From positions 1-64,000 of the forward strand of contig NZ_BPUO01000015.1 in NCBI RefSeq assembly GCF_022179805.1: 64,000 nucleotides of DNA. Direction: 5' to 3'. Position 1 is the stretch's first letter, and every line of letters starts with the position of its first letter. Shown one piece after another: positions 1 to 64,000 of this stretch. Under the pieces are notes generated by a model. That model ran no database searches, was not told the origin of the DNA, and worked only from the letters and a program-made list of their open reading frames with translations. Position numbers and translations under genes: made by a program. This stretch comes from Cupriavidus pauculus (GTDB lineage: Bacteria > Pseudomonadota > Gammaproteobacteria > Burkholderiales > Burkholderiaceae).

Positions 1-77
1 CTGATGCTGCTACCTTTGCCGCGTTCGATCATGATGAGCGCTCGTTCTTCCGCACTCAAATGGCTGTAATTCTTCAT
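1..77 (-). CDS. IS30-family-like transposase, N-terminal fragment cut by the window edge
   Basis: Reading the minus strand from the ATG at 77-75, the first 25 codons give an N-terminus beginning MKNYSHLSAEERALIM and continuing IERGKGSSI. The H-L-S-A-E-E-R-A pattern is typical of the helix-turn-helix start of IS30-family transposases, which bind the terminal inverted repeats before DDE-catalysed transposition. The rest of the gene lies left of the window, so nothing can be said about the catalytic core or whether it is intact. The assignment rests on a short stretch only. Confidence 0.6.
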   Translation of the reverse strand, partial: MKNYSHLSAEERALIMIERGKGSSI

Positions 78-120
78 TCCAACACCCTACCTCATCACGG
101 GTGTTGCACTTGATACTAGA
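1..120 (-). mobile_element. Right-hand edge of an IS30-like insertion sequence (boundary approximate)
   Basis: Between the transposase start codon and about position 120 lies a short non-coding end with the hairpin CACCC (90s region) / GGGTG and the stretch GTGTTGCACTTGATACTAGA at 101-120, which resembles the terminal repeats of IS30-type elements. The opposite end is outside the window, so the exact boundary and any target duplication cannot be fixed. Confidence 0.4.
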
Positions 121-523
121 GACTAAGCCATGCTGCAAGCATGGACCATTCCCTGTCCGAATTCAAATGAACGCAACATCATATAATCAAATCGAAGAGA
201 AGCCACCACGATCACTTGACCGACGGCGCAGTTTTAGGCCGCATATCTCCAATATCATCACAGCGCGGAATAACTGATTCGTCCGCAATCTCGGTCGTCT
301 CCTAAACACGGTTCGATGGACCGATTTGGGTTGCGACTACAGCTCGTCGTTGCCGAATTCTTGGGATGTGCTCGCAATCGGGCTCTTCCCGGCCCAGTAA
401 CGGTCAATGCTCATCTCGTCGCCGAGCAGTGTTGTGGCTTAATGACACCCTACGACGAAATCGGCAATGTTGTGCTCCATTTTTGCTACGCTTTCGCACT
501 CTTTCCTCGTGGAGATCAACGAA
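121..523. other. Intergenic region, no supported gene
   Basis: About 400 bases between the IS edge and the small membrane-protein gene. A small hairpin (CCATGC...GCATGG, near 128-144) is visible. Open frames here (for example from 316) have no recognisable family features and overlap the better-supported start at 524. Confidence 0.5.
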
Positions 524-853
524 ATGTTGAACAGAATATTCTGCTTACTGGTAATGCTTCCAAGCGCAGCGTATCAAGCGTTCTTTATCTACACGTTTAG
601 CCACGGCGCATCGACGTCGGTACAGGAGATCTGGAGTAGATTCAGTGTCGTCCAGACTCCTTACTCATCGTTCGTACTTCGGAATATCCAATGGTTCTGG
701 CTGCTTCCGATATGCTGCGTGTTGATACTCGGATACTCGCTTGCGAGGCCTACATTCTGGCGCTCTGCTCTCGTTGTTGTTGCTGGAGTTGGGGGTTTAT
801 CGTCCTTGTTATGGGCAGTGTATGCGCCGTCACTGCTAATCAGAGCAGTTTAG
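524..853 (+). CDS. Small hypothetical membrane protein (three predicted TM segments)
   Basis: A 109-residue protein, starting at the ATG at 524 because GGAG at 511-514 gives a well-placed ribosome-binding site; a longer frame from 467 has none. Three hydrophobic stretches (about residues 3-24, 56-70 and 78-103) predict an integral inner-membrane protein with a short periplasmic or cytoplasmic loop. I do not recognise the family. It stands alone between an IS edge and a non-coding region, so context gives no function; it may be horizontally acquired. Confidence 0.5.
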   Translation: MLNRIFCLLVMLPSAAYQAFFIYTFSHGASTSVQEIWSRFSVVQTPYSSFVLRNIQWFWLLPICCVLILGYSLARPTFWRSALVVVAGVGGLSSLLWAVYAPSLLIRAV

Positions 854-1263
854 ACTTCCTGCTGCTACCGGCCGCTACGGGTCGACCAGGGACTGCTGGC
901 CATGACCACGGCCAGCCGGTCGGCCTAGGCCGGCCAGGAGCTGCCCTCCCTATTTTCGTCATCGAACGGCCGGTTTCCTGCCTGACGCAGCCGTCCTTTT
1001 GTAGTAGGTTTCCAACACCCTTTGTCACGAACTCCGCGTCTGGACATTGTCCGATGTAAATTCAGTGGCGTTCCACTCGAACTAAGCGTTGGACGGCTTC
1101 GTTAGCAGAACAGAGCGCTGAAGCGTGGCGCCAAGCCAGGGAGGGTCCGTCGGACTGGACAATTTCAAGATAATCCAGGAGTGTGTGCTTCGAGACTAAA
1201 TCCGTGGAACGCCTTCTGTAAGATTATTGCCGGATATTCACAACAACATCGGAACGGTGCACG
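854..1263. other. Intergenic region with GC-rich inverted repeats, no supported gene
   Basis: About 410 bases. The stretch near 880-945 is rich in short GGCC-type inverted repeats (GGCCATGACCACGGCC; GGCCGGTC-type motifs around GGCCTAGGCCGGCC) and could be the debris of a former coding region or a structured leader. Frames on either strand (691-1059 plus, 840-1028 minus) have no family features. No clear promoter for the oxidase gene is evident. Confidence 0.4.
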
Positions 1264-2739
1264 ATGACGGCTACGTCGAAGCTTATGGCTGTTGAGCCGG
1301 CGATTCCAGGAAACATCGTCGACAACCCACGGCGGAGGCGCGTGCTCCGTGCAGGCGGATTCGCAGCCGCGTCCATCGCCGGCGTGAGCCATGCAGCCGA
1401 ATCGTTTGTGGTGGACGACGTTAGCAAGCTTGACCGTGTCCACGTTGCGCGAATTGTGCGGCCGGGTAGCTCCCAAGAGGTACGAGAACTTCTTCGTCGG
1501 AGTACCGGACCAGTCTCGATAGGCGGAGGCTGCTTCAGCATGGGCGGCCAGATCGCCGCAACAGGTTCATTGCACCTCGACATGCGTGGCATGAATGGCG
1601 TGGTGTGGTTAGACGTGTCCCGACGCCGCATTCGCGTACAGGCCGGCATGACTTGGCGAGAACTGCAGGACGTCATCGACCCGCACGACCTAGCAGTGAA
1701 GATAATGCAGAATTATAGCAATTTCTCGATCGGTGGATCGGTTTCGGTCAATTGTCATGGCCGCTATGTCGGGGCCGGACCGGTAGTGAACTCCATACGA
1801 GCACTACAGGTAGCATTTGCCGACGGGCGAATTATGGAGCTGAGCCGCGAAATCAATCCAGATATTTTTCGCGCGGTTGCAGGGGGCTACGGTGGACTAG
1901 GCGTCATCACAGAGGTCGAACTGGAGCTCGCCGAGAATTGCGTGATCGCGCGGCAATGTGAACGCGTTGCCCTTGCCGATTACCCAGCCTTCTTTCGGGA
2001 GAAGATTCTTTCCAATCCGCACATATTGCTACACAACGCCGATTTGGCACCGCCCTCATTCGATAGGCCGCTTGCCGTTACCTGGGAGGTGTCGGAAAAG
2101 AAGCTGACGGAGTCCAAAAGGCTTGTGCCTCGCGGCCTCAACTATGCACGGGAGCAGAACCTCATCTGGGCATTAACGGAACTGCCGGCAACGCATTGGC
2201 TGCGCGAGCGCTACGCAGACGATGCGTTGCTGAATACCGAGGCTGTCGTCCGTCGAAACTATGAAGCCAGTCTCGATACGGCTTCGCTGGAACCGCGCAC
2301 ACGCGTTTTTTCCACGTATTTGCTTCAGGAGTACTTCGTCCCCACCCAGGCGTTTCTTCCGTTCGCCCGGAAAATGGCCACAGTGTTGAAGCAATACAAC
2401 GTGCCAGCGCTCAATATTTCCATTCGCCACTCACCAGCAGACACGACAGCACTACTGGCTTGGGCTCAGACAGAAGTCTTCTCCTTCGTCTTGTACTATA
2501 AGCAACGGAGTAATGAGGAGGCAGATGAAGCGTCCCGGCGCTGGACGAGTCGGTTGATCGATACCGCAATCTCAGCAGGAGGTCGATACTATCTACCTTA
2601 TCGCCTCCACGCTTCACCCGATCAATTTCACCGAGCCTACCCCCAGGTGGCAGAATTTTTCCAGATCAAGAATAAAGTCGATCCCGGAAATCGGTTCCGG
2701 AACATGCTATGGGATAAGTATTTGCCGTGCGCTAAGTGA
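1264..2739 (+). CDS. FAD-linked oxidase (PCMH/VAO type, sugar-lactone-oxidase-like), probably Tat-exported
   Basis: 491 residues with the two-part fold of FAD-linked oxidases: an N-terminal PCMH FAD-binding domain (about residues 55-230, with SIGGGCFSMGG near 85-95, the NYSNFSIGGSVSVNCHGR block near 147-164 and GGYGGLGVITEVELE near 208-222) and a C-terminal D-arabinono-lactone-oxidase-like segment ending in VDPGNRFRNMLWDKYL. Residues 21-44 (four arginines 23-26, then VLRAGG and a hydrophobic run ending VSHA) look like a twin-arginine signal, sensible for an enzyme that folds around FAD before export. The oxidised substrate (a sugar acid lactone, polyol or similar alcohol) cannot be deduced. 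It stands alone; start at 1264 is the first ATG and has no strong ribosome-binding site, so an internal ATG at 1285 remains possible. Confidence 0.8.
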   Translation: MTATSKLMAVEPAIPGNIVDNPRRRRVLRAGGFAAASIAGVSHAAESFVVDDVSKLDRVHVARIVRPGSSQEVRELLRRSTGPVSIGGGCFSMGGQIAATGSLHLDMRGMNGVVWLDVSRRRIRVQAGMTWRELQDVIDPHDLAVKIMQNYSNFSIGGSVSVNCHGRYVGAGPVVNSIRALQVAFADGRIMELSREINPDIFRAVAGGYGGLGVITEVELELAENCVIARQCERVALADYPAFFREKILSNPHILLHNADLAPPSFDRPLAVTWEVSEKKLTESKRLVPRGLNYAREQNLIWALTELPATHWLRERYADDALLNTEAVVRRNYEASLDTASLEPRTRVFSTYLLQEYFVPTQAFLPFARKMATVLKQYNVPALNISIRHSPADTTALLAWAQTEVFSFVLYYKQRSNEEADEASRRWTSRLIDTAISAGGRYYLPYRLHASPDQFHRAYPQVAEFFQIKNKVDPGNRFRNMLWDKYLPCAK

Positions 2740-2942
2740 AGCTGACTCCGACGCCTTCTAGGCTACAAACAGCCGTGCATTCGGACGAGATGACGGGCTG
2801 AGAAGGGTCGCGAACCGCCGATTGAGCCTCGCCTGCTTGTGACGGTAGCCAGAAGGCCGGGTCCGGCCATTGGCTGCCAGTCGACATATATGGCTAGATT
2901 GCACACAATGCGAAGATCGTGTCCTCATATTTCCAGTGAGCC

Positions 2943-3242
2943 ATGCAACGACACTCCCTGTATGCATACGTAGATAATTCAGACCTCGACGACGACGTCA
3001 CCGGTTTCGAGAAGGCACTCGTTGCGCTTGCTGTTTCGTCGGGCTGGGCCTTTGCACGTCCGGTCGTAGTGGACGAGCAAAGCATGGGCGTTTGCATCCG
3101 CTCAGGTAATTTGCCGGGCTGGGAGCTTGGAATGAACTTGGCCCTGACCGCTCCCGGCCTCTTCCAATGCTCAATCGCCGAACTCGTTAGCGCAGGCATG
3201 CCTCGATATCCATGTCGACGCGCGAGAAGGAATAGTCAATGA
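2943..3242 (+). CDS. Small hypothetical protein, coupled to the next gene
   Basis: 99 residues, no recognised family. It has a plausible alpha/beta composition (MQRHSLYAYVDNSDLDDDVTG start, central hydrophobic ALVALAVSSGWAFARPVVV) and an arginine-rich tail. Its stop overlaps the next ATG (3239) by four bases (ATGA), which points to translational coupling with that gene. Such paired small cytosolic proteins are common in toxin/immunity neighbourhoods, but nothing here shows that. The low-complexity C-terminus could also reflect a small frameshift. Confidence 0.45.
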   Translation: MQRHSLYAYVDNSDLDDDVTGFEKALVALAVSSGWAFARPVVVDEQSMGVCIRSGNLPGWELGMNLALTAPGLFQCSIAELVSAGMPRYPCRRARRNSQ

Positions 3243-3556
3243 ACCTTTATGAAGTTATCCGCTGGGGCAACGAGTCAGACGATCCGTTCACCGGAGGTGC
3301 GAACGGTTTGGATACCTGTTTCTTAGTGAGAGCTGAATCAGTCGAGCAGGCGGGGCAATTGGCTGATGCTGTGCTGCGTACAACAAAAGGTGAACTTGCG
3401 AAGTGGGCCGAGGTCATTCATCTCCTCGGCGCCGAGCAATCGGCGCAGCGCGATGCTCGCGTTCTCCGTGGCCCGTATCTTCAACACGCCTATCGACACG
3501 GTTGGAGGCATTGGACCCGGCCCGATGCAGTCTCGGGCTGGATCGAGCAAACATGA
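3239..3556 (+). CDS. Small conserved-looking hypothetical protein
   Basis: 105 residues without signal peptide or membrane segment. The N-terminus (MNLYEVIRWGNESDDPFTGG) and the motif LRGPYLQHAYRHGWRHW near the end are aromatic-rich and look like a conserved soluble domain, but I cannot name it. It overlaps the preceding gene by four bases, so the two are probably made together. It converges on the minus-strand gene that ends at 3562. Confidence 0.5.
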   Translation: MNLYEVIRWGNESDDPFTGGANGLDTCFLVRAESVEQAGQLADAVLRTTKGELAKWAEVIHLLGAEQSAQRDARVLRGPYLQHAYRHGWRHWTRPDAVSGWIEQT

Positions 3557-3561
3557 ATGCG

Positions 3562-4572
3562 TTACTTTGAGCCGCTGGAGAGCTGCGTATACACCTTTCG
3601 TGTCATGAGCGCGCGCACGGTTACGCCGTCGGCCTTCATCTTCTCGATGAAAGAGCGTGCGCTCAACCCGGCTTCCCTGCAACGAGCGGGCTCGGCGAAT
3701 TCGCCTTCGTTTTGCTTGAAGGTCGCGCGAACTTGTTCAGCCTCTCTTTGCGTCGCGAGAGTGCGGTTCATGGCCTTCATCTGGTTGTCTTTCATCGCCT
3801 GAAGGCCGCCTGGTTCCTTAAGCTGATCGGCGACAATCCGCCGGACTTCGGCCTCGGAGTCCGGTGACGAATCCATGAATTGCCCCGTGATGCCCTCCGC
3901 CATAGTGATCTGGGTAAGTGCATCCACATCCCGACCTGATACAGACTTGTCCTTGCAGGCCATAAGCCAACCTACGTGATCTGCGGCAATTTGGCCTGGA
4001 CTGAGCGGGCGCTTCGGCTTGGAGCTATTATGAATGTCGTCTGAAATCCGGTTGATTTCAGTCGCTGTCGCGATAGCTACTTTATGCCGCTCAATAAAGT
4101 CATTGATTAACATTCGCTCAACCAAGCACGAATGCGTCTTTGCGTCACCGCCGGGGCCGGCGCCCTCTAGAATCTTAATGCCAAAAGCCCTTTCCGCCCG
4201 CACCCGTTCTTTGAGCGCGAGAACTCTATCAGCAGCGGCGCTTCGAGCTTCTGGAGTCCCGAGGCGTTCAGAAAGCGTGGTCCGCAAGGCGGCCGGATCC
4301 GTTTGCGCTTTCGCCAAGTCCTCACCGAGAATTGCCTCGGCGATCCCCATGGTGGAAAGCGCTCGATGCTGTGGCGTGCCCGATGGAAAAAACTGGCATG
4401 CGGCATTGAAACCAAGATGGGTAATTGCCTTCTCACCCAAGGTCCCAGATCTTTCGTCGTCCAACGCCATGCCCCGTGAATTCCGCAACACTTCGCTCTT
4501 GATAACGAAATCTTGCCCAACCGCAGCGCTTGCTGCCACACATAGCACCAGTGCCAAGGTTATTTTCTTCAT
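3562..4572 (-). CDS. Periplasmic/secreted hypothetical protein
   Basis: 336 residues when started at the ATG at 4572, which is preceded by GGGGAG on the minus strand and opens directly on a Sec signal peptide (MKKITLALVLCVAASAAVG, cleavage near residue 19); a longer frame to 4626 adds an unlikely hydrophilic leader. The mature part is mostly helical and charged with four to five cysteines scattered through it (for example AACQFF, HSCLVE, MACKDK, ARCREA), suggesting disulfides in the periplasm. I do not recognise the family. Single gene; no operon partner. Confidence 0.6.
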   Translation of the reverse strand: MKKITLALVLCVAASAAVGQDFVIKSEVLRNSRGMALDDERSGTLGEKAITHLGFNAACQFFPSGTPQHRALSTMGIAEAILGEDLAKAQTDPAALRTTLSERLGTPEARSAAADRVLALKERVRAERAFGIKILEGAGPGGDAKTHSCLVERMLINDFIERHKVAIATATEINRISDDIHNSSKPKRPLSPGQIAADHVGWLMACKDKSVSGRDVDALTQITMAEGITGQFMDSSPDSEAEVRRIVADQLKEPGGLQAMKDNQMKAMNRTLATQREAEQVRATFKQNEGEFAEPARCREAGLSARSFIEKMKADGVTVRALMTRKVYTQLSSGSK

Positions 4573-4672
4573 GATTCTCCCCGAATGTCGCGCTCGATTG
4601 GCGCTTCGGTCGGGATTCTCCCACAATCGTCTTACGATGCCACCGTCAATTCCCTGGACAGAAATAACCTAG

Positions 4673-4843
4673 ACGAACGGCAAGAATCTCATCCCATCGG
4701 AAGAAAGGCGCGAGGTTGCCAAGTGGAAAGATGCTCTGGAACAGCTGACTTCCGCTGGTCTCGTCGTGGACAGAGGCTACGCAGGTGAGGTGTATGAGAT
4801 TACCAACCTTAGCTATCAGATGGCCGACATGATTGCCCTCTGA
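4673..4843 (+). pseudogene. 3' remnant of a lost gene (winged-helix-like C-terminus)
   Basis: A 56-codon open stretch with no start codon ends at TGA 4841-4843 and reads like a real protein end: KNLIPSEERREVAKWKDAL then EQLTSAGLVVDRGYAGEVYE and ITNLSYQMADMIAL. The pattern of an amphipathic helix, a glycine-rich turn and a short beta-wing (GLVxDRGYxGEVYEIT) followed by a final helix is that of winged-helix tails. A frame with coding character just upstream (about 4636-4680, SYDATVNSLDRNNLDERQ) is in another phase, so a frameshift and truncation are likely. Confidence 0.45.
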
Positions 4844-4889
4844 CAATCGAGTAGAGGCGTGCCAATGATCGCGTCGCCGTTGCTTGTGC

Positions 4890-5792
4890 TTAAACGAAGC
4901 AGCGCGGCGCCTGGAAGTCGATGACGCCGCGGATGACCTCCCGCATCGCAAGAATCAGCGGCCGCGTGTCATCGCGACGCCATTGCACTGCGTAGTGGAG
5001 CGGCTCCAACGCATCGCTATCTGGGAGGATGCGCAGCGCACCGCGTTCGATAAGCGCATCGGCCCATAGCCGTGGCACAAACCCGAAGCCTAGCCCTTCG
5101 ACGACCATACCGACGACAGCTCCCCAGCTGTTGCACATCAGACGCCGGCCGACCATCAAACCTCGGCGTGCCAGCCATTGGTCAAGCACCCGCGTCCCGC
5201 CCGCACCGACTGGAAGTGTCAGCAACGTCTGCTCGCTCATGAGCACTCGCGGGTCATCCGTGCCAGCCAACTCCAGGAAAGACTGGCTCGCCACCCAAGC
5301 AAAATCCACCTGACCTATCCGCTCAGCCGCCAAGCTACTGCGCGTAGACGGTCCCGCCAGGACCCCAATGTCCAGCTCCCCATCGTGCAAGCGCTGCTCC
5401 AGAACCTGCCCGATGTCGACGTGTGGCTCCAACAGCAACCCCGGATGTCGTGATGACACCTCGCGCACCAGCTTCGGCAGCCAAGTCAGCCCGCTCAGTT
5501 CCCCCAGCCCAATTCGGCATCGGCCACTCAGACCATGAACTTGTCCGGCCGACTGCTGCAGTTCCGCAGCGGCATGCAGCATCGCTCGAATCTGCGGCAG
5601 CATCTGCTCGCCTTGGGCCGTCAGCTCGGCGCTCCGCCCGCTGCGGTCGAACAATGCCACGCCCAGCGACGCTTCCAGTTCAGCTATCCGTTTGGACAGC
5701 GACGACACGGACAGGTGGACGCGCTCCGCTGCCACCGTGAAGTTGACGCAGGTCGCCGCCCAATAGAAAGCCTCGAGTTGCTTGAGAGTCAT
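4890..5792 (-). CDS. LysR-type transcriptional regulator
   Basis: 300 residues with the standard LysR layout: an N-terminal winged helix-turn-helix (residues 1-60, MTLKQLEAFYWAA ... SVSSLSKRIAELEASLG) and a C-terminal periplasmic-binding-like effector domain. It is divergent from the 2-hydroxyacid oxidase operon at 5917; the 124-base gap between them holds an inverted repeat (5829-5864) that is the obvious binding site. It probably autoregulates and activates that operon in response to a hydroxy- or oxo-acid; the inducer is unknown. Confidence 0.88.
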   Translation of the reverse strand: MTLKQLEAFYWAATCVNFTVAAERVHLSVSSLSKRIAELEASLGVALFDRSGRSAELTAQGEQMLPQIRAMLHAAAELQQSAGQVHGLSGRCRIGLGELSGLTWLPKLVREVSSRHPGLLLEPHVDIGQVLEQRLHDGELDIGVLAGPSTRSSLAAERIGQVDFAWVASQSFLELAGTDDPRVLMSEQTLLTLPVGAGGTRVLDQWLARRGLMVGRRLMCNSWGAVVGMVVEGLGFGFVPRLWADALIERGALRILPDSDALEPLHYAVQWRRDDTRPLILAMREVIRGVIDFQAPRCFV

Positions 5793-5828
5793 GGCTCGCC
5801 CTAATCGGTCGATGACCGATAGTTTCCT

Positions 5829-5864
5829 AAAAGCGAAATTATATCTTCGTTATTATTCGCTTTT
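5829..5864. promoter_or_regulatory. Inverted repeat in divergent promoter region (probable LysR site)
   Basis: Nine-base arms AAAAGCGAA (5829-5837) and TTCGCTTTT (5856-5864) form a perfect inverted repeat around an AT-rich 18-base centre, midway between the LysR gene start (5792) and the oxidase gene start (5917). Position and symmetry fit a LysR operator that overlaps both promoters; binding is inferred. Confidence 0.5.
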
Positions 5865-5916
5865 TCAGGTTCATGCGGGTTGCTAGATTCGCTCCACTCT
5901 CTGGCCTTCACTCCCC

Positions 5917-7182
5917 ATGTCAGCCGCTCCTATCGACGACACCGCCCAGACCGCTGCACTTCAGTCCGGTGATACGAAAACGGAAAAAGCGCCCGTTACT
6001 GCACAGAGCAACGAGCAGACGAGCTGGCTTAAACGGCGAGTGCTGTCGCTGAAGGACTTCGAGCCCTTGGCACGCAAGCGTCTGCCCAAGCCGCTCTACG
6101 CATACGTCAGTGGTGCAGTCGAGGACAACATCACCCTGGCGCAGAACCGACAGTCGTTTGAAGACCTGGCACTGCGGCCCCGCGTGCTGGTTGGCGTCTC
6201 CACACGCGACCTCAGCTTCACCTTGTTTGGCCGCCGGTACGCCGCGCCATTCGGCTTGGCCCCGATGGGCATATCCGCCCTGTTTGCCTATCGCGGAGAT
6301 GTCGTCATGGCACAGGCGGCTTGCCTAGCGTCTGTGCCGGCCATCATGAGCGGCTCGTCGCTGATTCGGCTCGAAGACGTCATGGAAGCGGCCCCGGGCA
6401 CTTGGTTTCAGGCCTATCTTCCCGGCGACATGCGCCAAATCGAAGGTCTGCTGGCACGGGTCGAGGCGGCCAAGGTCGAGACGCTTGTCATCACCGTCGA
6501 CACGCCCGTCGCGGGAAATCGCGAAAACAATATCCGAGCGGGGTTTTCCACGCCGCTGCGCCCAAGCGCTGCCCTTGCCTGGCAGGGCGTCACGCATCCG
6601 CGCTGGCTGCTTGGCACCTTCACTCGGACCCTGATGCGGCACGGCGTGCCGCACTTCGAGAACGCCTACGCCCACCGCGGCACCCCAATCGTCTCGCGAA
6701 ATGTGGAACGCGACTTCTCAGACCGCGCGCATTTCACCTGGGACCATCTGGCCACAATCCGTCGCCGCTGGAAGGGGCAGCTAGTGGTCAAGGGCATCCT
6801 GACGACGGAGGACGCGCGCCTGGCGCAACAGCATGGCGTAGACGGCATCGTCGTCTCAAACCACGGCGGCCGTCAGCTGGACGGCGTCATTGCCGCAATG
6901 CGCGCGCTGCCCGAAATCGTCGAGGCCGTCCCCCAACTACCCGTGATGCTCGACAGCGGCGTACGCCGCGGCACCGACGTCATCAAGGCGCTCGCCCTGG
7001 GTGCTCGCTGTGTCTTCATCGGGCGCCCGTTCGCCTATGCGGCGGCAGTGGGCTCCCGCCAAGGCGTTGCGCACGGCATCAACCTGATGCAAGCCGAGAT
7101 TTCTCGAGACCTGGCCATGCTGGGTATCACCCGGGCAACGGATGTGGACGCGCAATGCATCTACCGCCCGCCTCCGCATTGA
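5917..7182 (+). CDS. FMN-dependent alpha-hydroxy-acid oxidase/dehydrogenase (LldD family)
   Basis: 421 residues, a full TIM-barrel of the lactate dehydrogenase/glycolate oxidase family preceded by a hydrophilic 40-residue extension. Family blocks are present: LPKPLYAYVSGAVED near the start, VDTPVAGNRENNIRAGF, the catalytic SNHGGRQLDG loop with its His and Arg, and the phosphate-binding ALGARCVFIGRPFAYA near the end. Such enzymes oxidise L-2-hydroxyacids to 2-oxoacids and pass electrons to the quinone pool or oxygen. First gene of a five-gene operon with an RraA-like protein, a D-2-hydroxyacid dehydrogenase and two Bug binding proteins, so it likely starts breakdown of a hydroxy acid taken up through them. 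Exact substrate unknown. Confidence 0.88.
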   Translation: MSAAPIDDTAQTAALQSGDTKTEKAPVTAQSNEQTSWLKRRVLSLKDFEPLARKRLPKPLYAYVSGAVEDNITLAQNRQSFEDLALRPRVLVGVSTRDLSFTLFGRRYAAPFGLAPMGISALFAYRGDVVMAQAACLASVPAIMSGSSLIRLEDVMEAAPGTWFQAYLPGDMRQIEGLLARVEAAKVETLVITVDTPVAGNRENNIRAGFSTPLRPSAALAWQGVTHPRWLLGTFTRTLMRHGVPHFENAYAHRGTPIVSRNVERDFSDRAHFTWDHLATIRRRWKGQLVVKGILTTEDARLAQQHGVDGIVVSNHGGRQLDGVIAAMRALPEIVEAVPQLPVMLDSGVRRGTDVIKALALGARCVFIGRPFAYAAAVGSRQGVAHGINLMQAEISRDLAMLGITRATDVDAQCIYRPPPH

Positions 7183-7240
7183 ATACCAACCTTCACCGCA
7201 TCCCAACAGAACCCTCACGGTCGATACAGGAGACAAAACA

Positions 7241-7918
7241 ATGACTTCGCCGCACGGCTTTCGCATTCATCCGCGTCCCGCACACCTTGTCAGCTCGTCG
7301 CTGATGGAGCGGTATCGCAATTTCCCGGTGGCCAATGTCAGCGATGCCATGAGCCGCACGACAGGAACCAGTCAGTTGCGCTCATTCCACCGTCGCGAGG
7401 GCAACCTGGTCGGACGGGCACTGACCGTTCGCACGCGCCCCGGCGACAACCTGATGGTGCACAAGGCCATCGACCTTTCGGGTCCCGGTGACGTCATCGT
7501 GGTGGACGCCGGCGGCGTTGGCCCAAACGCCATCATCGGCGAAATCATGCTGGCGCTCGCCATCTCGCGGGGTGCTGCAGGCTTTGTCATCGACGGCCTG
7601 ATTCGTGACAGTGACACGATTGGGACGGAACCGCTGCCCGTCTATGCGCGGGGTGTCTCGCACCGTGGCCCCTATAAGGATGGCCCGGGGGAACTCCACG
7701 TACCCGTCTGCATCGACGGCATGGTGGTTCGACCGGGCGACCTGATTATTGGCGATGGTGATGGCCTGTTGGTCATTCCCGCCGAAGAAGCGGAGGCGAT
7801 TGCCGTTCGCGTGGAAGAAATCCAGCGGATGGAGGCCGGCGTCCTGGAATCGATTGCGCAAGGCCGTGCCGACCGTACCTGGGTGGACCGCTCGCTGACC
7901 GACAAGGGGGTTCTGTGA
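7241..7918 (+). CDS. RraA-like protein (4-hydroxy-4-methyl-2-oxoglutarate aldolase family), copy 1
   Basis: 225 residues, started at the ATG at 7241 behind AGGAGACAAAAC. It has the RraA fold markers: an N-terminal helix (NVSDAMSR), GRALTVRTRPGDNLMVHKAI, a central VIDGLIRDSDT with the Arg-Asp pair, and a C-terminal VRPGDLIIGDGDGLLVIP. Family members are divalent-metal class II aldolases that split hydroxy-oxo-diacids to pyruvate, or RNase E inhibitors; here the metabolic neighbours favour an enzyme. The residue three after Asp in the R-D-x2-E/D motif is Thr, not acidic, so aldolase activity is uncertain. Stop overlaps the next gene start (GTGA). Confidence 0.82.
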   Translation: MTSPHGFRIHPRPAHLVSSSLMERYRNFPVANVSDAMSRTTGTSQLRSFHRREGNLVGRALTVRTRPGDNLMVHKAIDLSGPGDVIVVDAGGVGPNAIIGEIMLALAISRGAAGFVIDGLIRDSDTIGTEPLPVYARGVSHRGPYKDGPGELHVPVCIDGMVVRPGDLIIGDGDGLLVIPAEEAEAIAVRVEEIQRMEAGVLESIAQGRADRTWVDRSLTDKGVL

Positions 7919-8973
7919 GCCAGGCTCTTCCCACAAAGCGCCAGGTCGTTCGATTCGACTATTGGCTGGACCCCGCCTTCAACCGCATCGTGGGCGAAGC
8001 TTCCGATGTCATCCTGCACACATGCCAGCGCGAGGGTGCAGACGAAGAGGCATGGGCACGCCTTTCCGAAGCCCACGTATATCAGATTACGGCTGCCAAG
8101 GACGAGTTGCCCCGACGCTGGTTCGTGACGGCGGAGCTTCTCGCCCAATGCCCGAATCTTCTGGCCATATCGTCGAGCGGCTCGGGGTGCGACACGATTG
8201 ACATCGATGCCTGCACAGCTGCGGGCGTGGCCGTGATGAACCAGGCCGGCGGGAACGCCGATTCCGTGGCGGAAATGGCGGTCGGGTTGATGCTCTCTGT
8301 GATGCGACGCATTCCTGAGTCGGATCGACGCATGAAGGCGCATACCACCGGCAGCCGTGAAGACCTGATGGGCCACGAGCTCCGTGGTCGCACCCTGGGC
8401 CTGGTTGGCGTCGGACACGCCGGGAGCCGCGCTGCGGCACTCGGCCGTGCCTTCGGTATGCGGGTGATTGGTTATGACCCGTATCTCGATAGCGCAGAGA
8501 TGGATAAGCGAGGAGCCGAACACGTTGCGTTCGATGAGTTGCTGCGCACGTCCGACATTGTGTCGCTGCACTGCCCGCGCGACGCCAGCACACTCGGGAT
8601 GATGAACGCTGCAGCCTTCGCGGCAATGCGTCGCGGCAGCATCTTCGTCAGCACCGCTCGCGGAGGTATCCACGATGAGGCAGCCCTGTGCGAGGCGCTG
8701 TCCAGCGGACACCTAGCGGGCGCAGGCCTGGACGTCTGGGACCAGGAGCCGCCTCCGCCAGGCCATCCGCTTCTGACGCTCGACAACGTCGTTGCTACTT
8801 TCCATACGGCAGGCGTGACGCATGACGCCCGGCGTAGGAACGCTACCCTGGCCGCGACGCAAATTCTGGCGCTGCTCTCTACCGCAGAGAAGCCCGAACG
8901 CCTGGTGAACCCCGATGTATGGCCCAGTGTACGCCACCGCATGGAGGCAGCCTTGCTCGTTGCCTCGAGCTGA
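7915..8973 (+). CDS. D-isomer-specific 2-hydroxyacid dehydrogenase (phosphoglycerate-dehydrogenase-like)
   Basis: 352 residues with a GTG start that overlaps the previous stop by four bases. The Rossmann motif GVGHAG followed by RVIGYDPY (acidic Asp at the end of the second strand) predicts NAD(H). Catalytic residues are visible in STARGGIHDE (Arg), the DQEPP loop (Glu) and TFHTAGVTH (His). It should interconvert a 2-oxoacid and a D-2-hydroxyacid; together with the upstream flavin oxidase it could racemise or further process the same hydroxyacid. Third gene of the operon. Confidence 0.87.
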   Translation: MSQALPTKRQVVRFDYWLDPAFNRIVGEASDVILHTCQREGADEEAWARLSEAHVYQITAAKDELPRRWFVTAELLAQCPNLLAISSSGSGCDTIDIDACTAAGVAVMNQAGGNADSVAEMAVGLMLSVMRRIPESDRRMKAHTTGSREDLMGHELRGRTLGLVGVGHAGSRAAALGRAFGMRVIGYDPYLDSAEMDKRGAEHVAFDELLRTSDIVSLHCPRDASTLGMMNAAAFAAMRRGSIFVSTARGGIHDEAALCEALSSGHLAGAGLDVWDQEPPPPGHPLLTLDNVVATFHTAGVTHDARRRNATLAATQILALLSTAEKPERLVNPDVWPSVRHRMEAALLVASS

Positions 8974-9035
8974 CCACGCAAGCACTCGTCAAAAAAATAC
9001 GCCGGCCACATGAGGGTCGGCGAGGAGACAAAATC

Positions 9036-10043
9036 ATGCACAGCAATTCCGACATCCGTCGTCGGCGCCTATCCCTTTGCCTTGCCGCGAGTTCGCTCGT
9101 CGGTATGGTTGGCGCTCTGACACCAGCCTCAGCCCAGGCACAAGCCGCAGCTTGGCCGAATCGACCCATCGAGATGATTGTGGCGTACGCACCGGGCGGC
9201 GGCACCGACCTGGTCGCCCGCCTGCTCGCACGGCATCTGGAGAAGGAGCTGGGTGCGACGATCGTCGTGCAGAACAAGCCGGGCGCCGGCGGCGCCATCG
9301 GCTTTGCCGAGCTGGCGCGCGCTACACCGGATGGCTACACCATCGGCTTCATCAACACGCCGAACTTGCTGACAATTCCGATTGAGCGCAAAACGACGTT
9401 CACCTGGAAAAGCTACGACCTCATCGGCAACCTGGTGGACGACCCGGGTGCATTCACCGTCAATCAGTCCAGCAACATCGATTCCCTGGCGACGCTCGTG
9501 AAGTACGCCAAGGCAAACCCAGGCGCCGTCACCGTCGGCACCACGGGCGTGGGCTCAGACGACCATCTTGCCATGCTGCTGTTCGAGAAGGCATCGGGCG
9601 TGAAGATGACGCACGTGGGCTACAAGGGCGCGGGCGAAGTGCGCGGCGCGCTGGCCGGTCAACAGATTACGATTGGCGCCATCAACGTCGGCGAAGCACT
9701 GGCCTATCAAAAAGGCGGCACGCCGCTGAAGTTCCTGGGACAAATGGGACTGTCACGCGCAGTGCTTGCGCCGAACGTCTCTACGTTCCGCGAGCAGGGC
9801 TACAACATCGAGCTCGCATCGTTGCGCGGCTTGGCTGCACCCAAGGGCCTGCCGGAGCCAGTCAAGAAGAAGCTCGTCGATGCCATGGCCAAGGTTGCGG
9901 CTGACCCGCAGTTCAAGCAGCAAGCTGACGCCATGTTTGCGCCGCTGCGCTACCTCGCCCCAGCCGCCTACGCCGCCGAACTCGAACGCGGCGAAGCAGG
10001 CTTCCGCCAACTGTGGAAGGAGATGCCATGGCAAGAAAAGTGA
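9036..10043 (+). CDS. Bug/TctC-family periplasmic solute-binding protein (copy 1, divergent)
   Basis: 335 residues, start at the ATG at 9036 behind GAGGAGACAAAATC. An arginine-rich Sec-type signal (RRRRLSLCLAASSLVG, cleavage after ASAQA or nearby) is followed by the family start PNRPIEMIVAYAPGGGTDLVAR and NKPGAGGAIG. Bug proteins bind carboxylates in the periplasm through water-bridged loops. This copy is the most divergent in the window: the usual LPDVPT block is replaced by LAPNVSTF. No TctA/TctB membrane genes are near. It overlaps the next Bug gene by 16 bases. Confidence 0.85.
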   Translation: MHSNSDIRRRRLSLCLAASSLVGMVGALTPASAQAQAAAWPNRPIEMIVAYAPGGGTDLVARLLARHLEKELGATIVVQNKPGAGGAIGFAELARATPDGYTIGFINTPNLLTIPIERKTTFTWKSYDLIGNLVDDPGAFTVNQSSNIDSLATLVKYAKANPGAVTVGTTGVGSDDHLAMLLFEKASGVKMTHVGYKGAGEVRGALAGQQITIGAINVGEALAYQKGGTPLKFLGQMGLSRAVLAPNVSTFREQGYNIELASLRGLAAPKGLPEPVKKKLVDAMAKVAADPQFKQQADAMFAPLRYLAPAAYAAELERGEAGFRQLWKEMPWQEK

Positions 10044-11008
10044 GCCGACTCTTCCGGATTGCGACCGGCACCGCAGCGCTGGTCTGCTCGACGCTGCTGT
10101 CGGCACAGACGGCATTGCCCCCTGGTGCAATCACCATGGTCGTTGGCTGGCCCGCCGGTGGCCCTTCGGACTCCGTCGCGCGTCTCGTATCTGCGCAGAT
10201 GTCCAAGACGCTGGGACAATCCATCGTCATCGACAACCGTGCTGGAGCAGGCGGCAACATCGGCTCGGATATCGCAGCGCGCGCCAAACCCGATGGCGGC
10301 ACCATCATGCTTGCCACGGCGACCTCGCACGGGCTGAATTCCGCCTTGTACAGCCGGCTCAACTACGACCCCATCAAGGACTTCGCGCCGATTGGCCTAA
10401 TTACCACCTCGCCAGGCGTCATGCTTGTCCCCAAGGACTCGCCATATCGTTCGGTGGCGGAGCTAGTCGCCAAGGCACGTGCTCAACCTGGTCAGCTGAA
10501 CTATGGTTCCGGTGGCGTCGGCTCGAGCCAGCATTTGGCAGGCGCAGTGTTCAAAAAGCTCGCCAACGTGGATGTTGCACACATTCCGTTTAAAGGCACT
10601 GCTCCCGCAATGACCGACCTCATGGCCGGACGCGTCGACTTCATCATCACAACGGGCGCCGTGCCCTTTATCCGCTCCGGCAAGGTTCGTCCACTTGCCG
10701 TCGCCGCGCATCAGCGTCTGCCAGTATTGCCGGATGTCCCGACGTTCGAAGAGGCCGGGGTCAAAGGGTTCTATACCGATTCCTGGTATGGACTGGTGGC
10801 GCCCGCGAACACGCCGCGCCCGGCACTTGAGAAGTTGAATGCTGCGCTGAACCAGGCATTGCGAGACCCCGAACTCCAAAAGCAGTTCTCGGAGCAAGGT
10901 TCTCTGCTCGTCAAACCGATGGGGGTGGATGAGTACTGGACGTTCGTGAAGAGGCAGATGCCCAGCGCTGCAGAGCAAGTTCGCATCTCAGGGGCTAAGG
11001 CGGACTAA
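10028..11008 (+). CDS. Bug/TctC-family periplasmic solute-binding protein (copy 2)
   Basis: 326 residues from the ATG at 10028, which lies inside the end of the preceding Bug gene; AAGGAG at about 10016 is the ribosome-binding site. Signal peptide to about residue 24 (LVCSTLLSAQTA), then AITMVVGWPAGGPSDSVAR, DNRAGAGGNIGSD, and the family block LPDVPTFEEAGVKGF. Last gene of the operon starting at 5917; a terminator follows at 11171. Two consecutive binding proteins in one operon suggest either two ligands or a heteromeric use of the same carrier. Confidence 0.9.
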   Translation: MARKVSRLFRIATGTAALVCSTLLSAQTALPPGAITMVVGWPAGGPSDSVARLVSAQMSKTLGQSIVIDNRAGAGGNIGSDIAARAKPDGGTIMLATATSHGLNSALYSRLNYDPIKDFAPIGLITTSPGVMLVPKDSPYRSVAELVAKARAQPGQLNYGSGGVGSSQHLAGAVFKKLANVDVAHIPFKGTAPAMTDLMAGRVDFIITTGAVPFIRSGKVRPLAVAAHQRLPVLPDVPTFEEAGVKGFYTDSWYGLVAPANTPRPALEKLNAALNQALRDPELQKQFSEQGSLLVKPMGVDEYWTFVKRQMPSAAEQVRISGAKAD

Positions 11009-11170
11009 AGACGCAGCGCCGCGTTCTTCGACAAGAGAGCGCTACGCGTCACGGCTGGTCCAGCCGGACGGCTTGTCGCTGCAAGTCGACACACCCTGAA
11101 GTAGGGAAGACACGGCAGCTCATGCACATGAAAATGTCGACGTCGTGATTGACCCCATGACATTTCACCC

Positions 11171-11205
11171 AGCCCGCCAGCATCATGCTGCGGGCTTCCT
11201 TTTCC
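11171..11205 (+). terminator. Rho-independent terminator of the 5917-11008 operon
   Basis: AGCCCG at 11171-11176 pairs with CGGGCT at 11191-11196, extended by CAGCAT/ATGCTG across a one-base loop with one bulged C, and followed by the T-rich TCCTTTTCC. The position, 160 bases past the last Bug gene, fits the end of that operon. Confidence 0.65.
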
Positions 11206-11219
11206 TCAGATCTCGGCTA

Positions 11220-11239
11220 TACTGTATATTCATACAGTA
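11220..11239. promoter_or_regulatory. LexA (SOS) box, near-consensus
   Basis: TACTGTATATTCATACAGTA matches the LexA consensus TACTGTATATATATACAGTA at 18 of 20 positions, including both CTGT/ACAG half-sites with the right spacing. It lies 16 bases before an ATG at 11256. No SOS gene follows, so the site may be the remnant of a mobile-element or DNA-damage gene promoter. Confidence 0.75.
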
Positions 11240-11255
11240 TCGACCTCCTGAGGCC

Positions 11256-11366
11256 ATGCTCCCAGAACCTGCAAATTGCCCCCTGTGCGGCAGTTCCGCT
11301 GAGCGGATTCGGTCATCCCACCTCGAGGTTACCGATACTGTCCAAGATATGGCTCGTTTGGCATAG
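11256..11366 (+). CDS. Short frame under the LexA box, with CPLCGS zinc-ribbon-like motif
   Basis: A 36-codon frame (MLPEPANCPLCGSSAERIRS, then SHLEVTDTVQDMARLA) begins 16 bases after the LexA box with CTGAGG just upstream as a possible ribosome-binding site. The single CxxC knuckle would be half a zinc ribbon. It may be the start of a truncated SOS-regulated gene; a functional peptide is unproven. Confidence 0.25.
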   Translation: MLPEPANCPLCGSSAERIRSSHLEVTDTVQDMARLA

Positions 11367-11661
11367 AGACGGCTGCTTTGGGCGACATGGAAGCCGCCAT
11401 CTTGGCTCGCCAAACAGTCACTCGTTTGCGAGCCTACGGACATTTGCCGTTCATACAAAGAGACAAGCGAGGCGTTCGTGTTGGGCCTGACCGTAATAGG
11501 ACAGCGTCGTCGAGCTATGCCGGCGTCGATTTCTACTGGACGTGTGCGCTTCTTCGCCAAGAGAAAAACGGCTCGGCATCATCGACACTTGCTTTATTAT
11601 TGGTCGGTGTATCGCGCTGAACCGGTTGGAAGCAACGACACGCTCTAAACCCATTGTTCTC

Positions 11662-11904
11662 GTGCAGACTTGGACGAAGCTCTTCACTCAAACGCTCATC
11701 GCCATCGCGCTCATCGTCGTAGCGGCGGCGGTCTCGCGCGTCATATACGTTCGTATGACACCAACGGCAACGACCGACGTGCAGGACGGAAGTGATGTCC
11801 ACCGGGAATTTGTCGACTGCAGAGCCAAGCGTGGACCGGCAGAGCGCCCCACAGGCCAAGCACAAAAGGATGTTATCTGGATAGCGGGCTGCCTCGATTC
11901 CTGA
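11662..11904 (+). CDS. Possible small single-span membrane protein
   Basis: Starting from a GTG at 11662 gives about 80 residues with one strong hydrophobic segment (TLIAIALIVVAAAVSRVIYV) near the N-terminus and a polar tail containing two cysteines (FVDCRAK and IAGCLDS). The overall plan resembles small entry-exclusion or stress membrane proteins, but there is no clear ribosome-binding site and no diagnostic motif. Confidence 0.25.
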   Translation: MQTWTKLFTQTLIAIALIVVAAAVSRVIYVRMTPTATTDVQDGSDVHREFVDCRAKRGPAERPTGQAQKDVIWIAGCLDS

Positions 11905-12004
11905 GGTAAGCCGGGCCGCCATACTCCGCTGCTCGCCCCCCTTTATATCCAACGCTAGACAACGCGATGGCGCAACGGACTCAGCCGTCGCATTGAGTTG
12001 CTTG

Positions 12005-12898
12005 CTACTGGTGGCGCGCGAGCGCCAGTGAGGCAACGAACTCTCGCACGGCCGGGCTCTCATCGCCAGCTCGAGTCACGGCCACCAACGTGGCTTGCGT
12101 CCGCACATTCGAAATGCGAACGAAGGCCACGTCACTCCGGTTCGCTGCGGCAACCGAAGCACCAACCACTGTGAATCCCAGTCCGGCTGCAACCAGGCCC
12201 AGTGCCGTGTGAATCTCGATGGCTTCATGTCCCGCGCGAGGATTGCCTCCAGCTTGGCGAAGTAAATCGACCATCTGGTTCGCGTACCGGCTCTGCGGGT
12301 CTTTCGGATATTGGATGAGCGCCAGCTCGTCCAAGTCGGCGGCCTTCACCGTCTTGCGTTTCGCTGCCCGAGATTGGATGGGCACTGCGGCGACAAACGG
12401 GTCTTCGAACAGCTCGGTGTAGATCAAGTCGCTGGCTCGGTCGAAATCGCCGATATAGCGGGAAACGCCAACGTCAATTCGACCACTGCGTAGCAGTTCT
12501 GGCTGATGCTCCGACAGTTGCTCGAGCAAGTCCAGCTGAATGCCTGGAAGCTTTTCCCGAAAGCGCCGGACCGCCTCCGGGAGCAGGGAGAAGATTGTTG
12601 ACCGGGTGAATCCAACGCCAAGCCAACCAAGGTTGCCAGCAGCAACGGCCCTCGCCTCCTCGTCAAGTTGGCGCATTTGGGAAAGAAGGTCTTTCGCCCG
12701 GGGATACAGAAACTTGCCAGTGGGCGTTAGCGTCATGGGCCGATTGGACCGGTCGAACACGGGCGCACCCAACTGCGACTCCAACTGCGATATCTGCATG
12801 CTGATTGCCGTTGGTGCGACGAACAGGCGACCGGCAGCCGCCACCGCGCTACCAGCATCGACCACCTCACAGAAGTACCTCAGATGCTTCAAGTTCAT
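12005..12898 (-). CDS. LysR-type transcriptional regulator
   Basis: 297 residues: winged helix-turn-helix at residues 1-60 (MNLKHLRYFCEVVDAGSAVA ... TAISMQISQLESQLG) and a LysR substrate-binding domain. It is divergent from the rraA-bug-rraA operon that starts at 12986; the 87-base gap contains ATGAAT (12904-12909) and ATTCAT (12933-12938) as widely spaced inverted arms. It probably controls that operon. Confidence 0.88.
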   Translation of the reverse strand: MNLKHLRYFCEVVDAGSAVAAAGRLFVAPTAISMQISQLESQLGAPVFDRSNRPMTLTPTGKFLYPRAKDLLSQMRQLDEEARAVAAGNLGWLGVGFTRSTIFSLLPEAVRRFREKLPGIQLDLLEQLSEHQPELLRSGRIDVGVSRYIGDFDRASDLIYTELFEDPFVAAVPIQSRAAKRKTVKAADLDELALIQYPKDPQSRYANQMVDLLRQAGGNPRAGHEAIEIHTALGLVAAGLGFTVVGASVAAANRSDVAFVRISNVRTQATLVAVTRAGDESPAVREFVASLALARHQ

Positions 12899-12985
12899 TT
12901 TTTATGAATGTAGGTCCAATTTTCGATGTTTGATTCATCCAGAACTTTACTCGAAACTCCAACGACACACACATGGAGTTAAGCG

Positions 12986-13660
12986 ATGGACAGCGTTTCG
13001 CCCCCCGCGCAAAGTCTGATGGAAGCGGCTCGCGCCCTGAGCACAGCTGAAATCTCGGACGCGCTCGACTATTTCAAGCTGCCTGGTAGCGCACTCGGCA
13101 TCGGCCTCCAAGCCGGCGAACCGCGCATTTTCGGCCCCGCGTTCACGGTTGCTTTCGTTCCTGTCGACACCGCAACCCCGGGCACTGTCGGCGACTATCT
13201 CGACAACATTCCTCAAGGCGCTGTCGCCGTGCTGGACAATTCCGGCCGCGTCGACTGCACCGTGTGGGGCGGCATCATGAGCAAGATTGCCGAGCACCGT
13301 GGTATTGCCGGCACCGTTATCAATGGCGTCTGCCGTGACACTGCCGAAGCCCAAGAGGTCAATTACCCGCTCTACGCGCGGGCTCGCTTCATGCGCACCG
13401 GCAAAGACCGTGTTCAGGTCAGCACTGTGGGTGAGGTCGTCAGCCTCGGCGACGTGCGAGTGACGCCAGGCGACTACGTGGTTGCGGACGCCGACGGCGT
13501 CGTCGTCGTACCGCAAGCCCGCGCGGCAGAGGTGTTCGAGCGCGCTCTTCGCACTCGCGAGGTCGAAGGCAAGATTCTGGAAGCCGCGTTGGCCGGCACA
13601 CCGCTTGGGGAGGCACGCCGCCAGTTCGGATACCACACGCTTCAGCGCACCGGTCACTGA
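12986..13660 (+). CDS. RraA-like aldolase-family protein, copy 2 (complete R-D-x2-E motif)
   Basis: 224 residues. Family blocks: STAEISDALDYFKLPG, FGPAFTVAFVPVD, AGTVINGVCRDTAEAQ and PGDYVVADADGVVVVP. Among the six paralogues in this window it is the only one in which the motif R-D-x2-E is complete (RDTAE), so it is the best candidate for a true 4-hydroxy-4-methyl-2-oxoglutarate-type pyruvate aldolase. It shares the ending LGYHTLQR-type tail (FGYHTLQRTGH) and the segment ARFMRTGKDRVQV with the paralogue at 44624, marking the two as close relatives. First gene of an operon with a Bug protein and another RraA. Confidence 0.85.
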   Translation: MDSVSPPAQSLMEAARALSTAEISDALDYFKLPGSALGIGLQAGEPRIFGPAFTVAFVPVDTATPGTVGDYLDNIPQGAVAVLDNSGRVDCTVWGGIMSKIAEHRGIAGTVINGVCRDTAEAQEVNYPLYARARFMRTGKDRVQVSTVGEVVSLGDVRVTPGDYVVADADGVVVVPQARAAEVFERALRTREVEGKILEAALAGTPLGEARRQFGYHTLQRTGH

Positions 13661-13692
13661 ACCCACGGTCACAAAAATATAACGGAGACAAA

Positions 13693-14676
13693 ATGAACTG
13701 CAAGATGTATCCCGTGACCGCGCTCGCGGCGGCGACCTTGGCCTGCGCACTCACTCCTGTCGCCACAGCGGCGGCCGAAGCCTATCCCTGCCCGACCCTG
13801 CGGCTCGTATCCCCTTACCCGCCCGGTGGTACCACCGACATCCTCGCGCGCATTGTTTCGCCTGGACTGTCCAAGCGACTTGGCGTCACCGTCATCGTCG
13901 ACAACAAGGGCGGCGCCAGCAGCAATATTGGCACTGAGTTCGTCTCGCGTGCCAAGCCGGATGGCTGCACCGCACTGCTCGGGAACAACACCGGGATTGT
14001 CATCAACCGGAACCTCTACAAGCTGAAGCTCGACCCGACTCAAGCACTGGCTCCAGTGGGCGAAGTAGCATCGGTTCCGCTCGTTCTTTACGTCAATGCG
14101 TCGCTACCTGTGAAGACTGTGGGACAACTGGTCGACATGACCAAGGCCGCTCCCGGAAAGTACAGTTACGCTTCCGGCGGAAGCGGCAGCCCGCAACATC
14201 TCGCAGGCGAAATGCTGAAGCTCGAGCGTCAGCTCGATATGGTGCACGTCCCCTATCGTGGCCAGGGGCCCGCGCTGAGCGACGTCATTGCCGGTCAAGT
14301 CCCCATTGCGTTCGAAACGACGACAGCCATCGCTCCTCACATCAAGTCCGGAAAGCTGCGTGTGCTGGCCACAACCGGTGCAAAGCGTTCGAAGACACTG
14401 CCGGACGTCCCCACGATGCAGGAATCGGGGTTCCCTGGCTTCGTCATCGAGAACTGGTACGGCTTGTTCGTGCCTACTGAAACGCCGACACCGCTCATCC
14501 AGCGGCTAAACGCAGAACTCAATGCTGTCCTCACCGAACCCGACATCGCATCGAAGTTGAGCGACTTGGGGTCTGGCGACGTTCACGGCACGCCTGCTCA
14601 GTTCCGCGCATTTATCACGAAAGAAATGCCGTACTGGGAATCGCTGGTCAAACGCTCCGGCGCGAAGGTCGACTGA
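13693..14676 (+). CDS. Bug/TctC-family periplasmic solute-binding protein (copy 3)
   Basis: 327 residues with signal peptide to about residue 29 (MNCKMYPVTALAAATLACAL ... ATAAAEA) and family blocks RLVSPYPPGGTTDILAR, DNKGGASSNIGTE, ASGGSGSPQHLAGE and LPDVPTMQESGFPGF. A pair of cysteines near the mature N-terminus and at DGCTA is unusual for Bug proteins and might form a disulfide. Sandwiched between two rraA genes; GGAGACAAA is its ribosome-binding site. Confidence 0.9.
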   Translation: MNCKMYPVTALAAATLACALTPVATAAAEAYPCPTLRLVSPYPPGGTTDILARIVSPGLSKRLGVTVIVDNKGGASSNIGTEFVSRAKPDGCTALLGNNTGIVINRNLYKLKLDPTQALAPVGEVASVPLVLYVNASLPVKTVGQLVDMTKAAPGKYSYASGGSGSPQHLAGEMLKLERQLDMVHVPYRGQGPALSDVIAGQVPIAFETTTAIAPHIKSGKLRVLATTGAKRSKTLPDVPTMQESGFPGFVIENWYGLFVPTETPTPLIQRLNAELNAVLTEPDIASKLSDLGSGDVHGTPAQFRAFITKEMPYWESLVKRSGAKVD

Positions 14677-14703
14677 ACATCAACGAACTCGGAATCCACT
14701 GAA

Positions 14704-15351
14704 ATGACTCAAAACCCAACCGCAGACCAGCTCGAACGCCTCTTGCGCCTAGGCACCGCGACCATCCATGAAGCTCAGGGCCAGCGCGGCGCCGTAGATT
14801 CGACTATTGCGCCCTTGGACCCTTCGATGCGAGTCGCCGGTCCCGCACTGACCATCGACATCCGACCCAGTGACAACCTGATGATTCACTATGCGTTGAC
14901 GAAGGCTCGCCCAGGAGATGTCCTCGTGGTCGATGCCAAGCAATTTGTCAACGCTGGCCCATGGGGTGACGTGCTGACGTACGCTGCTCAAAGGATCGGT
15001 ATCGCGGGCCTCGTCATCGACGGCGCCGTTCGCGATGCGACAAACATCGTAGAAATGGGTTTCCCGGTATTCTGCCGAGGCCTCTGCATCCGCGGCACCA
15101 ACAAAGTACAGCCCGGACGGCTGAACGTGCCGGTCGTGATAGGCGGCGCGCCCATCAATCCCGGCGACATCATCATTGGCGACCGCGATGGGCTTGTCGT
15201 AGTAGCCGCAGAGGAACTCCAATCGGTCATCGACGCCAGCGAAGCGCGAGAGGATAAGGAGGCCGGCATGCGGAAAAAGCTCGAACAAGGTGCGACAATG
15301 GTCGAGCTACTTGGACTTCAGGCGACCCTCGATTCGTACGGTCTGCATTGA
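14704..15351 (+). CDS. RraA-like aldolase-family protein, copy 3
   Basis: 215 residues with TIHEAQGQRGAVDSTIAPLD, VAGPALTIDIRPSDNLMIHY, AGLVIDGAVRDATNIVEMG and NPGDIIIGDRDGLVVVAAE. The Arg-Asp pair is present but the third residue after Asp is Asn instead of Glu/Asp. It follows the Bug gene by 27 bases and ends the operon. Whether it is an aldolase or a related lyase acting on the same intermediate as its operon partner at 12986 is open. Confidence 0.82.
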   Translation: MTQNPTADQLERLLRLGTATIHEAQGQRGAVDSTIAPLDPSMRVAGPALTIDIRPSDNLMIHYALTKARPGDVLVVDAKQFVNAGPWGDVLTYAAQRIGIAGLVIDGAVRDATNIVEMGFPVFCRGLCIRGTNKVQPGRLNVPVVIGGAPINPGDIIIGDRDGLVVVAAEELQSVIDASEAREDKEAGMRKKLEQGATMVELLGLQATLDSYGLH

Positions 15352-15553
15352 ACCAAATCTTCGGGGTAGCGCATCACCGTTGCTCCCCTCCTGGACCTGG
15401 CTGCAACACGGCTTGCTGGGTCGCCCCCGCGTCGCGTCGCACATTGCCAGGCTGCTACTGACGTCGTGCCAGCATGCGAGGAAGGCCGTCGATGTTAGTC
15501 TGGCACGGCCTCGGCACCCCGCTTCCGCTCCTGCTAACGCAAAACTACGGTGA

Positions 15554-16465
15554 TTACCGTTGTTCGCTACCTGACCGCTCTTCAGAGGTAAGAAGGTGCT
15601 CATAGAGCAGCGCAGCCACCGCGGTGAGAGGATGATTCTCCCTCGACGCCAGAAGCAATTCGCGGGTCGCCCACGGCTCATCCAATGGGCGGGCAAGAAC
15701 AGTCTTGGCCTTCAGAAATGGCGTAACACTTCTCTCGGGCAGCAAACTGAGCCCAATTCCTGCCGACACCATCAAAACCAAGCCTTCATAGCTTCTCGCC
15801 TGTATCCGAAGCTTGAACGGTCGATTAAGTTTTTTCGCTTCCTCGGCGAGCATATCGCACAGAGCGGTGTTACGCGGAAGGCCGACGTGGTCGTAAGACA
15901 AAACGTCCTCAAAGCGCACTTTCTTCTCTGACGCTAAAGGATGGCCTTGCGGTAGAACTACGACGAGCCTGTCGTTCCTATAGTGCTCGAGTGTCAATCC
16001 CTCAATGGCATTCGCACTGACCAAAATGCCAAGGTCCGCAAGTCCAGCCAAGAGGAGCCTCTGCGTTTCGTCGCTGGTGCGCTCTTCCAAATCAAGCTTT
16101 ACGGTCGGATGCACGGCGATGAAGCTCGCAAAATCTTGAGGCAAGAACTGTACGATGGAGGAAGTGTTGGCAAGCAAGCGGACTTGGCCCCGCGCACCGC
16201 TTCCGAAGTCGCTGAGCGTATTATCCAATCGCTCAAGCTCAACGAGCACCCGACGAGCGTGGTCCAGTAGTTCGACACCGGCAGGCGTAAGCGCGACGCC
16301 CCGGCGGTGCCGATTAATTAAAACGACACCACAAGCCTGTTCCATCTCGGAAATTCGCTTGCTGACGGCTGATGCTACCGTCGCTTCGCGCGCGGCACCT
16401 GAAGCTATAGACCCCTCCTCCGCGACCGCAACGAAAGCGCGAAGAGTTTGTATGTCGTAACGCAT
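15554..16465 (-). CDS. LysR-type transcriptional regulator
   Basis: 303 residues. N-terminal helix-turn-helix (MRYDIQTLRAFVAVAEEGSI ... AVSKRISEMEQACG) and an effector domain starting VRLLANTSSIVQFLPQDF. That A-N-T-S-x-V-Q-F-L block is shared with the regulators at 22790, 33451 and 37664, making them one subfamily. It is the last gene of the minus-strand block bug-ldh-dtnK-pdxA2 and probably regulates it from its distal position. Confidence 0.87.
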   Translation of the reverse strand: MRYDIQTLRAFVAVAEEGSIASGAAREATVASAVSKRISEMEQACGVVLINRHRRGVALTPAGVELLDHARRVLVELERLDNTLSDFGSGARGQVRLLANTSSIVQFLPQDFASFIAVHPTVKLDLEERTSDETQRLLLAGLADLGILVSANAIEGLTLEHYRNDRLVVVLPQGHPLASEKKVRFEDVLSYDHVGLPRNTALCDMLAEEAKKLNRPFKLRIQARSYEGLVLMVSAGIGLSLLPERSVTPFLKAKTVLARPLDEPWATRELLLASRENHPLTAVAALLYEHLLTSEERSGSEQR

Positions 16466-16557
16466 GAGTATGTCTGTTCTCTCCTGCGTGCAGTGTTACG
16501 ACCGAAGTCGGGACGCTTCATCGTACACCAGGCATCAGTATCGGGCCAGTTCGTGCC

Positions 16558-17559
16558 TTATTGTCGACGAACCGCCAGGTCAATAGCCTGACGCATCGCC
16601 TCGACCATGCTTCCTTCGTCTACGACACCCTTTCCCGCAATGTCGAATGCCGTACCGTGGTCGACTGAAGTTCGAATCACATTCAATCCAACGGTAACGT
16701 TCACTCCGGCCTCAAGTCCCAGAACCTTCACTGGGCCATGTCCTTGGTCATGGTACATGGCGACCACCAAATCAAAGTCACCTCGTCCAGCGCGGAAAAA
16801 GAGTGTGTCAGCAGGAAGTGGGCCCGTGACATCGATTCCCTCGTCCTGCAGCGCCGCCACTGCCGGAACGATTTTCTCCTCTTCTTCGCCGTACCCGAAA
16901 AGCCCATTCTCGCCCGCGTGGGGATTGATTCCGCAAACACCGATGCGGGGCCGAGCAATCCCTGCCCGAACCAGAGTTTCATGACCCCTCTGGATAGTTC
17001 TTCGCACCAGCCCTGGCTCAATCTTTCGAATGGCATCAAGAATGCCAATGTGCGTAGTCACATGAATAACGCGCAACTGCGGCGCTACCAGCATCATTGA
17101 TACCTCTTCCACGCCGGTGAGGTGCGCCAGCATTTCAGTGTGTCCGGGATATTTGTGCCCACCAGCGTGCAGCGCTTCCTTGTTAAGAGGCGCTGTACAT
17201 ATCGCGTCGATTCGGTTGTCCTGCGCGAGCTGTGCAGCGCGTTGAATGTATCGAAACGCTGCGTCGCCAGCCACAGCAGAAAGCTGACCGAACGGCAGGT
17301 CCTCTGGAATCAAATCAAGGTCAATGCAATCAACCACGCCCAGCTGGTACTTTGCGTCGTCCGGGCTCACGATTCTGCGAACCTCAAGATTGCCTTTCAC
17401 AATGCTGACCGCCTGTTGCAGCCTTTTCGCATCGCCAATAATGAGAGGGCGGCACCGTTCGTAGAACTCGCTATGGGCGAGGGTTTTGACAATCACTTCG
17501 GGCCCCACGCCTGCGGCGTCTCCCATGGTGATACCAATGATGGGTAGAGGTTCGTTCAT
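16558..17559 (-). CDS. pdxA2: PdxA2-like 4-phosphate dehydrogenase of four-carbon acid sugars
   Basis: 333 residues from the ATG at 17559 with AGGAG upstream on the minus strand. PdxA blocks: GITMGDAAGVGPEVIVK, HVTTHIGILDAI, NPHAGENGLFGYGEEEE and MYHDQGHGPVKVLGL, which carry the three metal-binding histidines, then VGLNVIRTSVDHGTAFDIAGKG. PdxA proper acts in pyridoxine synthesis, but next to a DUF1537 kinase the PdxA2 role is expected: NAD-dependent oxidation of D-threonate-4-phosphate or D-erythronate-4-phosphate, with decarboxylation to dihydroxyacetone phosphate. It lies 35 bases after the kinase gene in the same operon. Confidence 0.85.
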   Translation of the reverse strand: MNEPLPIIGITMGDAAGVGPEVIVKTLAHSEFYERCRPLIIGDAKRLQQAVSIVKGNLEVRRIVSPDDAKYQLGVVDCIDLDLIPEDLPFGQLSAVAGDAAFRYIQRAAQLAQDNRIDAICTAPLNKEALHAGGHKYPGHTEMLAHLTGVEEVSMMLVAPQLRVIHVTTHIGILDAIRKIEPGLVRRTIQRGHETLVRAGIARPRIGVCGINPHAGENGLFGYGEEEEKIVPAVAALQDEGIDVTGPLPADTLFFRAGRGDFDLVVAMYHDQGHGPVKVLGLEAGVNVTVGLNVIRTSVDHGTAFDIAGKGVVDEGSMVEAMRQAIDLAVRRQ

Positions 17560-17593
17560 GAATACTCCTATAAAGGTAAAGCCACGGCGGTAC

Positions 17594-18856
17594 CTAGACG
17601 CTTTGGCGGCTAACCTTGACCTTTTCCGAGTTTGCTTTACGTAGCGCCGCCCAAGCTTCAAGCAGCGTGTCATCGTTGCCGAATGCCCCGGCCTTGGTCA
17701 CCACGAACGGCGCAGGGACGCCCGCCCCGACGGGCACGCCTACGACCACACCGGGCTCCAGTTCATCCAGGATGCGCAGCCGATGTACGCCGGCTTCCAC
17801 AAGCATCGCGCGGGCGGTTTCACCGCCAGTCGCAATGAGCCCACCGATGCGGGGGAAGTATCGTGCGGTCAAGCGTGCAAGCGCCGTAGATAGCGCTGCT
17901 CCCTCGCAAGGGTCAAAGTCATCATCAAGGCCTATTTTGAGTAGTACATCAACATCACCGCCAAGCACTTCCTCAATTCGGTCTTGCAAGGTCGTCCACG
18001 CCTCAAGCATCGCCCCGCCGCGCAAGACGTGAGGTGGAACGACAAATGTTGCAATGCCCGGTTGGCCCATCAACCTATCAATCTGGCGACCCGTCGTCCT
18101 TGACAAGCTTCCTGCCAGGATGAGAATAGGACCAGTTTGACGCGGTGGAATCTCAAATCCACTTGTGGACCGCCCAGGTACAAGCTCAGAAATTTCCCGC
18201 GCCAAACCACCAGAGCCGACCCAAAAAGTTGGCCGGTCAACCCCTAGCGTAGCCAACGCTATGAATCGAAGGTCCTCAGTGCTTTCCGCACCCAGGACTA
18301 GTGCATCTAAATCTTGTCCGACGATTTCGCCAATGCGCAATGCAAGGGTCCCAGGGTTGTCCCTCTTGGCATCGACTTGCAACATCGCAACTTTGAGTCC
18401 CGCGTCCTCAAGTTGAACTGCAATGTTGGCAGACAGATGACCGTGCTCCAGCTGCCAAGTGTCCGACTGTTCAAGGGGCTGACCGCGCAAGAAGACACAG
18501 CCATCTTTGACAGTCCGACCCATGGCGGGATGCGCCGGCGCTACTATCGCGACACCGGCTACAGACACAAGCCGGGCAACTTCGACCGCCCAATTTCCCC
18601 TCAGCGTTGAGTCAATCTTCTTATAAAGCCGGTGGCCACTTGAACTCATCGCCTGGTATACCGACGCCGTGCGTTGAGCCGCTTCATTTGGCGAAAGGCG
18701 ACGTGTATCGGTATCTACTGCTAGCAACCCATCACTGGGCACATTTTGAGCGACGTCTGGTTGGACCACGACGAAGGTATTGTGCCCGGTAGAGGCGAAG
18801 CCGATTGCGCAGTCAGCCGCCCCAGTAAGGTCATCTGCGAGAATAAGCAAGTTCAT
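17594..18856 (-). CDS. Four-carbon acid sugar kinase (DUF1537; D-threonate/D-erythronate kinase-like)
   Basis: 420 residues from the ATG at 18856 (MNLLILADDLTGAADCAIGF); a GTG six codons upstream is an alternative. The N-terminal domain carries ADDLTGAADC, VDTDTRRLSPNEAAQR and YKKIDSTLRGNW, all typical of DUF1537; the C-terminal nucleotide-binding domain ends with IATGGETARAML and the TKAGAFGNDDTL loop. These ATP-dependent kinases phosphorylate four-carbon sugar acids at C4, giving the substrate for the PdxA2-like enzyme encoded next. Which acid is used cannot be read from sequence alone. Confidence 0.88.
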   Translation of the reverse strand: MNLLILADDLTGAADCAIGFASTGHNTFVVVQPDVAQNVPSDGLLAVDTDTRRLSPNEAAQRTASVYQAMSSSGHRLYKKIDSTLRGNWAVEVARLVSVAGVAIVAPAHPAMGRTVKDGCVFLRGQPLEQSDTWQLEHGHLSANIAVQLEDAGLKVAMLQVDAKRDNPGTLALRIGEIVGQDLDALVLGAESTEDLRFIALATLGVDRPTFWVGSGGLAREISELVPGRSTSGFEIPPRQTGPILILAGSLSRTTGRQIDRLMGQPGIATFVVPPHVLRGGAMLEAWTTLQDRIEEVLGGDVDVLLKIGLDDDFDPCEGAALSTALARLTARYFPRIGGLIATGGETARAMLVEAGVHRLRILDELEPGVVVGVPVGAGVPAPFVVTKAGAFGNDDTLLEAWAALRKANSEKVKVSRQSV

Positions 18857-18880
18857 TTGCCGTTCCAGCTCCACCGGTGA

Positions 18881-19963
18881 TTAAGTCGGTTCCGCAAGCA
18901 GGGGCATCCGTACGCCCAGGCGTTCGCCCAATTGTGCAATCTCTTCAAGAACCTCTGAGGGCATGTCAATCCCGTCGCGCATCTGGCGCCTGTAGTTCTT
19001 CGCCTCCATTTCTCCAGGCAGGAAAATCTCGTCCACACCTGGTGCCTTTTTGGACTGCCTGATGAAATCAATCTGAACGTCCATGTTTCGTTTGAACTCC
19101 TCTGGCTCGACCAAGAAGTCCAGGCGAATGGCACAGAACGTGTGCCCTTTGTTCAACGGAGTGAAGTCTTCGTAAACGTCCTTAAGCGTTGGTCCAATGG
19201 CAGCACCGGATATCATCGACGAGAGCATGCCTATCACGACCGACAATCCAGAACCTTTATAGTCGCCCATTGTTCGGAGAAACCCTTCGGTTGCAGCCAC
19301 CGGGTCTGTGGTAGGGATTCCATTGGCATCCAGGGCCCACTCTGAAGGGATTGGCGAGTTAGTCTTCCCCGCCATCATGATTTTTCCCTTCGCCACGACG
19401 CTTTGCGCCATATCCAGCACCACAGCCTCCCGCGTGAGCGCTGGGAACGCAAAACTAAAAGGGTTGTTTCCGATTCGCCGCTCCGCCCCTCCGTATACAG
19501 GCATTAGATTTCCGCCACCAATCGACGAGCTGAAGCCCACCATGTCTTTCTGCAAGGCCATCATCGAGTAGTAGGCCGCAGCGCCGTAGTGGTTGCTGCC
19601 GCGCGCGGTCACGAAGGAAATTCCGTGCTTCTCCGCAAGCTCGATGGCCTTTTGCATCGCGAAGTGCGAGACGACTTGCCCGGCGCCGTTATGACCATCA
19701 ACAAGTGCTAAGGCTCCTCGCTCTCGCACCAACTCCGGCTTTGCCTTTGGATTGACGGCCCCTTTTTCGATACGCTTTACGTAGAGAGGCACTCTCAGGC
19801 AACCGTGAGAATGGACTCCCCGTGCGTCCGCGACAACGAGCGAATGCGCTGTGAGTTCGGCATCTTCACGCGGCATTCCCACGGCCTGAAAAACTTGCGC
19901 TACCCAGTCTTGTAGCGTTTGCGGGGAAATTCTGATGGTCTGGTTGAAAAAATAGTGTCCCAA
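18881..19963 (-). CDS. Ldh-family (malate/L-sulfolactate/ureidoglycolate type) NAD(P)-dependent oxidoreductase
   Basis: 360 residues of the Ldh_2 family: VVADARGVHSHGCLRVPLYV near the start, GSNHYGAAAYYSMMA with the catalytic His, NPFSFAFPA, and PSEWALDANGIPTTDPVAA. Members oxidise 2-hydroxy acids or amino-acid-like substrates with NAD(P) on a non-Rossmann fold. Located between the Bug gene and the DUF1537 kinase, it may oxidise the incoming acid or interconvert its epimers before phosphorylation. Inference from context only. Confidence 0.87.
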   Translation of the reverse strand: MGHYFFNQTIRISPQTLQDWVAQVFQAVGMPREDAELTAHSLVVADARGVHSHGCLRVPLYVKRIEKGAVNPKAKPELVRERGALALVDGHNGAGQVVSHFAMQKAIELAEKHGISFVTARGSNHYGAAAYYSMMALQKDMVGFSSSIGGGNLMPVYGGAERRIGNNPFSFAFPALTREAVVLDMAQSVVAKGKIMMAGKTNSPIPSEWALDANGIPTTDPVAATEGFLRTMGDYKGSGLSVVIGMLSSMISGAAIGPTLKDVYEDFTPLNKGHTFCAIRLDFLVEPEEFKRNMDVQIDFIRQSKKAPGVDEIFLPGEMEAKNYRRQMRDGIDMPSEVLEEIAQLGERLGVRMPLLAEPT

Positions 19964-20062
19964 AAGGGTCTCCTACGCGTCAAATAGGGACGCATGTATT
20001 GCTCAGCTCTACGCGGCGGGCTGCCGGGTACTGATGTCCAAATTCACATCGGCAGTCACGGA

Positions 20063-21040
20063 CTATTCGGGCTTGATGCCTGCTTCGCCCAGAAGCTTTG
20101 CCCAGTAGGCAGAGTCGGCCCGTTGGAAGGCAGCGAACTGCTCAGGGGTGCCGCTTAGCACTTCGCCGCCCATGCTTTGGATTTTTTCGATGACGTCAGG
20201 CTTCGCCAGGAGCCCGTTAATCTCTTTGTTGAGCATATCGACCATTGGCTTCTGCATTCTTGCTGGGCCCATTACGCCGAACCACTGACTCATCTCGAAC
20301 TTTGGCAGGCCCGCCTCATCCATGGTCGGCACGTCAGGCAGTAGCGGTGAGCGCTTTAGGCTGGTAACCGCGATGGCTTGCAGCTTTCCGGCCTTGATGT
20401 GCTGAAGCACATTTGGGGGAGATTCAAAGTTCAAATCCACGCGGCCACCAAGCAAGTCCGTCATTGCCTGGCTGCTGCCCTTGTACGGGACATGTACCAT
20501 TTCCGTGTGAGTCGCACGCATGAACTGCACGGCAGCCAGGTGTTGAGCAGTCCCAACGCCCGACGTCGCAAAACTGACTTTTCCAGGGTTCTTTTGCAGG
20601 TACTGAATTAGCTCTTTGAGATTCTTCACGCGCAGCGACGGACCCAGCGTCAGAATCACTGGTGTCGAAGCAACACGCGCAATGGCAGTCAAGTCTTTGA
20701 TAGGGTCATAGGACAGTTTTGCCATCATCGCAGGCGCAACCGACACCCCTGCAAAATGTCCCATTAGCAAGGTGTAACCATCCGGGTTAGCTTTAGCTAC
20801 AACTTGGGTGCCTATCGTGGTTGATGCACCGGCACGATTGTCGATAACCACCGGTTGTCCCAGTCGCTCTGACAACTGCTGCGCGACCAACCGACCAAGA
20901 ACGTCCGTAAAGCCTCCCGGCGCAGAGCCCACCACCATGGTGACGGGCTTCTCCGGGTACTTTTGCGCAAATGCGGGATAAGCGAGGCATGGCAGTAAGC
21001 AAGCGGCAACAAATGCCCGCTTCGAAATCGAGAATTTCAT
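20063..21040 (-). CDS. Bug/TctC-family periplasmic solute-binding protein (copy 4)
   Basis: 325 residues from the ATG at 21040 behind CGGAGACAGTTTC; a longer frame upstream lacks a signal peptide. Signal to about residue 23 (AFVAACLLPCLAYPAFA), then PVTMVVGSAPGGFTDVLGR, DNRAGASTTIGTQ, TSGVGTAQHLAAVQF and LPDVPTMDEAGLPKF. First gene of the minus-strand operon with the four-carbon acid kinase/dehydrogenase pair, so its ligand is probably the four-carbon sugar acid or a relative. Confidence 0.9.
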   Translation of the reverse strand: MKFSISKRAFVAACLLPCLAYPAFAQKYPEKPVTMVVGSAPGGFTDVLGRLVAQQLSERLGQPVVIDNRAGASTTIGTQVVAKANPDGYTLLMGHFAGVSVAPAMMAKLSYDPIKDLTAIARVASTPVILTLGPSLRVKNLKELIQYLQKNPGKVSFATSGVGTAQHLAAVQFMRATHTEMVHVPYKGSSQAMTDLLGGRVDLNFESPPNVLQHIKAGKLQAIAVTSLKRSPLLPDVPTMDEAGLPKFEMSQWFGVMGPARMQKPMVDMLNKEINGLLAKPDVIEKIQSMGGEVLSGTPEQFAAFQRADSAYWAKLLGEAGIKPE

Positions 21041-21497
21041 GAAACTGTCTCCGGACTGTCGATGTCTTTTTTTTGACTCTATCTGTCCAGGGTGCAGTTC
21101 TCTAGTGGTATTTCGGCAGTCAGCCATCTCCGTCGGAGATGGCTGACACTCCCCCGATAAACGTCCACTAGAAGGACGCGCTATCTCGGCCGACCCCAAG
21201 CCCGCAGCGTATCGACCGAAGAAATGCGGGGTGGACTGAGCACCTGAATAGGCCACCGGCGAGAAGTTCGACGCTTTAGAGGGCGGCTCAGAGCCGCCCC
21301 GAGCCTCAGCTAATGGCTGAACAGCAACGATGCCAAGACTCAAAAAGATAGAGGTGGCCTATTGCAACATACTGGTCGTCAATAGGTGATGAGCCAATGG
21401 CTAAAGACTAGACGCGTGACAAGGCTCGAGTCGGCCATAGAACTGTGGGGACGCGACGTTGGGTCAACATCCGTAACAACTTTGGGACGGGGCTATG
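21041..21497. other. Intergenic region containing strong hairpins, no gene
   Basis: About 450 bases upstream of the Bug gene at 20063-21040 and downstream of the CoA-transferase gene. It contains a 13-bp-stem hairpin (21119-21147) and a second GGCGGCT/AGCCGCC hairpin near 21282-21299 but no T-tract for a classic terminator. No frame has family features. Confidence 0.5.
21119..21147. repeat. Perfect 13-bp inverted repeat with 3-base loop
   Basis: GTCAGCCATCTCC at 21119-21131 is followed by GTC and its exact reverse complement ending at 21147. It sits about 80-105 bases before the Bug start codon on the minus strand. No run of T follows on either strand, so it is either a Rho-assisted terminator of the upstream gene or a structured 5' leader. 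Confidence 0.6.
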
Positions 21498-22688
21498 TCA
21501 GAGGATTCCACGAGCACGCCAATCAGTTCGAGTTAGCGCATCAATCCCAACGGACTCGAGAACCTTGTCGGTGTCTTCCCCGAGCGTCGGGGCTCGACGC
21601 CGAACACTGCCAGGCGTTCCGCTTAGCTTGGGCACGATGCCTGGCAGGACCACGGCTGTGCCGTCGCTTAATTCACCGTTCAACAACATATCGCGTTCGC
21701 GGTAGTGTGGGTCCTCGACGATATCGGACACGTCATAAATCTTGCCGGCAGGGATGCCTGCCTCATGAAGCTGCGCCAGAACCTCGGCCAGCGGCCTGCC
21801 CAGCGTCCACGCCTGGATAGCCACATCGATTTCTTCGACATGCATAACGCGACCGTCGTTCTGCGCTAATTCAGGTTTTTTGCCGAGGTCGTCTCGCCCA
21901 ATCACCGTCATCAAACGTCGGAAGATGCTGTCCCCATTGCCGGCAATGAGCGCGAATTTTCCGTCTTTGCATCGGTAAGCGTTGCTCGGCGCGATGCCAG
22001 GCAAGCTGCTTCCGGCCGGCTGACGGATGGCGCCAAAGACCGAAAACTCGGGCACCAGGCTCTCCATCATGTTGAACACCGACTCATAGAGGGCGACATC
22101 GATGACTTGGCCCTCTCCGCCGTTACGTTCGCGATGCGCTAACGCGAGCAGGACGCCAATCACACCATGGAGTGCCGAAAGCGAATCACCAATGGAAACA
22201 CCGACGCGCACCGGGGTCCGACCCGGCTCCCCGCTCAGATGGCGCAGGCCCCCCATGGCTTCGCCAATCACGCCAAAACCCGGCCGGTCACGGTACGGCC
22301 CGGTCTGCCCATAGCCGGAGACGCGAAGCATAATCAGCTTCGGGTTGATAGCCTTCAAGGTTTCCCAACCCAGGCCCCACCCTTCCAGCGTGCCAGGTCT
22401 GAAATTCTCAATAAGGACATCGGCCGAAGCGACAAGGCGACGAATGACGTCCTGTCCCTCCTCAGAACGGAGGTCCAGCGTCACCGATTGCTTGTTTCGG
22501 GATTGCGCGGCCCACCAGACCGAGGTGTCCTCGTGAATCATGCGCCACTTTCTCAGCGGGTCGCCGTTTTGCGGCGACTCAATTTTGATAACTTCAGCCC
22601 CGAATTCCGCAAGCATCTTGGCCGCGAAAGGCCCTGCTATAAGTTGCCCGAGTTCGATGACTCGGATGCCATTGAGCGCCTGTTGCAT
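21498..22688 (-). CDS. CaiB/BaiF-type (class III) CoA-transferase
   Basis: 396 residues with the formyl-CoA-transferase pattern: GIRVIELGQLIAGPFAAKML, AEVIKIESPQNGDPLRKW, VLIENFRPGTLEGWGL, SGYGQTGPYRDRPGFG and the catalytic Asp168 in VSIGDSLSALHG. It should move CoA from a donor such as succinyl-CoA to a carboxylic acid. It is preceded on the same strand by a LysR gene (22790-23710), and a palindrome shared with that regulator's own promoter lies at 22761. With the symporter and HMG-CoA-lyase-like gene on the other side of the regulator, it likely activates an imported diacid for lyase cleavage. Confidence 0.88.
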   Translation of the reverse strand: MQQALNGIRVIELGQLIAGPFAAKMLAEFGAEVIKIESPQNGDPLRKWRMIHEDTSVWWAAQSRNKQSVTLDLRSEEGQDVIRRLVASADVLIENFRPGTLEGWGLGWETLKAINPKLIMLRVSGYGQTGPYRDRPGFGVIGEAMGGLRHLSGEPGRTPVRVGVSIGDSLSALHGVIGVLLALAHRERNGGEGQVIDVALYESVFNMMESLVPEFSVFGAIRQPAGSSLPGIAPSNAYRCKDGKFALIAGNGDSIFRRLMTVIGRDDLGKKPELAQNDGRVMHVEEIDVAIQAWTLGRPLAEVLAQLHEAGIPAGKIYDVSDIVEDPHYRERDMLLNGELSDGTAVVLPGIVPKLSGTPGSVRRRAPTLGEDTDKVLESVGIDALTRTDWRARGIL

Positions 22689-22760
22689 GCTGTCTCCCTA
22701 CCTGTGATACCCAGCATGATGTGACAACTTCGGGCTCAGTACTTTGCAGTATGCTCATCT

Positions 22761-22783
22761 ACCCTTTCCTGAACAGAAAGGGT
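22761..22783. promoter_or_regulatory. Palindrome ACCCTTTC-N7-GAAAGGGT upstream of CoA-transferase gene
   Basis: Eight-base arms (22761-22768 and 22776-22783) around CTGAACA. Its core, CCTTTC-N7-GAAAGG, recurs at 23758 and, with one extra A, at 30165. It contains the T-N11-A pattern of LysR sites. The location, 73 bases before the CoA-transferase start codon, fits an operator; it could also act as part of a terminator of the LysR gene, but there is no T-run. Confidence 0.5.
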
Positions 22784-22789
22784 CCGTCC

Positions 22790-23710
22790 TCAAGCGCCGC
22801 CGGAGACGTCCAACTCCATGCCGCAAAGATGCTCCACGAGCTTAAGGGCCTCCGGTTGGAGCACACGGGCATCTTTTACTCCGAGCCAAAGGGACCGATT
22901 GGCCCAAGGGTCTGACAGCCGCACGGCCCTCAGGCCTGCCACCAAAATCTCCTGCCGAACCGCACCCGCCGGAAGAATGCCAATTCCTAGCCCGGCTTCA
23001 ATCATCCGGCAAATTGCGTCGAAACTTGTCACCTGAATCCGTAGCTTCAAAACCCGCTCCAGAGTCGCGGCGGCTTCACTCATGCGATTCAGCAGCGAAC
23101 TACCCTGGTTAAGCCCCACAAAGTCGAAGTCCAGCGTGTCTGCAAACGACACCTCCGCAAGCCCCGCCAACGGGTGTTCCGGAGGAACCAAAACGACCAG
23201 CGAATCCTCTCGGTATTGGTATTTTTGAAGTCCCGGCGCGTGGACGTTGTCGGCAAACACTCCAACATCAGCAACACCTCCCATCACCGCATCGACGACC
23301 TCATGGCTCAGCTTCTCCTCGAGACTGATTCGGATGAGCGGTTCTTTGCTCAAAAATGCGGCAAGGTCGGCAGGCAGGAATTGAACTACTGCCGAGGTAT
23401 TGGCCCAGACTCTGACGTGGCCGCGCACGCCGATAGCGAAGTCACCCATCGCGCTCGACATGCGGTTCACCGTTTCCAGGACGCTCTTCGCGTGGCGCAT
23501 GAGTTCGTGGCCGGCCGCAGTCAGCATGAGTCCGCGCGGCAAGCGTTGGAACAAGGGGCAATCGACGGTCCGCTCCAGGTCCGCAATTCGTTTGCTTACG
23601 GCTGACATTGTCATGTGCGCCTTCTCGGAAGCGCGCGTGACGCTGCCGTTCTCAGCGACCAGCATGAAGATTCTCAACGACTGCAGGTCAAAATGTGTCG
23701 GCTTAAGCAT
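22790..23710 (-). CDS. LysR-type transcriptional regulator
   Basis: 306 residues; helix-turn-helix at residues 8-67 (FDLQSLRIFMLVAENGSV ... SAVSKRIADLERTV), effector domain beginning VRVWANTSAVVQFLPADL, same subfamily as the regulators at 15554, 33451 and 37664. Flanked by the CoA-transferase gene and the divergent symporter/lyase operon, each preceded by the same palindrome, so it most likely controls both and itself. Confidence 0.88.
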   Translation of the reverse strand: MLKPTHFDLQSLRIFMLVAENGSVTRASEKAHMTMSAVSKRIADLERTVDCPLFQRLPRGLMLTAAGHELMRHAKSVLETVNRMSSAMGDFAIGVRGHVRVWANTSAVVQFLPADLAAFLSKEPLIRISLEEKLSHEVVDAVMGGVADVGVFADNVHAPGLQKYQYREDSLVVLVPPEHPLAGLAEVSFADTLDFDFVGLNQGSSLLNRMSEAAATLERVLKLRIQVTSFDAICRMIEAGLGIGILPAGAVRQEILVAGLRAVRLSDPWANRSLWLGVKDARVLQPEALKLVEHLCGMELDVSGGA

Positions 23711-23757
23711 TTACGCGTCCGGCTTAGGGGTTTCGTATGGTACTCCCGGACTGCTTG

Positions 23758-23776
23758 CCTTTCCAATATGGAAAGG
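23758..23776. promoter_or_regulatory. Palindrome CCTTTC-N7-GAAAGG in the LysR/symporter divergent region
   Basis: Exact palindromic arms CCTTTC (23758-23763) and GAAAGG (23771-23776) around CAATATG, 48 bases from the LysR start codon and 104 bases before the symporter start codon. Same core as at 22763. A LysR T-N11-A element (TTCCAATATGGAA) sits in the middle. Confidence 0.55.
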
Positions 23777-23880
23777 GTCGTTGAAAGATGACTGATTCTC
23801 CTACGTAGGCATAAGTCAAAAAATAGCGCTACCAACGAGCGGAATTAGCCGCCGGGCAAAGGTAGTAGCAGGAGACAGTT

Positions 23881-25194
23881 ATGCCCACAATGCACTCGGC
23901 CATATCCCCGGCCGTGACCGCCGAACATCCCCAAAACAAGTGGTACAAGCATCTGTATGTGCAGGTGCTCATCGCCGTTGCCATCGGCATCCTTCTCGGC
24001 CACTTCTATCCCAACGCCGCGCAAGCCATGAAGCCGTTGGGCGACAACTTTCTGAAGCTCGTGAAGCTGATGGTCGCTCCGCTCATCTTCTGTACCGTTG
24101 TGCATGGCATTGCCAGCATGCGTGACATCAAGGCGGTCGGTCGTCTGGGCGGCAAGGCCCTCATCTACTTCGAGGTCATGACCACCCTGGCGCTCGCGAT
24201 TGGCTTACTGGTCGTCAACATCATGAAGCCTGGGGTGGGCATGCATGTCGACCCGGCCACTCTCGACGCATCCTCCATTGCGGCCTACACGAAGGCAGCG
24301 CATGAACAAACCGTAGTCGGCTACCTCTCACATATCATTCCCCATACGGTGATTGGCGCGTTTGCCGAGGGTGACCTCCTCCAGGTCTTGTTCATCTCCG
24401 TTATCTTTGCCTTCGCCTTGCAGATGCTCGGCGAGAAAGGCAAGCCCATGCTGGACGTTATCGACTCCGCAGCGAACACGTTCTTCAACATGGTTCGAAT
24501 CGTGATGTACGTGTCGCCTCTTGGCGCCTTCGGAGCCATCGCCTTCACCATAGGGAAATATGGCATTGGGTCGCTGGCCTCCTATGGGCAGTTGCTCGCG
24601 ACGTATTACCTGACGGCTGTCCTATTTGTCGTAATTGTGCTCGGCGCGGTCTGTCGGCTCGCCGGGTTCAGCCTGTTCCGCTTTTTGCGATACATCCGCG
24701 AAGAGCTGCTGATTGTTTTGGGCACATCGTCGTCCGAATCGGCGCTACCACGCCTGATGGCAAAGCTCGAACGACTCGGCTGCGACAAGTCGGCAGTCGG
24801 TCTCGTCGTCCCGTCCGGGTACTCCTTCAATCTGGATGGCAGCTGCATCAACATGACCGTACTGGCCATTTTCATTGCACAGGCCACCGACACGTACCTG
24901 TCGCTGGGACATCAAATCACGCTGTTGGCGATTCTGCTCTTGACCTCGAAGGGGGCAGCAAGTGTGAGCGGCGGCGCATTCATCGTCCTGGCCGCTACGC
25001 TTGGGACGATTCCTGGTTTCCCTGTAGCTGGACTGGTGCTCGTTCTCGGTGTCTATCGTTTCATCTCAGAAGGTGGCGCCATCGTAAACGTCATCGGAAA
25101 TGGCATCGCAACCATCGTGGTCGCCAAATGGGAAAAGGTTCTCGACGAAGAAACGCTCCATCGCGAACTTCAGCAGGGTCCCGACTTCAATTAA
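23881..25194 (+). CDS. DctA-like dicarboxylate/amino acid:cation symporter with altered substrate-site residues
   Basis: 437 residues, eight TM segments plus two re-entrant loops. DctA hallmarks are clear: [20 protein letters not shown], the serine-rich loop [44 protein letters not shown] and [14 protein letters not shown]. In E. coli DctA and relatives the last substrate-binding helix reads DRFMSEARALTN; here it is [12 protein letters not shown] (residues 392-403), so the Arg that pairs with the distal carboxylate is Gly399 and Asp is Tyr392. A changed ligand, possibly a substituted or mono-acid, is therefore inferred. CAGGAGACAG precedes the ATG. Co-transcribed with the lyase gene. Confidence 0.9.
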
Positions 25195-25261
25195 TCAGTG
25201 ACGGCTCCAATCGCTGGCATCAGACTGCCCAGTTAGCAAGCCAACTCAACGAGGAAGCATC

Positions 25262-26224
25262 ATGTCCGCCAAGAAGATTCACATTCAAGAGGTCGCAACG
25301 CGCGATGGCTTTCAGAACGAATCGAAGTTCGTCGAGACGGAAGACAAGGTAAGTCTCGTCAATGCCCTCAGCGCTTGTGGCTATGCGAAAGTAGAGGTGA
25401 CATCGTTCACCTCGCCCAAGGCCATCCCCGCCCTTAGGGACGCTGAAGCTGTGATGCATCTCATCACTCGTCAGGAGGGCGTTGTCTACACGGTCCTCGT
25501 CCCCAACGTCCGCGGCGCCGAACGTGCCCTTTCCTGCAATGTCGACGAAGTAAACCTCGTCATGTCGGTGAGTGAGAGCCACAATCGCACGAACCTTCGC
25601 ATGTCGCGCGAGCAGTCTTTTGCTCAACTCTCTGACGTCATCCAGGTTGTCCGTACCACTCCAACCGCCATCAACGTTTCCTTGTCTACAGCGATGGGTT
25701 GCCCGATGGAAGGCGATGTACCCGTCGAGACCGTACTTGACTGGATGCAACGATTCGCCGACCTGGGTGCGCATGGCGTGACCCTGTGCGATACCACTGG
25801 AATGGCCTATCCGTCTCAGGTGAAAGCACTTTGCGAGGCAGCCAAACGCCAGTTCCCAGCCCTCGAGCTCACCATGCACTTCCACAACACGCGCGGTTTG
25901 GCTCTTGCGAATACCCTGGCAGCGCTGGACGGCGGCATCGACCGATTCGATGCATCTCTGGGCGGTCTTGGTGGTTGCCCCTACGCGCCGGGCGCGACTG
26001 GCAACGTCTGCACGGAAGAATTGGTCCACATGCTGGAGCTGGACGGCTACAACACGGGGGTGGACCTGGCTGCCATCCTCGCCGCATCAGCACGCCTTCC
26101 CGACCTCATCGGCCACGATGTCCCGAGTCAGCTCCTGAAGGCAGGTCGCCGCTCTGACCTCCATCCGATGCCGTCGACTGAAAGTCTGCCGGAGCAGAAT
26201 GCATTCGCAACCTCCCCTAACTAG
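25262..26224 (+). CDS. Hydroxymethylglutaryl-CoA lyase-like enzyme
   Basis: 320 residues, a TIM barrel of the HMGL-like family. EVATRDGFQNES (Arg14-Asp15) supplies the catalytic Arg/Asp, MHFHNTRGLALANTLAAL carries the metal-binding histidines, and GGLGGCPYAPGATGN carries the catalytic Cys loop. HMG-CoA lyase cleaves 3-hydroxy-3-methylglutaryl-CoA to acetyl-CoA and acetoacetate; the EVATRDGF variant of the usual EVGPRDGL suggests a paralogue that may act on another 3-hydroxy-3-substituted acyl-CoA such as citramalyl-CoA. 67 bases after the symporter and followed by two hairpins. Confidence 0.85.
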   Translation: MSAKKIHIQEVATRDGFQNESKFVETEDKVSLVNALSACGYAKVEVTSFTSPKAIPALRDAEAVMHLITRQEGVVYTVLVPNVRGAERALSCNVDEVNLVMSVSESHNRTNLRMSREQSFAQLSDVIQVVRTTPTAINVSLSTAMGCPMEGDVPVETVLDWMQRFADLGAHGVTLCDTTGMAYPSQVKALCEAAKRQFPALELTMHFHNTRGLALANTLAALDGGIDRFDASLGGLGGCPYAPGATGNVCTEELVHMLELDGYNTGVDLAAILAASARLPDLIGHDVPSQLLKAGRRSDLHPMPSTESLPEQNAFATSPN

Positions 26225-26245
26225 GCCCAGCCGATTAGAAGCATG

Positions 26246-26279
26246 ACGGCCAAAGCCCGCTCCGGTGGGCCTTGGCCGT
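26246..26279. terminator. Long hairpin after the lyase gene
   Basis: ACGGCCAA at 26246-26253 pairs with TTGGCCGT at 26272-26279, and GCCC with GGGC inside. It lies 22 bases after the lyase stop codon. No T-run follows, so it may work together with the terminator at 26349. Confidence 0.5.
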
Positions 26280-26348
26280 AGTTCATTGTCAACGTTCGGG
26301 CTACTTGCTTCGGCCCTCAGGCCTCAGAGAGCTTCACCAAAAAAGACA

Positions 26349-26384
26349 GGGCCAGTGCGCGTGCTGCGCGACTGGCCCTTTTTT
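26349..26384. terminator. Bidirectional Rho-independent terminator between convergent operons
   Basis: GGGCCAGTGCGCG pairs with GCGCG...ACTGGCCC (26349-26378) around a four-base loop, followed by TTTTTT on the plus strand and preceded by AAAAAA, which is the T-run for the minus strand. It separates the lyase gene from the convergent glycerate kinase gene. Confidence 0.85.
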
Positions 26385-26407
26385 AACGCAGTACGGTTGC
26401 TCGACAG

Positions 26408-27550
26408 CTATGCTCTCCGATGCCGCGCAGAAGCGAAAAGACGAGTTAGTTGGAGAGAAGCGTCTTCAAGCAGAACACCGGCGTTCTCCATGGCATAGCT
26501 CAGCGATGCAGGACCTTGCTGGATTGAGATACATCCATCGAAAGCCGCAGTCAACTCATCGCTCGGCTCCAACGCGCCCGATATGAGGGAAACGGGTACG
26601 TCAGCGTCTCTTGCCATCGTGGCAATCATTGCTGGTCCCTTTCCCATCATCGTCTGTGAGTCGGACCGTCCTTCTCCGGTAATAACCCAATGGAAGTCTC
26701 TCAGCCCTTCCTGGATGCCAGCAGCCCTCAGCACGAACGTGGCGCCGGAGACCATTTCCGCACCCAGCAGACGCAAGGCGAATCCAATCCCACCCGCGGC
26801 GCCACTACCCTCGTCCTGAGCAAAATCGATTCCGATTCTGGCTGAACAGCGCTCAGCAAATCGCAGCAGCGTAGCGTCGACAGCGGCGAGCGCTTTGACC
26901 CCCTTCTGAGGACCGAAGACATAGGTGGCCCCGGAAGGGCCGCACAACGGGCTGTTGACGTCCGAAAGTCCGATAAGACGCACACCCGCCAAGGCATCCA
27001 GTGCTTCCGTATGAATCTCCCGAACTTCTTGGAGGTTCTCGAGAATCGGAGACAATGATGAACCAGTGGCGTCCATAAACCGGAATCCAAGTTCCGACAA
27101 CATGCCAGAGCCGGCCTCGTTGGTGGAGGAACCGCCAAGGCCAACGGCGATGGTATCCACGCCGCGAGCAGCAATCTGCCTGATAGCCTGGCCGATTCCC
27201 TTAGTTGTTCGCCTCTCTGGTTCAACCACAGCGTGCGGGAGCCCAACGACGTCCGCCACCTCGAGAAACGCTATCGAACCGAACTCGGCGCTCTTTCCAC
27301 GAAAATACCGCACCCTCTTCTCTGCGCCATTCGCGTCGGAAACCCGCACGTCACTCCACTCGCCAGGCAAGGTTGCAGCGAGGACCTCTGCTGTACCCTC
27401 ACCACCATCGGCAATGGGAGCCAATGTTACCTGGGCTTCAGGCACAGCCCTCAGAACCCCGGCACGGATGCGTTCTGCCACAACCGAGGCGCCCAAGCTG
27501 CCCTTGAATGAGTCGGGGGCAACCAGAACACGAAATCCTACCTCGCTCAT
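26408..27550 (-). CDS. glxK: Glycerate kinase (GarK/GlxK family)
   Basis: 380 residues with VLVAPDSFKGSLGASVVAE at the start, PIADGGEGTAEVLAA, VGLGGSSTNEAGSGMLSELG, and ITGEGRSDSQTMMGKGP. The enzyme phosphorylates D-glycerate with ATP, giving 2-phosphoglycerate in this family. Its start codon overlaps the pyruvate kinase stop by four bases, and the hydroxypyruvate-reductase-like gene is just upstream, giving a complete hydroxypyruvate to glycerate to 2-phosphoglycerate to (with housekeeping enolase) pyruvate route. Confidence 0.9.
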   Translation of the reverse strand: MSEVGFRVLVAPDSFKGSLGASVVAERIRAGVLRAVPEAQVTLAPIADGGEGTAEVLAATLPGEWSDVRVSDANGAEKRVRYFRGKSAEFGSIAFLEVADVVGLPHAVVEPERRTTKGIGQAIRQIAARGVDTIAVGLGGSSTNEAGSGMLSELGFRFMDATGSSLSPILENLQEVREIHTEALDALAGVRLIGLSDVNSPLCGPSGATYVFGPQKGVKALAAVDATLLRFAERCSARIGIDFAQDEGSGAAGGIGFALRLLGAEMVSGATFVLRAAGIQEGLRDFHWVITGEGRSDSQTMMGKGPAMIATMARDADVPVSLISGALEPSDELTAAFDGCISIQQGPASLSYAMENAGVLLEDASLQLTRLFASARHRRA

Positions 27551-29022
27551 GCCGGCACCCCTTCGAACGTGTGAACAATCGCTCCATCGGCACGAGCCAA
27601 TTCCGGCAATTTTGCGACGCGGGCAACGTGTACCATATTGGTCGAGCCATGCATGCCGAACGGCATACCGGCAACGATGACGATTTCTTCTCCCTCTGAG
27701 GCGAATCCTTCGGTCAATGCCGCGTTACTGGCCACTGCAATCATCTCATCTACATCCTTGACGTCAGGTACCACGGATGCGTGTACGCCCCATGTAAGGC
27801 ACATCCGGCGCGCCACTTCGAGAGATGGGGTCACCCCGACAATCGGCGTCTGGGGCCGCACACGAGCGGCCCGCAACGCCGTCGCACCTGACGATGTGTA
27901 GGCAATCGTGGTCTTAGCACCGACTGTGCGGGTAATGTCGCGAAGAGCACCGCACACGGCATCCTGTCGATTCGAGAGCGCGGAGACCTGTTGCGCATCA
28001 ATCATGTTCCGGTAGAGCGGGTCAGCCTCAACTTCACGGATAATCCGGTCCATCATCTGGACAGCTTCGCGCGGGTACCGACCGGAAGCAGACTCAGCCG
28101 AGAGCATCACCGCATCCACGCCGTCGTAAATTGCGCTGGCGACGTCCGATGCTTCTGCCCGTGTGGGAACAGGAGCGGAAATCATCGACTCCAGCATCTG
28201 TGTCGCGACAATTACCGGACGTCCTAACTGTCGGCACACTCGGGAAATACGCTTTTGCACAGCGGGCACACGTTCAGGTGGCAGCTCTACGCCAAGGTCC
28301 CCACGGGCAACCATCACCGCATCCGCCTGCAATGCAATCTGTTCGAGATGTTCGATGGCTGCAGGCTTTTCCAGCTTCGCAACCACCGTCGCACGGCCGG
28401 CAATGCGCGCTTTCGCAGCGGTCACATCCTCCGCAGTCTGCACAAAGCTAAGCGCGACCCAGTCTGCCCCCATACGAAGCGCGAACTCCAGGTCAGCGAT
28501 ATCTTTCTCGGTCAACGCAGGTATTGGGATGACTGCATCGGGAACGTTTACACCCTTGCGCGAAGAAAGGACGCCACCGGTAACGACGGTGGTAGTCATC
28601 CTATCTGCCTCGACGGTCTCGACGCGCAGCTGCAACTTCCCATCATCAATCAATAGCGTCTTCCCTGGCTCGGCACAGTCAAAGAGCTCCTGGTGCGGCA
28701 GACACACGCGACTGGCATCTCCTAGCTCCTGCGAGCGGTCGAGAACGAATTGCTCGCCCTCGACCAGCGTGCTCGGCTCGCGCATCAATCCGATTCGTAG
28801 CTTTGGGCCCTGCAAGTCTGCCAACACCGCAATCGGCCGCCCTGTTTCCGCCTCAACCTGACGGACAAAGCCATAGTTCTGCTGATGGGTCTCATGGGAC
28901 CCGTGGCTGAAGTTGAATCGAAAGACATCGGCTCCAGCCGCGAACAGCGAGCGAATGGCATCCAGGGAGGACGTCGCAGGCCCCAGCGTCGCGACAATCT
29001 TAGCTTTACGATAGCGTCTCAT
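27547..29022 (-). CDS. pyk: Pyruvate kinase (operon-borne isozyme)
   Basis: 491 residues: RKAKIVATLGPATSS, FRFNFSHGSHETH, KLEKPAAIEHLEQI with the catalytic Lys, MVARGDLGVELPPERVPAVQ, ATQMLESM and RAEASDVASAIYDGVDAVML, then a C-terminal regulatory domain ending GMPFGMHGSTNMVHV. It turns phosphoenolpyruvate and ADP into pyruvate and ATP. A second, pathway-specific pyruvate kinase in a glycerate operon parallels TtuE in tartrate utilisation. 30 bases after the dehydrogenase gene and overlapping glycerate kinase. Confidence 0.92.
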   Translation of the reverse strand: MRRYRKAKIVATLGPATSSLDAIRSLFAAGADVFRFNFSHGSHETHQQNYGFVRQVEAETGRPIAVLADLQGPKLRIGLMREPSTLVEGEQFVLDRSQELGDASRVCLPHQELFDCAEPGKTLLIDDGKLQLRVETVEADRMTTTVVTGGVLSSRKGVNVPDAVIPIPALTEKDIADLEFALRMGADWVALSFVQTAEDVTAAKARIAGRATVVAKLEKPAAIEHLEQIALQADAVMVARGDLGVELPPERVPAVQKRISRVCRQLGRPVIVATQMLESMISAPVPTRAEASDVASAIYDGVDAVMLSAESASGRYPREAVQMMDRIIREVEADPLYRNMIDAQQVSALSNRQDAVCGALRDITRTVGAKTTIAYTSSGATALRAARVRPQTPIVGVTPSLEVARRMCLTWGVHASVVPDVKDVDEMIAVASNAALTEGFASEGEEIVIVAGMPFGMHGSTNMVHVARVAKLPELARADGAIVHTFEGVPA

Positions 29023-29052
29023 GGTGTTCGCCCTTTGGCAGAAAAGTTCCGG

Positions 29053-30006
29053 TCAAACTACGACGTTACGCGGACTGCCCTGGACAAACGCCGCGATGTT
29101 GTCGAACAACTGGTCCGTCAGACCTTGGACGGCTTCGTCGCTGGCCCAGGCAACGTGGGGAGTCAGAATGAAGTTGGGCTCGTCTTTCAACTGATTGAAA
29201 GGATGGTCTTCGCCCGGCGGCTCTTGCGTGGCGACGTCGAAGCCCGCGCCAGATACCTTCCCCGCCTTCAGCGCATTGGCAAGCGCAGATTCGTTCACGA
29301 GGCCGCCTCGTGCCGTATTGATGAGCAAGGGGCGCTTTTCCATCATGTCGAATTCCGCGGCGTCGATGAGGTTGCGTGTCTGCGGCGTCAGCGGGCAATG
29401 CAGCGTGATGATGTCGCTGCGGCGGAGCACGTCTTCAAACGGCGTATACAGAGGCCCCATGTCATTGCGCCCCTTGTAAGTAGAGAAGAGCGGCTGCATG
29501 CCCAGCGCGCGAGCCAGCGCCGCAACGGACTGCCCCAACACCCCATCACCGATGATGCCCAGTACCGAGCCATGCAGGTCTTTGATGGGGTAATCGAAGA
29601 AGCAAAACGTCCCAGCCTCCTGCCACCGGCCCTTCCGCACAGCATCGTGATAGGCCGTCAGGCTGCGGCGCAGCGCGAATATCAGCGAAAATGTGTGTTC
29701 GGGAACCGTGTGCACGGCGTAGTTGCGAATGTTGGAGACGACAACGCCGCGCGCCGCACATGCCTTGATGTCCACGACATCCGTGCCGGTCGCCGCAACG
29801 GCGACGAGCTTCAGTTTCGTCGCGCTCTCCAGCTGCTGGCCACTGAGCTTCACCTTGTTGGTAATCACGACATCAGCGTCGGCGATGCGCTCCGCTACTT
29901 GTGCGTCGGCCGTCTCGTCGTGGAGGACGAGCTCATGCGAGAAAGGCAGCGTCTTGAGCGTCGTCTGCGGGGAGATGGTCGAACGGTCCAGGAATACAAT
30001 CTTCAT
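29053..30006 (-). CDS. D-2-hydroxyacid dehydrogenase, hydroxypyruvate/glyoxylate reductase-like
   Basis: 317 residues. The dinucleotide fold carries IIGDGVLGQSVA (Gly153-x-Gly155-x2-Gly158); catalytic residues are in NTARGGLVNE (Arg), ATQEPPGEDHP (Glu) and LTPHVAWAS (His). After the second strand the sequence is LFSTYKGR (173-180) with no acidic residue, which argues for NADP(H) over NAD(H). In line with glycerate kinase and pyruvate kinase downstream, reduction of hydroxypyruvate or tartronate semialdehyde-type intermediates to D-glycerate is likely. Confidence 0.87.
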   Translation of the reverse strand: MKIVFLDRSTISPQTTLKTLPFSHELVLHDETADAQVAERIADADVVITNKVKLSGQQLESATKLKLVAVAATGTDVVDIKACAARGVVVSNIRNYAVHTVPEHTFSLIFALRRSLTAYHDAVRKGRWQEAGTFCFFDYPIKDLHGSVLGIIGDGVLGQSVAALARALGMQPLFSTYKGRNDMGPLYTPFEDVLRRSDIITLHCPLTPQTRNLIDAAEFDMMEKRPLLINTARGGLVNESALANALKAGKVSGAGFDVATQEPPGEDHPFNQLKDEPNFILTPHVAWASDEAVQGLTDQLFDNIAAFVQGSPRNVVV

Positions 30007-30164
30007 GGGAATAGTGCCGGGATACGGTCAGAAGTGAATTTCGCGCGGGCCTCGTTGGGACTCGCCAACTTGATGGAACGGATAGCGGGCGGCAAGGCCG
30101 CCCGCTATCCGCTTGCATGATGACTGGAAGGCTGCGATAGGTGAATCGCGGTTTTGTTGACCGT

Positions 30165-30184
30165 CCTTTCCCAAATGGAAAAGG
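30165..30184. promoter_or_regulatory. Imperfect copy of the CCTTTC-N7-GAAAGG palindrome
   Basis: CCTTTC (30165-30170), seven bases CCAAATG, then GAAAAGG (30178-30184). Same core as the sites at 22763 and 23758 with one extra A. It lies between the Bug gene end (30225) and the dehydrogenase start (30006), and would mark an internal promoter for the dehydrogenase-pyk-glxK genes. Confidence 0.4.
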
Positions 30185-30224
30185 TTATGTGGTCATGCCT
30201 TCCTTATCTCGCTGCTGCTTCGCC

Positions 30225-31196
30225 TTAGTCAACCGTCGCGCCAGACGTTTTGACAATCTTGGCCCACTTTTCCATGTCGGTCTTCAACATGCCGGAAAGC
30301 TGTTGCGGGGTTGCTCGCGGCAAATCTGCCCCCTGGGCCCTCAGCTTTTCCTGGACAGACTTGTCGTCAAGAACCTTGTCCACCGCATTCGTCAGCTTGG
30401 TCAGGACATCCTTCGGTGTGCCATGCACGGCGTAGAGCGCGACCCAAAGGTCCCCGTTGTAGTTGGGGATGGTTTCAGCAATGGCCGGGATGTCTGGTGC
30501 GGCGCTGGAGCGCTTGGCGGAACTCACCCCGAGTGCTTTCAGCTTGCCGGCTTTGATATGGGAAATGACCGACGGAAGGCTAGCGAAAGCCAACGGAATT
30601 TGGTTGCCCAACAGGTCGTTGAGCGCCGGGCCAACCCCCTTATATGGCACATGCTCCAAGGAAATGCCGGCCATGTTGTTCAGCATTTCGCCCAACAGGT
30701 GATTCAGTGAACCATTGCCTGCCGAACCAAAGCGGTATTCGTTCGGCTTGCTCTTCGCCAAGGCAATGAGTTCCTTCATGTTGTTCGCCGGAAACGCAGG
30801 GTTGGCTACCAGGACGTTCGGTACGCTGGCCACAAGCGCCACCGGCTCGAAGTCCTTCACCGGGTCGAATGGAATTCTCTTGTACAGCGCTGGGTTGATG
30901 GCCTGGGTGCTACTGATGGTGAGCAGAACCGTGTAGCCATCCGGATTGCTGCGAGCCGCATACTGGCTGCCGATGTTGCCGCCGGCGCCCGGTCGATTGT
31001 CAACGATAAACTGCTGCCCAGTAGACTGGGAAAGTGCGGCACCAATAATTCGGCCGACGATGTCGTTCGTTCCGCCGGGCGCTTGCGGCACCACGATGGT
31101 TACAGGCTTCGACGGATAGTTGTCCGTAGCAGCGGCGTTCGCGAGCGACGCGCCGAAAAGAACGCAGGCAAGTGCCATGCGAACCGGTCGATTCAT
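30225..31196 (-). CDS. Bug/TctC-family periplasmic solute-binding protein (copy 5)
   Basis: 323 residues; signal to about residue 24 (MALACVLFGASLANAAA), then PVTIVVPQAPGGTNDIVGR, DNRPGAGGNIGSQ, GSAGNGSLNHLLGEML and APDIPAIAETIPNYNG in place of the common LPDVPT. AAGGAGACACGAA precedes the ATG on the minus strand. Lies 63 bases after the CitE-like lyase gene in the CoA-transferase operon, so its ligand is probably the acid activated by that transferase. Confidence 0.9.
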   Translation of the reverse strand: MNRPVRMALACVLFGASLANAAATDNYPSKPVTIVVPQAPGGTNDIVGRIIGAALSQSTGQQFIVDNRPGAGGNIGSQYAARSNPDGYTVLLTISSTQAINPALYKRIPFDPVKDFEPVALVASVPNVLVANPAFPANNMKELIALAKSKPNEYRFGSAGNGSLNHLLGEMLNNMAGISLEHVPYKGVGPALNDLLGNQIPLAFASLPSVISHIKAGKLKALGVSSAKRSSAAPDIPAIAETIPNYNGDLWVALYAVHGTPKDVLTKLTNAVDKVLDDKSVQEKLRAQGADLPRATPQQLSGMLKTDMEKWAKIVKTSGATVD

Positions 31197-31259
31197 TTCG
31201 TGTCTCCTTGGGGGTTACCGGCCCTCTGACGTGGCTGGCTAAACTGAAAATCCGCTTTC

Positions 31260-32168
31260 TCAAGCCACCGCGCGGTCTCGGACCTCGACAACCTTCTTTG
31301 CCATCCGGATGTTGGCGTAGTCCACCAACTTTCCATCCAGCTGAACGGCGCCACGCCCTTCCCGTTCGGCTTCAGCAAGCGCAGCCACAACCCGCTGAGC
31401 CGCTGCGTACTCTTCATCCGTGGGTGTGAATGCTCGATTCGTGAAGGCCAGTTGCATGGGATGAATGACCTGCTTGCCGTCATAGCCCATAGCTGCTGCC
31501 TTCAGCGCACTCGATTCACTGAGCGCTGCATCGCGGAAGGCACCGCAAGGACCGTCAATCGCTCGCAGCCCAAATGCGCGGGCCGCAACCAGGATGCGCA
31601 TCATCGGATAGGCCCACATGTCGAGCGCCGTATTGGCATAACCGGCTTCCGCGCGGGATATCATCGTGTACTGAGGATGCGACAGACCGATTTCGACGCC
31701 CTTTGCCCCAATCGAGGCGCCAAAGTCGCCCACGCCGAAATGCAGTGCTTCGAGGCTCCCGCCTGCGGCAGCGATTTGCTCGCAGTACACCAGGCCTTTG
31801 GCTGTCTCAATCATGGCTTCGATGGCGACGGCCGTCCCCGCGACCTGCTGCTGCACGGCGGCGATTTCGTCAGCGGATTCGACCTTGGGGAGTAGCACGC
31901 CGTTGAGCCTCGATGCAAACCGCACTAGAGTCTCGATTTCCTGCCGTTGGCGGAGTCCCGCGCCGTTAACCCGTACTACGATGACCTTGTCACCCCACTC
32001 GAGTCCGTTAATGGCGCGCACTGCCGCGCCGAGTGCCGCTGCCTTCATCGTCTCGGGAACGGCGTCTTCCAAATCCAGAAAGACGGCATCTGCATCCGAG
32101 CGTGCGGCAGACGCCACCAGCTTGTCCTGATGGGCAGGAACGGCGAGATAGGTTCGCGTAATTCTCAT
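31260..32168 (-). CDS. CitE/HpcH-type CoA-ester lyase (malyl-CoA/citramalyl-CoA lyase-like)
   Basis: 302 residues, TIM-barrel aldolase of the CitE family. Visible motifs: VFLDLEDAVPE with metal ligands, VLLPKVESADEI, AIEAMIETAKGL (Glu ligand), HFGVGDFGASIG (Asp ligand), and the C-terminal GYDGKQVIHPMQLAFTNRAF. Stand-alone members split 3-hydroxyacyl-CoAs such as L-malyl-CoA or citramalyl-CoA into acetyl-CoA plus glyoxylate or pyruvate. Its start overlaps the CoA-transferase stop by four bases, so transferase and lyase form a two-step activation and cleavage route; glyoxylate made here could feed the glycerate genes downstream. Confidence 0.88.
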   Translation of the reverse strand: MRITRTYLAVPAHQDKLVASAARSDADAVFLDLEDAVPETMKAAALGAAVRAINGLEWGDKVIVVRVNGAGLRQRQEIETLVRFASRLNGVLLPKVESADEIAAVQQQVAGTAVAIEAMIETAKGLVYCEQIAAAGGSLEALHFGVGDFGASIGAKGVEIGLSHPQYTMISRAEAGYANTALDMWAYPMMRILVAARAFGLRAIDGPCGAFRDAALSESSALKAAAMGYDGKQVIHPMQLAFTNRAFTPTDEEYAAAQRVVAALAEAEREGRGAVQLDGKLVDYANIRMAKKVVEVRDRAVA

Positions 32169-33349
32169 TGTGCGCTCCCAGCACCGGACGCCGACTCAAG
32201 CGTTGCTTCACCCAAGCCAAGTTCGGCAAGAACCTGAGCCGTATGCTCGCCGACAGCTGGCACAGGACCGAGCACCGGTTCAATGCCCTCAATGATGAGC
32301 GGCGGCTTGAACACCTGAAGCGGCCCAACCGGGCTGTCGACGGTACGGATTCGGTCGCGTTCGTGAAGCTGCGGATGCTGGAGAAACTCAGCGACATCAT
32401 TGAGACGGGCATTGGCAATGGATGCGGCGTCAAGCTTTTCGGCGACCTCGTCGCTCGACCATTTGGCGAACCGCTCCGTAATCACGGCCTCCAGCTCGGC
32501 ATGGTTCGCAAGCCGGTGGGGGTTCGTATTGAAGCGCGGTTCGGCGGCGATAGACGCGTCCTCGAGAACCCGAGCGCAAAAGGCTTGCCACTCGCGTTCG
32601 TTCTGGATGCCAAAAAATACTGCCTTGCCATCCCCGGCCTTGAACGGCCCATACGGTGCAATGGTGGCGTGTCGCGCACCGGCGCGCGTAAGGGGCGTCC
32701 CGCTGTCGCGCGTGTAGTAAGCCGGATAGCTCATCCACTCAGTCATGCTGTCGAATAGCGAGACCTCGAATGCGGTTCCCTTTCCCGTCCGCTCGCGGCG
32801 GTACAAAGCCATGAGGACGCCGTTCAGGGCGTACATGCCCGTGGCAATGTCGACAATAGACAAGCCGCATTTAGCCTGCGCTTCCGGCGTCCCGTTAATG
32901 GACAGGAAGCCGGTCTCACATTGGACCAGCAAGTCGTACGCCTTCTTGGAACGATATGGACCGGTCGAACCGTAGCCCGAGATGTCGCAAGCAATCATTG
33001 AGGGATGGCGGGCAACGATGCTTTTCGCGTCCAGGCCAAGTTTCTTGGCCGCGCCGGGGGCAAGATTCTGCAGGAAAACGTCGGCCTTCTCGAGCAGCGC
33101 ATCGAGCGCACGGCGGCCGTCCTCGGTCTTGATATCCAGGGCGACGCTCTCCTTTGTGCGGTTCGTCCAGACGAACTGGCTGGACATGCCATGCATGACC
33201 TTGTCATAGCCACGAGCGAAGTCACCGACCTCCGGGCGCTCGACCTTGATGACGCGTGCACCCCAATCTGCCAGGTGACGCGTTGCCATCGGCGCTGCGA
33301 TTGCCTGCTCGAGCGCTACTACTGTGATTCCGTCCAACGGGAGATTCAT
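32165..33349 (-). CDS. CaiB/BaiF-type (class III) CoA-transferase
   Basis: 394 residues: ITVVALEQAIAAPMATRHL, GARVIKVERPEVGDFARGYD, VFLQNLAPGAAKKLGL, SGYGSTGPYRSKKAYDLLVQ and the catalytic Asp167 in LSIVDIATGMYALNG. Resembles succinyl-CoA:dicarboxylate transferases (malate, citramalate, mesaconate type). First gene of the six-gene minus-strand operon CoA-transferase, lyase, bug, dehydrogenase, pyk, glxK. The LysR gene upstream runs in the same direction. Confidence 0.88.
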   Translation of the reverse strand: MNLPLDGITVVALEQAIAAPMATRHLADWGARVIKVERPEVGDFARGYDKVMHGMSSQFVWTNRTKESVALDIKTEDGRRALDALLEKADVFLQNLAPGAAKKLGLDAKSIVARHPSMIACDISGYGSTGPYRSKKAYDLLVQCETGFLSINGTPEAQAKCGLSIVDIATGMYALNGVLMALYRRERTGKGTAFEVSLFDSMTEWMSYPAYYTRDSGTPLTRAGARHATIAPYGPFKAGDGKAVFFGIQNEREWQAFCARVLEDASIAAEPRFNTNPHRLANHAELEAVITERFAKWSSDEVAEKLDAASIANARLNDVAEFLQHPQLHERDRIRTVDSPVGPLQVFKPPLIIEGIEPVLGPVPAVGEHTAQVLAELGLGEATLESASGAGSAQ

Positions 33350-33450
33350 GGGGCACCAGCCATCTTGTTGCTTGAGTGGCTAGTGTCGGAAATGCTCCGG
33401 CACCCGTAAATCATTGGATTTCGATGGCGGCCGTTCCAGATGTTGATGGC

Positions 33451-34350
33451 TCAGGTAGTGGTCTGCGACGCCTGTGACAAATGCTCGACAAATTGTTGCG
33501 CCGCACGCGGGAGGGCATCGTAGTCGCGATAGCCAATCTTCATTTCCAGCCCGGCCCATTCATCCAGCAAAGGAACCGTGCATAGTTCACCTCTATTGTG
33601 CTTTGCAGCAACAGTCACGTCCGTCATGATGCCAATCCCCACGCCGGCGGACACCATCGTTCTCATGGCGTCGAAGCTCGTAACCTGGAGCCGTGTGCGG
33701 ATGGGGCGTTGTAACCCTTCGGCTGCCTGGACGGACAGCCGATGAATCATGCTGCCTTCGTGGAACGCGACATGCGCGAAGTCCAGTGTCTCCGCGAAAT
33801 GCACGCCCGATTTTCCGGTCAGTGCGTGGCCATCAGGAACAACCGCGACAAGGCGAGCCAAGCGATAAGGTACTGTCTCAAGCCCTGCGTGAGGCGTCTC
33901 AGACCAGAATAGGCCGACATCGGCCAGCCCGTCCTTCAAAGACCGGACAATATATGGACTGCTCCACTCCTCCAGTCTTACCTCGACCTGGGGGTAGCGA
34001 ACAAGGAACTCCGGAAGGTCGCGGTCTAGGAAGCCAACTATCGACGTACTATTCGCGTAAACGCGAACGTCACCTTTCGTGCCCTCGCTGTACTGACTCA
34101 TGTCGGCACGCAAGCGCTGAAGCAAGTCGACGACGCCTTTGGCATGCTCAACGAGTTCCAAGCCGGCGGCGGTGGGACGAACACCTCCGCTGTGCCTGTC
34201 CAGAAGGCGAGCCGACAGGGCATCCTCCAGGTCGCTGATTCTCTTACTCACCGCCGAAGCTGCCATGAAATGCCGTTCGGCAGCTCGTGCCAAACTCTGC
34301 TCCTCAACGACAGTGAGAAAAATGCTTAGGGTTGTTGGGTCTATCCGCAC
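33451..34350 (-). CDS. LysR-type transcriptional regulator
   Basis: About 299 residues if started at the GTG at 34350 (MRIDPTTLSIFLTVVEEQSL), which aligns with relatives; an ATG at 34395 and a GTG at 34419 would add up to 23 residues and lack family similarity, so the start is uncertain. Helix-turn-helix with AVSKRISDLEDALS, effector domain starting VRVYANSTSIVGFLDRDL. Same subfamily as the regulators at 15554, 22790 and 37664. Likely regulates the CoA-transferase/lyase operon 100 bases downstream. Confidence 0.86.
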   Translation of the reverse strand: MRIDPTTLSIFLTVVEEQSLARAAERHFMAASAVSKRISDLEDALSARLLDRHSGGVRPTAAGLELVEHAKGVVDLLQRLRADMSQYSEGTKGDVRVYANSTSIVGFLDRDLPEFLVRYPQVEVRLEEWSSPYIVRSLKDGLADVGLFWSETPHAGLETVPYRLARLVAVVPDGHALTGKSGVHFAETLDFAHVAFHEGSMIHRLSVQAAEGLQRPIRTRLQVTSFDAMRTMVSAGVGIGIMTDVTVAAKHNRGELCTVPLLDEWAGLEMKIGYRDYDALPRAAQQFVEHLSQASQTTT

Positions 34351-34520
34351 AATCTTAGGGGCAATAGGTAGGTAGAGGCTGCGAGCGGAAAGCATAACCG
34401 ATGCGGAAACCCATCCCACCTCCGCCCTGCTGGCGGAAGTTCAGCCTTGCGAGCCGTTTGCCGCGGCTCCGATTGTTCGGACTAGTTGGGCCCCTCACGA
34501 GGCCCGCTTTCTATCTTCGG

Positions 34521-36059
34521 CTAGCGCCGAACGCTCGCGTAGTAGTCCCGGACGAGGTCCAGCCGGCTATTGTTGAACCCACTTCCAGGCTGCACCGCGT
34601 TGCCGAACTCGATATACCGCTCCTGCGAAGTTTGGAACATGGGCCACGCGACCTCCTCCGGGCTCCCCGGCTTCCCCGTCTTTGCGAAACTCACCCATGC
34701 GTCAGCCATCGCCCCTGCAATCCTAGTATCCACGTCTGTGAACGGCAGTTGCTTGCCGCGGTGCGACGCGGTCAGGTTATCGAATGCGTACTGCAATTCG
34801 TCACCGTGCACAGGTTCTGCAACAGCATCGTTGCGGTGCCGAGAGAAGAGGTAGCGATATGCCGGCAATCCAGCTTTTGCGTATGCGCGAAGCAGCTCGC
34901 GCGTGCCGTAGTTGAATTGCGTATCGCTGTACATATCGGCTGTCATCTTGTAAATCCGCGTGTCGGACTGCACACCGTACTCGGCTCGCGCCTTCGATTC
35001 AAAGCCAGGGAAATTCCGGTCTACATACGAGAGGTAATTGGACACGGACGACTGCACGTATCCCTTCGCCGCACGCCCACCTTCGTCAGCGTTGCTTCCT
35101 ATCAGAATCGGAATGGAAGAAAGCGAGCCGGAGGCGATGACCTGATAGTCGGGCTGCGCAACGATATCTCCATCCTGGACGATGCTAATCATCGCCGGAA
35201 CAGTCATCCGCCCGTCTGATTTCGGACCTTTGCTCTGCAGTTCGACCAGTTGCTTTCCTGAGAGCTTGCGCAGCGATGCAATATCACCATACTGCGCTCC
35301 AAATGCTTGTGCTTCTGCTTGTGTGGCCTGCGGCCGCAGCACGCCGACACTTTGCATAATGGCCTGCTGGAACAAGCCTTTCGACTTGGGCGACAGCAGC
35401 ATCGTACTGATGGAATGCGCGCCTGCCGACTGACCAAAGACGGTCACCTTTGACGGGTCGCCGCCAAATTCCGCGATGTTTCGCTGTACCCAACGCAAGG
35501 CCGCCATCTGGTCCATTAAACCGTAGTTCCCCGACGTATGAGTCGGCGATTCAGCCGCAAGCGCGGGATGTGCGAGGAAGCCCAGAAGACCCAGCCGGTA
35601 GTTGATGGTCACGACCACCACACCCCTGCGTGAGAGCGCTTCGCCGTCGTATGTGGGATGCGAACCGGAGCCATACCGAAATCCACCACCATGAATCCAG
35701 ACCATGACGGGAAGCTTGTCGGTAGCGGCGTGGGCTGGTGTCCACACGTTCACCCGCAGACAGTCCTCGCTCATGCCGTTACCGCGCAACTCAGGGTACT
35801 CGGCGGGCTGTGGGCAGTCGGGTCCGAAGCGGCTTCCATCAAGCACGCCCGTCCAAGGTTGAACGGGCTGTGGGACTTTCCATCGAAGCTGCCCTTCCGG
35901 CGCAGCCGCATACGGAATACCTCGGTAGCTCTTTACAGCATCGCCAATTCCAGAGACTTCACCGCCTTCTGTCTTCACTGTCGACATGCCAGCGGCATTA
36001 CAAGTAGTCGCGATGGCAATGCCAATCACTGCTGCGGCCAAGTATTTGGCTCTCATCAT
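34521..36059 (-). CDS. Type B carboxylesterase/lipase, exported
   Basis: 512 residues. Signal peptide to about residue 22 (AAAVIGIAIATTCNA). Classical type B layout: YRGIPYAAAPEGQLRWK, SEDCLRVNVWTP, oxyanion hole HGGGF (123-127), nucleophile Ser211 in VFGQSAGAHS, and a late His in VHGDELQYAF. Hydrolyses carboxylic esters in the periplasm or outside the cell. It precedes no enzyme gene but follows a Bug gene by 18 bases on the same strand, so ester hydrolysis may release the carboxylate that this Bug protein captures. Confidence 0.9.
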   Translation of the reverse strand: MMRAKYLAAAVIGIAIATTCNAAGMSTVKTEGGEVSGIGDAVKSYRGIPYAAAPEGQLRWKVPQPVQPWTGVLDGSRFGPDCPQPAEYPELRGNGMSEDCLRVNVWTPAHAATDKLPVMVWIHGGGFRYGSGSHPTYDGEALSRRGVVVVTINYRLGLLGFLAHPALAAESPTHTSGNYGLMDQMAALRWVQRNIAEFGGDPSKVTVFGQSAGAHSISTMLLSPKSKGLFQQAIMQSVGVLRPQATQAEAQAFGAQYGDIASLRKLSGKQLVELQSKGPKSDGRMTVPAMISIVQDGDIVAQPDYQVIASGSLSSIPILIGSNADEGGRAAKGYVQSSVSNYLSYVDRNFPGFESKARAEYGVQSDTRIYKMTADMYSDTQFNYGTRELLRAYAKAGLPAYRYLFSRHRNDAVAEPVHGDELQYAFDNLTASHRGKQLPFTDVDTRIAGAMADAWVSFAKTGKPGSPEEVAWPMFQTSQERYIEFGNAVQPGSGFNNSRLDLVRDYYASVRR

Positions 36060-36077
36060 TGTCTCCGGGGACTATTG

Positions 36078-37046
36078 TTATTCGGCGGTGATGTTCCCGT
36101 CCTTGATGACCTTTGCCCAAGTGGAAAGCTCCTGGGACACGAACTTGTCGAGCGCTCCAGGGTCCATGTAGGCTGCAAATCCACCCTGCTCTTCAATCTT
36201 CTTGCGATAGTCCGCGCTGTCTACGACTTTCTTAATCGCAACTGAGAGCCTCTTGACGATGTCGGGAGGAGTTCCAGCGGGAGCAAAGACAGCAAACCAG
36301 GACTCGACGTCGTAGCCCGGCAAGCCTGCTTCAGCGGACGTTGGCACATCGGGCATGGACGGATGACGCTTGGGACCTGTGTAAGCCAGCGCCTTCATTT
36401 TTCCTGCTTTGACCTGGCCAATGACAGAAGGCGGCGTGGTGACAAACATGTCCACCTGACCACCAATGAGGTCACTTACCACGGGGCCGGCTCCTTTGTA
36501 CGGGACGTGGGTAACAGGAACCATTGCCTGCTTGCCGAACATGACGCCAGCGATATGCTGGATGGAGCCATTTCCCGATGACGCATAGAAGAGACCACGA
36601 TTGTCCTTCCTGCCAAACGCGATGAGCTCTTTGAGGTTTTGTGCTGGAATCTTTCCGCTGACCACGACCACATGGGGGGCGCGCATGACGAGAGCAACTG
36701 ACGCGAAGTCAGAGGGCTTCCAGCGTGCCTGCGGGAACAACGCGGGATTGCCCACGTGATAACCGGAATACTGCATGAGAAGCGTGTAGCCGTCCGGCTT
36801 GGCCCGGGCTACGGCCTCGGTACCAATATTGCCACTGGCACCAGGCCGGTTTTCGATAACGATAGGCTGCCCAAGGTCCTTGGCCAGTTGTTCGCCAACA
36901 AGCCGTGCGACGATATCCGTCGAGCCAGCAGGTGCGCTCGGCACAATCATCGTAATGGGCTTGCTTGGGTAGGCGTCGGCTGCAAACGCCGACGTCGCTA
37001 GCGTGAGGACGAGCGTCGTCACGGAGGCTTTCGCGCTCCAGTTCAT
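36078..37046 (-). CDS. Bug/TctC-family periplasmic solute-binding protein (copy 6)
   Basis: 322 residues; signal to about residue 22 (VTTLVLTLATSAFA), then PITMIVPSAPAGSTDIVAR (Ala in place of the second Gly of the usual PGG), ENRPGASGNIGTE, SSGNGSIQHIAGVMFG and MPDVPTSAEAGLPGY. AGGAGACACAAA precedes the ATG. Upstream member of a two-gene unit with the exported carboxylesterase. Confidence 0.9.
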   Translation of the reverse strand: MNWSAKASVTTLVLTLATSAFAADAYPSKPITMIVPSAPAGSTDIVARLVGEQLAKDLGQPIVIENRPGASGNIGTEAVARAKPDGYTLLMQYSGYHVGNPALFPQARWKPSDFASVALVMRAPHVVVVSGKIPAQNLKELIAFGRKDNRGLFYASSGNGSIQHIAGVMFGKQAMVPVTHVPYKGAGPVVSDLIGGQVDMFVTTPPSVIGQVKAGKMKALAYTGPKRHPSMPDVPTSAEAGLPGYDVESWFAVFAPAGTPPDIVKRLSVAIKKVVDSADYRKKIEEQGGFAAYMDPGALDKFVSQELSTWAKVIKDGNITAE

Positions 37047-37145
37047 TTTGTGTCTCCTAGTTGATATTTTTTTTGCAGGCGACCCTATGGAGTCGTCCCA
37101 TTTTTTGATGAGTACCGCGATTGTCTGAGGCGGGCTGAGAATTCG

Positions 37146-37529
37146 TCAGCCATCTGCTCTCTCAGAAATCTCGATGAGGTTTAGGTCTGGGTCCCGGAGG
37201 TAGATGGAGCGAATTCGATAGTTCGCGCCGGTCCGGGCAACCGGGCCTTCGATGATGCGGGCACCCTTCTCGTTCAGTTGCTTGATGACGTCATCGAGTG
37301 GAAAGGATGCGATAAAGCACAGGTCCAGTGCGCCTGGCACTGGCAGATGAGCCTTCGGCTCAAATTCGTGCCCCTTCACGTGCAGGTTGATTTTTTGCTC
37401 GCCGAACTTGAATGCCTTGCGGCCTTCGCCAAATGTCTCAAGAGTCATCCCCAGCAGGCCGACGTAGAAATCAACACACGCCTTTTCGTTGCTGGTGGTC
37501 AAGACGAGATGGTCCAAGTGGTGAATCAC
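37146..37529 (-). CDS. VOC-family (glyoxalase/dioxygenase fold) protein
   Basis: 127 residues in two beta-alpha-beta-beta-beta modules. Metal ligands are visible at His7 (HLDHLVL), a His in KINLHVKGHE near residue 50 and a Glu in LNLIEIS near 121. The family covers glyoxalase I, fosfomycin-resistance proteins and extradiol dioxygenases; this single-domain type is usually of unknown substrate. It lies 99 bases upstream of the Bug gene on the same strand and is divergent from the LysR gene at 37664. Confidence 0.8.
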   Translation of the reverse strand: MIHHLDHLVLTTSNEKACVDFYVGLLGMTLETFGEGRKAFKFGEQKINLHVKGHEFEPKAHLPVPGALDLCFIASFPLDDVIKQLNEKGARIIEGPVARTGANYRIRSIYLRDPDLNLIEISERADG

Positions 37530-37663
37530 AGATGCCCCCTTCTTGCGAATTCGCGAATGGTCTCAATTTATTCCCGCTGAAACTGGGAGAGGAATTCCTA
37601 ATTTCGCATGTAGCCTTCGTGTTTTGAGAAGGCATCACCTTTTCGGACTGCTAACATCCGGCA

Positions 37664-38578
37664 ATGACACAGGACCTCATCAATCCCGCACGCGTCGACT
37701 TCGTCACACTTCGGCTCTTTTGCGCCGTCGCCCAGACGGGCAGCATTACCAAGGGGGCGGAGCGATGCAACCTCGCGTTATCCGCAGCAAGCCGGCGCAT
37801 CTCGGATTTTGAGGCTGCGTCGAAGGCTGTCCTGCTGGAAAGAACGGCGCACGGGATTCGGTTGACGCCGGCCGGGCACGTGGCCCTGCAACATGCAATG
37901 CGACTTTTCCAGGGATTCGAGTTGTTCAGTAACGAACTGAGCGAGTATTCGAACGGGTCTCGGGGTCACGTTCGGCTGTGGGCCAACATGTCCGCTCTGG
38001 TTCAGTTCCTTCCCGCGGCACTTGAGAGCTTCCTGCATCTATATCCCGACACACGGGTCGAGGTTGAGGAACAGCTAAGCGGCGACATCGTCCGCGCACT
38101 GGTGGAAGGAATGGCAGATGTTGGAATTTTCGTTGAGGGGCCTCCTACGCACGGATTGAACGTCCTGCCCTACCGAGTTGACCGCCTGGTCGTCCTTTGC
38201 TCAAAAACGCATCCCTTGGCAGAGGTGGATGAAATCGACTTCCGTAGCTGCCTTTCATACGACTTCGTTGGCCTAAACCGTGGAAGCTCACTGCTGAACA
38301 CCATCTCCAACGCGGCCCATGACAGCGGCTTCCCATTGCGCTTACGCGTCCAAGTGCGCAGCTTCGATGCAATGTCCGAGATGATTGCGTCGAACCTGGG
38401 AATCGGGGTACTGCCCATCGGCGCCTGCTTCCGGAAGCTTGAGCCTATGGGCCTGAAGGCCATACGGGTTTCAGATGCATGGGCCAACCGGAGACTTCTC
38501 ATTGCGACTAGCTCAGCCCGAGCCTTGGCCGGGTCCGCCGCCCTCCTTGTAGAGCACTTGAGCAAGTCTTCGAATTAG
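37664..38578 (+). CDS. LysR-type transcriptional regulator
   Basis: 304 residues; helix-turn-helix region with RVDFVTLRLFCAVAQTGSIT and AASRRISDFEAASK, effector domain VRLWANMSALVQFLPAAL, fourth member of the same subfamily. It is divergent from the VOC-bug-carboxylesterase group. In the gap, GAGAAGG-CATCA-CCTTTTC (about 37626-37644) forms an imperfect inverted repeat 20 bases before its ATG and may be the operator. Confidence 0.87.
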   Translation: MTQDLINPARVDFVTLRLFCAVAQTGSITKGAERCNLALSAASRRISDFEAASKAVLLERTAHGIRLTPAGHVALQHAMRLFQGFELFSNELSEYSNGSRGHVRLWANMSALVQFLPAALESFLHLYPDTRVEVEEQLSGDIVRALVEGMADVGIFVEGPPTHGLNVLPYRVDRLVVLCSKTHPLAEVDEIDFRSCLSYDFVGLNRGSSLLNTISNAAHDSGFPLRLRVQVRSFDAMSEMIASNLGIGVLPIGACFRKLEPMGLKAIRVSDAWANRRLLIATSSARALAGSAALLVEHLSKSSN

Positions 38579-38673
38579 CCGGGCCCTAGCGCAGCGCTCC
38601 TGCGGTCGTCCTGGGAGCCTCCGCATTTATCTCTGAAGCCCAGAGGGTTTTCCCCATCTCGCGCCAAACAACG

Positions 38674-38705
38674 TATGCATTAAAGTATGCGTTAACGCAT
38701 GCATA
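38674..38705. promoter_or_regulatory. Nested palindromes upstream of the GntR gene (operator)
   Basis: ATGCGTTAACGCAT (38687-38700) is a perfect 14-base palindrome. Around it TATGCAT (38674-38680) and ATGCATA (38699-38705) form outer inverted arms. The block ends 28 bases before the GntR start codon, fitting autoregulation by that protein. Confidence 0.6.
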
Positions 38706-38732
38706 GCCTTGGGGCGTCAGCTTCACGCAGAG

Positions 38733-39410
38733 ATGAATATCAAACCAATGCCCACCGCATCGCTGGCCGACGCGGCTTACGACAAGATTCGCCAGCGTAT
38801 TCTGGACAACGCCTGGCCCCCGGGATACCGCGCTCTCGAACAAGAGGTGGCCCTCGCACTTGGGATGAGCCGCACGCCTGTGCATGAGGCGCTGGTCCGC
38901 CTCCACGCCGAGCGCTTGATTGATTTGGTACCACGCCATGGAATGCTGGTGCTGCCCGTGTCGCCCAATGACATGCGGGAAATCTATGAAGTACTGACCG
39001 CGCTTGAATGCATGGCAGCGGAACTGGTCGCGCGCAAGAAGCCGAGCAGTCGAGAACTGGCTCCGCTGACGACTGCCACTGACGAGATGGAACTGGCGCT
39101 CAAGGCTGATGACCTAGAGGCATGGGCCCGCGCAGACGAGCACTTCCACGTCGCATTGCTAGAGCTGGCCGACAATAAACTGCTCGCGGAAGCCGTCATG
39201 AAGCACTGGGACCGCGCTCATCGTGCGCGGATGTTCTCTCTGAGGCTGCGCCCCAAGCCCGTGAACTCGACGCAAGAGCACCGTGCCCTGCTGGCGCGGC
39301 TGCTCGCTGGGGATGCAGAAGGTGCCGCCCGCGAGAACCGCTCGCATAGGGAGCGGGCCAGCCGAGAACTATTGGCAATCTTCGAGCAATACAAGCTCGC
39401 ACACATGTGA
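38733..39410 (+). CDS. GntR-family regulator, FCD (FadR-like) subfamily
   Basis: 225 residues from the ATG at 38733; a TTG at 38709 is less likely. N-terminal winged helix (YDKIRQRILDNAWPPGYRAL ... LGMSRTPVHEALVRL) and a helical FCD domain whose metal/ligand residues sit in DEHFHVALLELA and QEHRALLARLLAGD. FCD regulators sense small carboxylates. It overlaps no gene but the following dehydrogenase starts eight bases after its stop, so the two are probably co-transcribed and controlled from the palindromes at 38674. Confidence 0.88.
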   Translation: MNIKPMPTASLADAAYDKIRQRILDNAWPPGYRALEQEVALALGMSRTPVHEALVRLHAERLIDLVPRHGMLVLPVSPNDMREIYEVLTALECMAAELVARKKPSSRELAPLTTATDEMELALKADDLEAWARADEHFHVALLELADNKLLAEAVMKHWDRAHRARMFSLRLRPKPVNSTQEHRALLARLLAGDAEGAARENRSHRERASRELLAIFEQYKLAHM

Positions 39411-39417
39411 GGCACGC

Positions 39418-40503
39418 GTGACTAGCTACGATATCGCTGTTCTGCCGGGTGACGGCATTGGCATTGAAGTTATGAATGCCGCCCTCGAAGTCCTTCGTGC
39501 GCTTGAGCCACGCATCGGGCGCAAGTTCACGACGACGGTGCATCCGGCAGGGGCGCAGCTCTACGCGGAGACGGGCACCGCGTTGCCCGATTCGACTCTG
39601 AGCGCCTGTCGGAAAGCGCACGCCATTCTGTTCGGCGCAATGGGTCTGCCTCACGTACGCGCAAAAGATGGCACCGAAGTCATCCCGCAGCTCGATATCC
39701 GCTTCGCGCTCGACTTGTACGCAGGTGTGCGTCCCATCAGGACCTGGCAAGGCTTGCCGGTGCCGCTGCGTGACCCACGCGCAGCCGAAATCGACTTGGT
39801 TCTCGTGCGTGAAAGCACGGAAGGCCTTTTCTTTGCGCGCGGCCGAGGAACCATCGAAGGTTCCGGCGGCGACTCGTACGCCTTGGACACGATGAAGATT
39901 ACCCACAAGGGCACCGCTCGTGTATGTGACTTCGCGCTACGGCTCGCCGAGCAACGTAAAGCCACCGGCAAACGCGGCCATGTCACGAACGTGGACAAGG
40001 CCAACGTGTTCACCTCCATGGCTTACTGGCGTGACATCTTCGTGGAGCGAGCCAAGGAGTTCCCGGCCATTACCACGGAAAACGCGTACGTGGATGCCAT
40101 GGCCCTGAATCTGGTCATGAAGCCGTGGCAGTACGACGTGTTGGTTACCGAGAATATGTTTGGCGACATCCTCTCCGACCTCATCGCAGCCTTGGTCGGC
40201 GGCATGGGCATGGCGCCGTCGGCAGACATCGGTGACGAACACGCAGTCTTCCAGCCTGCGCATGGCACCGCACCGGATATTGCTGGTCGCGGCATTGCCA
40301 ATCCAAGCGCGATGATTCTCTCGGCGGCAATGATGTTGGACTGGCTAGCCGTTCGCCATGACGACCCAACGCTTGCAGACGGCGCGCGCGCCATCGAGTC
40401 AGCGCTGCAAAAATCCTTTGCTCAGAAAGAGGTCATGCCGTTCGACTTCGGCGGCTCGAGCACCACGACTGACATCGCTAACGCTGTGCTCCGTAATCTG
40501 TAA
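39418..40503 (+). CDS. Isocitrate/isopropylmalate dehydrogenase family enzyme (tartrate/D-malate type)
   Basis: 361 residues with a GTG start at 39418 behind GAGG. Family blocks: IAVLPGDGIGIEVMNAALEV, ESTEGLFFARGRG, the catalytic Lys/Tyr/Asp region NVDKANVF, ENMFGDILSDLIAALVGGMG and PAHGTAPDIAGRGIANPSAM. Members perform NAD-dependent oxidative decarboxylation of (2R)-2-hydroxy diacids. The substrate loop (RESTEGLFF) is neither that of LeuB nor of classical tartrate dehydrogenase, so the substrate is undecided. With GntR upstream and bug plus ABM monooxygenase downstream it forms one regulated unit. Confidence 0.88.
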   Translation: MTSYDIAVLPGDGIGIEVMNAALEVLRALEPRIGRKFTTTVHPAGAQLYAETGTALPDSTLSACRKAHAILFGAMGLPHVRAKDGTEVIPQLDIRFALDLYAGVRPIRTWQGLPVPLRDPRAAEIDLVLVRESTEGLFFARGRGTIEGSGGDSYALDTMKITHKGTARVCDFALRLAEQRKATGKRGHVTNVDKANVFTSMAYWRDIFVERAKEFPAITTENAYVDAMALNLVMKPWQYDVLVTENMFGDILSDLIAALVGGMGMAPSADIGDEHAVFQPAHGTAPDIAGRGIANPSAMILSAAMMLDWLAVRHDDPTLADGARAIESALQKSFAQKEVMPFDFGGSSTTTDIANAVLRNL

Positions 40504-40602
40504 AGCTATCAGGGAACGCCCGAGACAAAAAACATACACGGGCGTGACTTCCTCGTTCAGGAGACAACGCACCTTTCGGTGCATCATTGAGGAATAGCAA
40601 CA

Positions 40603-41592
40603 ATGACCGACATCCGTATGTCGCGCCGGCAGTTCATTGCGCTGCCGGTAGCTGCCGCATGCCTGACCCTGCCCCCTTTACCGGCATTCGCGCAGAGCTA
40701 TCCAACCCGCCCCATTAAAATCGTAGTGCCTTCGCCGCCAGGCGGCACGACAGACTTTCTGGCACGCGCAGTGGGAAATCGGATGCAAGGGACTTGGGGA
40801 CAGGCAGTAGTCATTGAAAACAAGCCAGGCGCTGGCCTTCGGCTCGGCGCTGACTACGTCGCCAAATCTCCCGCGGATGGCTACACACTCCTTCTGGCAG
40901 CTGTCCACCATTCCATCGCACAGGCGGTGTACAAGAAGCGTAGCTACGACCTTGAGAAGGACCTCGTTCCCATCAGCATTATCGCGGATGTCCCGAATGT
41001 GCTGATTGTCCCCGCATCGCTACCGGCCAAGAACGTGAAGGAATTCATCGCTCTGGCAAAGGCGCAACCAGGAAAGTTGTCATATGGAAGCACAGGCAAC
41101 GGAACAGCCCATCATCTGATTGGCGAACAGTTCAACGACATGGCAGGTACCAAGTTGCTGCACGTCCCGTATAAAGGCAGCGCGCCCGCTCTTACAGACC
41201 TGATGGGCGGACAGATTCAGGCGATGTTCGACACGGCATCGTCTTGCTTGCCGTACATCACGTCCGGCAAAGTTCGGGCGCTCGCCGTGACATCGGCGAA
41301 GCGGTCCGCGGCATTGCCTGATGTACCAACGCTTTCCGAATCCGGACTGGTAGGATTCGACGTCGTCACCTGGTTCGGCCTGATGGCACCGGCAGGCACA
41401 CCGAAGGAAGTCGTTGCGCAACTACAAAAGGAAATATCCCGCGCGCTGGCAATTCCTGAGATGCGCGACCAGCTACTTAAAGCGGGTGCAGAACCTGTAG
41501 GCAGCACGTCGGAGCAGATGGCCCAGCAGATTCACGGTGAGGTACAACGCTTCACCGCCCTTGCCAAAAAGGTAAACTTGGAGCTTGAATGA
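40603..41592 (+). CDS. Bug/TctC-family periplasmic solute-binding protein (copy 7), with a Tat-type signal
   Basis: 329 residues (an ATG at 40618 would give 324). The N-terminus MSRRQFIALPVAAAC with cleavage near PAFAQ matches the twin-arginine consensus S-R-R-x-F, unlike the Sec-type signals of most Bug proteins here. Family blocks: PIKIVVPSPPGGTTDFLAR, ENKPGAGLRLGAD, GSTGNGTAHHLIGEQF and LPDVPTLSESGLVGF. The GTAHHLIGEQF and AVHHSIAQ segments resemble the Bug protein at 60475 and suggest a closely related ligand. Confidence 0.9.
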   Translation: MTDIRMSRRQFIALPVAAACLTLPPLPAFAQSYPTRPIKIVVPSPPGGTTDFLARAVGNRMQGTWGQAVVIENKPGAGLRLGADYVAKSPADGYTLLLAAVHHSIAQAVYKKRSYDLEKDLVPISIIADVPNVLIVPASLPAKNVKEFIALAKAQPGKLSYGSTGNGTAHHLIGEQFNDMAGTKLLHVPYKGSAPALTDLMGGQIQAMFDTASSCLPYITSGKVRALAVTSAKRSAALPDVPTLSESGLVGFDVVTWFGLMAPAGTPKEVVAQLQKEISRALAIPEMRDQLLKAGAEPVGSTSEQMAQQIHGEVQRFTALAKKVNLELE

Positions 41593-41954
41593 GCAACTGC
41601 TCAACGCATCTGCAGTGTGTGGTGCTTGTCGAACTAGCCATCGAGCCAACACGAGTCGATGAGTTCCTTCCACTAATGCTCGAAAACGCGTCGTCCTCAC
41701 TGGCGCTCGAACCTGGCTGCCATGTGTTCGACGTCTGCCGAGCGCCGGATGACCCCACTCGGTTCATTCTTTATGAGGTGTACGAAGATGAAGCGGCGTT
41801 CCGACAGCACTTGGAAACGATTCACTTTCTCGCATTTAATCAGCAAACTGAGGCTTATACGATTTCAAAATCGATTCGCATTTTCGAACGCATCGAACCG
41901 ATGGGAGACCAAGCCGTCTTTGTTGCAAGACGTTGTGCCCGCTTAACACGGTGA
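41589..41954 (+). CDS. Antibiotic biosynthesis monooxygenase (ABM)-type small protein
   Basis: 121 residues with the ABM dimeric alpha/beta-barrel signature: VVLVELAIEPTRVDEFLPLM, ALEPGCHVFDVCRAPDDPTR and FILYEVYEDEAAFRQHLET. Such proteins oxidise quinol-like or enol substrates without cofactor, or simply act as small accessory enzymes. The start overlaps the Bug stop by four bases (ATGA), so it is made with that operon. Confidence 0.82.
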   Translation: MSNCSTHLQCVVLVELAIEPTRVDEFLPLMLENASSSLALEPGCHVFDVCRAPDDPTRFILYEVYEDEAAFRQHLETIHFLAFNQQTEAYTISKSIRIFERIEPMGDQAVFVARRCARLTR

Positions 41955-42132
41955 CATGGTAGTTCGACATGATTAGTCTATGCTTCCTCAGCTCAAACAT
42001 CTGCCGTTGCTCAACCGAGCCGCTAAGTAAATTCGAATCAGAGAAAAAATCCACGGCCTGCAGGGGATTTTTCTTTCATGCGCAACAAGCAGCGGAGTTC
42101 AATTCCTCCAGATGGCGCCCAGTCGCTACAGC

Positions 42133-42813
42133 TCAGTACAGCCCGTGCGGCTCCAAGACCTTGCGAAGCCACTCTTGCTCTCGCACTCCGGTCGCAATCT
42201 CATCGACGATTTTCTGCTCGTTCTTCGCCGTGACCGCAACAGCTTCAAGCAGCGCTCCGGCTTGAGCAAGGGGAAAGGCAACTACGCCATCCTCGTCGCC
42301 TATGACCACGTCTCCGGGGGAAATGAGCTGCCCCCCGATGGATACCGGCACATTCATCGCACCAGGGCCCATTTTGTACGGCCCACGATGGCTGACAGCG
42401 CGCGCATAGCAAGGGAAGTCCGCTTCATAGAACGCTGCCATATCGCGAATCGCACCGTCCAGCACGAATCCGGCGCATCCTCGCGCAGCCGCATATCGCA
42501 TGATGAGTTCGCCAACTAGAGCATTGGTGGCATCACCGCCTCCATCGACAACAAGGACGTGGCCTGGCTGCAATTCCATCAACGCCTTATAGATGAGCAG
42601 ATTGTCGCCGGGCCGTGCCTTTACGGTGACTGCCGTTCCGACAAGCTTGCGGCTGCGGTTGAACCGCTGTAACCCCGTCACCCCAGACAGCCGCTGCAGA
42701 TTGTCACTGATGTGCGGTGTCACCACGTTGCCGAAAGCCTCGATGATCTCCGTGGGGGCAAGAGGAGGGACGGGATTGAGTGTGAAATTGGACGTTGCCA
42801 CAAGAGTCTCCAA
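42133..42813 (-). CDS. RraA-like aldolase-family protein, copy 4
   Basis: 226 residues: HISDNLQRLSGVTGLQRF, LVGTAVTVKARPGDNLLIYK, AGFVLDGAIRDMAAFYEAD and ISPGDVVIGDEDGVVAFPL. Arg-Asp pair present; third residue after Asp is Ala instead of acid. Similar in plan to copy 1 (shared segment with SHRGPYK). Monocistronic; the promoter region carries the 15-base site (42887) that recurs in front of the neighbouring LysR and rraA operon, so it belongs to the same regulon. Confidence 0.83.
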   Translation of the reverse strand: METLVATSNFTLNPVPPLAPTEIIEAFGNVVTPHISDNLQRLSGVTGLQRFNRSRKLVGTAVTVKARPGDNLLIYKALMELQPGHVLVVDGGGDATNALVGELIMRYAAARGCAGFVLDGAIRDMAAFYEADFPCYARAVSHRGPYKMGPGAMNVPVSIGGQLISPGDVVIGDEDGVVAFPLAQAGALLEAVAVTAKNEQKIVDEIATGVREQEWLRKVLEPHGLY

Positions 42814-42886
42814 GAAGGAATAGCGCTATGTACCAACTCTCGGGCAACGCCAGGGGTCTGTAAATTCCAAAAACCGGATGGATTTG

Positions 42887-42901
42887 ATACGCCAAACCTA
42901 T
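42887..42901. promoter_or_regulatory. LysR-type site ATACGCCAAACCTAT upstream of rraA copy 4
   Basis: Exact reverse complement of ATAGGTTTGGCGTAT at 43861-43875. It includes the T-N11-A LysR signature and lies 74 bases before the rraA start codon (minus strand). Confidence 0.65.
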
Positions 42902-42922
42902 GGATTAGGTACTTGCATAGCG

Positions 42923-43852
42923 CTATCCGTGGGGGACTGAACGCTGGCGAGTTGAGACGACTTTGCCACTTGCGAGTATTTCGATAGCCGCTTCCACTGC
43001 CGGACTTTGCCTGCTCTTCGACCACGCCATCGCAGTTGTGACTACGCTCACGGCCTCCCTCAGGGGACGGACAACAACACTTTCGGGGGCCGCCTTCTTC
43101 ATGGAGGACGGCACAAGGGCAATGCCCTGACCACACCCTACAAATGCCACTTGTGTCGCAACCGTTCTCACTTCGTGAAGGATTCTCGGCGAAAACCCTA
43201 CCGCCCGACAGGTTGCAATAATGCTGTCGAAGTAGGTCGGGCTGACCGCGCGCGAGAAGGTAACAAAGGGTTCCTCCGCCAGCGTCGCAAGCCGAATTCT
43301 TGGCATGCTCGCGAACCTGTGTGTCTTGGGCAGCGCCACTGCCAGGCGGTCCTGCTTCAGTGGCAAAGCACCAATCGTCGTGCCGAGCTCGCCTTCCAAA
43401 CGGGCAAATGCCAAATCGATATCTCCCCGCTCGAGTGCGGGAACCGCATCCACGCTGTCAATCTCGGTCACCGAAACCGTCAGCTGGGGGAACCTCTTCC
43501 CCAGTTCGTCGATGAGGCTAGGCAGTGTGTCGACGAGAGCAGAAGAGATAGCGCCAATCGAAAGCACCCCAGTGCTGCCGGTGATAGCTTCCTGAACCGC
43601 GAGTTCGAGTCGGTCCAGTTGCTCTGCAAATTTCCGGACAGCCGGAAGAATCGCTACTCCGACTGGCGTCAGGGTGGCCCCCTTTCTGCCTCGCTCAAAA
43701 AGCTTGACCTTCAGCGCCTGTTCCAGCACCTGAATCTGTTCAGTAAGCGGGGGCTGGGACATGCCCAGCCTCTTCGCGGCACGTCCAAAGTTCCCCTCTT
43801 CGGCCACAGCCAAGAAGAGATACAGGTGCCGAACAAGCCTGAAGTTAATCAT
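42923..43852 (-). CDS. LysR-type transcriptional regulator (CatM/BenM-like DNA-binding domain)
   Basis: 309 residues; helix-turn-helix LFLAVAEEGNFGRAAKRLGM then SQPPLTEQIQVLEQAL, which is the aromatic-degradation type of LysR DNA-binding domain; standard effector domain. Located between rraA copy 4 and the divergent rraA-rraA-aminotransferase operon, both of which are preceded by the same 15-base site, so it most likely controls the two transcription units and itself. Confidence 0.88.
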   Translation of the reverse strand: MINFRLVRHLYLFLAVAEEGNFGRAAKRLGMSQPPLTEQIQVLEQALKVKLFERGRKGATLTPVGVAILPAVRKFAEQLDRLELAVQEAITGSTGVLSIGAISSALVDTLPSLIDELGKRFPQLTVSVTEIDSVDAVPALERGDIDLAFARLEGELGTTIGALPLKQDRLAVALPKTHRFASMPRIRLATLAEEPFVTFSRAVSPTYFDSIIATCRAVGFSPRILHEVRTVATQVAFVGCGQGIALVPSSMKKAAPESVVVRPLREAVSVVTTAMAWSKSRQSPAVEAAIEILASGKVVSTRQRSVPHG

Positions 43853-43860
43853 GACAATTG

Positions 43861-43875
43861 ATAGGTTTGGCGTAT
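43861..43875. promoter_or_regulatory. LysR-type site ATAGGTTTGGCGTAT between LysR and rraA operon
   Basis: Located nine bases upstream of the LysR start codon (43852) and about 84 bases before the rraA start at 43959. Exact reverse complement of 42887-42901. The flanks (TTGATA before, TATGGATT after) are conserved in the same direction at both sites. Confidence 0.65.
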
Positions 43876-43958
43876 GGATTGGTTACTGGAATCGGAATTT
43901 ACATTTCAAACTCTAGCGCCGACAGTAAGCCCATGGCAACCCACCGCACCCTCTCATC

Positions 43959-44627
43959 ATGAGTACCTCTTCCTTGCTGGACCGCCTTTCATCGCTGGAC
44001 ACCAACACGGTTTCCGATGCGCTCGACTTCCTGAACCTGCCCGGTGCGACCTACGGCATCCGCCCCCTTTGGGACTGCCCCAAAATCGTCGGACGCGCGA
44101 GCACCATTCAACTCGGCCCCAAGACTGAAGCCAAGCCAACGGTCCACCTCATCACGCCGGTCGTCGCGCAAATCCAGACGGACGACCGCATTCTCGTCAT
44201 CGCTGGCGGACTGGAAGGTATTTCGTGCTGGGGGGACATTCTTGCAAACGCTTCCGTAGCCAAGAAAGTTCGCGGCTCCGTCATCGACGGTGTAAGCCGG
44301 GACATCGAGGGAAGCGAATCCATCGGCTATCCCGTCTTCGGGCGCGGCGTCACGATGATTAGTGCACGTAACCGCGTAGTCCAGATCGACTCGGGCAAGG
44401 CGGTCACCTTCGCAGGCGTTGTCGTCAGTGAGAACGACTACGTCATCGCAGACCGCTGCGGTACGGTCTTCGTACCGGCGGACCGAATCGAAGAGGTGCT
44501 TGATCTTGGCGAGCGTATCGCTCGTCGGCAGGACGGAATGGTGCAGGCGGTGCGTTCGGGACGCTCCGTCGAGGAAGTCATGCACGACAAGGAATTCGAC
44601 GCCATCAACAGCAAGGAGGCAAAATGA
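43959..44627 (+). CDS. RraA-like aldolase-family protein, copy 5
   Basis: 222 residues: TNTVSDALDFLNLPGATYG, KIVGRASTIQLGPKTEAKPT, GSVIDGVSRDIEGSESIGY and VVVSENDYVIADRCGTVFVP. The Arg-Asp pair is kept, the acidic third residue after it is Gly. Stop and next start overlap (ATGA), so it is translated together with copy 6; the two differ strongly, suggesting a heteromeric enzyme or two successive steps. Confidence 0.83.
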   Translation: MSTSSLLDRLSSLDTNTVSDALDFLNLPGATYGIRPLWDCPKIVGRASTIQLGPKTEAKPTVHLITPVVAQIQTDDRILVIAGGLEGISCWGDILANASVAKKVRGSVIDGVSRDIEGSESIGYPVFGRGVTMISARNRVVQIDSGKAVTFAGVVVSENDYVIADRCGTVFVPADRIEEVLDLGERIARRQDGMVQAVRSGRSVEEVMHDKEFDAINSKEAK

Positions 44628-45280
44628 CTGACAAAGACCTGGTAGCCCTTTTTGAGGGTCTGGACACTCCCGGCGTATCCGATGCAATGGACCGTCTCGG
44701 CCTGCCTGGTCAGTGCCTGGGCATCGCACCGCTGGACAACTATCGCAAGCCCATCGTCGGCCCTGCTTTCACCGTGAAGTATGTGTCGGCAAGCACGCCT
44801 CCTGGCACTGTTGGCGACTTCATCGACGACGTGCAACCTGGCGACATCATTGTCATCGATAACGACAGCCGCACGGACTGCACGGTCTGGGGTGACATCA
44901 TGACGCAATATGCTGGCACGCGCGGCATCGCCGGTACCGTGATTGACGGCGTCTGTCGTGACGTAACGAAGGCGCTCGGCGATGGATATCCGCTGTTCAC
45001 GCGTGGCCGTTTCATGCGCACCGGCAAAGACCGCGTACAGGTGCAATCGGTGAACACGCCGATTTCCGTGGGAACCGCTCGCGTTTGCTCACGTGACATC
45101 GTGATGGCAGACGCCAACGGCGTAGTCGTTATCCCGCGCGAACGAGCCAAGGAAGTGGCTGAACTTGCACGCAAGATTGAAGACGTCGAATCGCAGATTC
45201 GCGAGCACATCGCCAACGGCAGAACGCTCGGTGAAGCCCGCGAAGCGCTGGGCTACCACACCTTGCAGAGGAAGGCGTGA
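44624..45280 (+). CDS. RraA-like aldolase-family protein, copy 6
   Basis: 218 residues: TPGVSDAMDRLGLPGQCLG, GPAFTVKYVSASTPPG, AGTVIDGVCRDVTKALGDGY, ARFMRTGKDRVQV-like RGRFMRTGKDRVQV, and an LGYHTLQRKA end. Closest relative in the window is copy 2 at 12986, but the acidic residue of R-D-x2-E is Lys here. Starts inside the stop of copy 5 and is followed immediately by the aminotransferase gene (TGATG). Confidence 0.84.
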   Translation: MTDKDLVALFEGLDTPGVSDAMDRLGLPGQCLGIAPLDNYRKPIVGPAFTVKYVSASTPPGTVGDFIDDVQPGDIIVIDNDSRTDCTVWGDIMTQYAGTRGIAGTVIDGVCRDVTKALGDGYPLFTRGRFMRTGKDRVQVQSVNTPISVGTARVCSRDIVMADANGVVVIPRERAKEVAELARKIEDVESQIREHIANGRTLGEAREALGYHTLQRKA

Positions 45281-46494
45281 TGGCAGACGAACTCCGGCGA
45301 TTGAACGTCAATCTCGCCAACGCTCAGCCGTCGGCGACCTATCGCGTGATGGACCGTGTTGCTGCCAAGCGAGCGACCGGTGCGAAAATCATCTCCCTGA
45401 GCGCCGGCGAGCCGGACTTCGACACGCCTGCGCACATTTGTGAAGCAGCCATCGGCGCCATTCGTGGCGGCCACACGCGCTACACCCAGGTTGCAGGCCT
45501 TCGCTCGCTGCGCGAAGCCATCGCCGAGAAGTTCAAGCGCGAAAATGGTCTCGATGTGAGGTGGCAGGACACCATCGTCTGCTCGGGCGGCAAGCAGGTC
45601 ATCTACAACGCCCTGGCAGCAACATTGAACACTGGCGATGAAGTCATTGTTCCTGCTCCGTACTGGGTCAGCTATCCCGAGATGGCGCAATTGTGCGGGG
45701 CCACACCCGTGGTCGTCCAATGTGGGGCCGATGTTGGATTCAAGCTGATGCCCGAGGCACTGAGCAGGGCGATTACTCCGCACACGCGTTGGCTGATTCT
45801 CAACTCCCCGTCCAATCCGACCGGTGCTGTCTACTCTCGAGACGAGCTGGCCAGGCTGGGAGAAGTGCTGCTGGACCACCCTCATGTGCTCGTGCTGTCT
45901 GACGATATCTACGAGCACCTCACCTTCGACGGAGAGCAGTTTTTCACCATTGCCCAAGTCGAGCCACGTCTGATGGACCGGACGCTCACCATGAATGGCG
46001 TCTCCAAGGCGTATGCCATGACCGGCTGGCGCATTGGATTCGGGACGGGACCAGCTTGGTTGCTGGAGGCGATGGAGAAGCTGCAAGGACAGCAGACCTC
46101 CGGCGCATCCTCGATTTCGCAGCATGCGGCACTCGTTGCACTGCAAGGCCCACAGGACTTTATCCGGGATTCGAAGGACGTGTTCCAAGCTCGTCGGGAC
46201 ATGATGGTAGAACTGCTGAACAACACGCCCGGACTTAGCTGTGCTGTGCCGGGCGGGGCTTTCTACGCGTTTGCGTCTTGCGAAGGTCTGCTCGGCAAGT
46301 CCACCCGGGCCGGCACGCTGTTGCGTACGGACGAAGACGTCGCGCTCGCTCTGCTCGAGGAAGCAAACGTCGCCGTGGTACATGGCTCGGCTTTCGGGTT
46401 AGGACCCTACATTCGCATCGCTTACGCTCTGGACAATGAATCTCTGCGTAAAGCGTGCGAAGCCATTCGCGAGTTTTGTCTGTCTCTTCGGTGA
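45280..46494 (+). CDS. Class I pyridoxal-phosphate aminotransferase (aspartate-aminotransferase-like)
   Basis: 404 residues from the ATG at 45280 (a GTG one codon earlier is possible). Fold type I signatures: LSAGEPDFDTPAHICEAA, YTQVAGLRSLREAIAEKF, SPSNPTGAVYSRDEL, SDDIYEHLTFDG and the PLP lysine near 243 in MNGVSKAYAMTGWRIGFG. It should exchange an amino acid and a 2-oxo acid. Its stop/start overlap with rraA copy 6 suggests that the oxo acid it makes or uses is the aldolase substrate, for example 4-hydroxy-4-methyl-2-oxoglutarate from a substituted glutamate. Confidence 0.9.
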   Translation: MADELRRLNVNLANAQPSATYRVMDRVAAKRATGAKIISLSAGEPDFDTPAHICEAAIGAIRGGHTRYTQVAGLRSLREAIAEKFKRENGLDVRWQDTIVCSGGKQVIYNALAATLNTGDEVIVPAPYWVSYPEMAQLCGATPVVVQCGADVGFKLMPEALSRAITPHTRWLILNSPSNPTGAVYSRDELARLGEVLLDHPHVLVLSDDIYEHLTFDGEQFFTIAQVEPRLMDRTLTMNGVSKAYAMTGWRIGFGTGPAWLLEAMEKLQGQQTSGASSISQHAALVALQGPQDFIRDSKDVFQARRDMMVELLNNTPGLSCAVPGGAFYAFASCEGLLGKSTRAGTLLRTDEDVALALLEEANVAVVHGSAFGLGPYIRIAYALDNESLRKACEAIREFCLSLR

Positions 46495-46505
46495 GATAGA
46501 AGGCG

Positions 46506-46527
46506 GGGTCAGAGTCAGCTCTGACCC
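46506..46527. terminator. Hairpin between aminotransferase and Bug genes
   Basis: GGGTCAGAG (46506-46514) and CTCTGACCC (46519-46527) around TCAG. A weak TTCC follows, so it is an attenuating hairpin or processing site more than a full terminator. Confidence 0.45.
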
Positions 46528-46584
46528 TGCTTCCAAAATAAAAAATTCGTGCTGGCCACGGTCGCACGATTGAAGGAGACTATC

Positions 46585-47556
46585 ATGCAGCGATTCTCGA
46601 CCGTCGCACAGATTCTGGTCGCGGCTATTTCCATAGCCACTTCGGCAGCTTACGCGGAAGACCGCTGGCCCACCAAGCCCATTTCCCTCATCGTTCCTTA
46701 CGCCCCTGGTGGCACCTCGGACGTGCTCGCACGAATCCTCGCTGCAAAGCTGCACGACAAGCTCGGGCAATCCGTCATCGTTGAGAACAAGCCCGGCGCG
46801 GGTGGCAATATCGGAACGAATCTTGTGGCCAAGGCGAAGCCCGATGGCTACACGTTTCTGGTGGGTTCCAGCGGGCCCATTGTTATTGCGGGCGCCCTGT
46901 ATCCAAAGCTTCCCTATAAGCCTGAGACAGACTTCACCCCAGTCGCGCCGCTGGCGAAGGCCAGCTTCGTCGTCGCAGTGAACGCGAAATCGGGGCTCAA
47001 CTCAATTCAGGACATCATCAACAAGGGGAAGACTGGCCAAATCTCCTTTGGCTCGGCCGGCTCCGGCTCGCCGCAACATATCATCGGCGAAATGTTCAAT
47101 GTTGAAGCGAAGACCAAACTTCAGCACATCCCCTACAAGGGGTCCGGCCCGTTGTTGAATGATTTGGTAGGCGGACAGGTCGCGCTCGCATTTGAGAACC
47201 CGCTGCCCATCATGCCCCAGGTGAAGGCAGGGAACATCAAGGTACTGGCCATTACCAGCGCTCAGCGGTCGCCTCTGTTCCCGGATATCCCGACGCTCGC
47301 AGAGTCCGGCGTGAAGGGATTTGACGCACAGCCCTGGTACGGAATGCTGGCTCCCGCCGGGCTTCCAAACGATATTGCAGAAAAGATGAACACTGCTGTG
47401 CAGTCGATTCTCTCGTCAGCCGATGTCGTCGCGCAGTTGAAGGGCCAAGGCGCTGAACCGATGGCGATGAAGCCTGCGCAATTTCGCGCCCTCATCGGGT
47501 CCGACATTCGCAAGTGGGCCGACGCAGTCAAGCGTTCGGGTGCCACAGTAGACTAA
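46585..47556 (+). CDS. Bug/TctC-family periplasmic solute-binding protein (copy 8)
   Basis: 323 residues from the ATG at 46585 behind GAAGGAGACTATC; a longer frame from 46549 places the signal peptide internally. Signal to about residue 23 (ILVAAISIATSAAYA), then PISLIVPYAPGGTSDVLAR, ENKPGAGGNIGTN, SAGSGSPQHIIGEMF and FPDIPTLAESGVKGF. In the aminotransferase/RraA operon, so the ligand is probably the amino or oxo acid handled there. Confidence 0.9.
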   Translation: MQRFSTVAQILVAAISIATSAAYAEDRWPTKPISLIVPYAPGGTSDVLARILAAKLHDKLGQSVIVENKPGAGGNIGTNLVAKAKPDGYTFLVGSSGPIVIAGALYPKLPYKPETDFTPVAPLAKASFVVAVNAKSGLNSIQDIINKGKTGQISFGSAGSGSPQHIIGEMFNVEAKTKLQHIPYKGSGPLLNDLVGGQVALAFENPLPIMPQVKAGNIKVLAITSAQRSPLFPDIPTLAESGVKGFDAQPWYGMLAPAGLPNDIAEKMNTAVQSILSSADVVAQLKGQGAEPMAMKPAQFRALIGSDIRKWADAVKRSGATVD

Positions 47557-47574
47557 CCATACATCCCAACAACG

Positions 47575-48387
47575 ATGAACAGAGATACCCTGAAGGAAAC
47601 GGTCGCGTTGGAAGTAGACGGTGTAGACCTGGAAATCGCGGCTATCCACCGTCAAGGCGAACTGGCCCCCATCGTCTTCCTACACGGTTTCGGCTCGACA
47701 AAGGAAGATTACGCCGATATCGCCATTCACCCGGCGTTCGCTGGCCGTGCGTTTCTCGCCTACGATGCGCCTGGTTGTGGTGAGTCATTGTGCGGCGACC
47801 TTCAGCGTGTGAGCATTCCCATGCTGGTCGAGACCGCCAAAGCCATGCTCGCCCATTCGGGTATCGACCGGTTCCACTTGGTGGGCCACTCAATGGGCGG
47901 ACTCACTGCGCTGATGCTCGCACATGAGCTGCGTGACCGGGTGTTGAGCTTCATTGACATCGAGGGCAATGTCGCGTCCGAAGATTGCTTCTTGAGCAGG
48001 CAGATTGTGGACTTCCCGGCGGAAGACCCTGCAGCCTTCTTCAACGAGTTCATTGATAGAAACTGGCACTCGTCTCAATATTCGTCGCCGCTCTATGCTG
48101 CCAGCTTGCGTCACAAAGTCCGCGCACAAGCCGTAGCAGGAATCTTTTCCTCGATGGTCCATCTTTCCGACTACGGCTCGCTGATGGACAAGTTCCTGGC
48201 GCTTCCATTTCCCCGGATGTTCATGTACGGCGTACAGAACAATCACCTGACCTACCTCCCTTTACTGGCCGAGTCAGGCGTGGAACTCGCTGAAATCAGC
48301 GAGTGCGCCCACTTTCCGATGTACTCTAATCCTGTGGAGATGTGGCGACGCATCGAGGCGTTCCTGACCAACGCCGAGCGCCGCTGA
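47575..48387 (+). CDS. Alpha/beta hydrolase
   Basis: 270 residues: oxyanion region PIVFLHGFGSTKEDYAD, YDAPGCGESL, nucleophile elbow HLVGHSMGGLT with Ser106, and a C-terminal His in ECAHFPMYSNP near residue 246. Cytosolic (no signal). Typical roles are C-C bond or ester hydrolysis; 18 bases after the Bug gene, so it belongs to the same operon. Confidence 0.87.
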   Translation: MNRDTLKETVALEVDGVDLEIAAIHRQGELAPIVFLHGFGSTKEDYADIAIHPAFAGRAFLAYDAPGCGESLCGDLQRVSIPMLVETAKAMLAHSGIDRFHLVGHSMGGLTALMLAHELRDRVLSFIDIEGNVASEDCFLSRQIVDFPAEDPAAFFNEFIDRNWHSSQYSSPLYAASLRHKVRAQAVAGIFSSMVHLSDYGSLMDKFLALPFPRMFMYGVQNNHLTYLPLLAESGVELAEISECAHFPMYSNPVEMWRRIEAFLTNAERR

Positions 48388-48445
48388 GCGCCACAACTCC
48401 TGCTGTCCGGGCTACGGCAGGACCGAAACCGAGCTTTGTCTTTAC

Positions 48446-49354
48446 ATGAACACTCGCTTTCTCGAGAGCTTTATCCTGGTCGTGCAGTTGGGAAGCTTCC
48501 GCGCCGCTGCAGAGAAGCTTCACATCACTCAGGCCACAATTTCGAACCGGATAGCATCTCTCGAGGAAGAGATTGGCGCGCGAGTATTTTCCCGGGATGC
48601 GGGCGACTTGCGCCTGACACCTGTGGGGATGAAACTCATCCCACTTGGCGAGCGCGTGCTCGAGATGCAGAAGTACATCATGCAGCTCGGACAATCCGAC
48701 CAGAACGTTCTCGGTAGTGTACGCATCGGCGCAATTGACACCGTCGTGCACACGTGGCTGGTGGGCTTTATTGAGCATCTTCAAGCGTCCTATCCCGGAA
48801 TCGAGGTCCAACTTAGTTCCGAGTCAACCGACCGTTTGAACAAGAGCCTCCGCGACGGCGACGTAGACATCGCGCTCCAAACGGACCAACTGGCTGGCGA
48901 CGGCGTCGTGAGCACCACCTGCCTGCCCATGGGCGTAGGGTGGGTCGGGCCGGCCGGACGCGGCGAACCCAAAGTGGATGTGCGAGAGTTGCTCACGCAA
49001 CCTGTAGTCACCATGAGCAGGGGCTCGCAGCCTTACCTGATCCTCAAGGACGTGTATAGGCGTGTTGGTTTGCCGATGGGCAAGGTGCACTGCGTAAATT
49101 CGATTGCGGCCCTTGCTCGTTTAGTCCGCAGTGGCTTGGGAAACGCCCTTATTCCTCTTCCCCCGGTCCGCGAGGAGGTGGTCCGGGGCGAACTACGCAT
49201 TATCGAAACTGACATGCAGCTTCCTCCTCAGGGGCTTATTGTCAGTTATCTCGAAAGCCGTGAGTCGGACGCTATTCGACTAGTCGCCGAATTGGCCTGC
49301 CAGGAGGCTGACCGGTTTATGCGCTCAATGCCCGCTCCGTTCTCGCCTCAATAA
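48446..49354 (+). CDS. LysR-type transcriptional regulator
   Basis: 302 residues: LESFILVVQLGSFRAAAEKL, ATISNRIASLEEEIG and a LysR substrate domain (VRIGAIDTVVHTWL ...). It runs in the same direction as the following DUF4286-MHS-pxp-acc operon and is separated from it by a 311-base gap with two perfect palindromes (49545-49567), so it is the best candidate regulator of that operon. Confidence 0.87.
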   Translation: MNTRFLESFILVVQLGSFRAAAEKLHITQATISNRIASLEEEIGARVFSRDAGDLRLTPVGMKLIPLGERVLEMQKYIMQLGQSDQNVLGSVRIGAIDTVVHTWLVGFIEHLQASYPGIEVQLSSESTDRLNKSLRDGDVDIALQTDQLAGDGVVSTTCLPMGVGWVGPAGRGEPKVDVRELLTQPVVTMSRGSQPYLILKDVYRRVGLPMGKVHCVNSIAALARLVRSGLGNALIPLPPVREEVVRGELRIIETDMQLPPQGLIVSYLESRESDAIRLVAELACQEADRFMRSMPAPFSPQ

Positions 49355-49665
49355 CGCACTTCTAGCTTCCGCGCACTCCCGCGTTCTCGAAGCCAGCGAC
49401 CTATAGCTGCCTGGGAATTACCCTGAAGCGCGCCAAAGCCTAATATCTGCTTGAGGTTGGTGGACACAGAAATCAGGGATTACCCTTGATTATTCTGCCT
49501 TCCGTACCACTTGACGCACCAACAAGAGACGTATTGCGGCCACATTGGTGCACCAACCCTTAAGGGTCGAAAGAAACCTTATTAGGTGGTCGAAAAAATT
49601 CCCGTTTGTCCGTGACCAGCTCGTCTAAGTAGCATTCATATAACCAAAACGAGCGAGGTGATGGA
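49355..49665. other. Promoter region of the pxp-acc operon, no gene
   Basis: 311 bases holding the palindromes at 49545-49567, an AATCA-type inverted repeat near 49480-49500 (ATCAGGGATTACCCTTGAT), a repeated GCACCAA half-site near 49516 and 49550, and GGTGATGG before the start codon at 49666. No open frame with family features. Confidence 0.55.
49545..49567. promoter_or_regulatory. Two abutting perfect 12-base palindromes (operator)
   Basis: TTGGTGCACCAA (49545-49556) and ACCCTTAAGGGT (49556-49567) share one base. They are about 100 bases before the first gene of the operon. The first has LysR-like symmetry; the GCACCAA half recurs at about 49516. Confidence 0.55.
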
Positions 49666-50313
49666 ATGTCAGAGAATAAATTCGGCATGCTTTTCGTGGC
49701 GTCGGATATTGGCGCCGATGACGAACATGATTTTAACGCCTGGTACGACCGCGAGCACATTGAAGAGCGTGTGCGCATGAATGGTGTTATCTCCGCGGCC
49801 CGCTACGTGGCAATTTCCGGGCGTCCAAAATACCTCGGTTTGTATTGGGCAGAATCGATTTCAGTTTTCGCTTCTCCGGCATATGCGCACGCGTTCCGTC
49901 ACCAGACTCCCTGGTCAGTTAGTGTGCTGCCGAAGATTCAGAATCCGACACGCCGCATTGGTGAGGTCTCCGCCGACGTCGGGCAAGGCAGCGGAGGATG
50001 GGTGGCGGTACTTCCTCTGAATGCCGACACCCCTGCGTTCGAACAGAAGTGCGCAAATGTTGGAGCCCTGCTGGCGACCGACATTGGTTTCGTCCGTTCG
50101 TACGTCATCACGACGAACGACGAGCTCAGCCGACCACTTCCGCAGGAAGACCTGAGCAAGCGGGAGATGCGTCCGCTTTTTGTCATCGAAAGCAGCAACT
50201 CGGCCTCGAACGAAGCCGCGCTGCGCCACGCCATCGAGGCCCTGCCCTGTGCGCCTGCTGATGCTGCCCGCTATCAATTGACGTGGAAGCTGTCCCGTGA
50301 GGAGTTGAAGTAA
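49666..50313 (+). CDS. DUF4286-like (dimeric alpha/beta-barrel) protein
   Basis: 215 residues in two ferredoxin-like halves. The first half has the signature FNAWYDREHIEERVRMNGVI, ARYVAISGRPKYLGLYWAES and SPAYAHAF, typical of DUF4286 proteins; the second half (about residues 112-210) is a looser repeat. Relatives are small enzymes or ligand binders related to ABM monooxygenases and EthD. Its role is unknown. It leads the operon and its stop overlaps the transporter start by one base (TAATG). Confidence 0.75.
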   Translation: MSENKFGMLFVASDIGADDEHDFNAWYDREHIEERVRMNGVISAARYVAISGRPKYLGLYWAESISVFASPAYAHAFRHQTPWSVSVLPKIQNPTRRIGEVSADVGQGSGGWVAVLPLNADTPAFEQKCANVGALLATDIGFVRSYVITTNDELSRPLPQEDLSKREMRPLFVIESSNSASNEAALRHAIEALPCAPADAARYQLTWKLSREELK

Positions 50314-51638
50314 TGGACAACGCAACTACCTTCACTCCCGCGGCTGAGTCCGCGCACGTAGCGGCACCGCGCAAGAAAATGCGCCGTCTCGCTGCCGCGA
50401 GCTCCATAGGGACCACGCTGGAATGGTACGACTTCACGGTCTACAACCTCATGGCGGCGCTGGTCTTCAACAGCGTCTTCTTCCCGTCGCTGGACCCGCT
50501 GTCCGGCACTATCCTAGCGTTCTCGACCTACGCCGTTGGCTATCTGTCGCGTCCGTTCGGCGGCATCGTTTTCGGTCATCTTGGCGATAAGCTCGGACGT
50601 CGCTTTGTCCTGGTGGCCACTCTGGTTCTCATGGGCGCTTCCACCGGTCTCATGGGCATGCTTCCGACGTATGAGGTGTGGGGCATCTGGAGTCCTATTC
50701 TGCTGGTCGCTTTGCGCTTCCTTCAAGGTGTGTCTATTGGGGGGGAGTGGGCAGGAGCAGTTCTGCTTTCGATGGAGCACGGTAGTCAGGACCAGCGCGG
50801 GCGCAACGCGTCCTTCGCTCAGGTGGGACCCGCCTGCGGCACGCTGCTGGGAGCCGGCTTCATCACTTTCTTCACGTTCTTTCTGCCCACAGAAGCTTTC
50901 CATGACTGGGGCTGGCGCATTCCGTTCCTTTCCAGCGTTGGCCTGGTGGCATTCGGCCTGTGGCTGCGACGCGGCGTCGATGAAACTCCGATGTTCGAAC
51001 AACTCGAACAAGGTCATAGCAAGGCCAAGATGCCGCTGAAGGAAGTTGTGGAGAGCCACTGGCGCCGCCTTCTCGTTGCGGGTGGTGTGCGAATCGGCTC
51101 CGACGTTGTATACGGCCTGCTCGTCGTCTTCACGCTGACGTATGTGACTACGGTGCTGAACCTTCCCCGTTCGCTGGCCCTGACCGCGACCATGTTAGGC
51201 GCCGCCCTTCACGCCGTTGCCGTACCAATCTTCGGCGCGCTGAGCGACAAACTCGGCCGCAGAGTGGTCTACGGGGCGGGCGCGGTGTGCTCCATCGGAT
51301 GGGCGTTCGCTTACTTCGCCCTGATGAACACGCTTAATCCAGTCAACATTTGCATTGCCGTCGTCGTAGGGATGTTGTTCCAGGCAATGATGTACGGACC
51401 CCAAGCAGCATTCGTGACGGAACAGTTCCCGACCCGCGTCCGGTATGCCGGTGCGTCGTTGGCTGCAACGCTGGGCGGCATCATCGGTGGTGGCTTCGCT
51501 CCGCTCGTTTTTGCCAGCCTCTACAAGACGTACCAGTCTTCCGCCACGCTCTCCATCTACATCGCTGCGAGCCTGCTGGTCACTCTGGTGAGTCTCCTCG
51601 CCGCCAAGGAGACAGCGCACAAGCCGCTGGAACACTGA
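50313..51638 (+). CDS. MFS transporter, metabolite:H+ symporter (MHS) family
   Basis: 441 residues with 12 predicted TM helices. MHS signatures: SSIGTTLEWYDFTVYNLMAA near residue 30, FGHLGDKLGRRFVLVATL (motif between TM2 and TM3), LRFLQGVSIGGEWAGAVLL, and ALSDKLGRRVVYG in the second half. Members import shikimate, dicarboxylates, proline/betaine or pyroglutamate-like acids with protons. In the operon with 5-oxoprolinase-type subunits it is the probable permease for their substrate. Confidence 0.9.
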   Translation: MDNATTFTPAAESAHVAAPRKKMRRLAAASSIGTTLEWYDFTVYNLMAALVFNSVFFPSLDPLSGTILAFSTYAVGYLSRPFGGIVFGHLGDKLGRRFVLVATLVLMGASTGLMGMLPTYEVWGIWSPILLVALRFLQGVSIGGEWAGAVLLSMEHGSQDQRGRNASFAQVGPACGTLLGAGFITFFTFFLPTEAFHDWGWRIPFLSSVGLVAFGLWLRRGVDETPMFEQLEQGHSKAKMPLKEVVESHWRRLLVAGGVRIGSDVVYGLLVVFTLTYVTTVLNLPRSLALTATMLGAALHAVAVPIFGALSDKLGRRVVYGAGAVCSIGWAFAYFALMNTLNPVNICIAVVVGMLFQAMMYGPQAAFVTEQFPTRVRYAGASLAATLGGIIGGGFAPLVFASLYKTYQSSATLSIYIAASLLVTLVSLLAAKETAHKPLEH

Positions 51639-51700
51639 CCTGCCCCGGCCGCCACTACGAAGTGCGGCCGGACCCTTGAATCGAAATCGGCATTTCAAGC

Positions 51701-52402
51701 ATGACCCTCACCCTGGAAATAGCAGAGCCCGACAATATGGTCGTAGCGCGCATCCATGCGGCTGGTTCCGGCGCCCTACTGCTCGACGCTTCCACCGGCG
51801 CCTTCGACAACGATATCCAGTCGCTTCTGCTTTCCCTGGCTAGCAAGCTGCGTCAGCGACTAGGAGAAAAGACTCCTCACGAGGTGGTGCTCGGCGTCAA
51901 CAACCTGCTCCTGACGTTCGACCCGCTCCAGCTGCATCCGAGAAAAGCGGAGGCGCTGATGCAACAGCTGTGGGAAACGGCTACACCCTCTCCCAACGGT
52001 GGACGGAACTTCGACATCCCAGTCACGTACGGCGGTGAGTACGGAGAGGACTTGAACGACCTCGCCGAGCGTGCCGGTGTTGGCGTTGAAGAGTACATCC
52101 GTCGACACAGCTCAGCCGTCTACACGGTTGCATGCATTGGTTCTATGCCGGGATTTGCCTACATGACAGGCTTGCCAGAGGAGCTTTGGGTGCCGAGGCG
52201 AGCCATGCCTCGCATGAAAGTTCAGAAAGGGGCGGTGATTGTAGGCGGCAGCCAGGCGGGCGTCATGCCTTGCACGGCTCCTTCAGGCTGGCACCTCATC
52301 GGCATAACCGACCGGGAAATGTTTGACGCGAGCAAGGAAGCGCCTTGTCTACTCGCACCCGGCGACACGGTTCGATTCAGTATCAAGGAGGTTTTGGTGT
52401 GA
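51701..52402 (+). CDS. pxpB: PxpB/KipI-family protein (5-oxoprolinase subunit B type; carboxyltransferase subdomain C/D fold)
   Basis: 233 residues. KipI core: HEVVLGVNNLLLTFDP, DIPVTYGGEYGEDLNDLAER, SMPGFAYMTGLPEELWVPRR and VGGSQAGVMPCTAPSGWHLIG. PxpB works with PxpA and PxpC in ATP-dependent opening of 5-oxoproline; the same fold forms part of the carboxyltransferase domain of urea amidolyase. An N-terminal extension of about 20 residues (MTLTLEIAEPDNMVV) is unusual. Coupled with the next gene (GTGTGA overlap). Confidence 0.88.
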   Translation: MTLTLEIAEPDNMVVARIHAAGSGALLLDASTGAFDNDIQSLLLSLASKLRQRLGEKTPHEVVLGVNNLLLTFDPLQLHPRKAEALMQQLWETATPSPNGGRNFDIPVTYGGEYGEDLNDLAERAGVGVEEYIRRHSSAVYTVACIGSMPGFAYMTGLPEELWVPRRAMPRMKVQKGAVIVGGSQAGVMPCTAPSGWHLIGITDREMFDASKEAPCLLAPGDTVRFSIKEVLV

Positions 52403-53382
52403 TTGAGATTCTTTCAAACGGCGCGCCAAACGTAGTGCAGGACTTGGGGCGAAACGGCTGCCTGAGCTTCGGCGTCAGTCGTAGCGGCGCCATGGACCCA
52501 TTCGCACTCGCCATCGGCAACGCTCTCGTTGGAAATGACCGCGGCGAGGCGGGCATAGAAATCAACCTCTTCCCGTTCCGCGCGAAGTTTCACCAAGACA
52601 TGCGCTTCGCTGTCACGGGCGCAGACGTCAAGACAACGTTGGACGACCACCGTATGGCGCCTTGGTGGGGTCGCACGGCATCCGCCGGCCAAACCATCGT
52701 TATTGAGCGCCCCAGGCGCGGGGCGAGAGCTTATCTGGCCGTCGGCGGAGGCGTCAGCGTCGAACCCGTCCTTGGCTCGAAGTCCACCGACCTTAAGGGC
52801 TCTTTCGGCGGCGCGTCGGGACGCGGATTGATGCGCGGTGACCGCTTGGATGTCGGTCAAGTGTCGGTCCAGTCCTCCCAAGCATGGAAGGTCGGACTAG
52901 GCGTTGTTCCGCAAGGGCTAATCGAGTACTGGGATGAAGTCAGCAGCAACTGCGTCACCGTCCGAGTACTCCCTGCAGCCGAGTTCGAGCGGTTTACCCC
53001 TGAATCGAGGGCCGCCTTCCTGCACGAGGAATTCAAGGTCACGCCGGACTCCAATCGCGTCGGGTACCGACTGAACGGCCCGATACTCAGCCAGCATGAA
53101 CATGTTGAGCTGCTCTCTCACGGCATCGTCGCCGGAACCATCCAAGTTCCGCCGTCCGGCCAGGCCATCGTGCAACTTGCTGAAGCCAACACTTGCGGCG
53201 GCTATCCCAAGATTGCAACGGTGATTGAAGCCGACTTGTGGAAGCTCTCTCAGGCTCCCATTGGCTGCGCCATCCGATTCGTACTCACCGACATTGATAC
53301 CGCTGTTGCTGCGCTGCAGACAAAGCGCGACGAAGAACTGCGAATCCGAGACACCCTGGCGATGATGTCAGGCCGAGCATAG
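52399..53382 (+). CDS. pxpC: PxpC/KipA-family protein (5-oxoprolinase subunit C type; carboxyltransferase subdomain A/B fold)
   Basis: 327 residues with GTG start at 52399, overlapping the pxpB stop. KipA core: NVVQDLGRNGCLSFGVSRSG, AMDPFALAIGNALVGND, RAYLAVGGGVSVEPVLGSKS, and the LLSHGIVAGTIQVPPSGQAI / CGGYPKIATVI region. Forms a complex with the PxpB-type subunit; the two together match the biotin-dependent carboxyltransferase part of urea carboxylase. A conserved Tyr-Arg-type contact set is not clearly different from the norm. Middle gene of pxpB-pxpC-pxpA. Confidence 0.88.
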   Translation: MIEILSNGAPNVVQDLGRNGCLSFGVSRSGAMDPFALAIGNALVGNDRGEAGIEINLFPFRAKFHQDMRFAVTGADVKTTLDDHRMAPWWGRTASAGQTIVIERPRRGARAYLAVGGGVSVEPVLGSKSTDLKGSFGGASGRGLMRGDRLDVGQVSVQSSQAWKVGLGVVPQGLIEYWDEVSSNCVTVRVLPAAEFERFTPESRAAFLHEEFKVTPDSNRVGYRLNGPILSQHEHVELLSHGIVAGTIQVPPSGQAIVQLAEANTCGGYPKIATVIEADLWKLSQAPIGCAIRFVLTDIDTAVAALQTKRDEELRIRDTLAMMSGRA

Positions 53383-53419
53383 ACACCTCCTCAGATAACC
53401 CGACAAGGAACTAAAAATC

Positions 53420-54196
53420 ATGAGCACGCAAAGCGAAGCCATCCAAGTAGACCTCAACTCCGACATGGGCGAAGGCTTTGGCGCATACCGCATGGGAGAC
53501 GATGCTGCCATCCTCGAAATCGTCACGTCCGCTAACGTCGCATGCGGCATGCACGCTGGTGACCCTGAAATCATGGCCAAGACCTTTTCGCTAGCCAAGG
53601 CTCGAGGCGTTGCCGTGGGTGCTCATCCTGGCTTCCCCGACCTGTGGGGATTCGGCCGTCGTGTCATCCCCTTCACGCACGGGGAAATCGAACGCCTGGT
53701 TGCCTATCAGATTGGCGCTGCCCAAGCGCTGTCGCGTTACGCTGACCACCCCATTACCTACGTGAAAGCACACGGGGCGCTCGGCAACCTGACCCAAACG
53801 GACGAAGCGGTAGCCAAGGCAATCGCACGTGCGATTAAGGCTGTCGACCCGAACCTCATCTGCATGACCTTCGCCGGTGCAGTCATGGAACGCGTAGCGT
53901 CCGACATGGGACTGTCCGTCAGGCGCGAAGTTTTCGCGGACCGCGCGTACACCGAGGAAGGAAATCTGGTGCACCGGTCTGTGCCGGGCGCAGTACTCCA
54001 TGACGGCGATGAAGCTGCCGCTCGCATGCTACGCATGGTCAAGGCGGGAGCCATTGAGACCGTCTCCGGGAAGCTGTTGCCGGTGCAGATTGACACCATT
54101 TGCGTCCATAGCGACACGCCCGGTGCAATCCAAATGGCGGCAAAAGTGCGTAGCACGCTTGAAGGCGCAGGCATCGTGGTTAAGTCATTCAGCTGA
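53420..54196 (+). CDS. pxpA: PxpA/LamB-YcsF-family protein (5-oxoprolinase subunit A type)
   Basis: 258 residues with the YcsF barrel: VDLNSDMGEGFGAYRMGDDA near residue 9, SANVACGMHAGDPEIMAKTF, GVAVGAHPGFPDLWGFGRR, ITYVKAHGALGN, RREVFADRAYTEEGNLVHRS and VHSDTPGAIQMA. The metal-dependent amidohydrolase-like subunit carries out the lactam opening in the PxpABC reaction, with ATP used by the partner subunits. Here, three bases of context downstream begin a biotin-carrier gene, so the lactam chemistry may be linked to carboxylation. Confidence 0.9.
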   Translation: MSTQSEAIQVDLNSDMGEGFGAYRMGDDAAILEIVTSANVACGMHAGDPEIMAKTFSLAKARGVAVGAHPGFPDLWGFGRRVIPFTHGEIERLVAYQIGAAQALSRYADHPITYVKAHGALGNLTQTDEAVAKAIARAIKAVDPNLICMTFAGAVMERVASDMGLSVRREVFADRAYTEEGNLVHRSVPGAVLHDGDEAAARMLRMVKAGAIETVSGKLLPVQIDTICVHSDTPGAIQMAAKVRSTLEGAGIVVKSFS

Positions 54197-54203
54197 GGCG
54201 AAC

Positions 54204-54689
54204 ATGGATTTGAAGTTCGTCGAAACTCTGGTCAGTGTGCTCGAACGCTCCAAGGCACTCAGCGAAATCGAGTATAGCGATGGCCAACGTCACGTAACGC
54301 TGAAGCGTGCTTCGTCGGGCACCACAGTCTCGGCAACGCCGTTTGACCATCCGCTTGCGGAAGCTAGGACCCTCGACCGGATACCGGCGGCAGTCGAGCA
54401 TCCTGCAGCCGCATCGATAGCAGCTGCGCCCAACACCCACACCATAGTCGCCGGCATGATTGGGACCTTCTATCGCTCTCCAGCGCCGAACCAACCCGCC
54501 TTTGTGTCTGTCGGTGACTCGGTGAAAGAAGGTCAGACGCTGGCAATCGTGGAGGCGATGAAGCTACTCAACCCTATTGATGCGGATAGGGCTGGTCGGG
54601 TTTCCGAAATTCTCGTGGCAGACGGCACAGCCGTTGGAGCCGATACCCCACTGTTCGTCATTGAGGACTTGGAGGCGTCAAATGTTTGA
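54204..54689 (+). CDS. accB: Biotin carboxyl carrier protein (AccB-type), operon-specific
   Basis: 161 residues from the ATG at 54204. The N-terminal helical part ([30 protein letters not shown]) is AccB-like; a flexible Ala/Pro linker follows, then the biotinyl domain starting [20 protein letters not shown] with the biotin-attachment lysine Lys120 in [17 protein letters not shown] (Leu after the Lys in place of the usual Met). It carries the carboxyl group from the biotin carboxylase. Seven bases after pxpA and overlapping accC by eight bases. Confidence 0.9.
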
Positions 54690-56055
54690 CACAGTCCTTA
54701 TAGCTAATCGGGGCGAGATTGCGCTCAGAATCCATCGAGCCTGCCGCAAATTGGGCTTGAAAACGGTTGCAGCATACTCAGATGCCGATGCTCTTCTTCG
54801 GCACGTGAGTCTTGCCGACAAGGCAATTTGTATTGGACCTGCCCCTTCGGCGAAGAGCTACCTGAACCAGCACGAGATTCTGCTGGCGGCGAAAGCAACG
54901 GGAGCCGGTGCCATTCATCCTGGATACGGCTTTTTGTCGGAGAATGCCTCGTTTGCGGAAGCGGTCGAGCATGCCGGTCTGGTCTTCATTGGACCAAGCT
55001 CGAAATCCATCCGGCTGATGGGTGACAAAGTCACTGCAAAACAAGCCATGGCGGAGGCGGGAGTTCCCTGCGTACCTGGCTCGGATGGCTCTCTGCCCGA
55101 CGACCCATCAAGCATTGTGGAAGTTGCTGCACGAGTTGGCTATCCGCTCATTGTTAAGGCGGCTGGCGGTGGCGGCGGAAGAGGCATGCGGGTCGTCGAA
55201 TCCCCTGATGAGTTGGTCAAGTCGGTGGCTATGACCCGGGAAGAAGCTGGACGCGCATTTGGTAACCCCACCGTGTATCTGGAGCGGTATCTGAAGACGC
55301 CGCGCCACGTCGAGATTCAGGTCCTGGCCGACAGTCACGGCAACGCCATCTGGCTCGGCGAGCGCGACTGCTCCACACAAAGACGTCACCAGAAGCTCAT
55401 CGAAGAGTCTCCGGCCCCTGGGATTGACCGCAGTGAGATTGTAAGAATCGGCGACCTATGTGCGCAAGCCTGCGTCCAGATTGGATACCGTGGGGCGGGT
55501 ACATTCGAGTTCCTCTATGAAGAGGGCGAGTTCTTCTTCATCGAGATGAACACCCGCGTCCAGGTCGAGCATCCAGTTACCGAACTTGTGACGGGCGTTG
55601 ACATTGTGGCTGAGCAGCTTCGTATTGCACGCGGCGAACGGCTGGGAATTAAGCAAGCCGATGTGACCTTCTCGGGCCACGCCATTGAATGTCGAATCAA
55701 TGCCGAACATCCGTGGAAGTTCACACCTTGCCCGGGAAAAATCGACGAGTGGCTTATCCCCGGTGGACCGGGCGTTCGGGTTGAATCCCACGTGTATGCG
55801 GGATACGTCGTGCCTCCGCACTACGACTCCCTCATCGCCAAGCTGCTTGTCCATGGAAGTACCCGAGAGGAAGCCATCGCCCGTATGAAGACCGCGCTAG
55901 ATGAGCTACATGTTCGCGGAATTCAGACCACCACCTCGCTGCATCGCAAATTGATGGACGAGCCGGATTTCGCGGACGGAGGTGCCGACATTCACTACCT
56001 AGAACGATTGATTCCGCAATGGGGCACCGCCAAGGGGGATAGTCATGAACGTTGA
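54682..56055 (+). CDS. accC: Biotin carboxylase (AccC-type), operon-specific
   Basis: 457 residues, start at the ATG at 54682 inside the end of accB. Full biotin carboxylase: [39 protein letters not shown]-grasp with [59 protein letters not shown] and the C-terminal [14 protein letters not shown]. It carboxylates the biotin of the carrier with bicarbonate and ATP. Its position in a pxp operon means the acceptor is likely not acetyl-CoA. It overlaps the next gene by 11 bases. Confidence 0.93.
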
Positions 56056-56452
56056 AGTGCTCTCTTCGTTGGTCGCTGCACTTGAGCGAGCGGGCATCTC
56101 GACGTTCTCCTATCGAGAAGGCTCCGAAACACTGACGCTGCGCTTCGGCCAAACGGCTCAGCCTTCACCTCTGGCTTCGCCCGAAACTGCTTCCCATGTA
56201 CCTCCTGGCGACAGCGCTCCAGCGAAATTAGAGATTCTCTCCAATGGCACCGGTTCGTTTAGTCGCTCTCACCCACTTGCGGAGCGTGCGTTTGAGCAAG
56301 TGAGGCAGGGAGACCATATCGGGTACCTGACTGTCGAATCGGTATGGAGCGCTATCGTCGCACCCGTTGATGGGCTGGCTACCGCACAACTTACAGAAGA
56401 CGGCGGAACCGTTGGATACGGCCAGCCGGTACTCGAACTCCTCGAATCGTAG
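56045..56452 (+). CDS. Second biotin-carrier-like protein without the biotinyl lysine
   Basis: 135 residues. The N-terminus ([28 protein letters not shown]) repeats the AccB helical domain of the gene at 54204, and the C-terminal part ([20 protein letters not shown] then [20 protein letters not shown]) follows the lipoyl/biotinyl fold. At the position of E-A-M-K-M it reads E98-S-V-W101-S, so the attachment Lys is Trp. It cannot be biotinylated in the normal way. Plausible roles: structural partner holding the carrier or the PxpBC complex, or a decaying duplicate. Start overlaps accC. Confidence 0.78.
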
Positions 56453-56496
56453 TCGTTTCCTTTGCACCCCCAAAATCCCTTGGAAGGACAGACGCC

Positions 56497-57468
56497 ATGA
56501 AGCGCCTCATAAATGCTCTACTTGCCGCAGTGTGCCTTATCGGCTCGCAGGCCTTCGCGAGCACCGCGGACTATCCGAACAAGCCGATACGCTTGCTGGT
56601 GCCCTACCCTCCCGGCGGCTCGACCGATGGCGTCGCTCGCCTCGTGGGCCAAAGACTGACAGCAAAACTCGGGCAGCCCGTTGTGGTGGACAATCGTCCC
56701 GGGGCTAGTGAAGCCATCGCCGCAAGCGCTGTAGCAAAGTCTGCTCCGGACGGCTACTCGCTCTTGTTCGCCACGATGACGGGCCTTTCGGTAAATCCGA
56801 GCCTGTACAGCAAACTTAGCTACGACCCAGCCAAGGACTTTGCGCCAATCATCCAGGTGACCTCGATTCCCAGCGTGGTAGTGGTCAACCCGAATGTGCC
56901 TGTGCAATCGATGGCGGACCTGGCTCGCTATCTGAAGAGTCGGCCCGCATCAGAAGGTTACGCATCCGCAGGGAACGGGACGCCAAGTCACCTCGGCATG
57001 GAACTGTACAAGAAGGCTACCGGGACCAATGTCGTTCACGTGCCGTACAAGGGAGGCGCGCCCGCCCTGCAAGACCTGATGGCCGGGCAAGTGCAAATCA
57101 TGATGGCGCTGGCGCCGGAAGCCATGCCTCTGGTGAAGGGTGGCAAGCTCAAAGCACTGGCTATCACAACCACGACGCGCGCTACCGCCTATCCTGAACT
57201 CCCGACAGTTTCGGAAAATGGCCTACCAGGCTTCGAGATGATTTTCTGGCAAGCGCTGGTCGCTCCCGCTGGGACGCCGAAAGAAATTGCCGCGAAGCTC
57301 AACAAGGCGGTCAACGAGATTCTGTCGGAACCCGATATCAAGCGTCGACTTGTGGAAATGGACCTTGAGCCAGCGGGCGGAACCCAGGACGCCCTCGGAA
57401 ACTTGATGCGAACGCAGGCGACCAAATGGAAAAAGGTTGTTGTGGACGCTGGCATCAAGCTTGACTAA
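56497..57468 (+). CDS. Bug/TctC-family periplasmic solute-binding protein (copy 9)
   Basis: 323 residues; signal to about residue 23 (ALLAAVCLIGSQAFA), then PIRLLVPYPPGGSTDGVAR, DNRPGASEAIAAS (the usual GGNIG loop replaced), GNGTPSHLGMELY and YPELPTVSENGLPGF. Follows the carrier-like gene by 44 bases; thus the pxp-acc operon has both an MHS permease and a binding protein. Confidence 0.9.
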   Translation: MKRLINALLAAVCLIGSQAFASTADYPNKPIRLLVPYPPGGSTDGVARLVGQRLTAKLGQPVVVDNRPGASEAIAASAVAKSAPDGYSLLFATMTGLSVNPSLYSKLSYDPAKDFAPIIQVTSIPSVVVVNPNVPVQSMADLARYLKSRPASEGYASAGNGTPSHLGMELYKKATGTNVVHVPYKGGAPALQDLMAGQVQIMMALAPEAMPLVKGGKLKALAITTTTRATAYPELPTVSENGLPGFEMIFWQALVAPAGTPKEIAAKLNKAVNEILSEPDIKRRLVEMDLEPAGGTQDALGNLMRTQATKWKKVVVDAGIKLD

Positions 57469-57792
57469 CAGGCATCGCGCGGGGCTTCGTGACCTCCTGC
57501 CGCCACTTGCACTCCGGGGTGACGGCACTGCAATCGGCAACATACGTGCGTAACCCTAGCCTCATCCGATGGGAATATGCATGCGATACGCAATTCGGAA
57601 TTTACACAACTAGGCTAGCTCGGGAAACTCATCCACGGGTTCGTCCGGGCGCCCACAAGGAACCGGGCGGCCCTTTGGGATGGCGAGAGCGATACGGCTT
57701 CTGAAACACAGAAGCCCTAAGGCCAGCATCGTGTGGGATGCCTGCCGCTCGCTCCGCCAGCCTTTCCCACGAGAGGCGGGAGCTCAGTGAGT
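57469..57792. other. Intergenic region between Bug and carbonic anhydrase genes
   Basis: 324 bases; no gene. A hairpin at 57696-57716 may separate the transcripts. A promoter-like AT-rich part lies around 57570-57620 (AATATGCATGCGATACGCAATT). Confidence 0.5.
57696..57716. terminator. Hairpin GGCTTCTG-AAACA-CAGAAGCC
   Basis: Eight-base perfect stem with five-base loop 228 bases after the Bug stop codon; no T-run, so a weak terminator or an mRNA leader structure for the carbonic anhydrase gene. Confidence 0.4.
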
Positions 57793-58521
57793 ATGAACAT
57801 GAATGTGAATCAGAGAATGGACTTGTGCGGCCTGCTTGAGAACAATCGGCAATGGGCTTCCGACGTGGAAGACCGCCGTCCGGGGTTCTTTCAGTCGCTC
57901 ATGCAACAACAAGCGCCACAGTGGCTATGGATTGGCTGCGCGGATAGTCGAGTTCCTGCGAATGAGCTCGTTGGCCTGCAGCCCGGTGAGTTGTTCGTCC
58001 ATCGGAACATCGCGAATGTCGTCGCACACTCGGATTTGAATTGCCTCTCGGTGCTTCAGTATGCCGTCGACATGCTGAAGGTTCAGCATGTCGCTGTGGT
58101 AGGCCATTCGGGTTGCGGCGGAGTTCGCGCTGCTCTCGAGAAAACGCGCATCGGTATTGCGGACAACTGGGTACGACACATTCGCGATGTGGTCGAGAAG
58201 CATTCGTCGTGGCTGGAAACGCTTTCGCCTGACCAACAACTCGATGCCACATGCCGACTGAATGTACTCGAACAGACACGGAATCTCTGCCTCACCACAG
58301 TGATGCAGGACGCTTGGTCGCGTGGTCAAACTGTCGCCGTTCATGGCCTCATCTACAGCCTTCAAGATGGACTATTGAAGAGCCTGTCACTCACCGTAAG
58401 GTCGTTGGATGATGTGGAGCGAAACTATGCCTTAGCTCTTGCGGAACTGATGCTGCCAAAGGCGGCTGTGCCAACTCCTACGCACTGCGATTGCTCGGAG
58501 CATGTCTTGACCGCGGCATGA
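57793..58521 (+). CDS. can: Beta-class carbonic anhydrase
   Basis: 242 residues from the ATG at 57793 with GGGAG upstream. Zinc ligands and catalytic pair: Cys49-x-Asp51-x-Arg53 in WIGCADSRVPANELVGL and His105-x2-Cys108 in VGHSGCGGVRAAL; the ELFVHRNIANVV strand lies between. Converts CO2 and water to bicarbonate. Placement just after a biotin carboxylase operon suggests it supplies bicarbonate for that carboxylation, though a separate promoter is possible. Confidence 0.93.
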   Translation: MNMNVNQRMDLCGLLENNRQWASDVEDRRPGFFQSLMQQQAPQWLWIGCADSRVPANELVGLQPGELFVHRNIANVVAHSDLNCLSVLQYAVDMLKVQHVAVVGHSGCGGVRAALEKTRIGIADNWVRHIRDVVEKHSSWLETLSPDQQLDATCRLNVLEQTRNLCLTTVMQDAWSRGQTVAVHGLIYSLQDGLLKSLSLTVRSLDDVERNYALALAELMLPKAAVPTPTHCDCSEHVLTAA

Positions 58522-59303
58522 TGAGCCACCACATGCTCCTTGGTGGCCACGCTTCATCAACCTCCCCGAAGACACACCTTGCGAAGTCTTTCTGTACCTG
58601 TGCGGCGCGCCCTCGCAGCGTAGGCGCTGAGTTTGAGAATGTGCCTTCGATAGAGCACTCTTTTTTGTTTCTTTCGTTGGCATGAAAGTATGAGTTACCA
58701 GCTGTATTCACGTATTGAACTGGCGGTCACTCATAATTAATTTTTGAGATATTATTTTTTCGAAATTTTTCGCCTCATAATGACGATTATCTATCCATTA
58801 TGACCGTCTCTCGCGTTATACTGTCTTCGTCATCCGTCGGCCGACCACAAAGGCGACCCGACGTGTAGCCAGCCCTCCAAGAGAAGGGGCTGTTGGGATG
58901 ACCGCTCCATTGGTCGGCTGAAGACGGCAGCAATGGAGGGAGACCCGGTCACGGTGGGGAAGAGTTGAGACAACCGGCACGCAGGTGACGATAGTGCGTG
59001 ACTCGAATGACTGTCTGAATCATCCAAGTTTGGTATGACGGAAGGGGCAGTGCGCTCTGCGTGCTAAGGGGCCTGCGGCTATCCCTTTCATATCTAAAGG
59101 AAGGATATCCTCACAAAAGCATATCTATATCTTTGCATGAGGATATGCTTAGGTTATTCCTTGCGGCTCCTTTCTCGCCCGCACATTTCTCCCGGAATAA
59201 CCCTCGCGTACCTAGCCGCTACGTCTACATCCAAAAATCTATCGCTCCCCCTCGAACTGCTTCGCAGTGGGCAGCCAGGGCGGATAGCACTGCGTGGATA
59301 GAC
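58522..59303. other. AT-richer intergenic region with several inverted repeats, no gene
   Basis: About 780 bases. AT-rich part 58725-58810 contains CATAATG (58776 region) and CATTATG (58796 region) as inverted arms separated by 13 bases; a second block of nested repeats lies at 59105-59150. A GTTATACTG element near 58815 resembles a -10 box. No frame shows family features, including the one from 59061. Confidence 0.5.
59105..59150. repeat. Nested inverted repeats around GCATATC / GATATGC
   Basis: ATATCCTCA (59105-59113) pairs with TGAGGATAT (59138-59146), and AAGCATAT (59117-59124) pairs with ATATGCTT (59143-59150). The arms overlap, so two alternative stem-loops are possible. Lies downstream of the GntR/UTRA gene. 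Confidence 0.5.
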
Positions 59304-60083
59304 TCAGACCTCGTCGGAGATGCGGAAGCGCGCAGATTGCGTGTACCGACTGCGCGGGTAGTAGCTTAACGTGACCTGAACGAGGGATTGGTTCGCATCG
59401 TAGTAGAACCGGGTCATCTGCAACGCCGGCTCTCCTATTGGTGCCTTCAAGATGTCCGCCAACTCCTCATCCAGCACCGTAGCGGTCACGTCCTGCCGAA
59501 TCTCACATACGCGTACGTTGAACAGCTTTTCGATGGTCTGATAGACCGGGGTGTTCGATATGGTCGGCCGCTCTTGGGCCGCCGCATAACGCGCAGGCAC
59601 GTAGATTTTCAGATAGCTCATCGGAAGCTCGGCGCCAGGAGTATTCCGCACAAACGTGGCTTCTGAGAGGAGCAGGCCGGGATTGCACTCGACCATCTCG
59701 CCCAAGGCCTCATCGACAATCACTTCTCGCCTCGACAGCGCGTGCATCTCCGTATCACCGACGAATTGGAGAAGGTCCTCGGCGGAATTCAACGCCTTGA
59801 ACTTGCCCTGCGACTGGATGGGCTCCCGAACGATGGTACCAATCCCTGGATGGGAGGAAATCAGCCCCCGGTCGCGCAGCATCCTCAGGGCAAAGCGGAC
59901 GGTTTGCCGACTGACGCCGTAGCGCTCGGTCAATTCCTTCTCTGAAGGGAGTGTGGTCGCCGGCGGATACTTGCCGTCCTGAATTTCACGGGCAAGCATG
60001 TCCGCAAGCGTCGAATAGAGTGGCTGCTGTCCGGCGGCTCGCACCAGACGCTCAGGCACCACCCCTTCCGTTGTCATCGCCAT
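59304..60083 (-). CDS. GntR-family regulator, HutC/UTRA subfamily
   Basis: 259 residues: N-terminal winged helix (PLYSTLADMLAREIQDGKYP, LPSEKELTERYGVSRQTVRF) and a C-terminal UTRA ligand domain (about 95-255, LQFVGDTEMHALSRREVI ... LQMTRFYYDANQSLVQV). UTRA regulators are repressors relieved by small metabolites. It is divergent from the bug-enoyl-CoA hydratase-CoA-transferase operon; a symmetric site at 60357-60384 in between is the candidate operator. Confidence 0.88.
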   Translation of the reverse strand: MAMTTEGVVPERLVRAAGQQPLYSTLADMLAREIQDGKYPPATTLPSEKELTERYGVSRQTVRFALRMLRDRGLISSHPGIGTIVREPIQSQGKFKALNSAEDLLQFVGDTEMHALSRREVIVDEALGEMVECNPGLLLSEATFVRNTPGAELPMSYLKIYVPARYAAAQERPTISNTPVYQTIEKLFNVRVCEIRQDVTATVLDEELADILKAPIGEPALQMTRFYYDANQSLVQVTLSYYPRSRYTQSARFRISDEV

Positions 60084-60474
60084 GACGTCCTGTCAATAAA
60101 AGCGCCGAATCAGTCTTGCAAGTCGAGTCGGCTGCATACAAAAAGAAGCGCATATTGTCGCCTACTTGCGCCCTAAACAGCCACGAAGGCCGCCCGAGCC
60201 GCCGTGTGACCTCCATTCTAGGGCCGCAACTGCGCACATGAGACGCTGTCACCGCGGATAGCTCTCTCCCTCCCGAGCATCATTAGGCACTTTTATTCAG
60301 TGTATACGCCGCGAAAGAGGTAAACCCTGATACCAATCGCGACTTTCCGACTCATAATGTACGTACAGGCGGACAGCCGTACATACGCATAACTACTGAA
60401 CACAGACGAGTGCGGGCCACGCCGGCGACGTAGAGCGGAACAACATCGACCATCAGAAAACACCGGAGACATGC
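60084..60474. other. Divergent control region between GntR/UTRA and Bug operon
   Basis: 391 bases without gene. Contains the ATGTACG/CGTACAT repeat at 60357-60384, a GTGTATACGCC HutC-like element at about 60299-60309, and CGGAGACATGC before the Bug ATG at 60475. Confidence 0.55.
60357..60384. promoter_or_regulatory. Candidate GntR operator ATGTACG-N14-CGTACAT
   Basis: Perfect seven-base arms at 60357-60363 and 60378-60384; the left arm is part of the perfect palindrome TGTACGTACA (60359-60368). GntR/HutC proteins bind GT-N-TA-N-AC type sequences, which this resembles. Confidence 0.5.
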
Positions 60475-61455
60475 ATGACGAACACCCTACGCATCGCGCT
60501 TGGCGCCCTGGCCTACACCGTAGTCGCCGCTGCACCGGCCCATGCCGCTGACCCGGCTGCGGCGTACCCGACCAGGCCCATCAAGATGATTGTTCCGTTT
60601 CCGGCCGGCGGCACGACGGACACGCTGATGCGCCTGATTTCGCCCACGCTCACCAAGGAGTTAGGCCAACCGGTGGTTATTGAGAACAAGTCCGGAGCCT
60701 CGGCGACGCTGGGTGCCGATGCAGCAGCGAAGTCCGCCCCGGACGGCTACACCCTCTTGGCCGGCAGTGCCCACCACACCATCGCGCAGTCAGTGTTGAA
60801 GCTGTCCTACAAGTTCGATACGGACCTGGTGCCAATCGCCATGACCGCCATCGTGCCGAACGTGGTCGTCGTCAACAGCAACGTCAAGGCCAAGACCATT
60901 CAGGAACTCGTTGCAGACGCCAAGGCAAATCCGGAGAAATACAACTACGGCTCCGCCGGCCCTGGCAGCGCGCACCACTTGATTGGCGAGATGTTCAAGC
61001 TGAAGACCGGCGCCCCTATTACGCACATTCCCTATCGTGGCAGCGCACCAGCCGTATCGGACCTACTTGGTGGCCAGGTGCTCATCATGTTTGACACCGT
61101 GACATCGGCGCTCCCCCATATCAAGTCGGGTAAGACGCGCGCCCTCGCCGTTACGACCGCGACCCGTTCGAGCGCCCTCCCAGACGTTCCCACGCTGGCC
61201 GAGACTGGCGTGAAGGGCATCGACGTGGGTACATGGTTCGGCGTTCTGGCACCGACTGGCACACCGCAACCCATCATCGACAAGCTCAACGCAGCCATCG
61301 TCAAGGCTGTCAAAGACCCAGCTATCAGCAAGCAACTGCTGACACAAGGCATCGAACCGCACCCGAGCAGCCAGGCCGAATTTAGGGCGCTCATTGCCAA
61401 AGAAATCACCGATTTCAAGAACCTGGTTGCGCAAACCAAGTTGACCGTCAACTGA
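60475..61455 (+). CDS. Bug/TctC-family periplasmic solute-binding protein (copy 10)
   Basis: 326 residues; signal to about residue 24 (MTNTLRIALGALAYTVVAAA), then PIKMIVPFPAGGTTDTLMR, ENKSGASATLGAD, GSAGPGSAHHLIGEMF and LPDVPTLAETGVKGI. The SAHHTIAQSVLKLSYKFDTD segment resembles the copy at 40603. First gene of an operon with an enoyl-CoA hydratase, a CoA-transferase and an MFS transporter; an acid activated to a CoA ester is its likely ligand. Confidence 0.9.
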   Translation: MTNTLRIALGALAYTVVAAAPAHAADPAAAYPTRPIKMIVPFPAGGTTDTLMRLISPTLTKELGQPVVIENKSGASATLGADAAAKSAPDGYTLLAGSAHHTIAQSVLKLSYKFDTDLVPIAMTAIVPNVVVVNSNVKAKTIQELVADAKANPEKYNYGSAGPGSAHHLIGEMFKLKTGAPITHIPYRGSAPAVSDLLGGQVLIMFDTVTSALPHIKSGKTRALAVTTATRSSALPDVPTLAETGVKGIDVGTWFGVLAPTGTPQPIIDKLNAAIVKAVKDPAISKQLLTQGIEPHPSSQAEFRALIAKEITDFKNLVAQTKLTVN

Positions 61456-61511
61456 GAGCTGCACATCGGCACCGCTCCAAACGACACCACCACCCTAGTA
61501 CGCCAAACAGC

Positions 61512-62303
61512 ATGACTACACAGCAAGTTCTCTGCGCCATTGAAGGTGGCATTGCCACCATCACCCTGGACAACCCACCGGTCAACGTTGTGACCCTGAC
61601 CCTTTCCCGCCAACTGGGCGAGACCTTGGACGCCCTAGCGGCAAACGACGGCGTGCGCGCACTCATTCTGCGAGGCGCAGGTACGAAGGCATTCTGTGCC
61701 GGGTCCGACATCGGTGAGTTCATCGAGCTCGACCTCATGTCGCCCGGTCAGGTGGTTCCGAAGAAGCTCAAGAGACAGAACGAAATCTTCTTCCAGTTGG
61801 AGAGCTTTCCGAAGCCGACCGTCGCGGCTATTGAAGGCCTCGCATTTGGTGGCGGCCTGGAAATCGCTTTGTGCTGCGACCTGATTGTGGCTTCGGAAAC
61901 AAGCCGGGTTGCGCTGCCGGAAATCAAGCTCGGCGTCTTCCCGAGTAGCGGCGGCACCGTCCGCGCCACGCGCCGAATCGGTTCCGCCCGCGCCAAGGAG
62001 ATGATTTTTCTGGGCGAGCCGCTGGACGCCGCGACTGCGCTGTCCTGGGGGCTTATCAACCGGGTCGCTCCCACGGGACAAGCCTATGCAACGGCCCAGG
62101 AGCTCTGCAGCGCCCTCGCCCGCCGCCCTCGCCAGGCCCTGGCGCTATGCAAATCCATCATCAACATGTCCTTCGATGCCCCTGTGCGCGAGGTCATGGA
62201 AGCCTCGTTCGCAGCTAGCGACAAGGCGTTCAGTTCGCCCGAATGCTCGGAAGGCGTACGGGCGTTCTTTGCGAAAGAAACGCCGAACTACGAAGGCATT
62301 TGA
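61512..62303 (+). CDS. Enoyl-CoA hydratase/isomerase family enzyme
   Basis: 263 residues of the crotonase fold: TKAFCAGSDIGEFIELD with the first oxyanion-hole segment, AFGGGLEIALCCDLIVASET with Glu117, and ALPEIKLGVFPSSGGT with Glu137. Both catalytic glutamates of enoyl-CoA hydratase are present, so hydration of an enoyl-CoA is plausible. 56 bases after the Bug gene and just before the CoA-transferase. Confidence 0.9.
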   Translation: MTTQQVLCAIEGGIATITLDNPPVNVVTLTLSRQLGETLDALAANDGVRALILRGAGTKAFCAGSDIGEFIELDLMSPGQVVPKKLKRQNEIFFQLESFPKPTVAAIEGLAFGGGLEIALCCDLIVASETSRVALPEIKLGVFPSSGGTVRATRRIGSARAKEMIFLGEPLDAATALSWGLINRVAPTGQAYATAQELCSALARRPRQALALCKSIINMSFDAPVREVMEASFAASDKAFSSPECSEGVRAFFAKETPNYEGI

Positions 62304-62349
62304 AGCGAACGCCTGCTGTGTCACCTTGTTTTAGTTGAAGGAAGTAGAA

Positions 62350-63501
62350 ATGAAACCGCTGGAAGGTCTCCGCATTCTCTCGCTCGAGCAGTTCGCTGCC
62401 GGTCCCTATGGTTCGATGTTCCTCGCCGACATGGGCGCTGAGGTCATCAAGATTGAGAACAAGGCGATTGGCGGGGACCCCTCGCGACACATTGGCCCAT
62501 ACCATCTTGGCGAAGCGGACAGCCTGTTCTTCCAGGGCTGGAACACGAACAAGCGCAGCGTCGTGTTGGACATGAAGGCCGAAGATGACCGAAAAGTCTT
62601 CGAGAAGCTCGTAGCGGGTGCCGATGCGGTGGTCAACAATCTGCGCGGCGACCAGCCTGAGAAGCTGTCCATCGACTACAAAAGCCTCAAGCACCTGAAC
62701 GCCAAGCTGGTCTGCCTGCATATCTCGGCATATGGCCGTAACAACTCGCGGGAGGCCTGGCCGGGCTACGACTTCCTGATGCAGGCCGAATCCGGCCTGA
62801 TGGACCTGACCGGCGACCCGTCTGGCGCCCCGACGCGCTTCGGCGCATCGGTCATCGACTACATGACCGGCATCACTGGGATGGTGGGCCTGCTGGGTAA
62901 GCTGCGCAGTGCTGACAGGACGGGAATTGGTGGCGATGTGGATGTCAGCCTGTTTGATGTCGCCCTGCACCAGTTGGGCTACGCTGGTACTTGGTACCTC
63001 AACGAAGGCTTTGTGTCTGGCCGCGTACCCCGCGGGGCTCACCTCTCGGTCACTCCTGTTCAAACCTTCCAGGCGGCGGATGGTTGGATTTACGTCATGT
63101 GCATGACCGACCGGTTCTGGGACTCACTGCTTGAAGTGCTCGGCAGCCCCACCCTGCGTGCAGACGAGCGCTTCCAGTCCCAGGCACTCCGGCTTACGAA
63201 CCGGGACGCACTGACCGTGGCACTCGATAACGAGTTCAAGAAGCAACCCGTCGAGCATTGGCTCAACGTCCTGCGTGGCGTCCTGCCGATTGCCCCGGTC
63301 TTGAACTTGAAGCAGGCACTGGACAATCCGTTCGTCGAGGAAGTTGGCATGATTAGCCAGGTCCCGCATCCGCAGAAGGACGACCTGAAGTTGCTGGCTA
63401 ACCCGCTGAGGTTCGATGGCGAGCGTTTAAGTCAAAGTCCGTGCAACCCGCTCGGCGCCGACCAGTCCATGGCGCTGACCCCGACCCGACAAGCCGCCTG
63501 A
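62350..63501 (+). CDS. CaiB/BaiF-type (class III) CoA-transferase
   Basis: 383 residues from the ATG at 62350 with GAAGGAAG upstream; an upstream TTG is unlikely. LEGLRILSLEQFAAGPYGSM, GAEVIKIENKAIGGDPSRH, VVNNLRGDQPEKLSIDYKSL and the catalytic Asp170 in GASVIDYMTGITGMVGLLGK. Provides the CoA ester for the adjacent enoyl-CoA hydratase, for example of an unsaturated or hydroxylated acid. A hairpin at 63525 follows. Confidence 0.88.
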   Translation: MKPLEGLRILSLEQFAAGPYGSMFLADMGAEVIKIENKAIGGDPSRHIGPYHLGEADSLFFQGWNTNKRSVVLDMKAEDDRKVFEKLVAGADAVVNNLRGDQPEKLSIDYKSLKHLNAKLVCLHISAYGRNNSREAWPGYDFLMQAESGLMDLTGDPSGAPTRFGASVIDYMTGITGMVGLLGKLRSADRTGIGGDVDVSLFDVALHQLGYAGTWYLNEGFVSGRVPRGAHLSVTPVQTFQAADGWIYVMCMTDRFWDSLLEVLGSPTLRADERFQSQALRLTNRDALTVALDNEFKKQPVEHWLNVLRGVLPIAPVLNLKQALDNPFVEEVGMISQVPHPQKDDLKLLANPLRFDGERLSQSPCNPLGADQSMALTPTRQAA

Positions 63502-63524
63502 TTGGCAGGCATCAGGGGCATTAT

Positions 63525-63550
63525 GCACCTGGGCAAATAGGCTCAGGTGC
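63525..63550. terminator. Hairpin GCACCTG / CAGGTGC after the CoA-transferase gene
   Basis: Seven-base arms (63525-63531 and 63544-63550) around a 12-base loop, no T-run; possible attenuator before the transporter gene. Confidence 0.4.
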
Positions 63551-63644
63551 CTCGCATTTCCCGGCCAGCATGCAACGTGTGTGGCCGCGTCAGCACCAGA
63601 ATTACCGCCGCAGGCATGTTTGCCGAGACGGCACGGAGACTCTC

Positions 63645-64000
63645 ATGCAGCACCCCACCCCCCAAAACACCGCCCGCCTACGATGGCTCATCGTCATGCC
63701 GGCTGTGTTCCTGATGTACATGATTTCGTTCTTCGACAGAGTCAACATCGGGATGGCTCTACCCCACATCACGAAAGAACTGGCGCTCAATGAAGTCCAG
63801 GCGGGTTGGCTTGGCGGCTCGTTCGCGTGGGGATATCTAGCAACGCAACTGCTGGCTGGCTACCTGGCACTCAAGTTCGGTTCGCGCAAGCTCATTGGCG
63901 TATGCCTGATTCTCTTCGGCGGTATCTCGATGCTCACCGGCTTCGCCCGGACCTTTGAAGAGCTCCTGGCGATTCGCTTCGTTCTTGGGCTGGCTGAGGG
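63645..64000 (+). CDS. MFS transporter (anion:cation symporter type), cut by the window edge
   Basis: First 118 residues of an MFS permease, open to the end of the window. ATG at 63645 behind CGGAGACTCTC. Reads MQHPTPQNTARLRWLIVMPA, then FFDRVNIGMALPHITKELAL and GWLGGSFAWGYLATQLLAGY, followed by FGSRKLIGVCLILFGG and IRFVLGLAEG-type text, i.e. the D-R-x-N-I motif of TM1 and the G-x-x-G-x-R-K-type loop between TM2 and TM3 of ACS-family carriers for organic anions. Likely the permease for the substrate of the preceding enzymes. Confidence 0.85.
   Translation, partial: MQHPTPQNTARLRWLIVMPAVFLMYMISFFDRVNIGMALPHITKELALNEVQAGWLGGSFAWGYLATQLLAGYLALKFGSRKLIGVCLILFGGISMLTGFARTFEELLAIRFVLGLAE

Follow-up and report, generated by a model that had tools for sequence, protein, structure and literature searches.

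What does an operon do that joins relatives of the three 5-oxoprolinase subunits to a biotin carboxylase, a biotin carrier and a second carrier that lacks the biotinyl lysine? The window, a stretch of 64,000 nucleotides from the soil bacterium Cupriavidus pauculus, encodes such a set as a tight operon, pxpB-pxpC-pxpA-accB1-accC-B2, in which B2 is the BCCP paralogue without biotinyl lysine (Table 1). In our view the six genes very probably specify a dedicated biotin carboxylase with PxpBC as its carboxyltransferase (CT).

The locus and the conservation of its six genes

An earlier note on this DNA had listed ten genes, from a DUF4286-like gene to a carbonic anhydrase, and all were found in the claimed order on the forward strand. 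The run of near-touching genes that it placed at 49666-56452 is real and extends to 57468, with overlaps or short gaps throughout, the widest being the 62 bp upstream of pxpB. The same note counted the carbonic anhydrase in the operon. This probably does not hold: its start lies 324 bp beyond the end of bug, which points to a transcription unit of its own.

Table 1. Features of the operon and of the extended locus upstream; counts of loci refer to the best 80 PxpC matches.
Feature	Position	Strand	Evidence
RraA-family (HMG/CHA aldolase-like) protein 1, extended locus	43959..44627	+	below every curated cut-off
RraA-family protein 2, extended locus	44624..45280	+	below every curated cut-off
PLP aminotransferase (aspartate-transaminase-like)	45277..46494	+	NF004769 525.8 bits vs cut-off 617; 6f77 7.4e-151
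DUF4286-like protein, accessory	49666..50313	+	no Pfam/NCBIfam match; homologue near 7/80 loci
MHS-family MFS permease, candidate importer	50313..51638	+	TIGR00883 1.7e-119, 399.4 bits, below cut-off 443.45; homologue near 7/80 loci
pxpB-like CT subunit (CT_C_D domain)	51701..52402	+	PF02682 9.6e-60; TIGR00370 153.6 bits, above cut-off 145.55
pxpC-like CT subunit (CT_A_B domain), GTG start	52399..53382	+	PF02626 6e-88; NF045499 285.6 vs 500
pxpA-like LamB/YcsF hydrolase subunit	53420..54196	+	PF03746 1.7e-97
accB1, biotin carboxyl carrier (biotinyl lysine in EAMKLLN)	54204..54689	+	TIGR00531 131.9 bits, above cut-off 115.2
accC, dedicated biotin carboxylase	54682..56055	+	TIGR00514 696.8 bits, above 626.5
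B2, BCCP paralogue without biotinyl lysine	56045..56452	+	alignment; profile comparison; structure model
bug, Bug/TctC solute-binding protein, accessory	56497..57468	+	PF03401 2.4e-78; Bug near 12/80 loci
beta-carbonic anhydrase	57793..58521	+	PF00484 1.2e-50; near 1/80 loci

A scan of species genomes with a PxpC alignment gave 380 matches, of which we analysed the best 80 loci. B2 is found near 74 of them, a lysine-bearing AccB1 near 73 and AccC near 59. The co-occurrence of accB-accC-pxpBC-pxpA that the earlier note proposed to look for is thus common among these loci: all six genes are present at 55, all but accC at 15, all but pxpA at three, and all but accB1 at one, where a contig end cuts it; at the other six, the flanking DNA that was read contains no biotin gene. 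With B2 in the vicinity at 74 of these 80 loci, its linkage with PxpC is far beyond chance, although the loci were chosen by likeness to the window's PxpC, so that this count should not be read as a frequency among PxpC in general. The genes come in 15 arrangements, some distinct only by one missing gene, and the module is kept together across many distantly related bacteria. The idea that PxpBC-like partners elsewhere never occur with biotin genes is contradicted by these counts and by a second alliance, type II, described below. Class-level sampling yielded mostly urea carboxylases and was kept out of the co-occurrence counts; the reading within the genus covers 20 hand-chosen loci, from which no rate was drawn.

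The remaining genes of the operon are less constant. The MHS permease, DUF4286-like and Bug genes, which the earlier note included in its set, are indeed present at the locus; as parts of the module they make it too wide, being lineage-specific (near seven, seven and 12 of the 80 loci). An aminotransferase (33 loci) and RraA-family aldolases (29 loci), together at 27, are commoner neighbours than any of these or than the carbonic anhydrase, which we rejected as part of the module given its single occurrence. These aldolase and aminotransferase genes upstream had been overlooked, as had the fact that the lysine-less carrier forms a conserved family. Of the curated models, a separate RraA gene at 42133-42813 reaches the cut-off of NF004850 ('hypothetical protein') alone. 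The name DUF4286 comes from the NCBI annotation of the first gene's relatives in two loci, L027 and L030. A check for anti-phage defence covering the DUF4286-like protein, AccB1 and B2 gave zero matches.

Enzyme parts and the proposed reaction

The operon has the features of a biotin-dependent carboxylase: the active-site residues of the biotin carboxylase, a carrier lysine that can be biotinylated and a CT of known fold. All 14 AccC residues checked are as in E. coli AccC, and they are intact in 66 of 66 AccC of type I, the type of the window, bar position 236 (60 H, 6 N). The biotinyl-lysine column has K in 86 of 86 module AccB1, some of them from duplicate loci. The structure model of PxpC (pLDDT 91.8) aligns with E. 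coli YbgJK (5dud, Z 39.7) and, at 2.1 A over 307 (Z 35.5), with the carboxyltransferase part of urea amidolyase from K. lactis, in agreement with the fold kinship stated in the earlier note.

Urea carboxylase and urea amidolyase follow the same scheme of biotin carboxylase, BCCP and CT, with the same CT_A_B and CT_C_D domains. However, urea carboxylase is one polypeptide, whereas the window encodes separate subunits, and these miss the cut-off of the full-length urea carboxylase model TIGR02712 (1303.85) with 477.9 for AccC, 153.5 for PxpC and 31.5 for AccB1. Moreover, the general base of the urea carboxylase CT, Lys1605 (K. lactis numbering), is R166 in the window's PxpB. Every one of the 106 aligned PxpB has Arg at this site (one fragment was omitted for length), biotin-linked or not, and five of five urea carboxylases have Lys; the site was therefore rejected as a marker of biotin linkage. 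In the biotin-free 5-oxoprolinase, canonical PxpBC functions with this same Arg. The earlier note's suggestion that PxpBC is a biotin-dependent CT is nonetheless the best reading, because PxpBC does have biotin partners elsewhere and the operon's accB-accC is not the housekeeping pair (see below). Against it stands the Arg in place of the catalytic Lys in every PxpB row, which leaves the CT chemistry unproven, as well as the six loci without a biotin gene and the 15 without a local accC.

We propose that the biotin of AccB1 would be carboxylated from bicarbonate by AccC at the expense of ATP, as the intact catalytic residues of AccC and the carrier lysine suggest. Judging by homology, PxpBC may then pass the carboxyl group to a cyclic, lactam-like amide, most simply to its ring nitrogen, as in urea carboxylase. 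PxpA would hydrolyse the activated ring to an N-carboxy amino acid. ATP would drive the ring opening, and since the N-carboxy amino acid would shed its CO2 unaided, bicarbonate would serve catalytically, as an activating group. The aminotransferase and RraA-family aldolases encoded upstream probably take over the product in the window's lineage; since neighbours vary by lineage, the module may serve several substrates. With the exact chemistry left aside, a multi-subunit biotin enzyme acting on a lactam-type substrate is reasonably likely, and we lean slightly towards a substrate of this type that is subsequently opened by PxpA.

The gene evidence would be identical for a biotin-dependent carboxylase with a stable carboxylated end product (a C- or N-carboxylated amide, imide or cyclic amino acid), which PxpA would process without regenerating an amino acid by release of CO2. 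The RraA neighbours agree with this, as they resemble 4-carboxy-4-hydroxy-2-oxoadipate aldolase/oxaloacetate decarboxylase, acting on carboxylated oxo acids. Yet both RraA proteins of the locus fall below every curated cut-off, and such proteins lie near just 29 of the 80 loci. We regard a stable carboxylated product as unlikely.

The carrier without biotinyl lysine

The alignment bears out the earlier description of B2 as a lysine-less carrier as regards the biotinyl position: the window's B2 has a single lysine, K61, located where the domain starts, and the biotinyl-lysine column has K in none of 87 B2 (some from duplicate loci). The claim is limited to this position, as the last 75 residues have no Lys in 20 of 82 B2 and at least one in 62. 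By itself, B2 has no Pfam match, and all its NCBIfam matches are sub-threshold. The B2 family profile, by contrast, matches full-length E. coli BCCP (4hr7, 1.3e-20) and the AccB1 family (hhalign, 99.8%, E 1.3e-28), and the B2 structure model resembles the E. coli biotinyl domain (1bdo, Z 13.1). B2 is homologous to BCCP over its full length: it retains the N-terminal part as well as the fold of the biotinyl domain, and lacks the biotinyl lysine. When 200 genomes of the family were searched with the B2 profile, the 11 best matches were all lysine-free and adjoined AccC (3) or PxpBC/PxpA (8). A genome scan with a single B2 query gave zero matches, and a single-sequence search of the genus found B2 in six of 60 genomes, an undercount since it missed two (G049 and G055) in which B2 was seen otherwise.

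The BADC proteins of plant plastid acetyl-CoA carboxylase are BCCP homologues in which the biotinylation motif is missing; in Arabidopsis they share 25-30% identity with BCCP, according to PMC11926652. B2 shows the same loss, and in it the N-terminal part and fold of BCCP are retained. Unlike the BADC proteins, B2 is bacterial, operon-encoded and tied to a PxpBC carboxyltransferase, and we mean a likeness only, not shared descent. By analogy with BADC in the plant plastid enzyme, we give even chances to B2 being a non-catalytic assembly subunit of an AccC-AccB1-PxpBC complex. It might instead be a negative regulator, a decoy carrier competing with AccB1 for AccC. The absence of K from all 87 B2 would suit a decoy, and BADC was earlier suggested to inhibit the plant enzyme; PMC11926652, however, argues for a glue role, and B2 is found near more of the 80 loci than AccC itself (74 against 59). 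A regulatory role thus appears improbable.

Relation to 5-oxoprolinase and to other carboxylases

All three subunits of PxpABC (E. coli YbgJKL, operon pxpB-pxpC-pxpA) are common to the window's module. No biotin genes occur in the 10 kb read at the E. coli locus, nor in the 18 kb read at the ordinary pxpBCA operon that the window's own genome has elsewhere (contig C7). The window's proteins might therefore be an ordinary ATP-dependent 5-oxoprolinase, with the biotin genes encoding an independent carboxylase, for acyl-CoA or acetyl-CoA, that shares the operon for a common catabolic pathway. In line with this, PxpB and PxpA exceed their curated 5-oxoprolinase cut-offs (for PxpA, NF003814, 366.1 against 226), four of four canonical PxpA share 23 of the 26 polar columns that are near-invariant in type I PxpA, and six of the 80 loci with close PxpC have no biotin genes. 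PxpC, on the other hand, misses its equivalog cut-off by far and has its own type I signature (F58-P59-F60, W90, Q259, N264), different from the canonical one around the GGYP loop; tree and signature were based on 61 type I rows with near-copies removed. Type I PxpC is not one clean branch, because PxpC of biotin-free loci such as L046, L048 and L080 are nested within it. We dropped R81/E89 of PxpA as a biotin-linked trait of types I and II, since ten of ten non-canonical PxpA without a biotin link carry R81 as well.

Further evidence speaks against an ordinary 5-oxoprolinase. Pfam and NCBIfam scans of the ten operon proteins revealed no other carboxyltransferase subunit, and the linkage holds through the 15 arrangements. 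By its title and chain names, PDB entry 9yx5 shows MSMEG_0435-MSMEG_0436, a pair of PxpC/PxpB homologues, bound to the M. smegmatis long chain acyl-CoA carboxylase complex, much as in the enzyme proposed here; unlike the window's, that system is actinobacterial and uses an AccA3 subunit. There is also the type II alliance, accC-pxpB-pxpC-pxpA followed by a short BCCP, read at four Cupriavidus loci (L116-L118, L122). Like the window, it has PxpABC with biotin carboxylase and BCCP in one operon. It differs in its biotin-carboxylase lineage and in B2, for which these four loci gave no match: its AccC and PxpC both sit on branches other than type I (the join of its AccC with MCC in the tree was flagged as a possible long-branch artefact), and its carrier is short (79 aa in L116) with the Lys in four of four. 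Pseudomonas PA0492-0496 is perhaps of this kind. Overall, a plain 5-oxoprolinase beside an independent carboxylase seems quite improbable.

That accB-accC is the housekeeping half of acetyl-CoA carboxylase, here by chance, is next to inconceivable and was rejected: AccB1 and AccC do exceed the acetyl-CoA carboxylase equivalog cut-offs, yet the same genome has a second pair (aroQ-accB-accC, contig C13) whose BCCP scores higher (187 vs 131 bits), 14 of 14 other genomes tested have a further BCCP with adjoining accC (in two it scores below the curated cut-off), and type I AccC has its own branch. This also answers the objection, raised in the earlier note, that these might be the genome's sole AccB and AccC. 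In the AccC tree, the 66 type I rows, with two RraA-linked AccC among them, form a single branch (SH-aLRT 99), and housekeeping AccC lies outside it; L027, L073, rows of fewer than 430 residues and identical rows were omitted from both this tree and the residue count. With a second accB-accC and an ordinary pxpBCA in the genome, the operon's set is therefore dedicated.

Current annotation calls relatives of PxpB and PxpC either 5-oxoprolinase subunits or 'biotin-dependent carboxyltransferase family protein', the latter a name for which we know of no reaction. We recognised no description of PxpBC with accB, accC and a Lys-less carrier in the open-licence library searched, which is weak evidence of absence. 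Tentatively, the module may represent a class of biotin-dependent lactam-opening enzymes that is widespread and horizontally transferred: carboxybiotin would N-carboxylate a lactam at PxpBC, PxpA would open it and bicarbonate would be a catalytic activator. Its two carriers, one biotinylated and one permanently biotin-free, would be obligatory, the second being a bacterial counterpart of plant BADC. If so, PxpBC at large would be a carboxyltransferase scaffold, recruited to biotin carboxylases on two or more occasions, and module genes now named as acetyl-CoA carboxylase subunits would need new names. The conserved module, with its dedicated biotin carboxylase, carrier and lysine-free carrier, offers a direct route to test how the fold works and what it carboxylates, and the lysine-free family would provide a simple setting in bacteria in which to study what BADC does in plant oil synthesis, a matter of debate.

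The operon and its conservation

The core of the operon comprises pxpB, pxpC, pxpA, accB1 (the lysine-bearing biotin carrier), accC (the biotin carboxylase) and the gene of B2, a carrier paralogue without the biotinyl lysine. These genes overlap or lie at most 37 bp apart, and gene reading, Pfam and NCBIfam confirmed the gene content and order given for the window in the earlier note. We call this six-gene set the module, or type I. In the host, a 6.8 Mb Cupriavidus genome, a whole-genome BCCP search gave two matches over the cut-off: AccB1 of the window (131 bits) and a copy on contig 13 (187 bits) that adjoins aroQ and accC. The genome thus has another AccB/AccC, a possibility on which the earlier note had made its reading depend, and the accB1-accC pair of the window is dedicated, not housekeeping. 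A further BCCP with accC beside it occurs in 14 of 14 other module-bearing genomes, below the BCCP cut-off in two (those of loci L093 and L108). A whole-genome search with PF02626 also gave two matches, PxpC of the window and that of a conventional pxpBCA set on contig 7, where no match to the biotin-gene profiles was found within the 18 kb read.

We scanned one genome per species (84,980 species) with a PxpC alignment, found 380 relatives and took the best 80 as loci, each flanked by at most 10 kb to either side; profiles built from the first 13 loci were then run on the 80. The query was the PxpC type of the window, so the co-occurrence rates are valid for that type alone. Biotin genes were near PxpC at 74 of these 80 best-matching loci, which disposes of the concern that such partners never co-occur elsewhere. 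All six genes were found at 55 loci, all but accC at 15, all but pxpA at 3 and all but accB1 at 1 (a contig end cuts the gene off); the remaining 6 had no biotin gene in reach (L046, L048, L056, L072, L080 and L099, the last a 9.5 kb contig starting at pxpC). Per gene, B2 was present at 74 loci, AccB1 at 73 and AccC at 59. The 74 loci show 15 gene arrangements, split strands included, some distinct just by one missing gene. Among the genomes with these loci are Burkholderiaceae, Comamonadaceae, Pseudomonadaceae, Rhizobiaceae, Phyllobacteriaceae, Acetobacteraceae, Paracoccaceae and a Pantoea. Nineteen plasmid records match B2, and PxpBC with B2 occurred in 7 of the 8 plasmid regions read.

The lysine-free carrier

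The biotinyl-lysine column holds K in 86/86 AccB1 and 0/87 B2, rows that take in the 13 earlier loci, some being the same place as later ones. By hhalign (99.8%, E 1.3e-28) the homology of the two families spans their whole length, and the B2 profile also hits the complete E. coli BCCP. Two known structures align with the AlphaFold model of B2 (mean pLDDT 84.1; residues 38-53 unreliable): 1bdo, the biotinyl domain from E. coli (Z 13.1, 2.6 A over 76), and 9a87, BCCP1 from Arabidopsis (Z 12.4, 2.4 A over 75). The letters HP, which hold one invariant place in the first 14 aligned B2, occur in 73 of 82 B2 versus 3 of 81 AccB1, the latter counted after residue 60, so that spans differ. When 200 genomes of the family were searched with the B2 profile, the 11 best matches came from 11 genomes, one each, all without the biotinyl motif; their neighbours included AccC in 3/11 and PxpBC/PxpA in 8/11. 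The next 19 loci listed were lysine-bearing AccB adjoining AccC, and the count of B2 is at least 11 of 200, as weaker ones may hide among the AccB matches. So far as these data go, B2 forms a family of its own, restricted to the module. It is retained at 15 loci without accC; no accC lies in the fetched flank, and both carriers are kept, at L047, L050-L052, L054, L063, L064, L066, L074, L086, L089, L091, L094, L097 and L113. In the genomes of L047 and L064, a further accB-accC pair stands next to an RraA gene (L165 and L164, respectively).

Predicted carboxyl transfer and the origin of the association

The window AccC keeps 14 of the 14 residues checked, and among these only position 236 varies in the 66 type I AccC rows (60 H, 6 N). 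The PxpC model (pLDDT 91.8) aligns with the carboxyltransferase domain of urea amidolyase (Z 35.5). According to PMC5770610, the general base of this domain in urea carboxylase is probably Lys1605. Its equivalent in the window PxpB is Arg166, and the column holds Arg in 106/106 PxpB of every type and Lys in 5/5 urea carboxylases, which weighs neither way on the predicted carboxyl transfer by PxpBC. Physical evidence from an independent source favours PxpBC docking: PDB 9yx5, known here from its title and chain names, is the long chain acyl-CoA carboxylase complex of M. smegmatis bound to MSMEG_0435-MSMEG_0436. Its chains V and W are homologues of PxpC and PxpB, and AccA3 is also present. Compared with 14 canonical, type II (see below) and aminotransferase-linked PxpC, the 61 type I rows carry P59 (60/61), F60 (61/61), W90 (59/61; also in 1/4 canonical PxpC), Q259 (61/61; L in 14/14 compared) and N264 (54/61; Q in 14/14 compared), a signature that suggests another substrate or partner.

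A second PxpBC-biotin set, type II, occurs at four Cupriavidus loci (L116, L117, L118, L122) as accC-pxpB-pxpC-pxpA together with a short carrier, 79 aa long in L116 (its start is uncertain at the other three loci), that has ESMK in 4/4; the B2 profile found no match there. These loci also have an MHS-like permease. In the AccC tree, a quick tree with long branches flagged, a single branch (SH-aLRT 99) beside beta/gamma housekeeping AccC unites the 66 type I rows with two RraA-linked AccC. Because these two rows are nested inside, the test rejects a strict clade of type I (p-AU 0.029); it does not reject a single clade of housekeeping AccC (p 0.40). Type II AccC joins MCC, a flagged join that may be a long-branch artefact. 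In the midpoint-rooted PxpC tree, type II groups with aminotransferase-linked PxpC that have no biotin genes nearby. Type I lies beside canonical PxpC; it is not one clean branch, since seven PxpC lacking biotin genes, L123 and six from the 80, fall inside it. The simplest reading is that biotin carboxylase joined PxpBC by two recruitments; alternatively, a biotin-using ancestor may have been followed by losses. L121, L125 and L127-L130 are aminotransferase-pxpB-pxpC-pxpA operons, with PxpC sister to type II, near which neither biotin carboxylase nor B2 was found.

The link between PxpC and biotin is itself not unheard of, since NCBI already names PxpC relatives 'biotin-dependent carboxyltransferase family protein' and 9yx5 holds a related complex. 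For C. glutamicum PxpTABC, a 2026 paper (PMC13274462) assumes ATP phosphorylation by PxpBC; neither 'carboxylase' nor 'carboxyltransferase' was found in its main text. PMC11926652 describes BADC as unique to the plant enzyme. Searches of an open-licence library turned up no description of the six-gene module or of the lysine-free bacterial carrier family. We class the module with the biotin-dependent carboxylases; 5-oxoprolinase and urea carboxylase were set aside because each failed a tested feature.

Neighbouring genes and candidate substrates

Coordinates of features in the window and at one plasmid locus
Feature	Record	Position	Remark
Isopropylmalate/tartrate-dehydrogenase-like gene	window	39424-40503	further upstream than the 42133-46494 unit
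Bug/TctC-like solute-binding genes	window	40603-41592, 46549-47556, 56497-57468, 60475-61455, others	called by sequence likeness; Pfam scan on the 56497 gene alone
Three RraA-family genes (one on - strand), LysR gene, aspartate-transaminase-like gene	window	42133-46494	upstream of the module; probably a catabolic unit
accC cut down to a gene of 171 bases, flanked by two carrier genes	L033, Bradyrhizobium plasmid	8822-8992	

Upstream of the module in the window lie two RraA-family genes and an aminotransferase. Among the best 80 of 380 loci, an aminotransferase is near 33, RraA near 29 and both near 27; 25 have an SDR in reach, 24 a gene of the proline racemase family and 5 HyuAB, and 26 have neither aminotransferase, RraA nor racemase relative in reach. 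The one racemase relative scanned, at L054, scored best against trans-3-hydroxy-L-proline dehydratase, without reaching the cut-off. Type I modules stand beside hydantoinase/oxoprolinase HyuA-HyuB at L092, L093, L100, L106, L069 and L029, where a single locus combines two different types of ring-opening gene. The aminotransferase, RraA and racemase-family neighbours point to cyclic or hydroxylated amino acids as substrates, differing by lineage. Our guess for the window gene set, which it would fit, is a route in which 4-hydroxy(-4-methyl)-5-oxoproline would be opened to 4-hydroxy(-4-methyl)glutamate, which would then be transaminated and cleaved by an aldolase.
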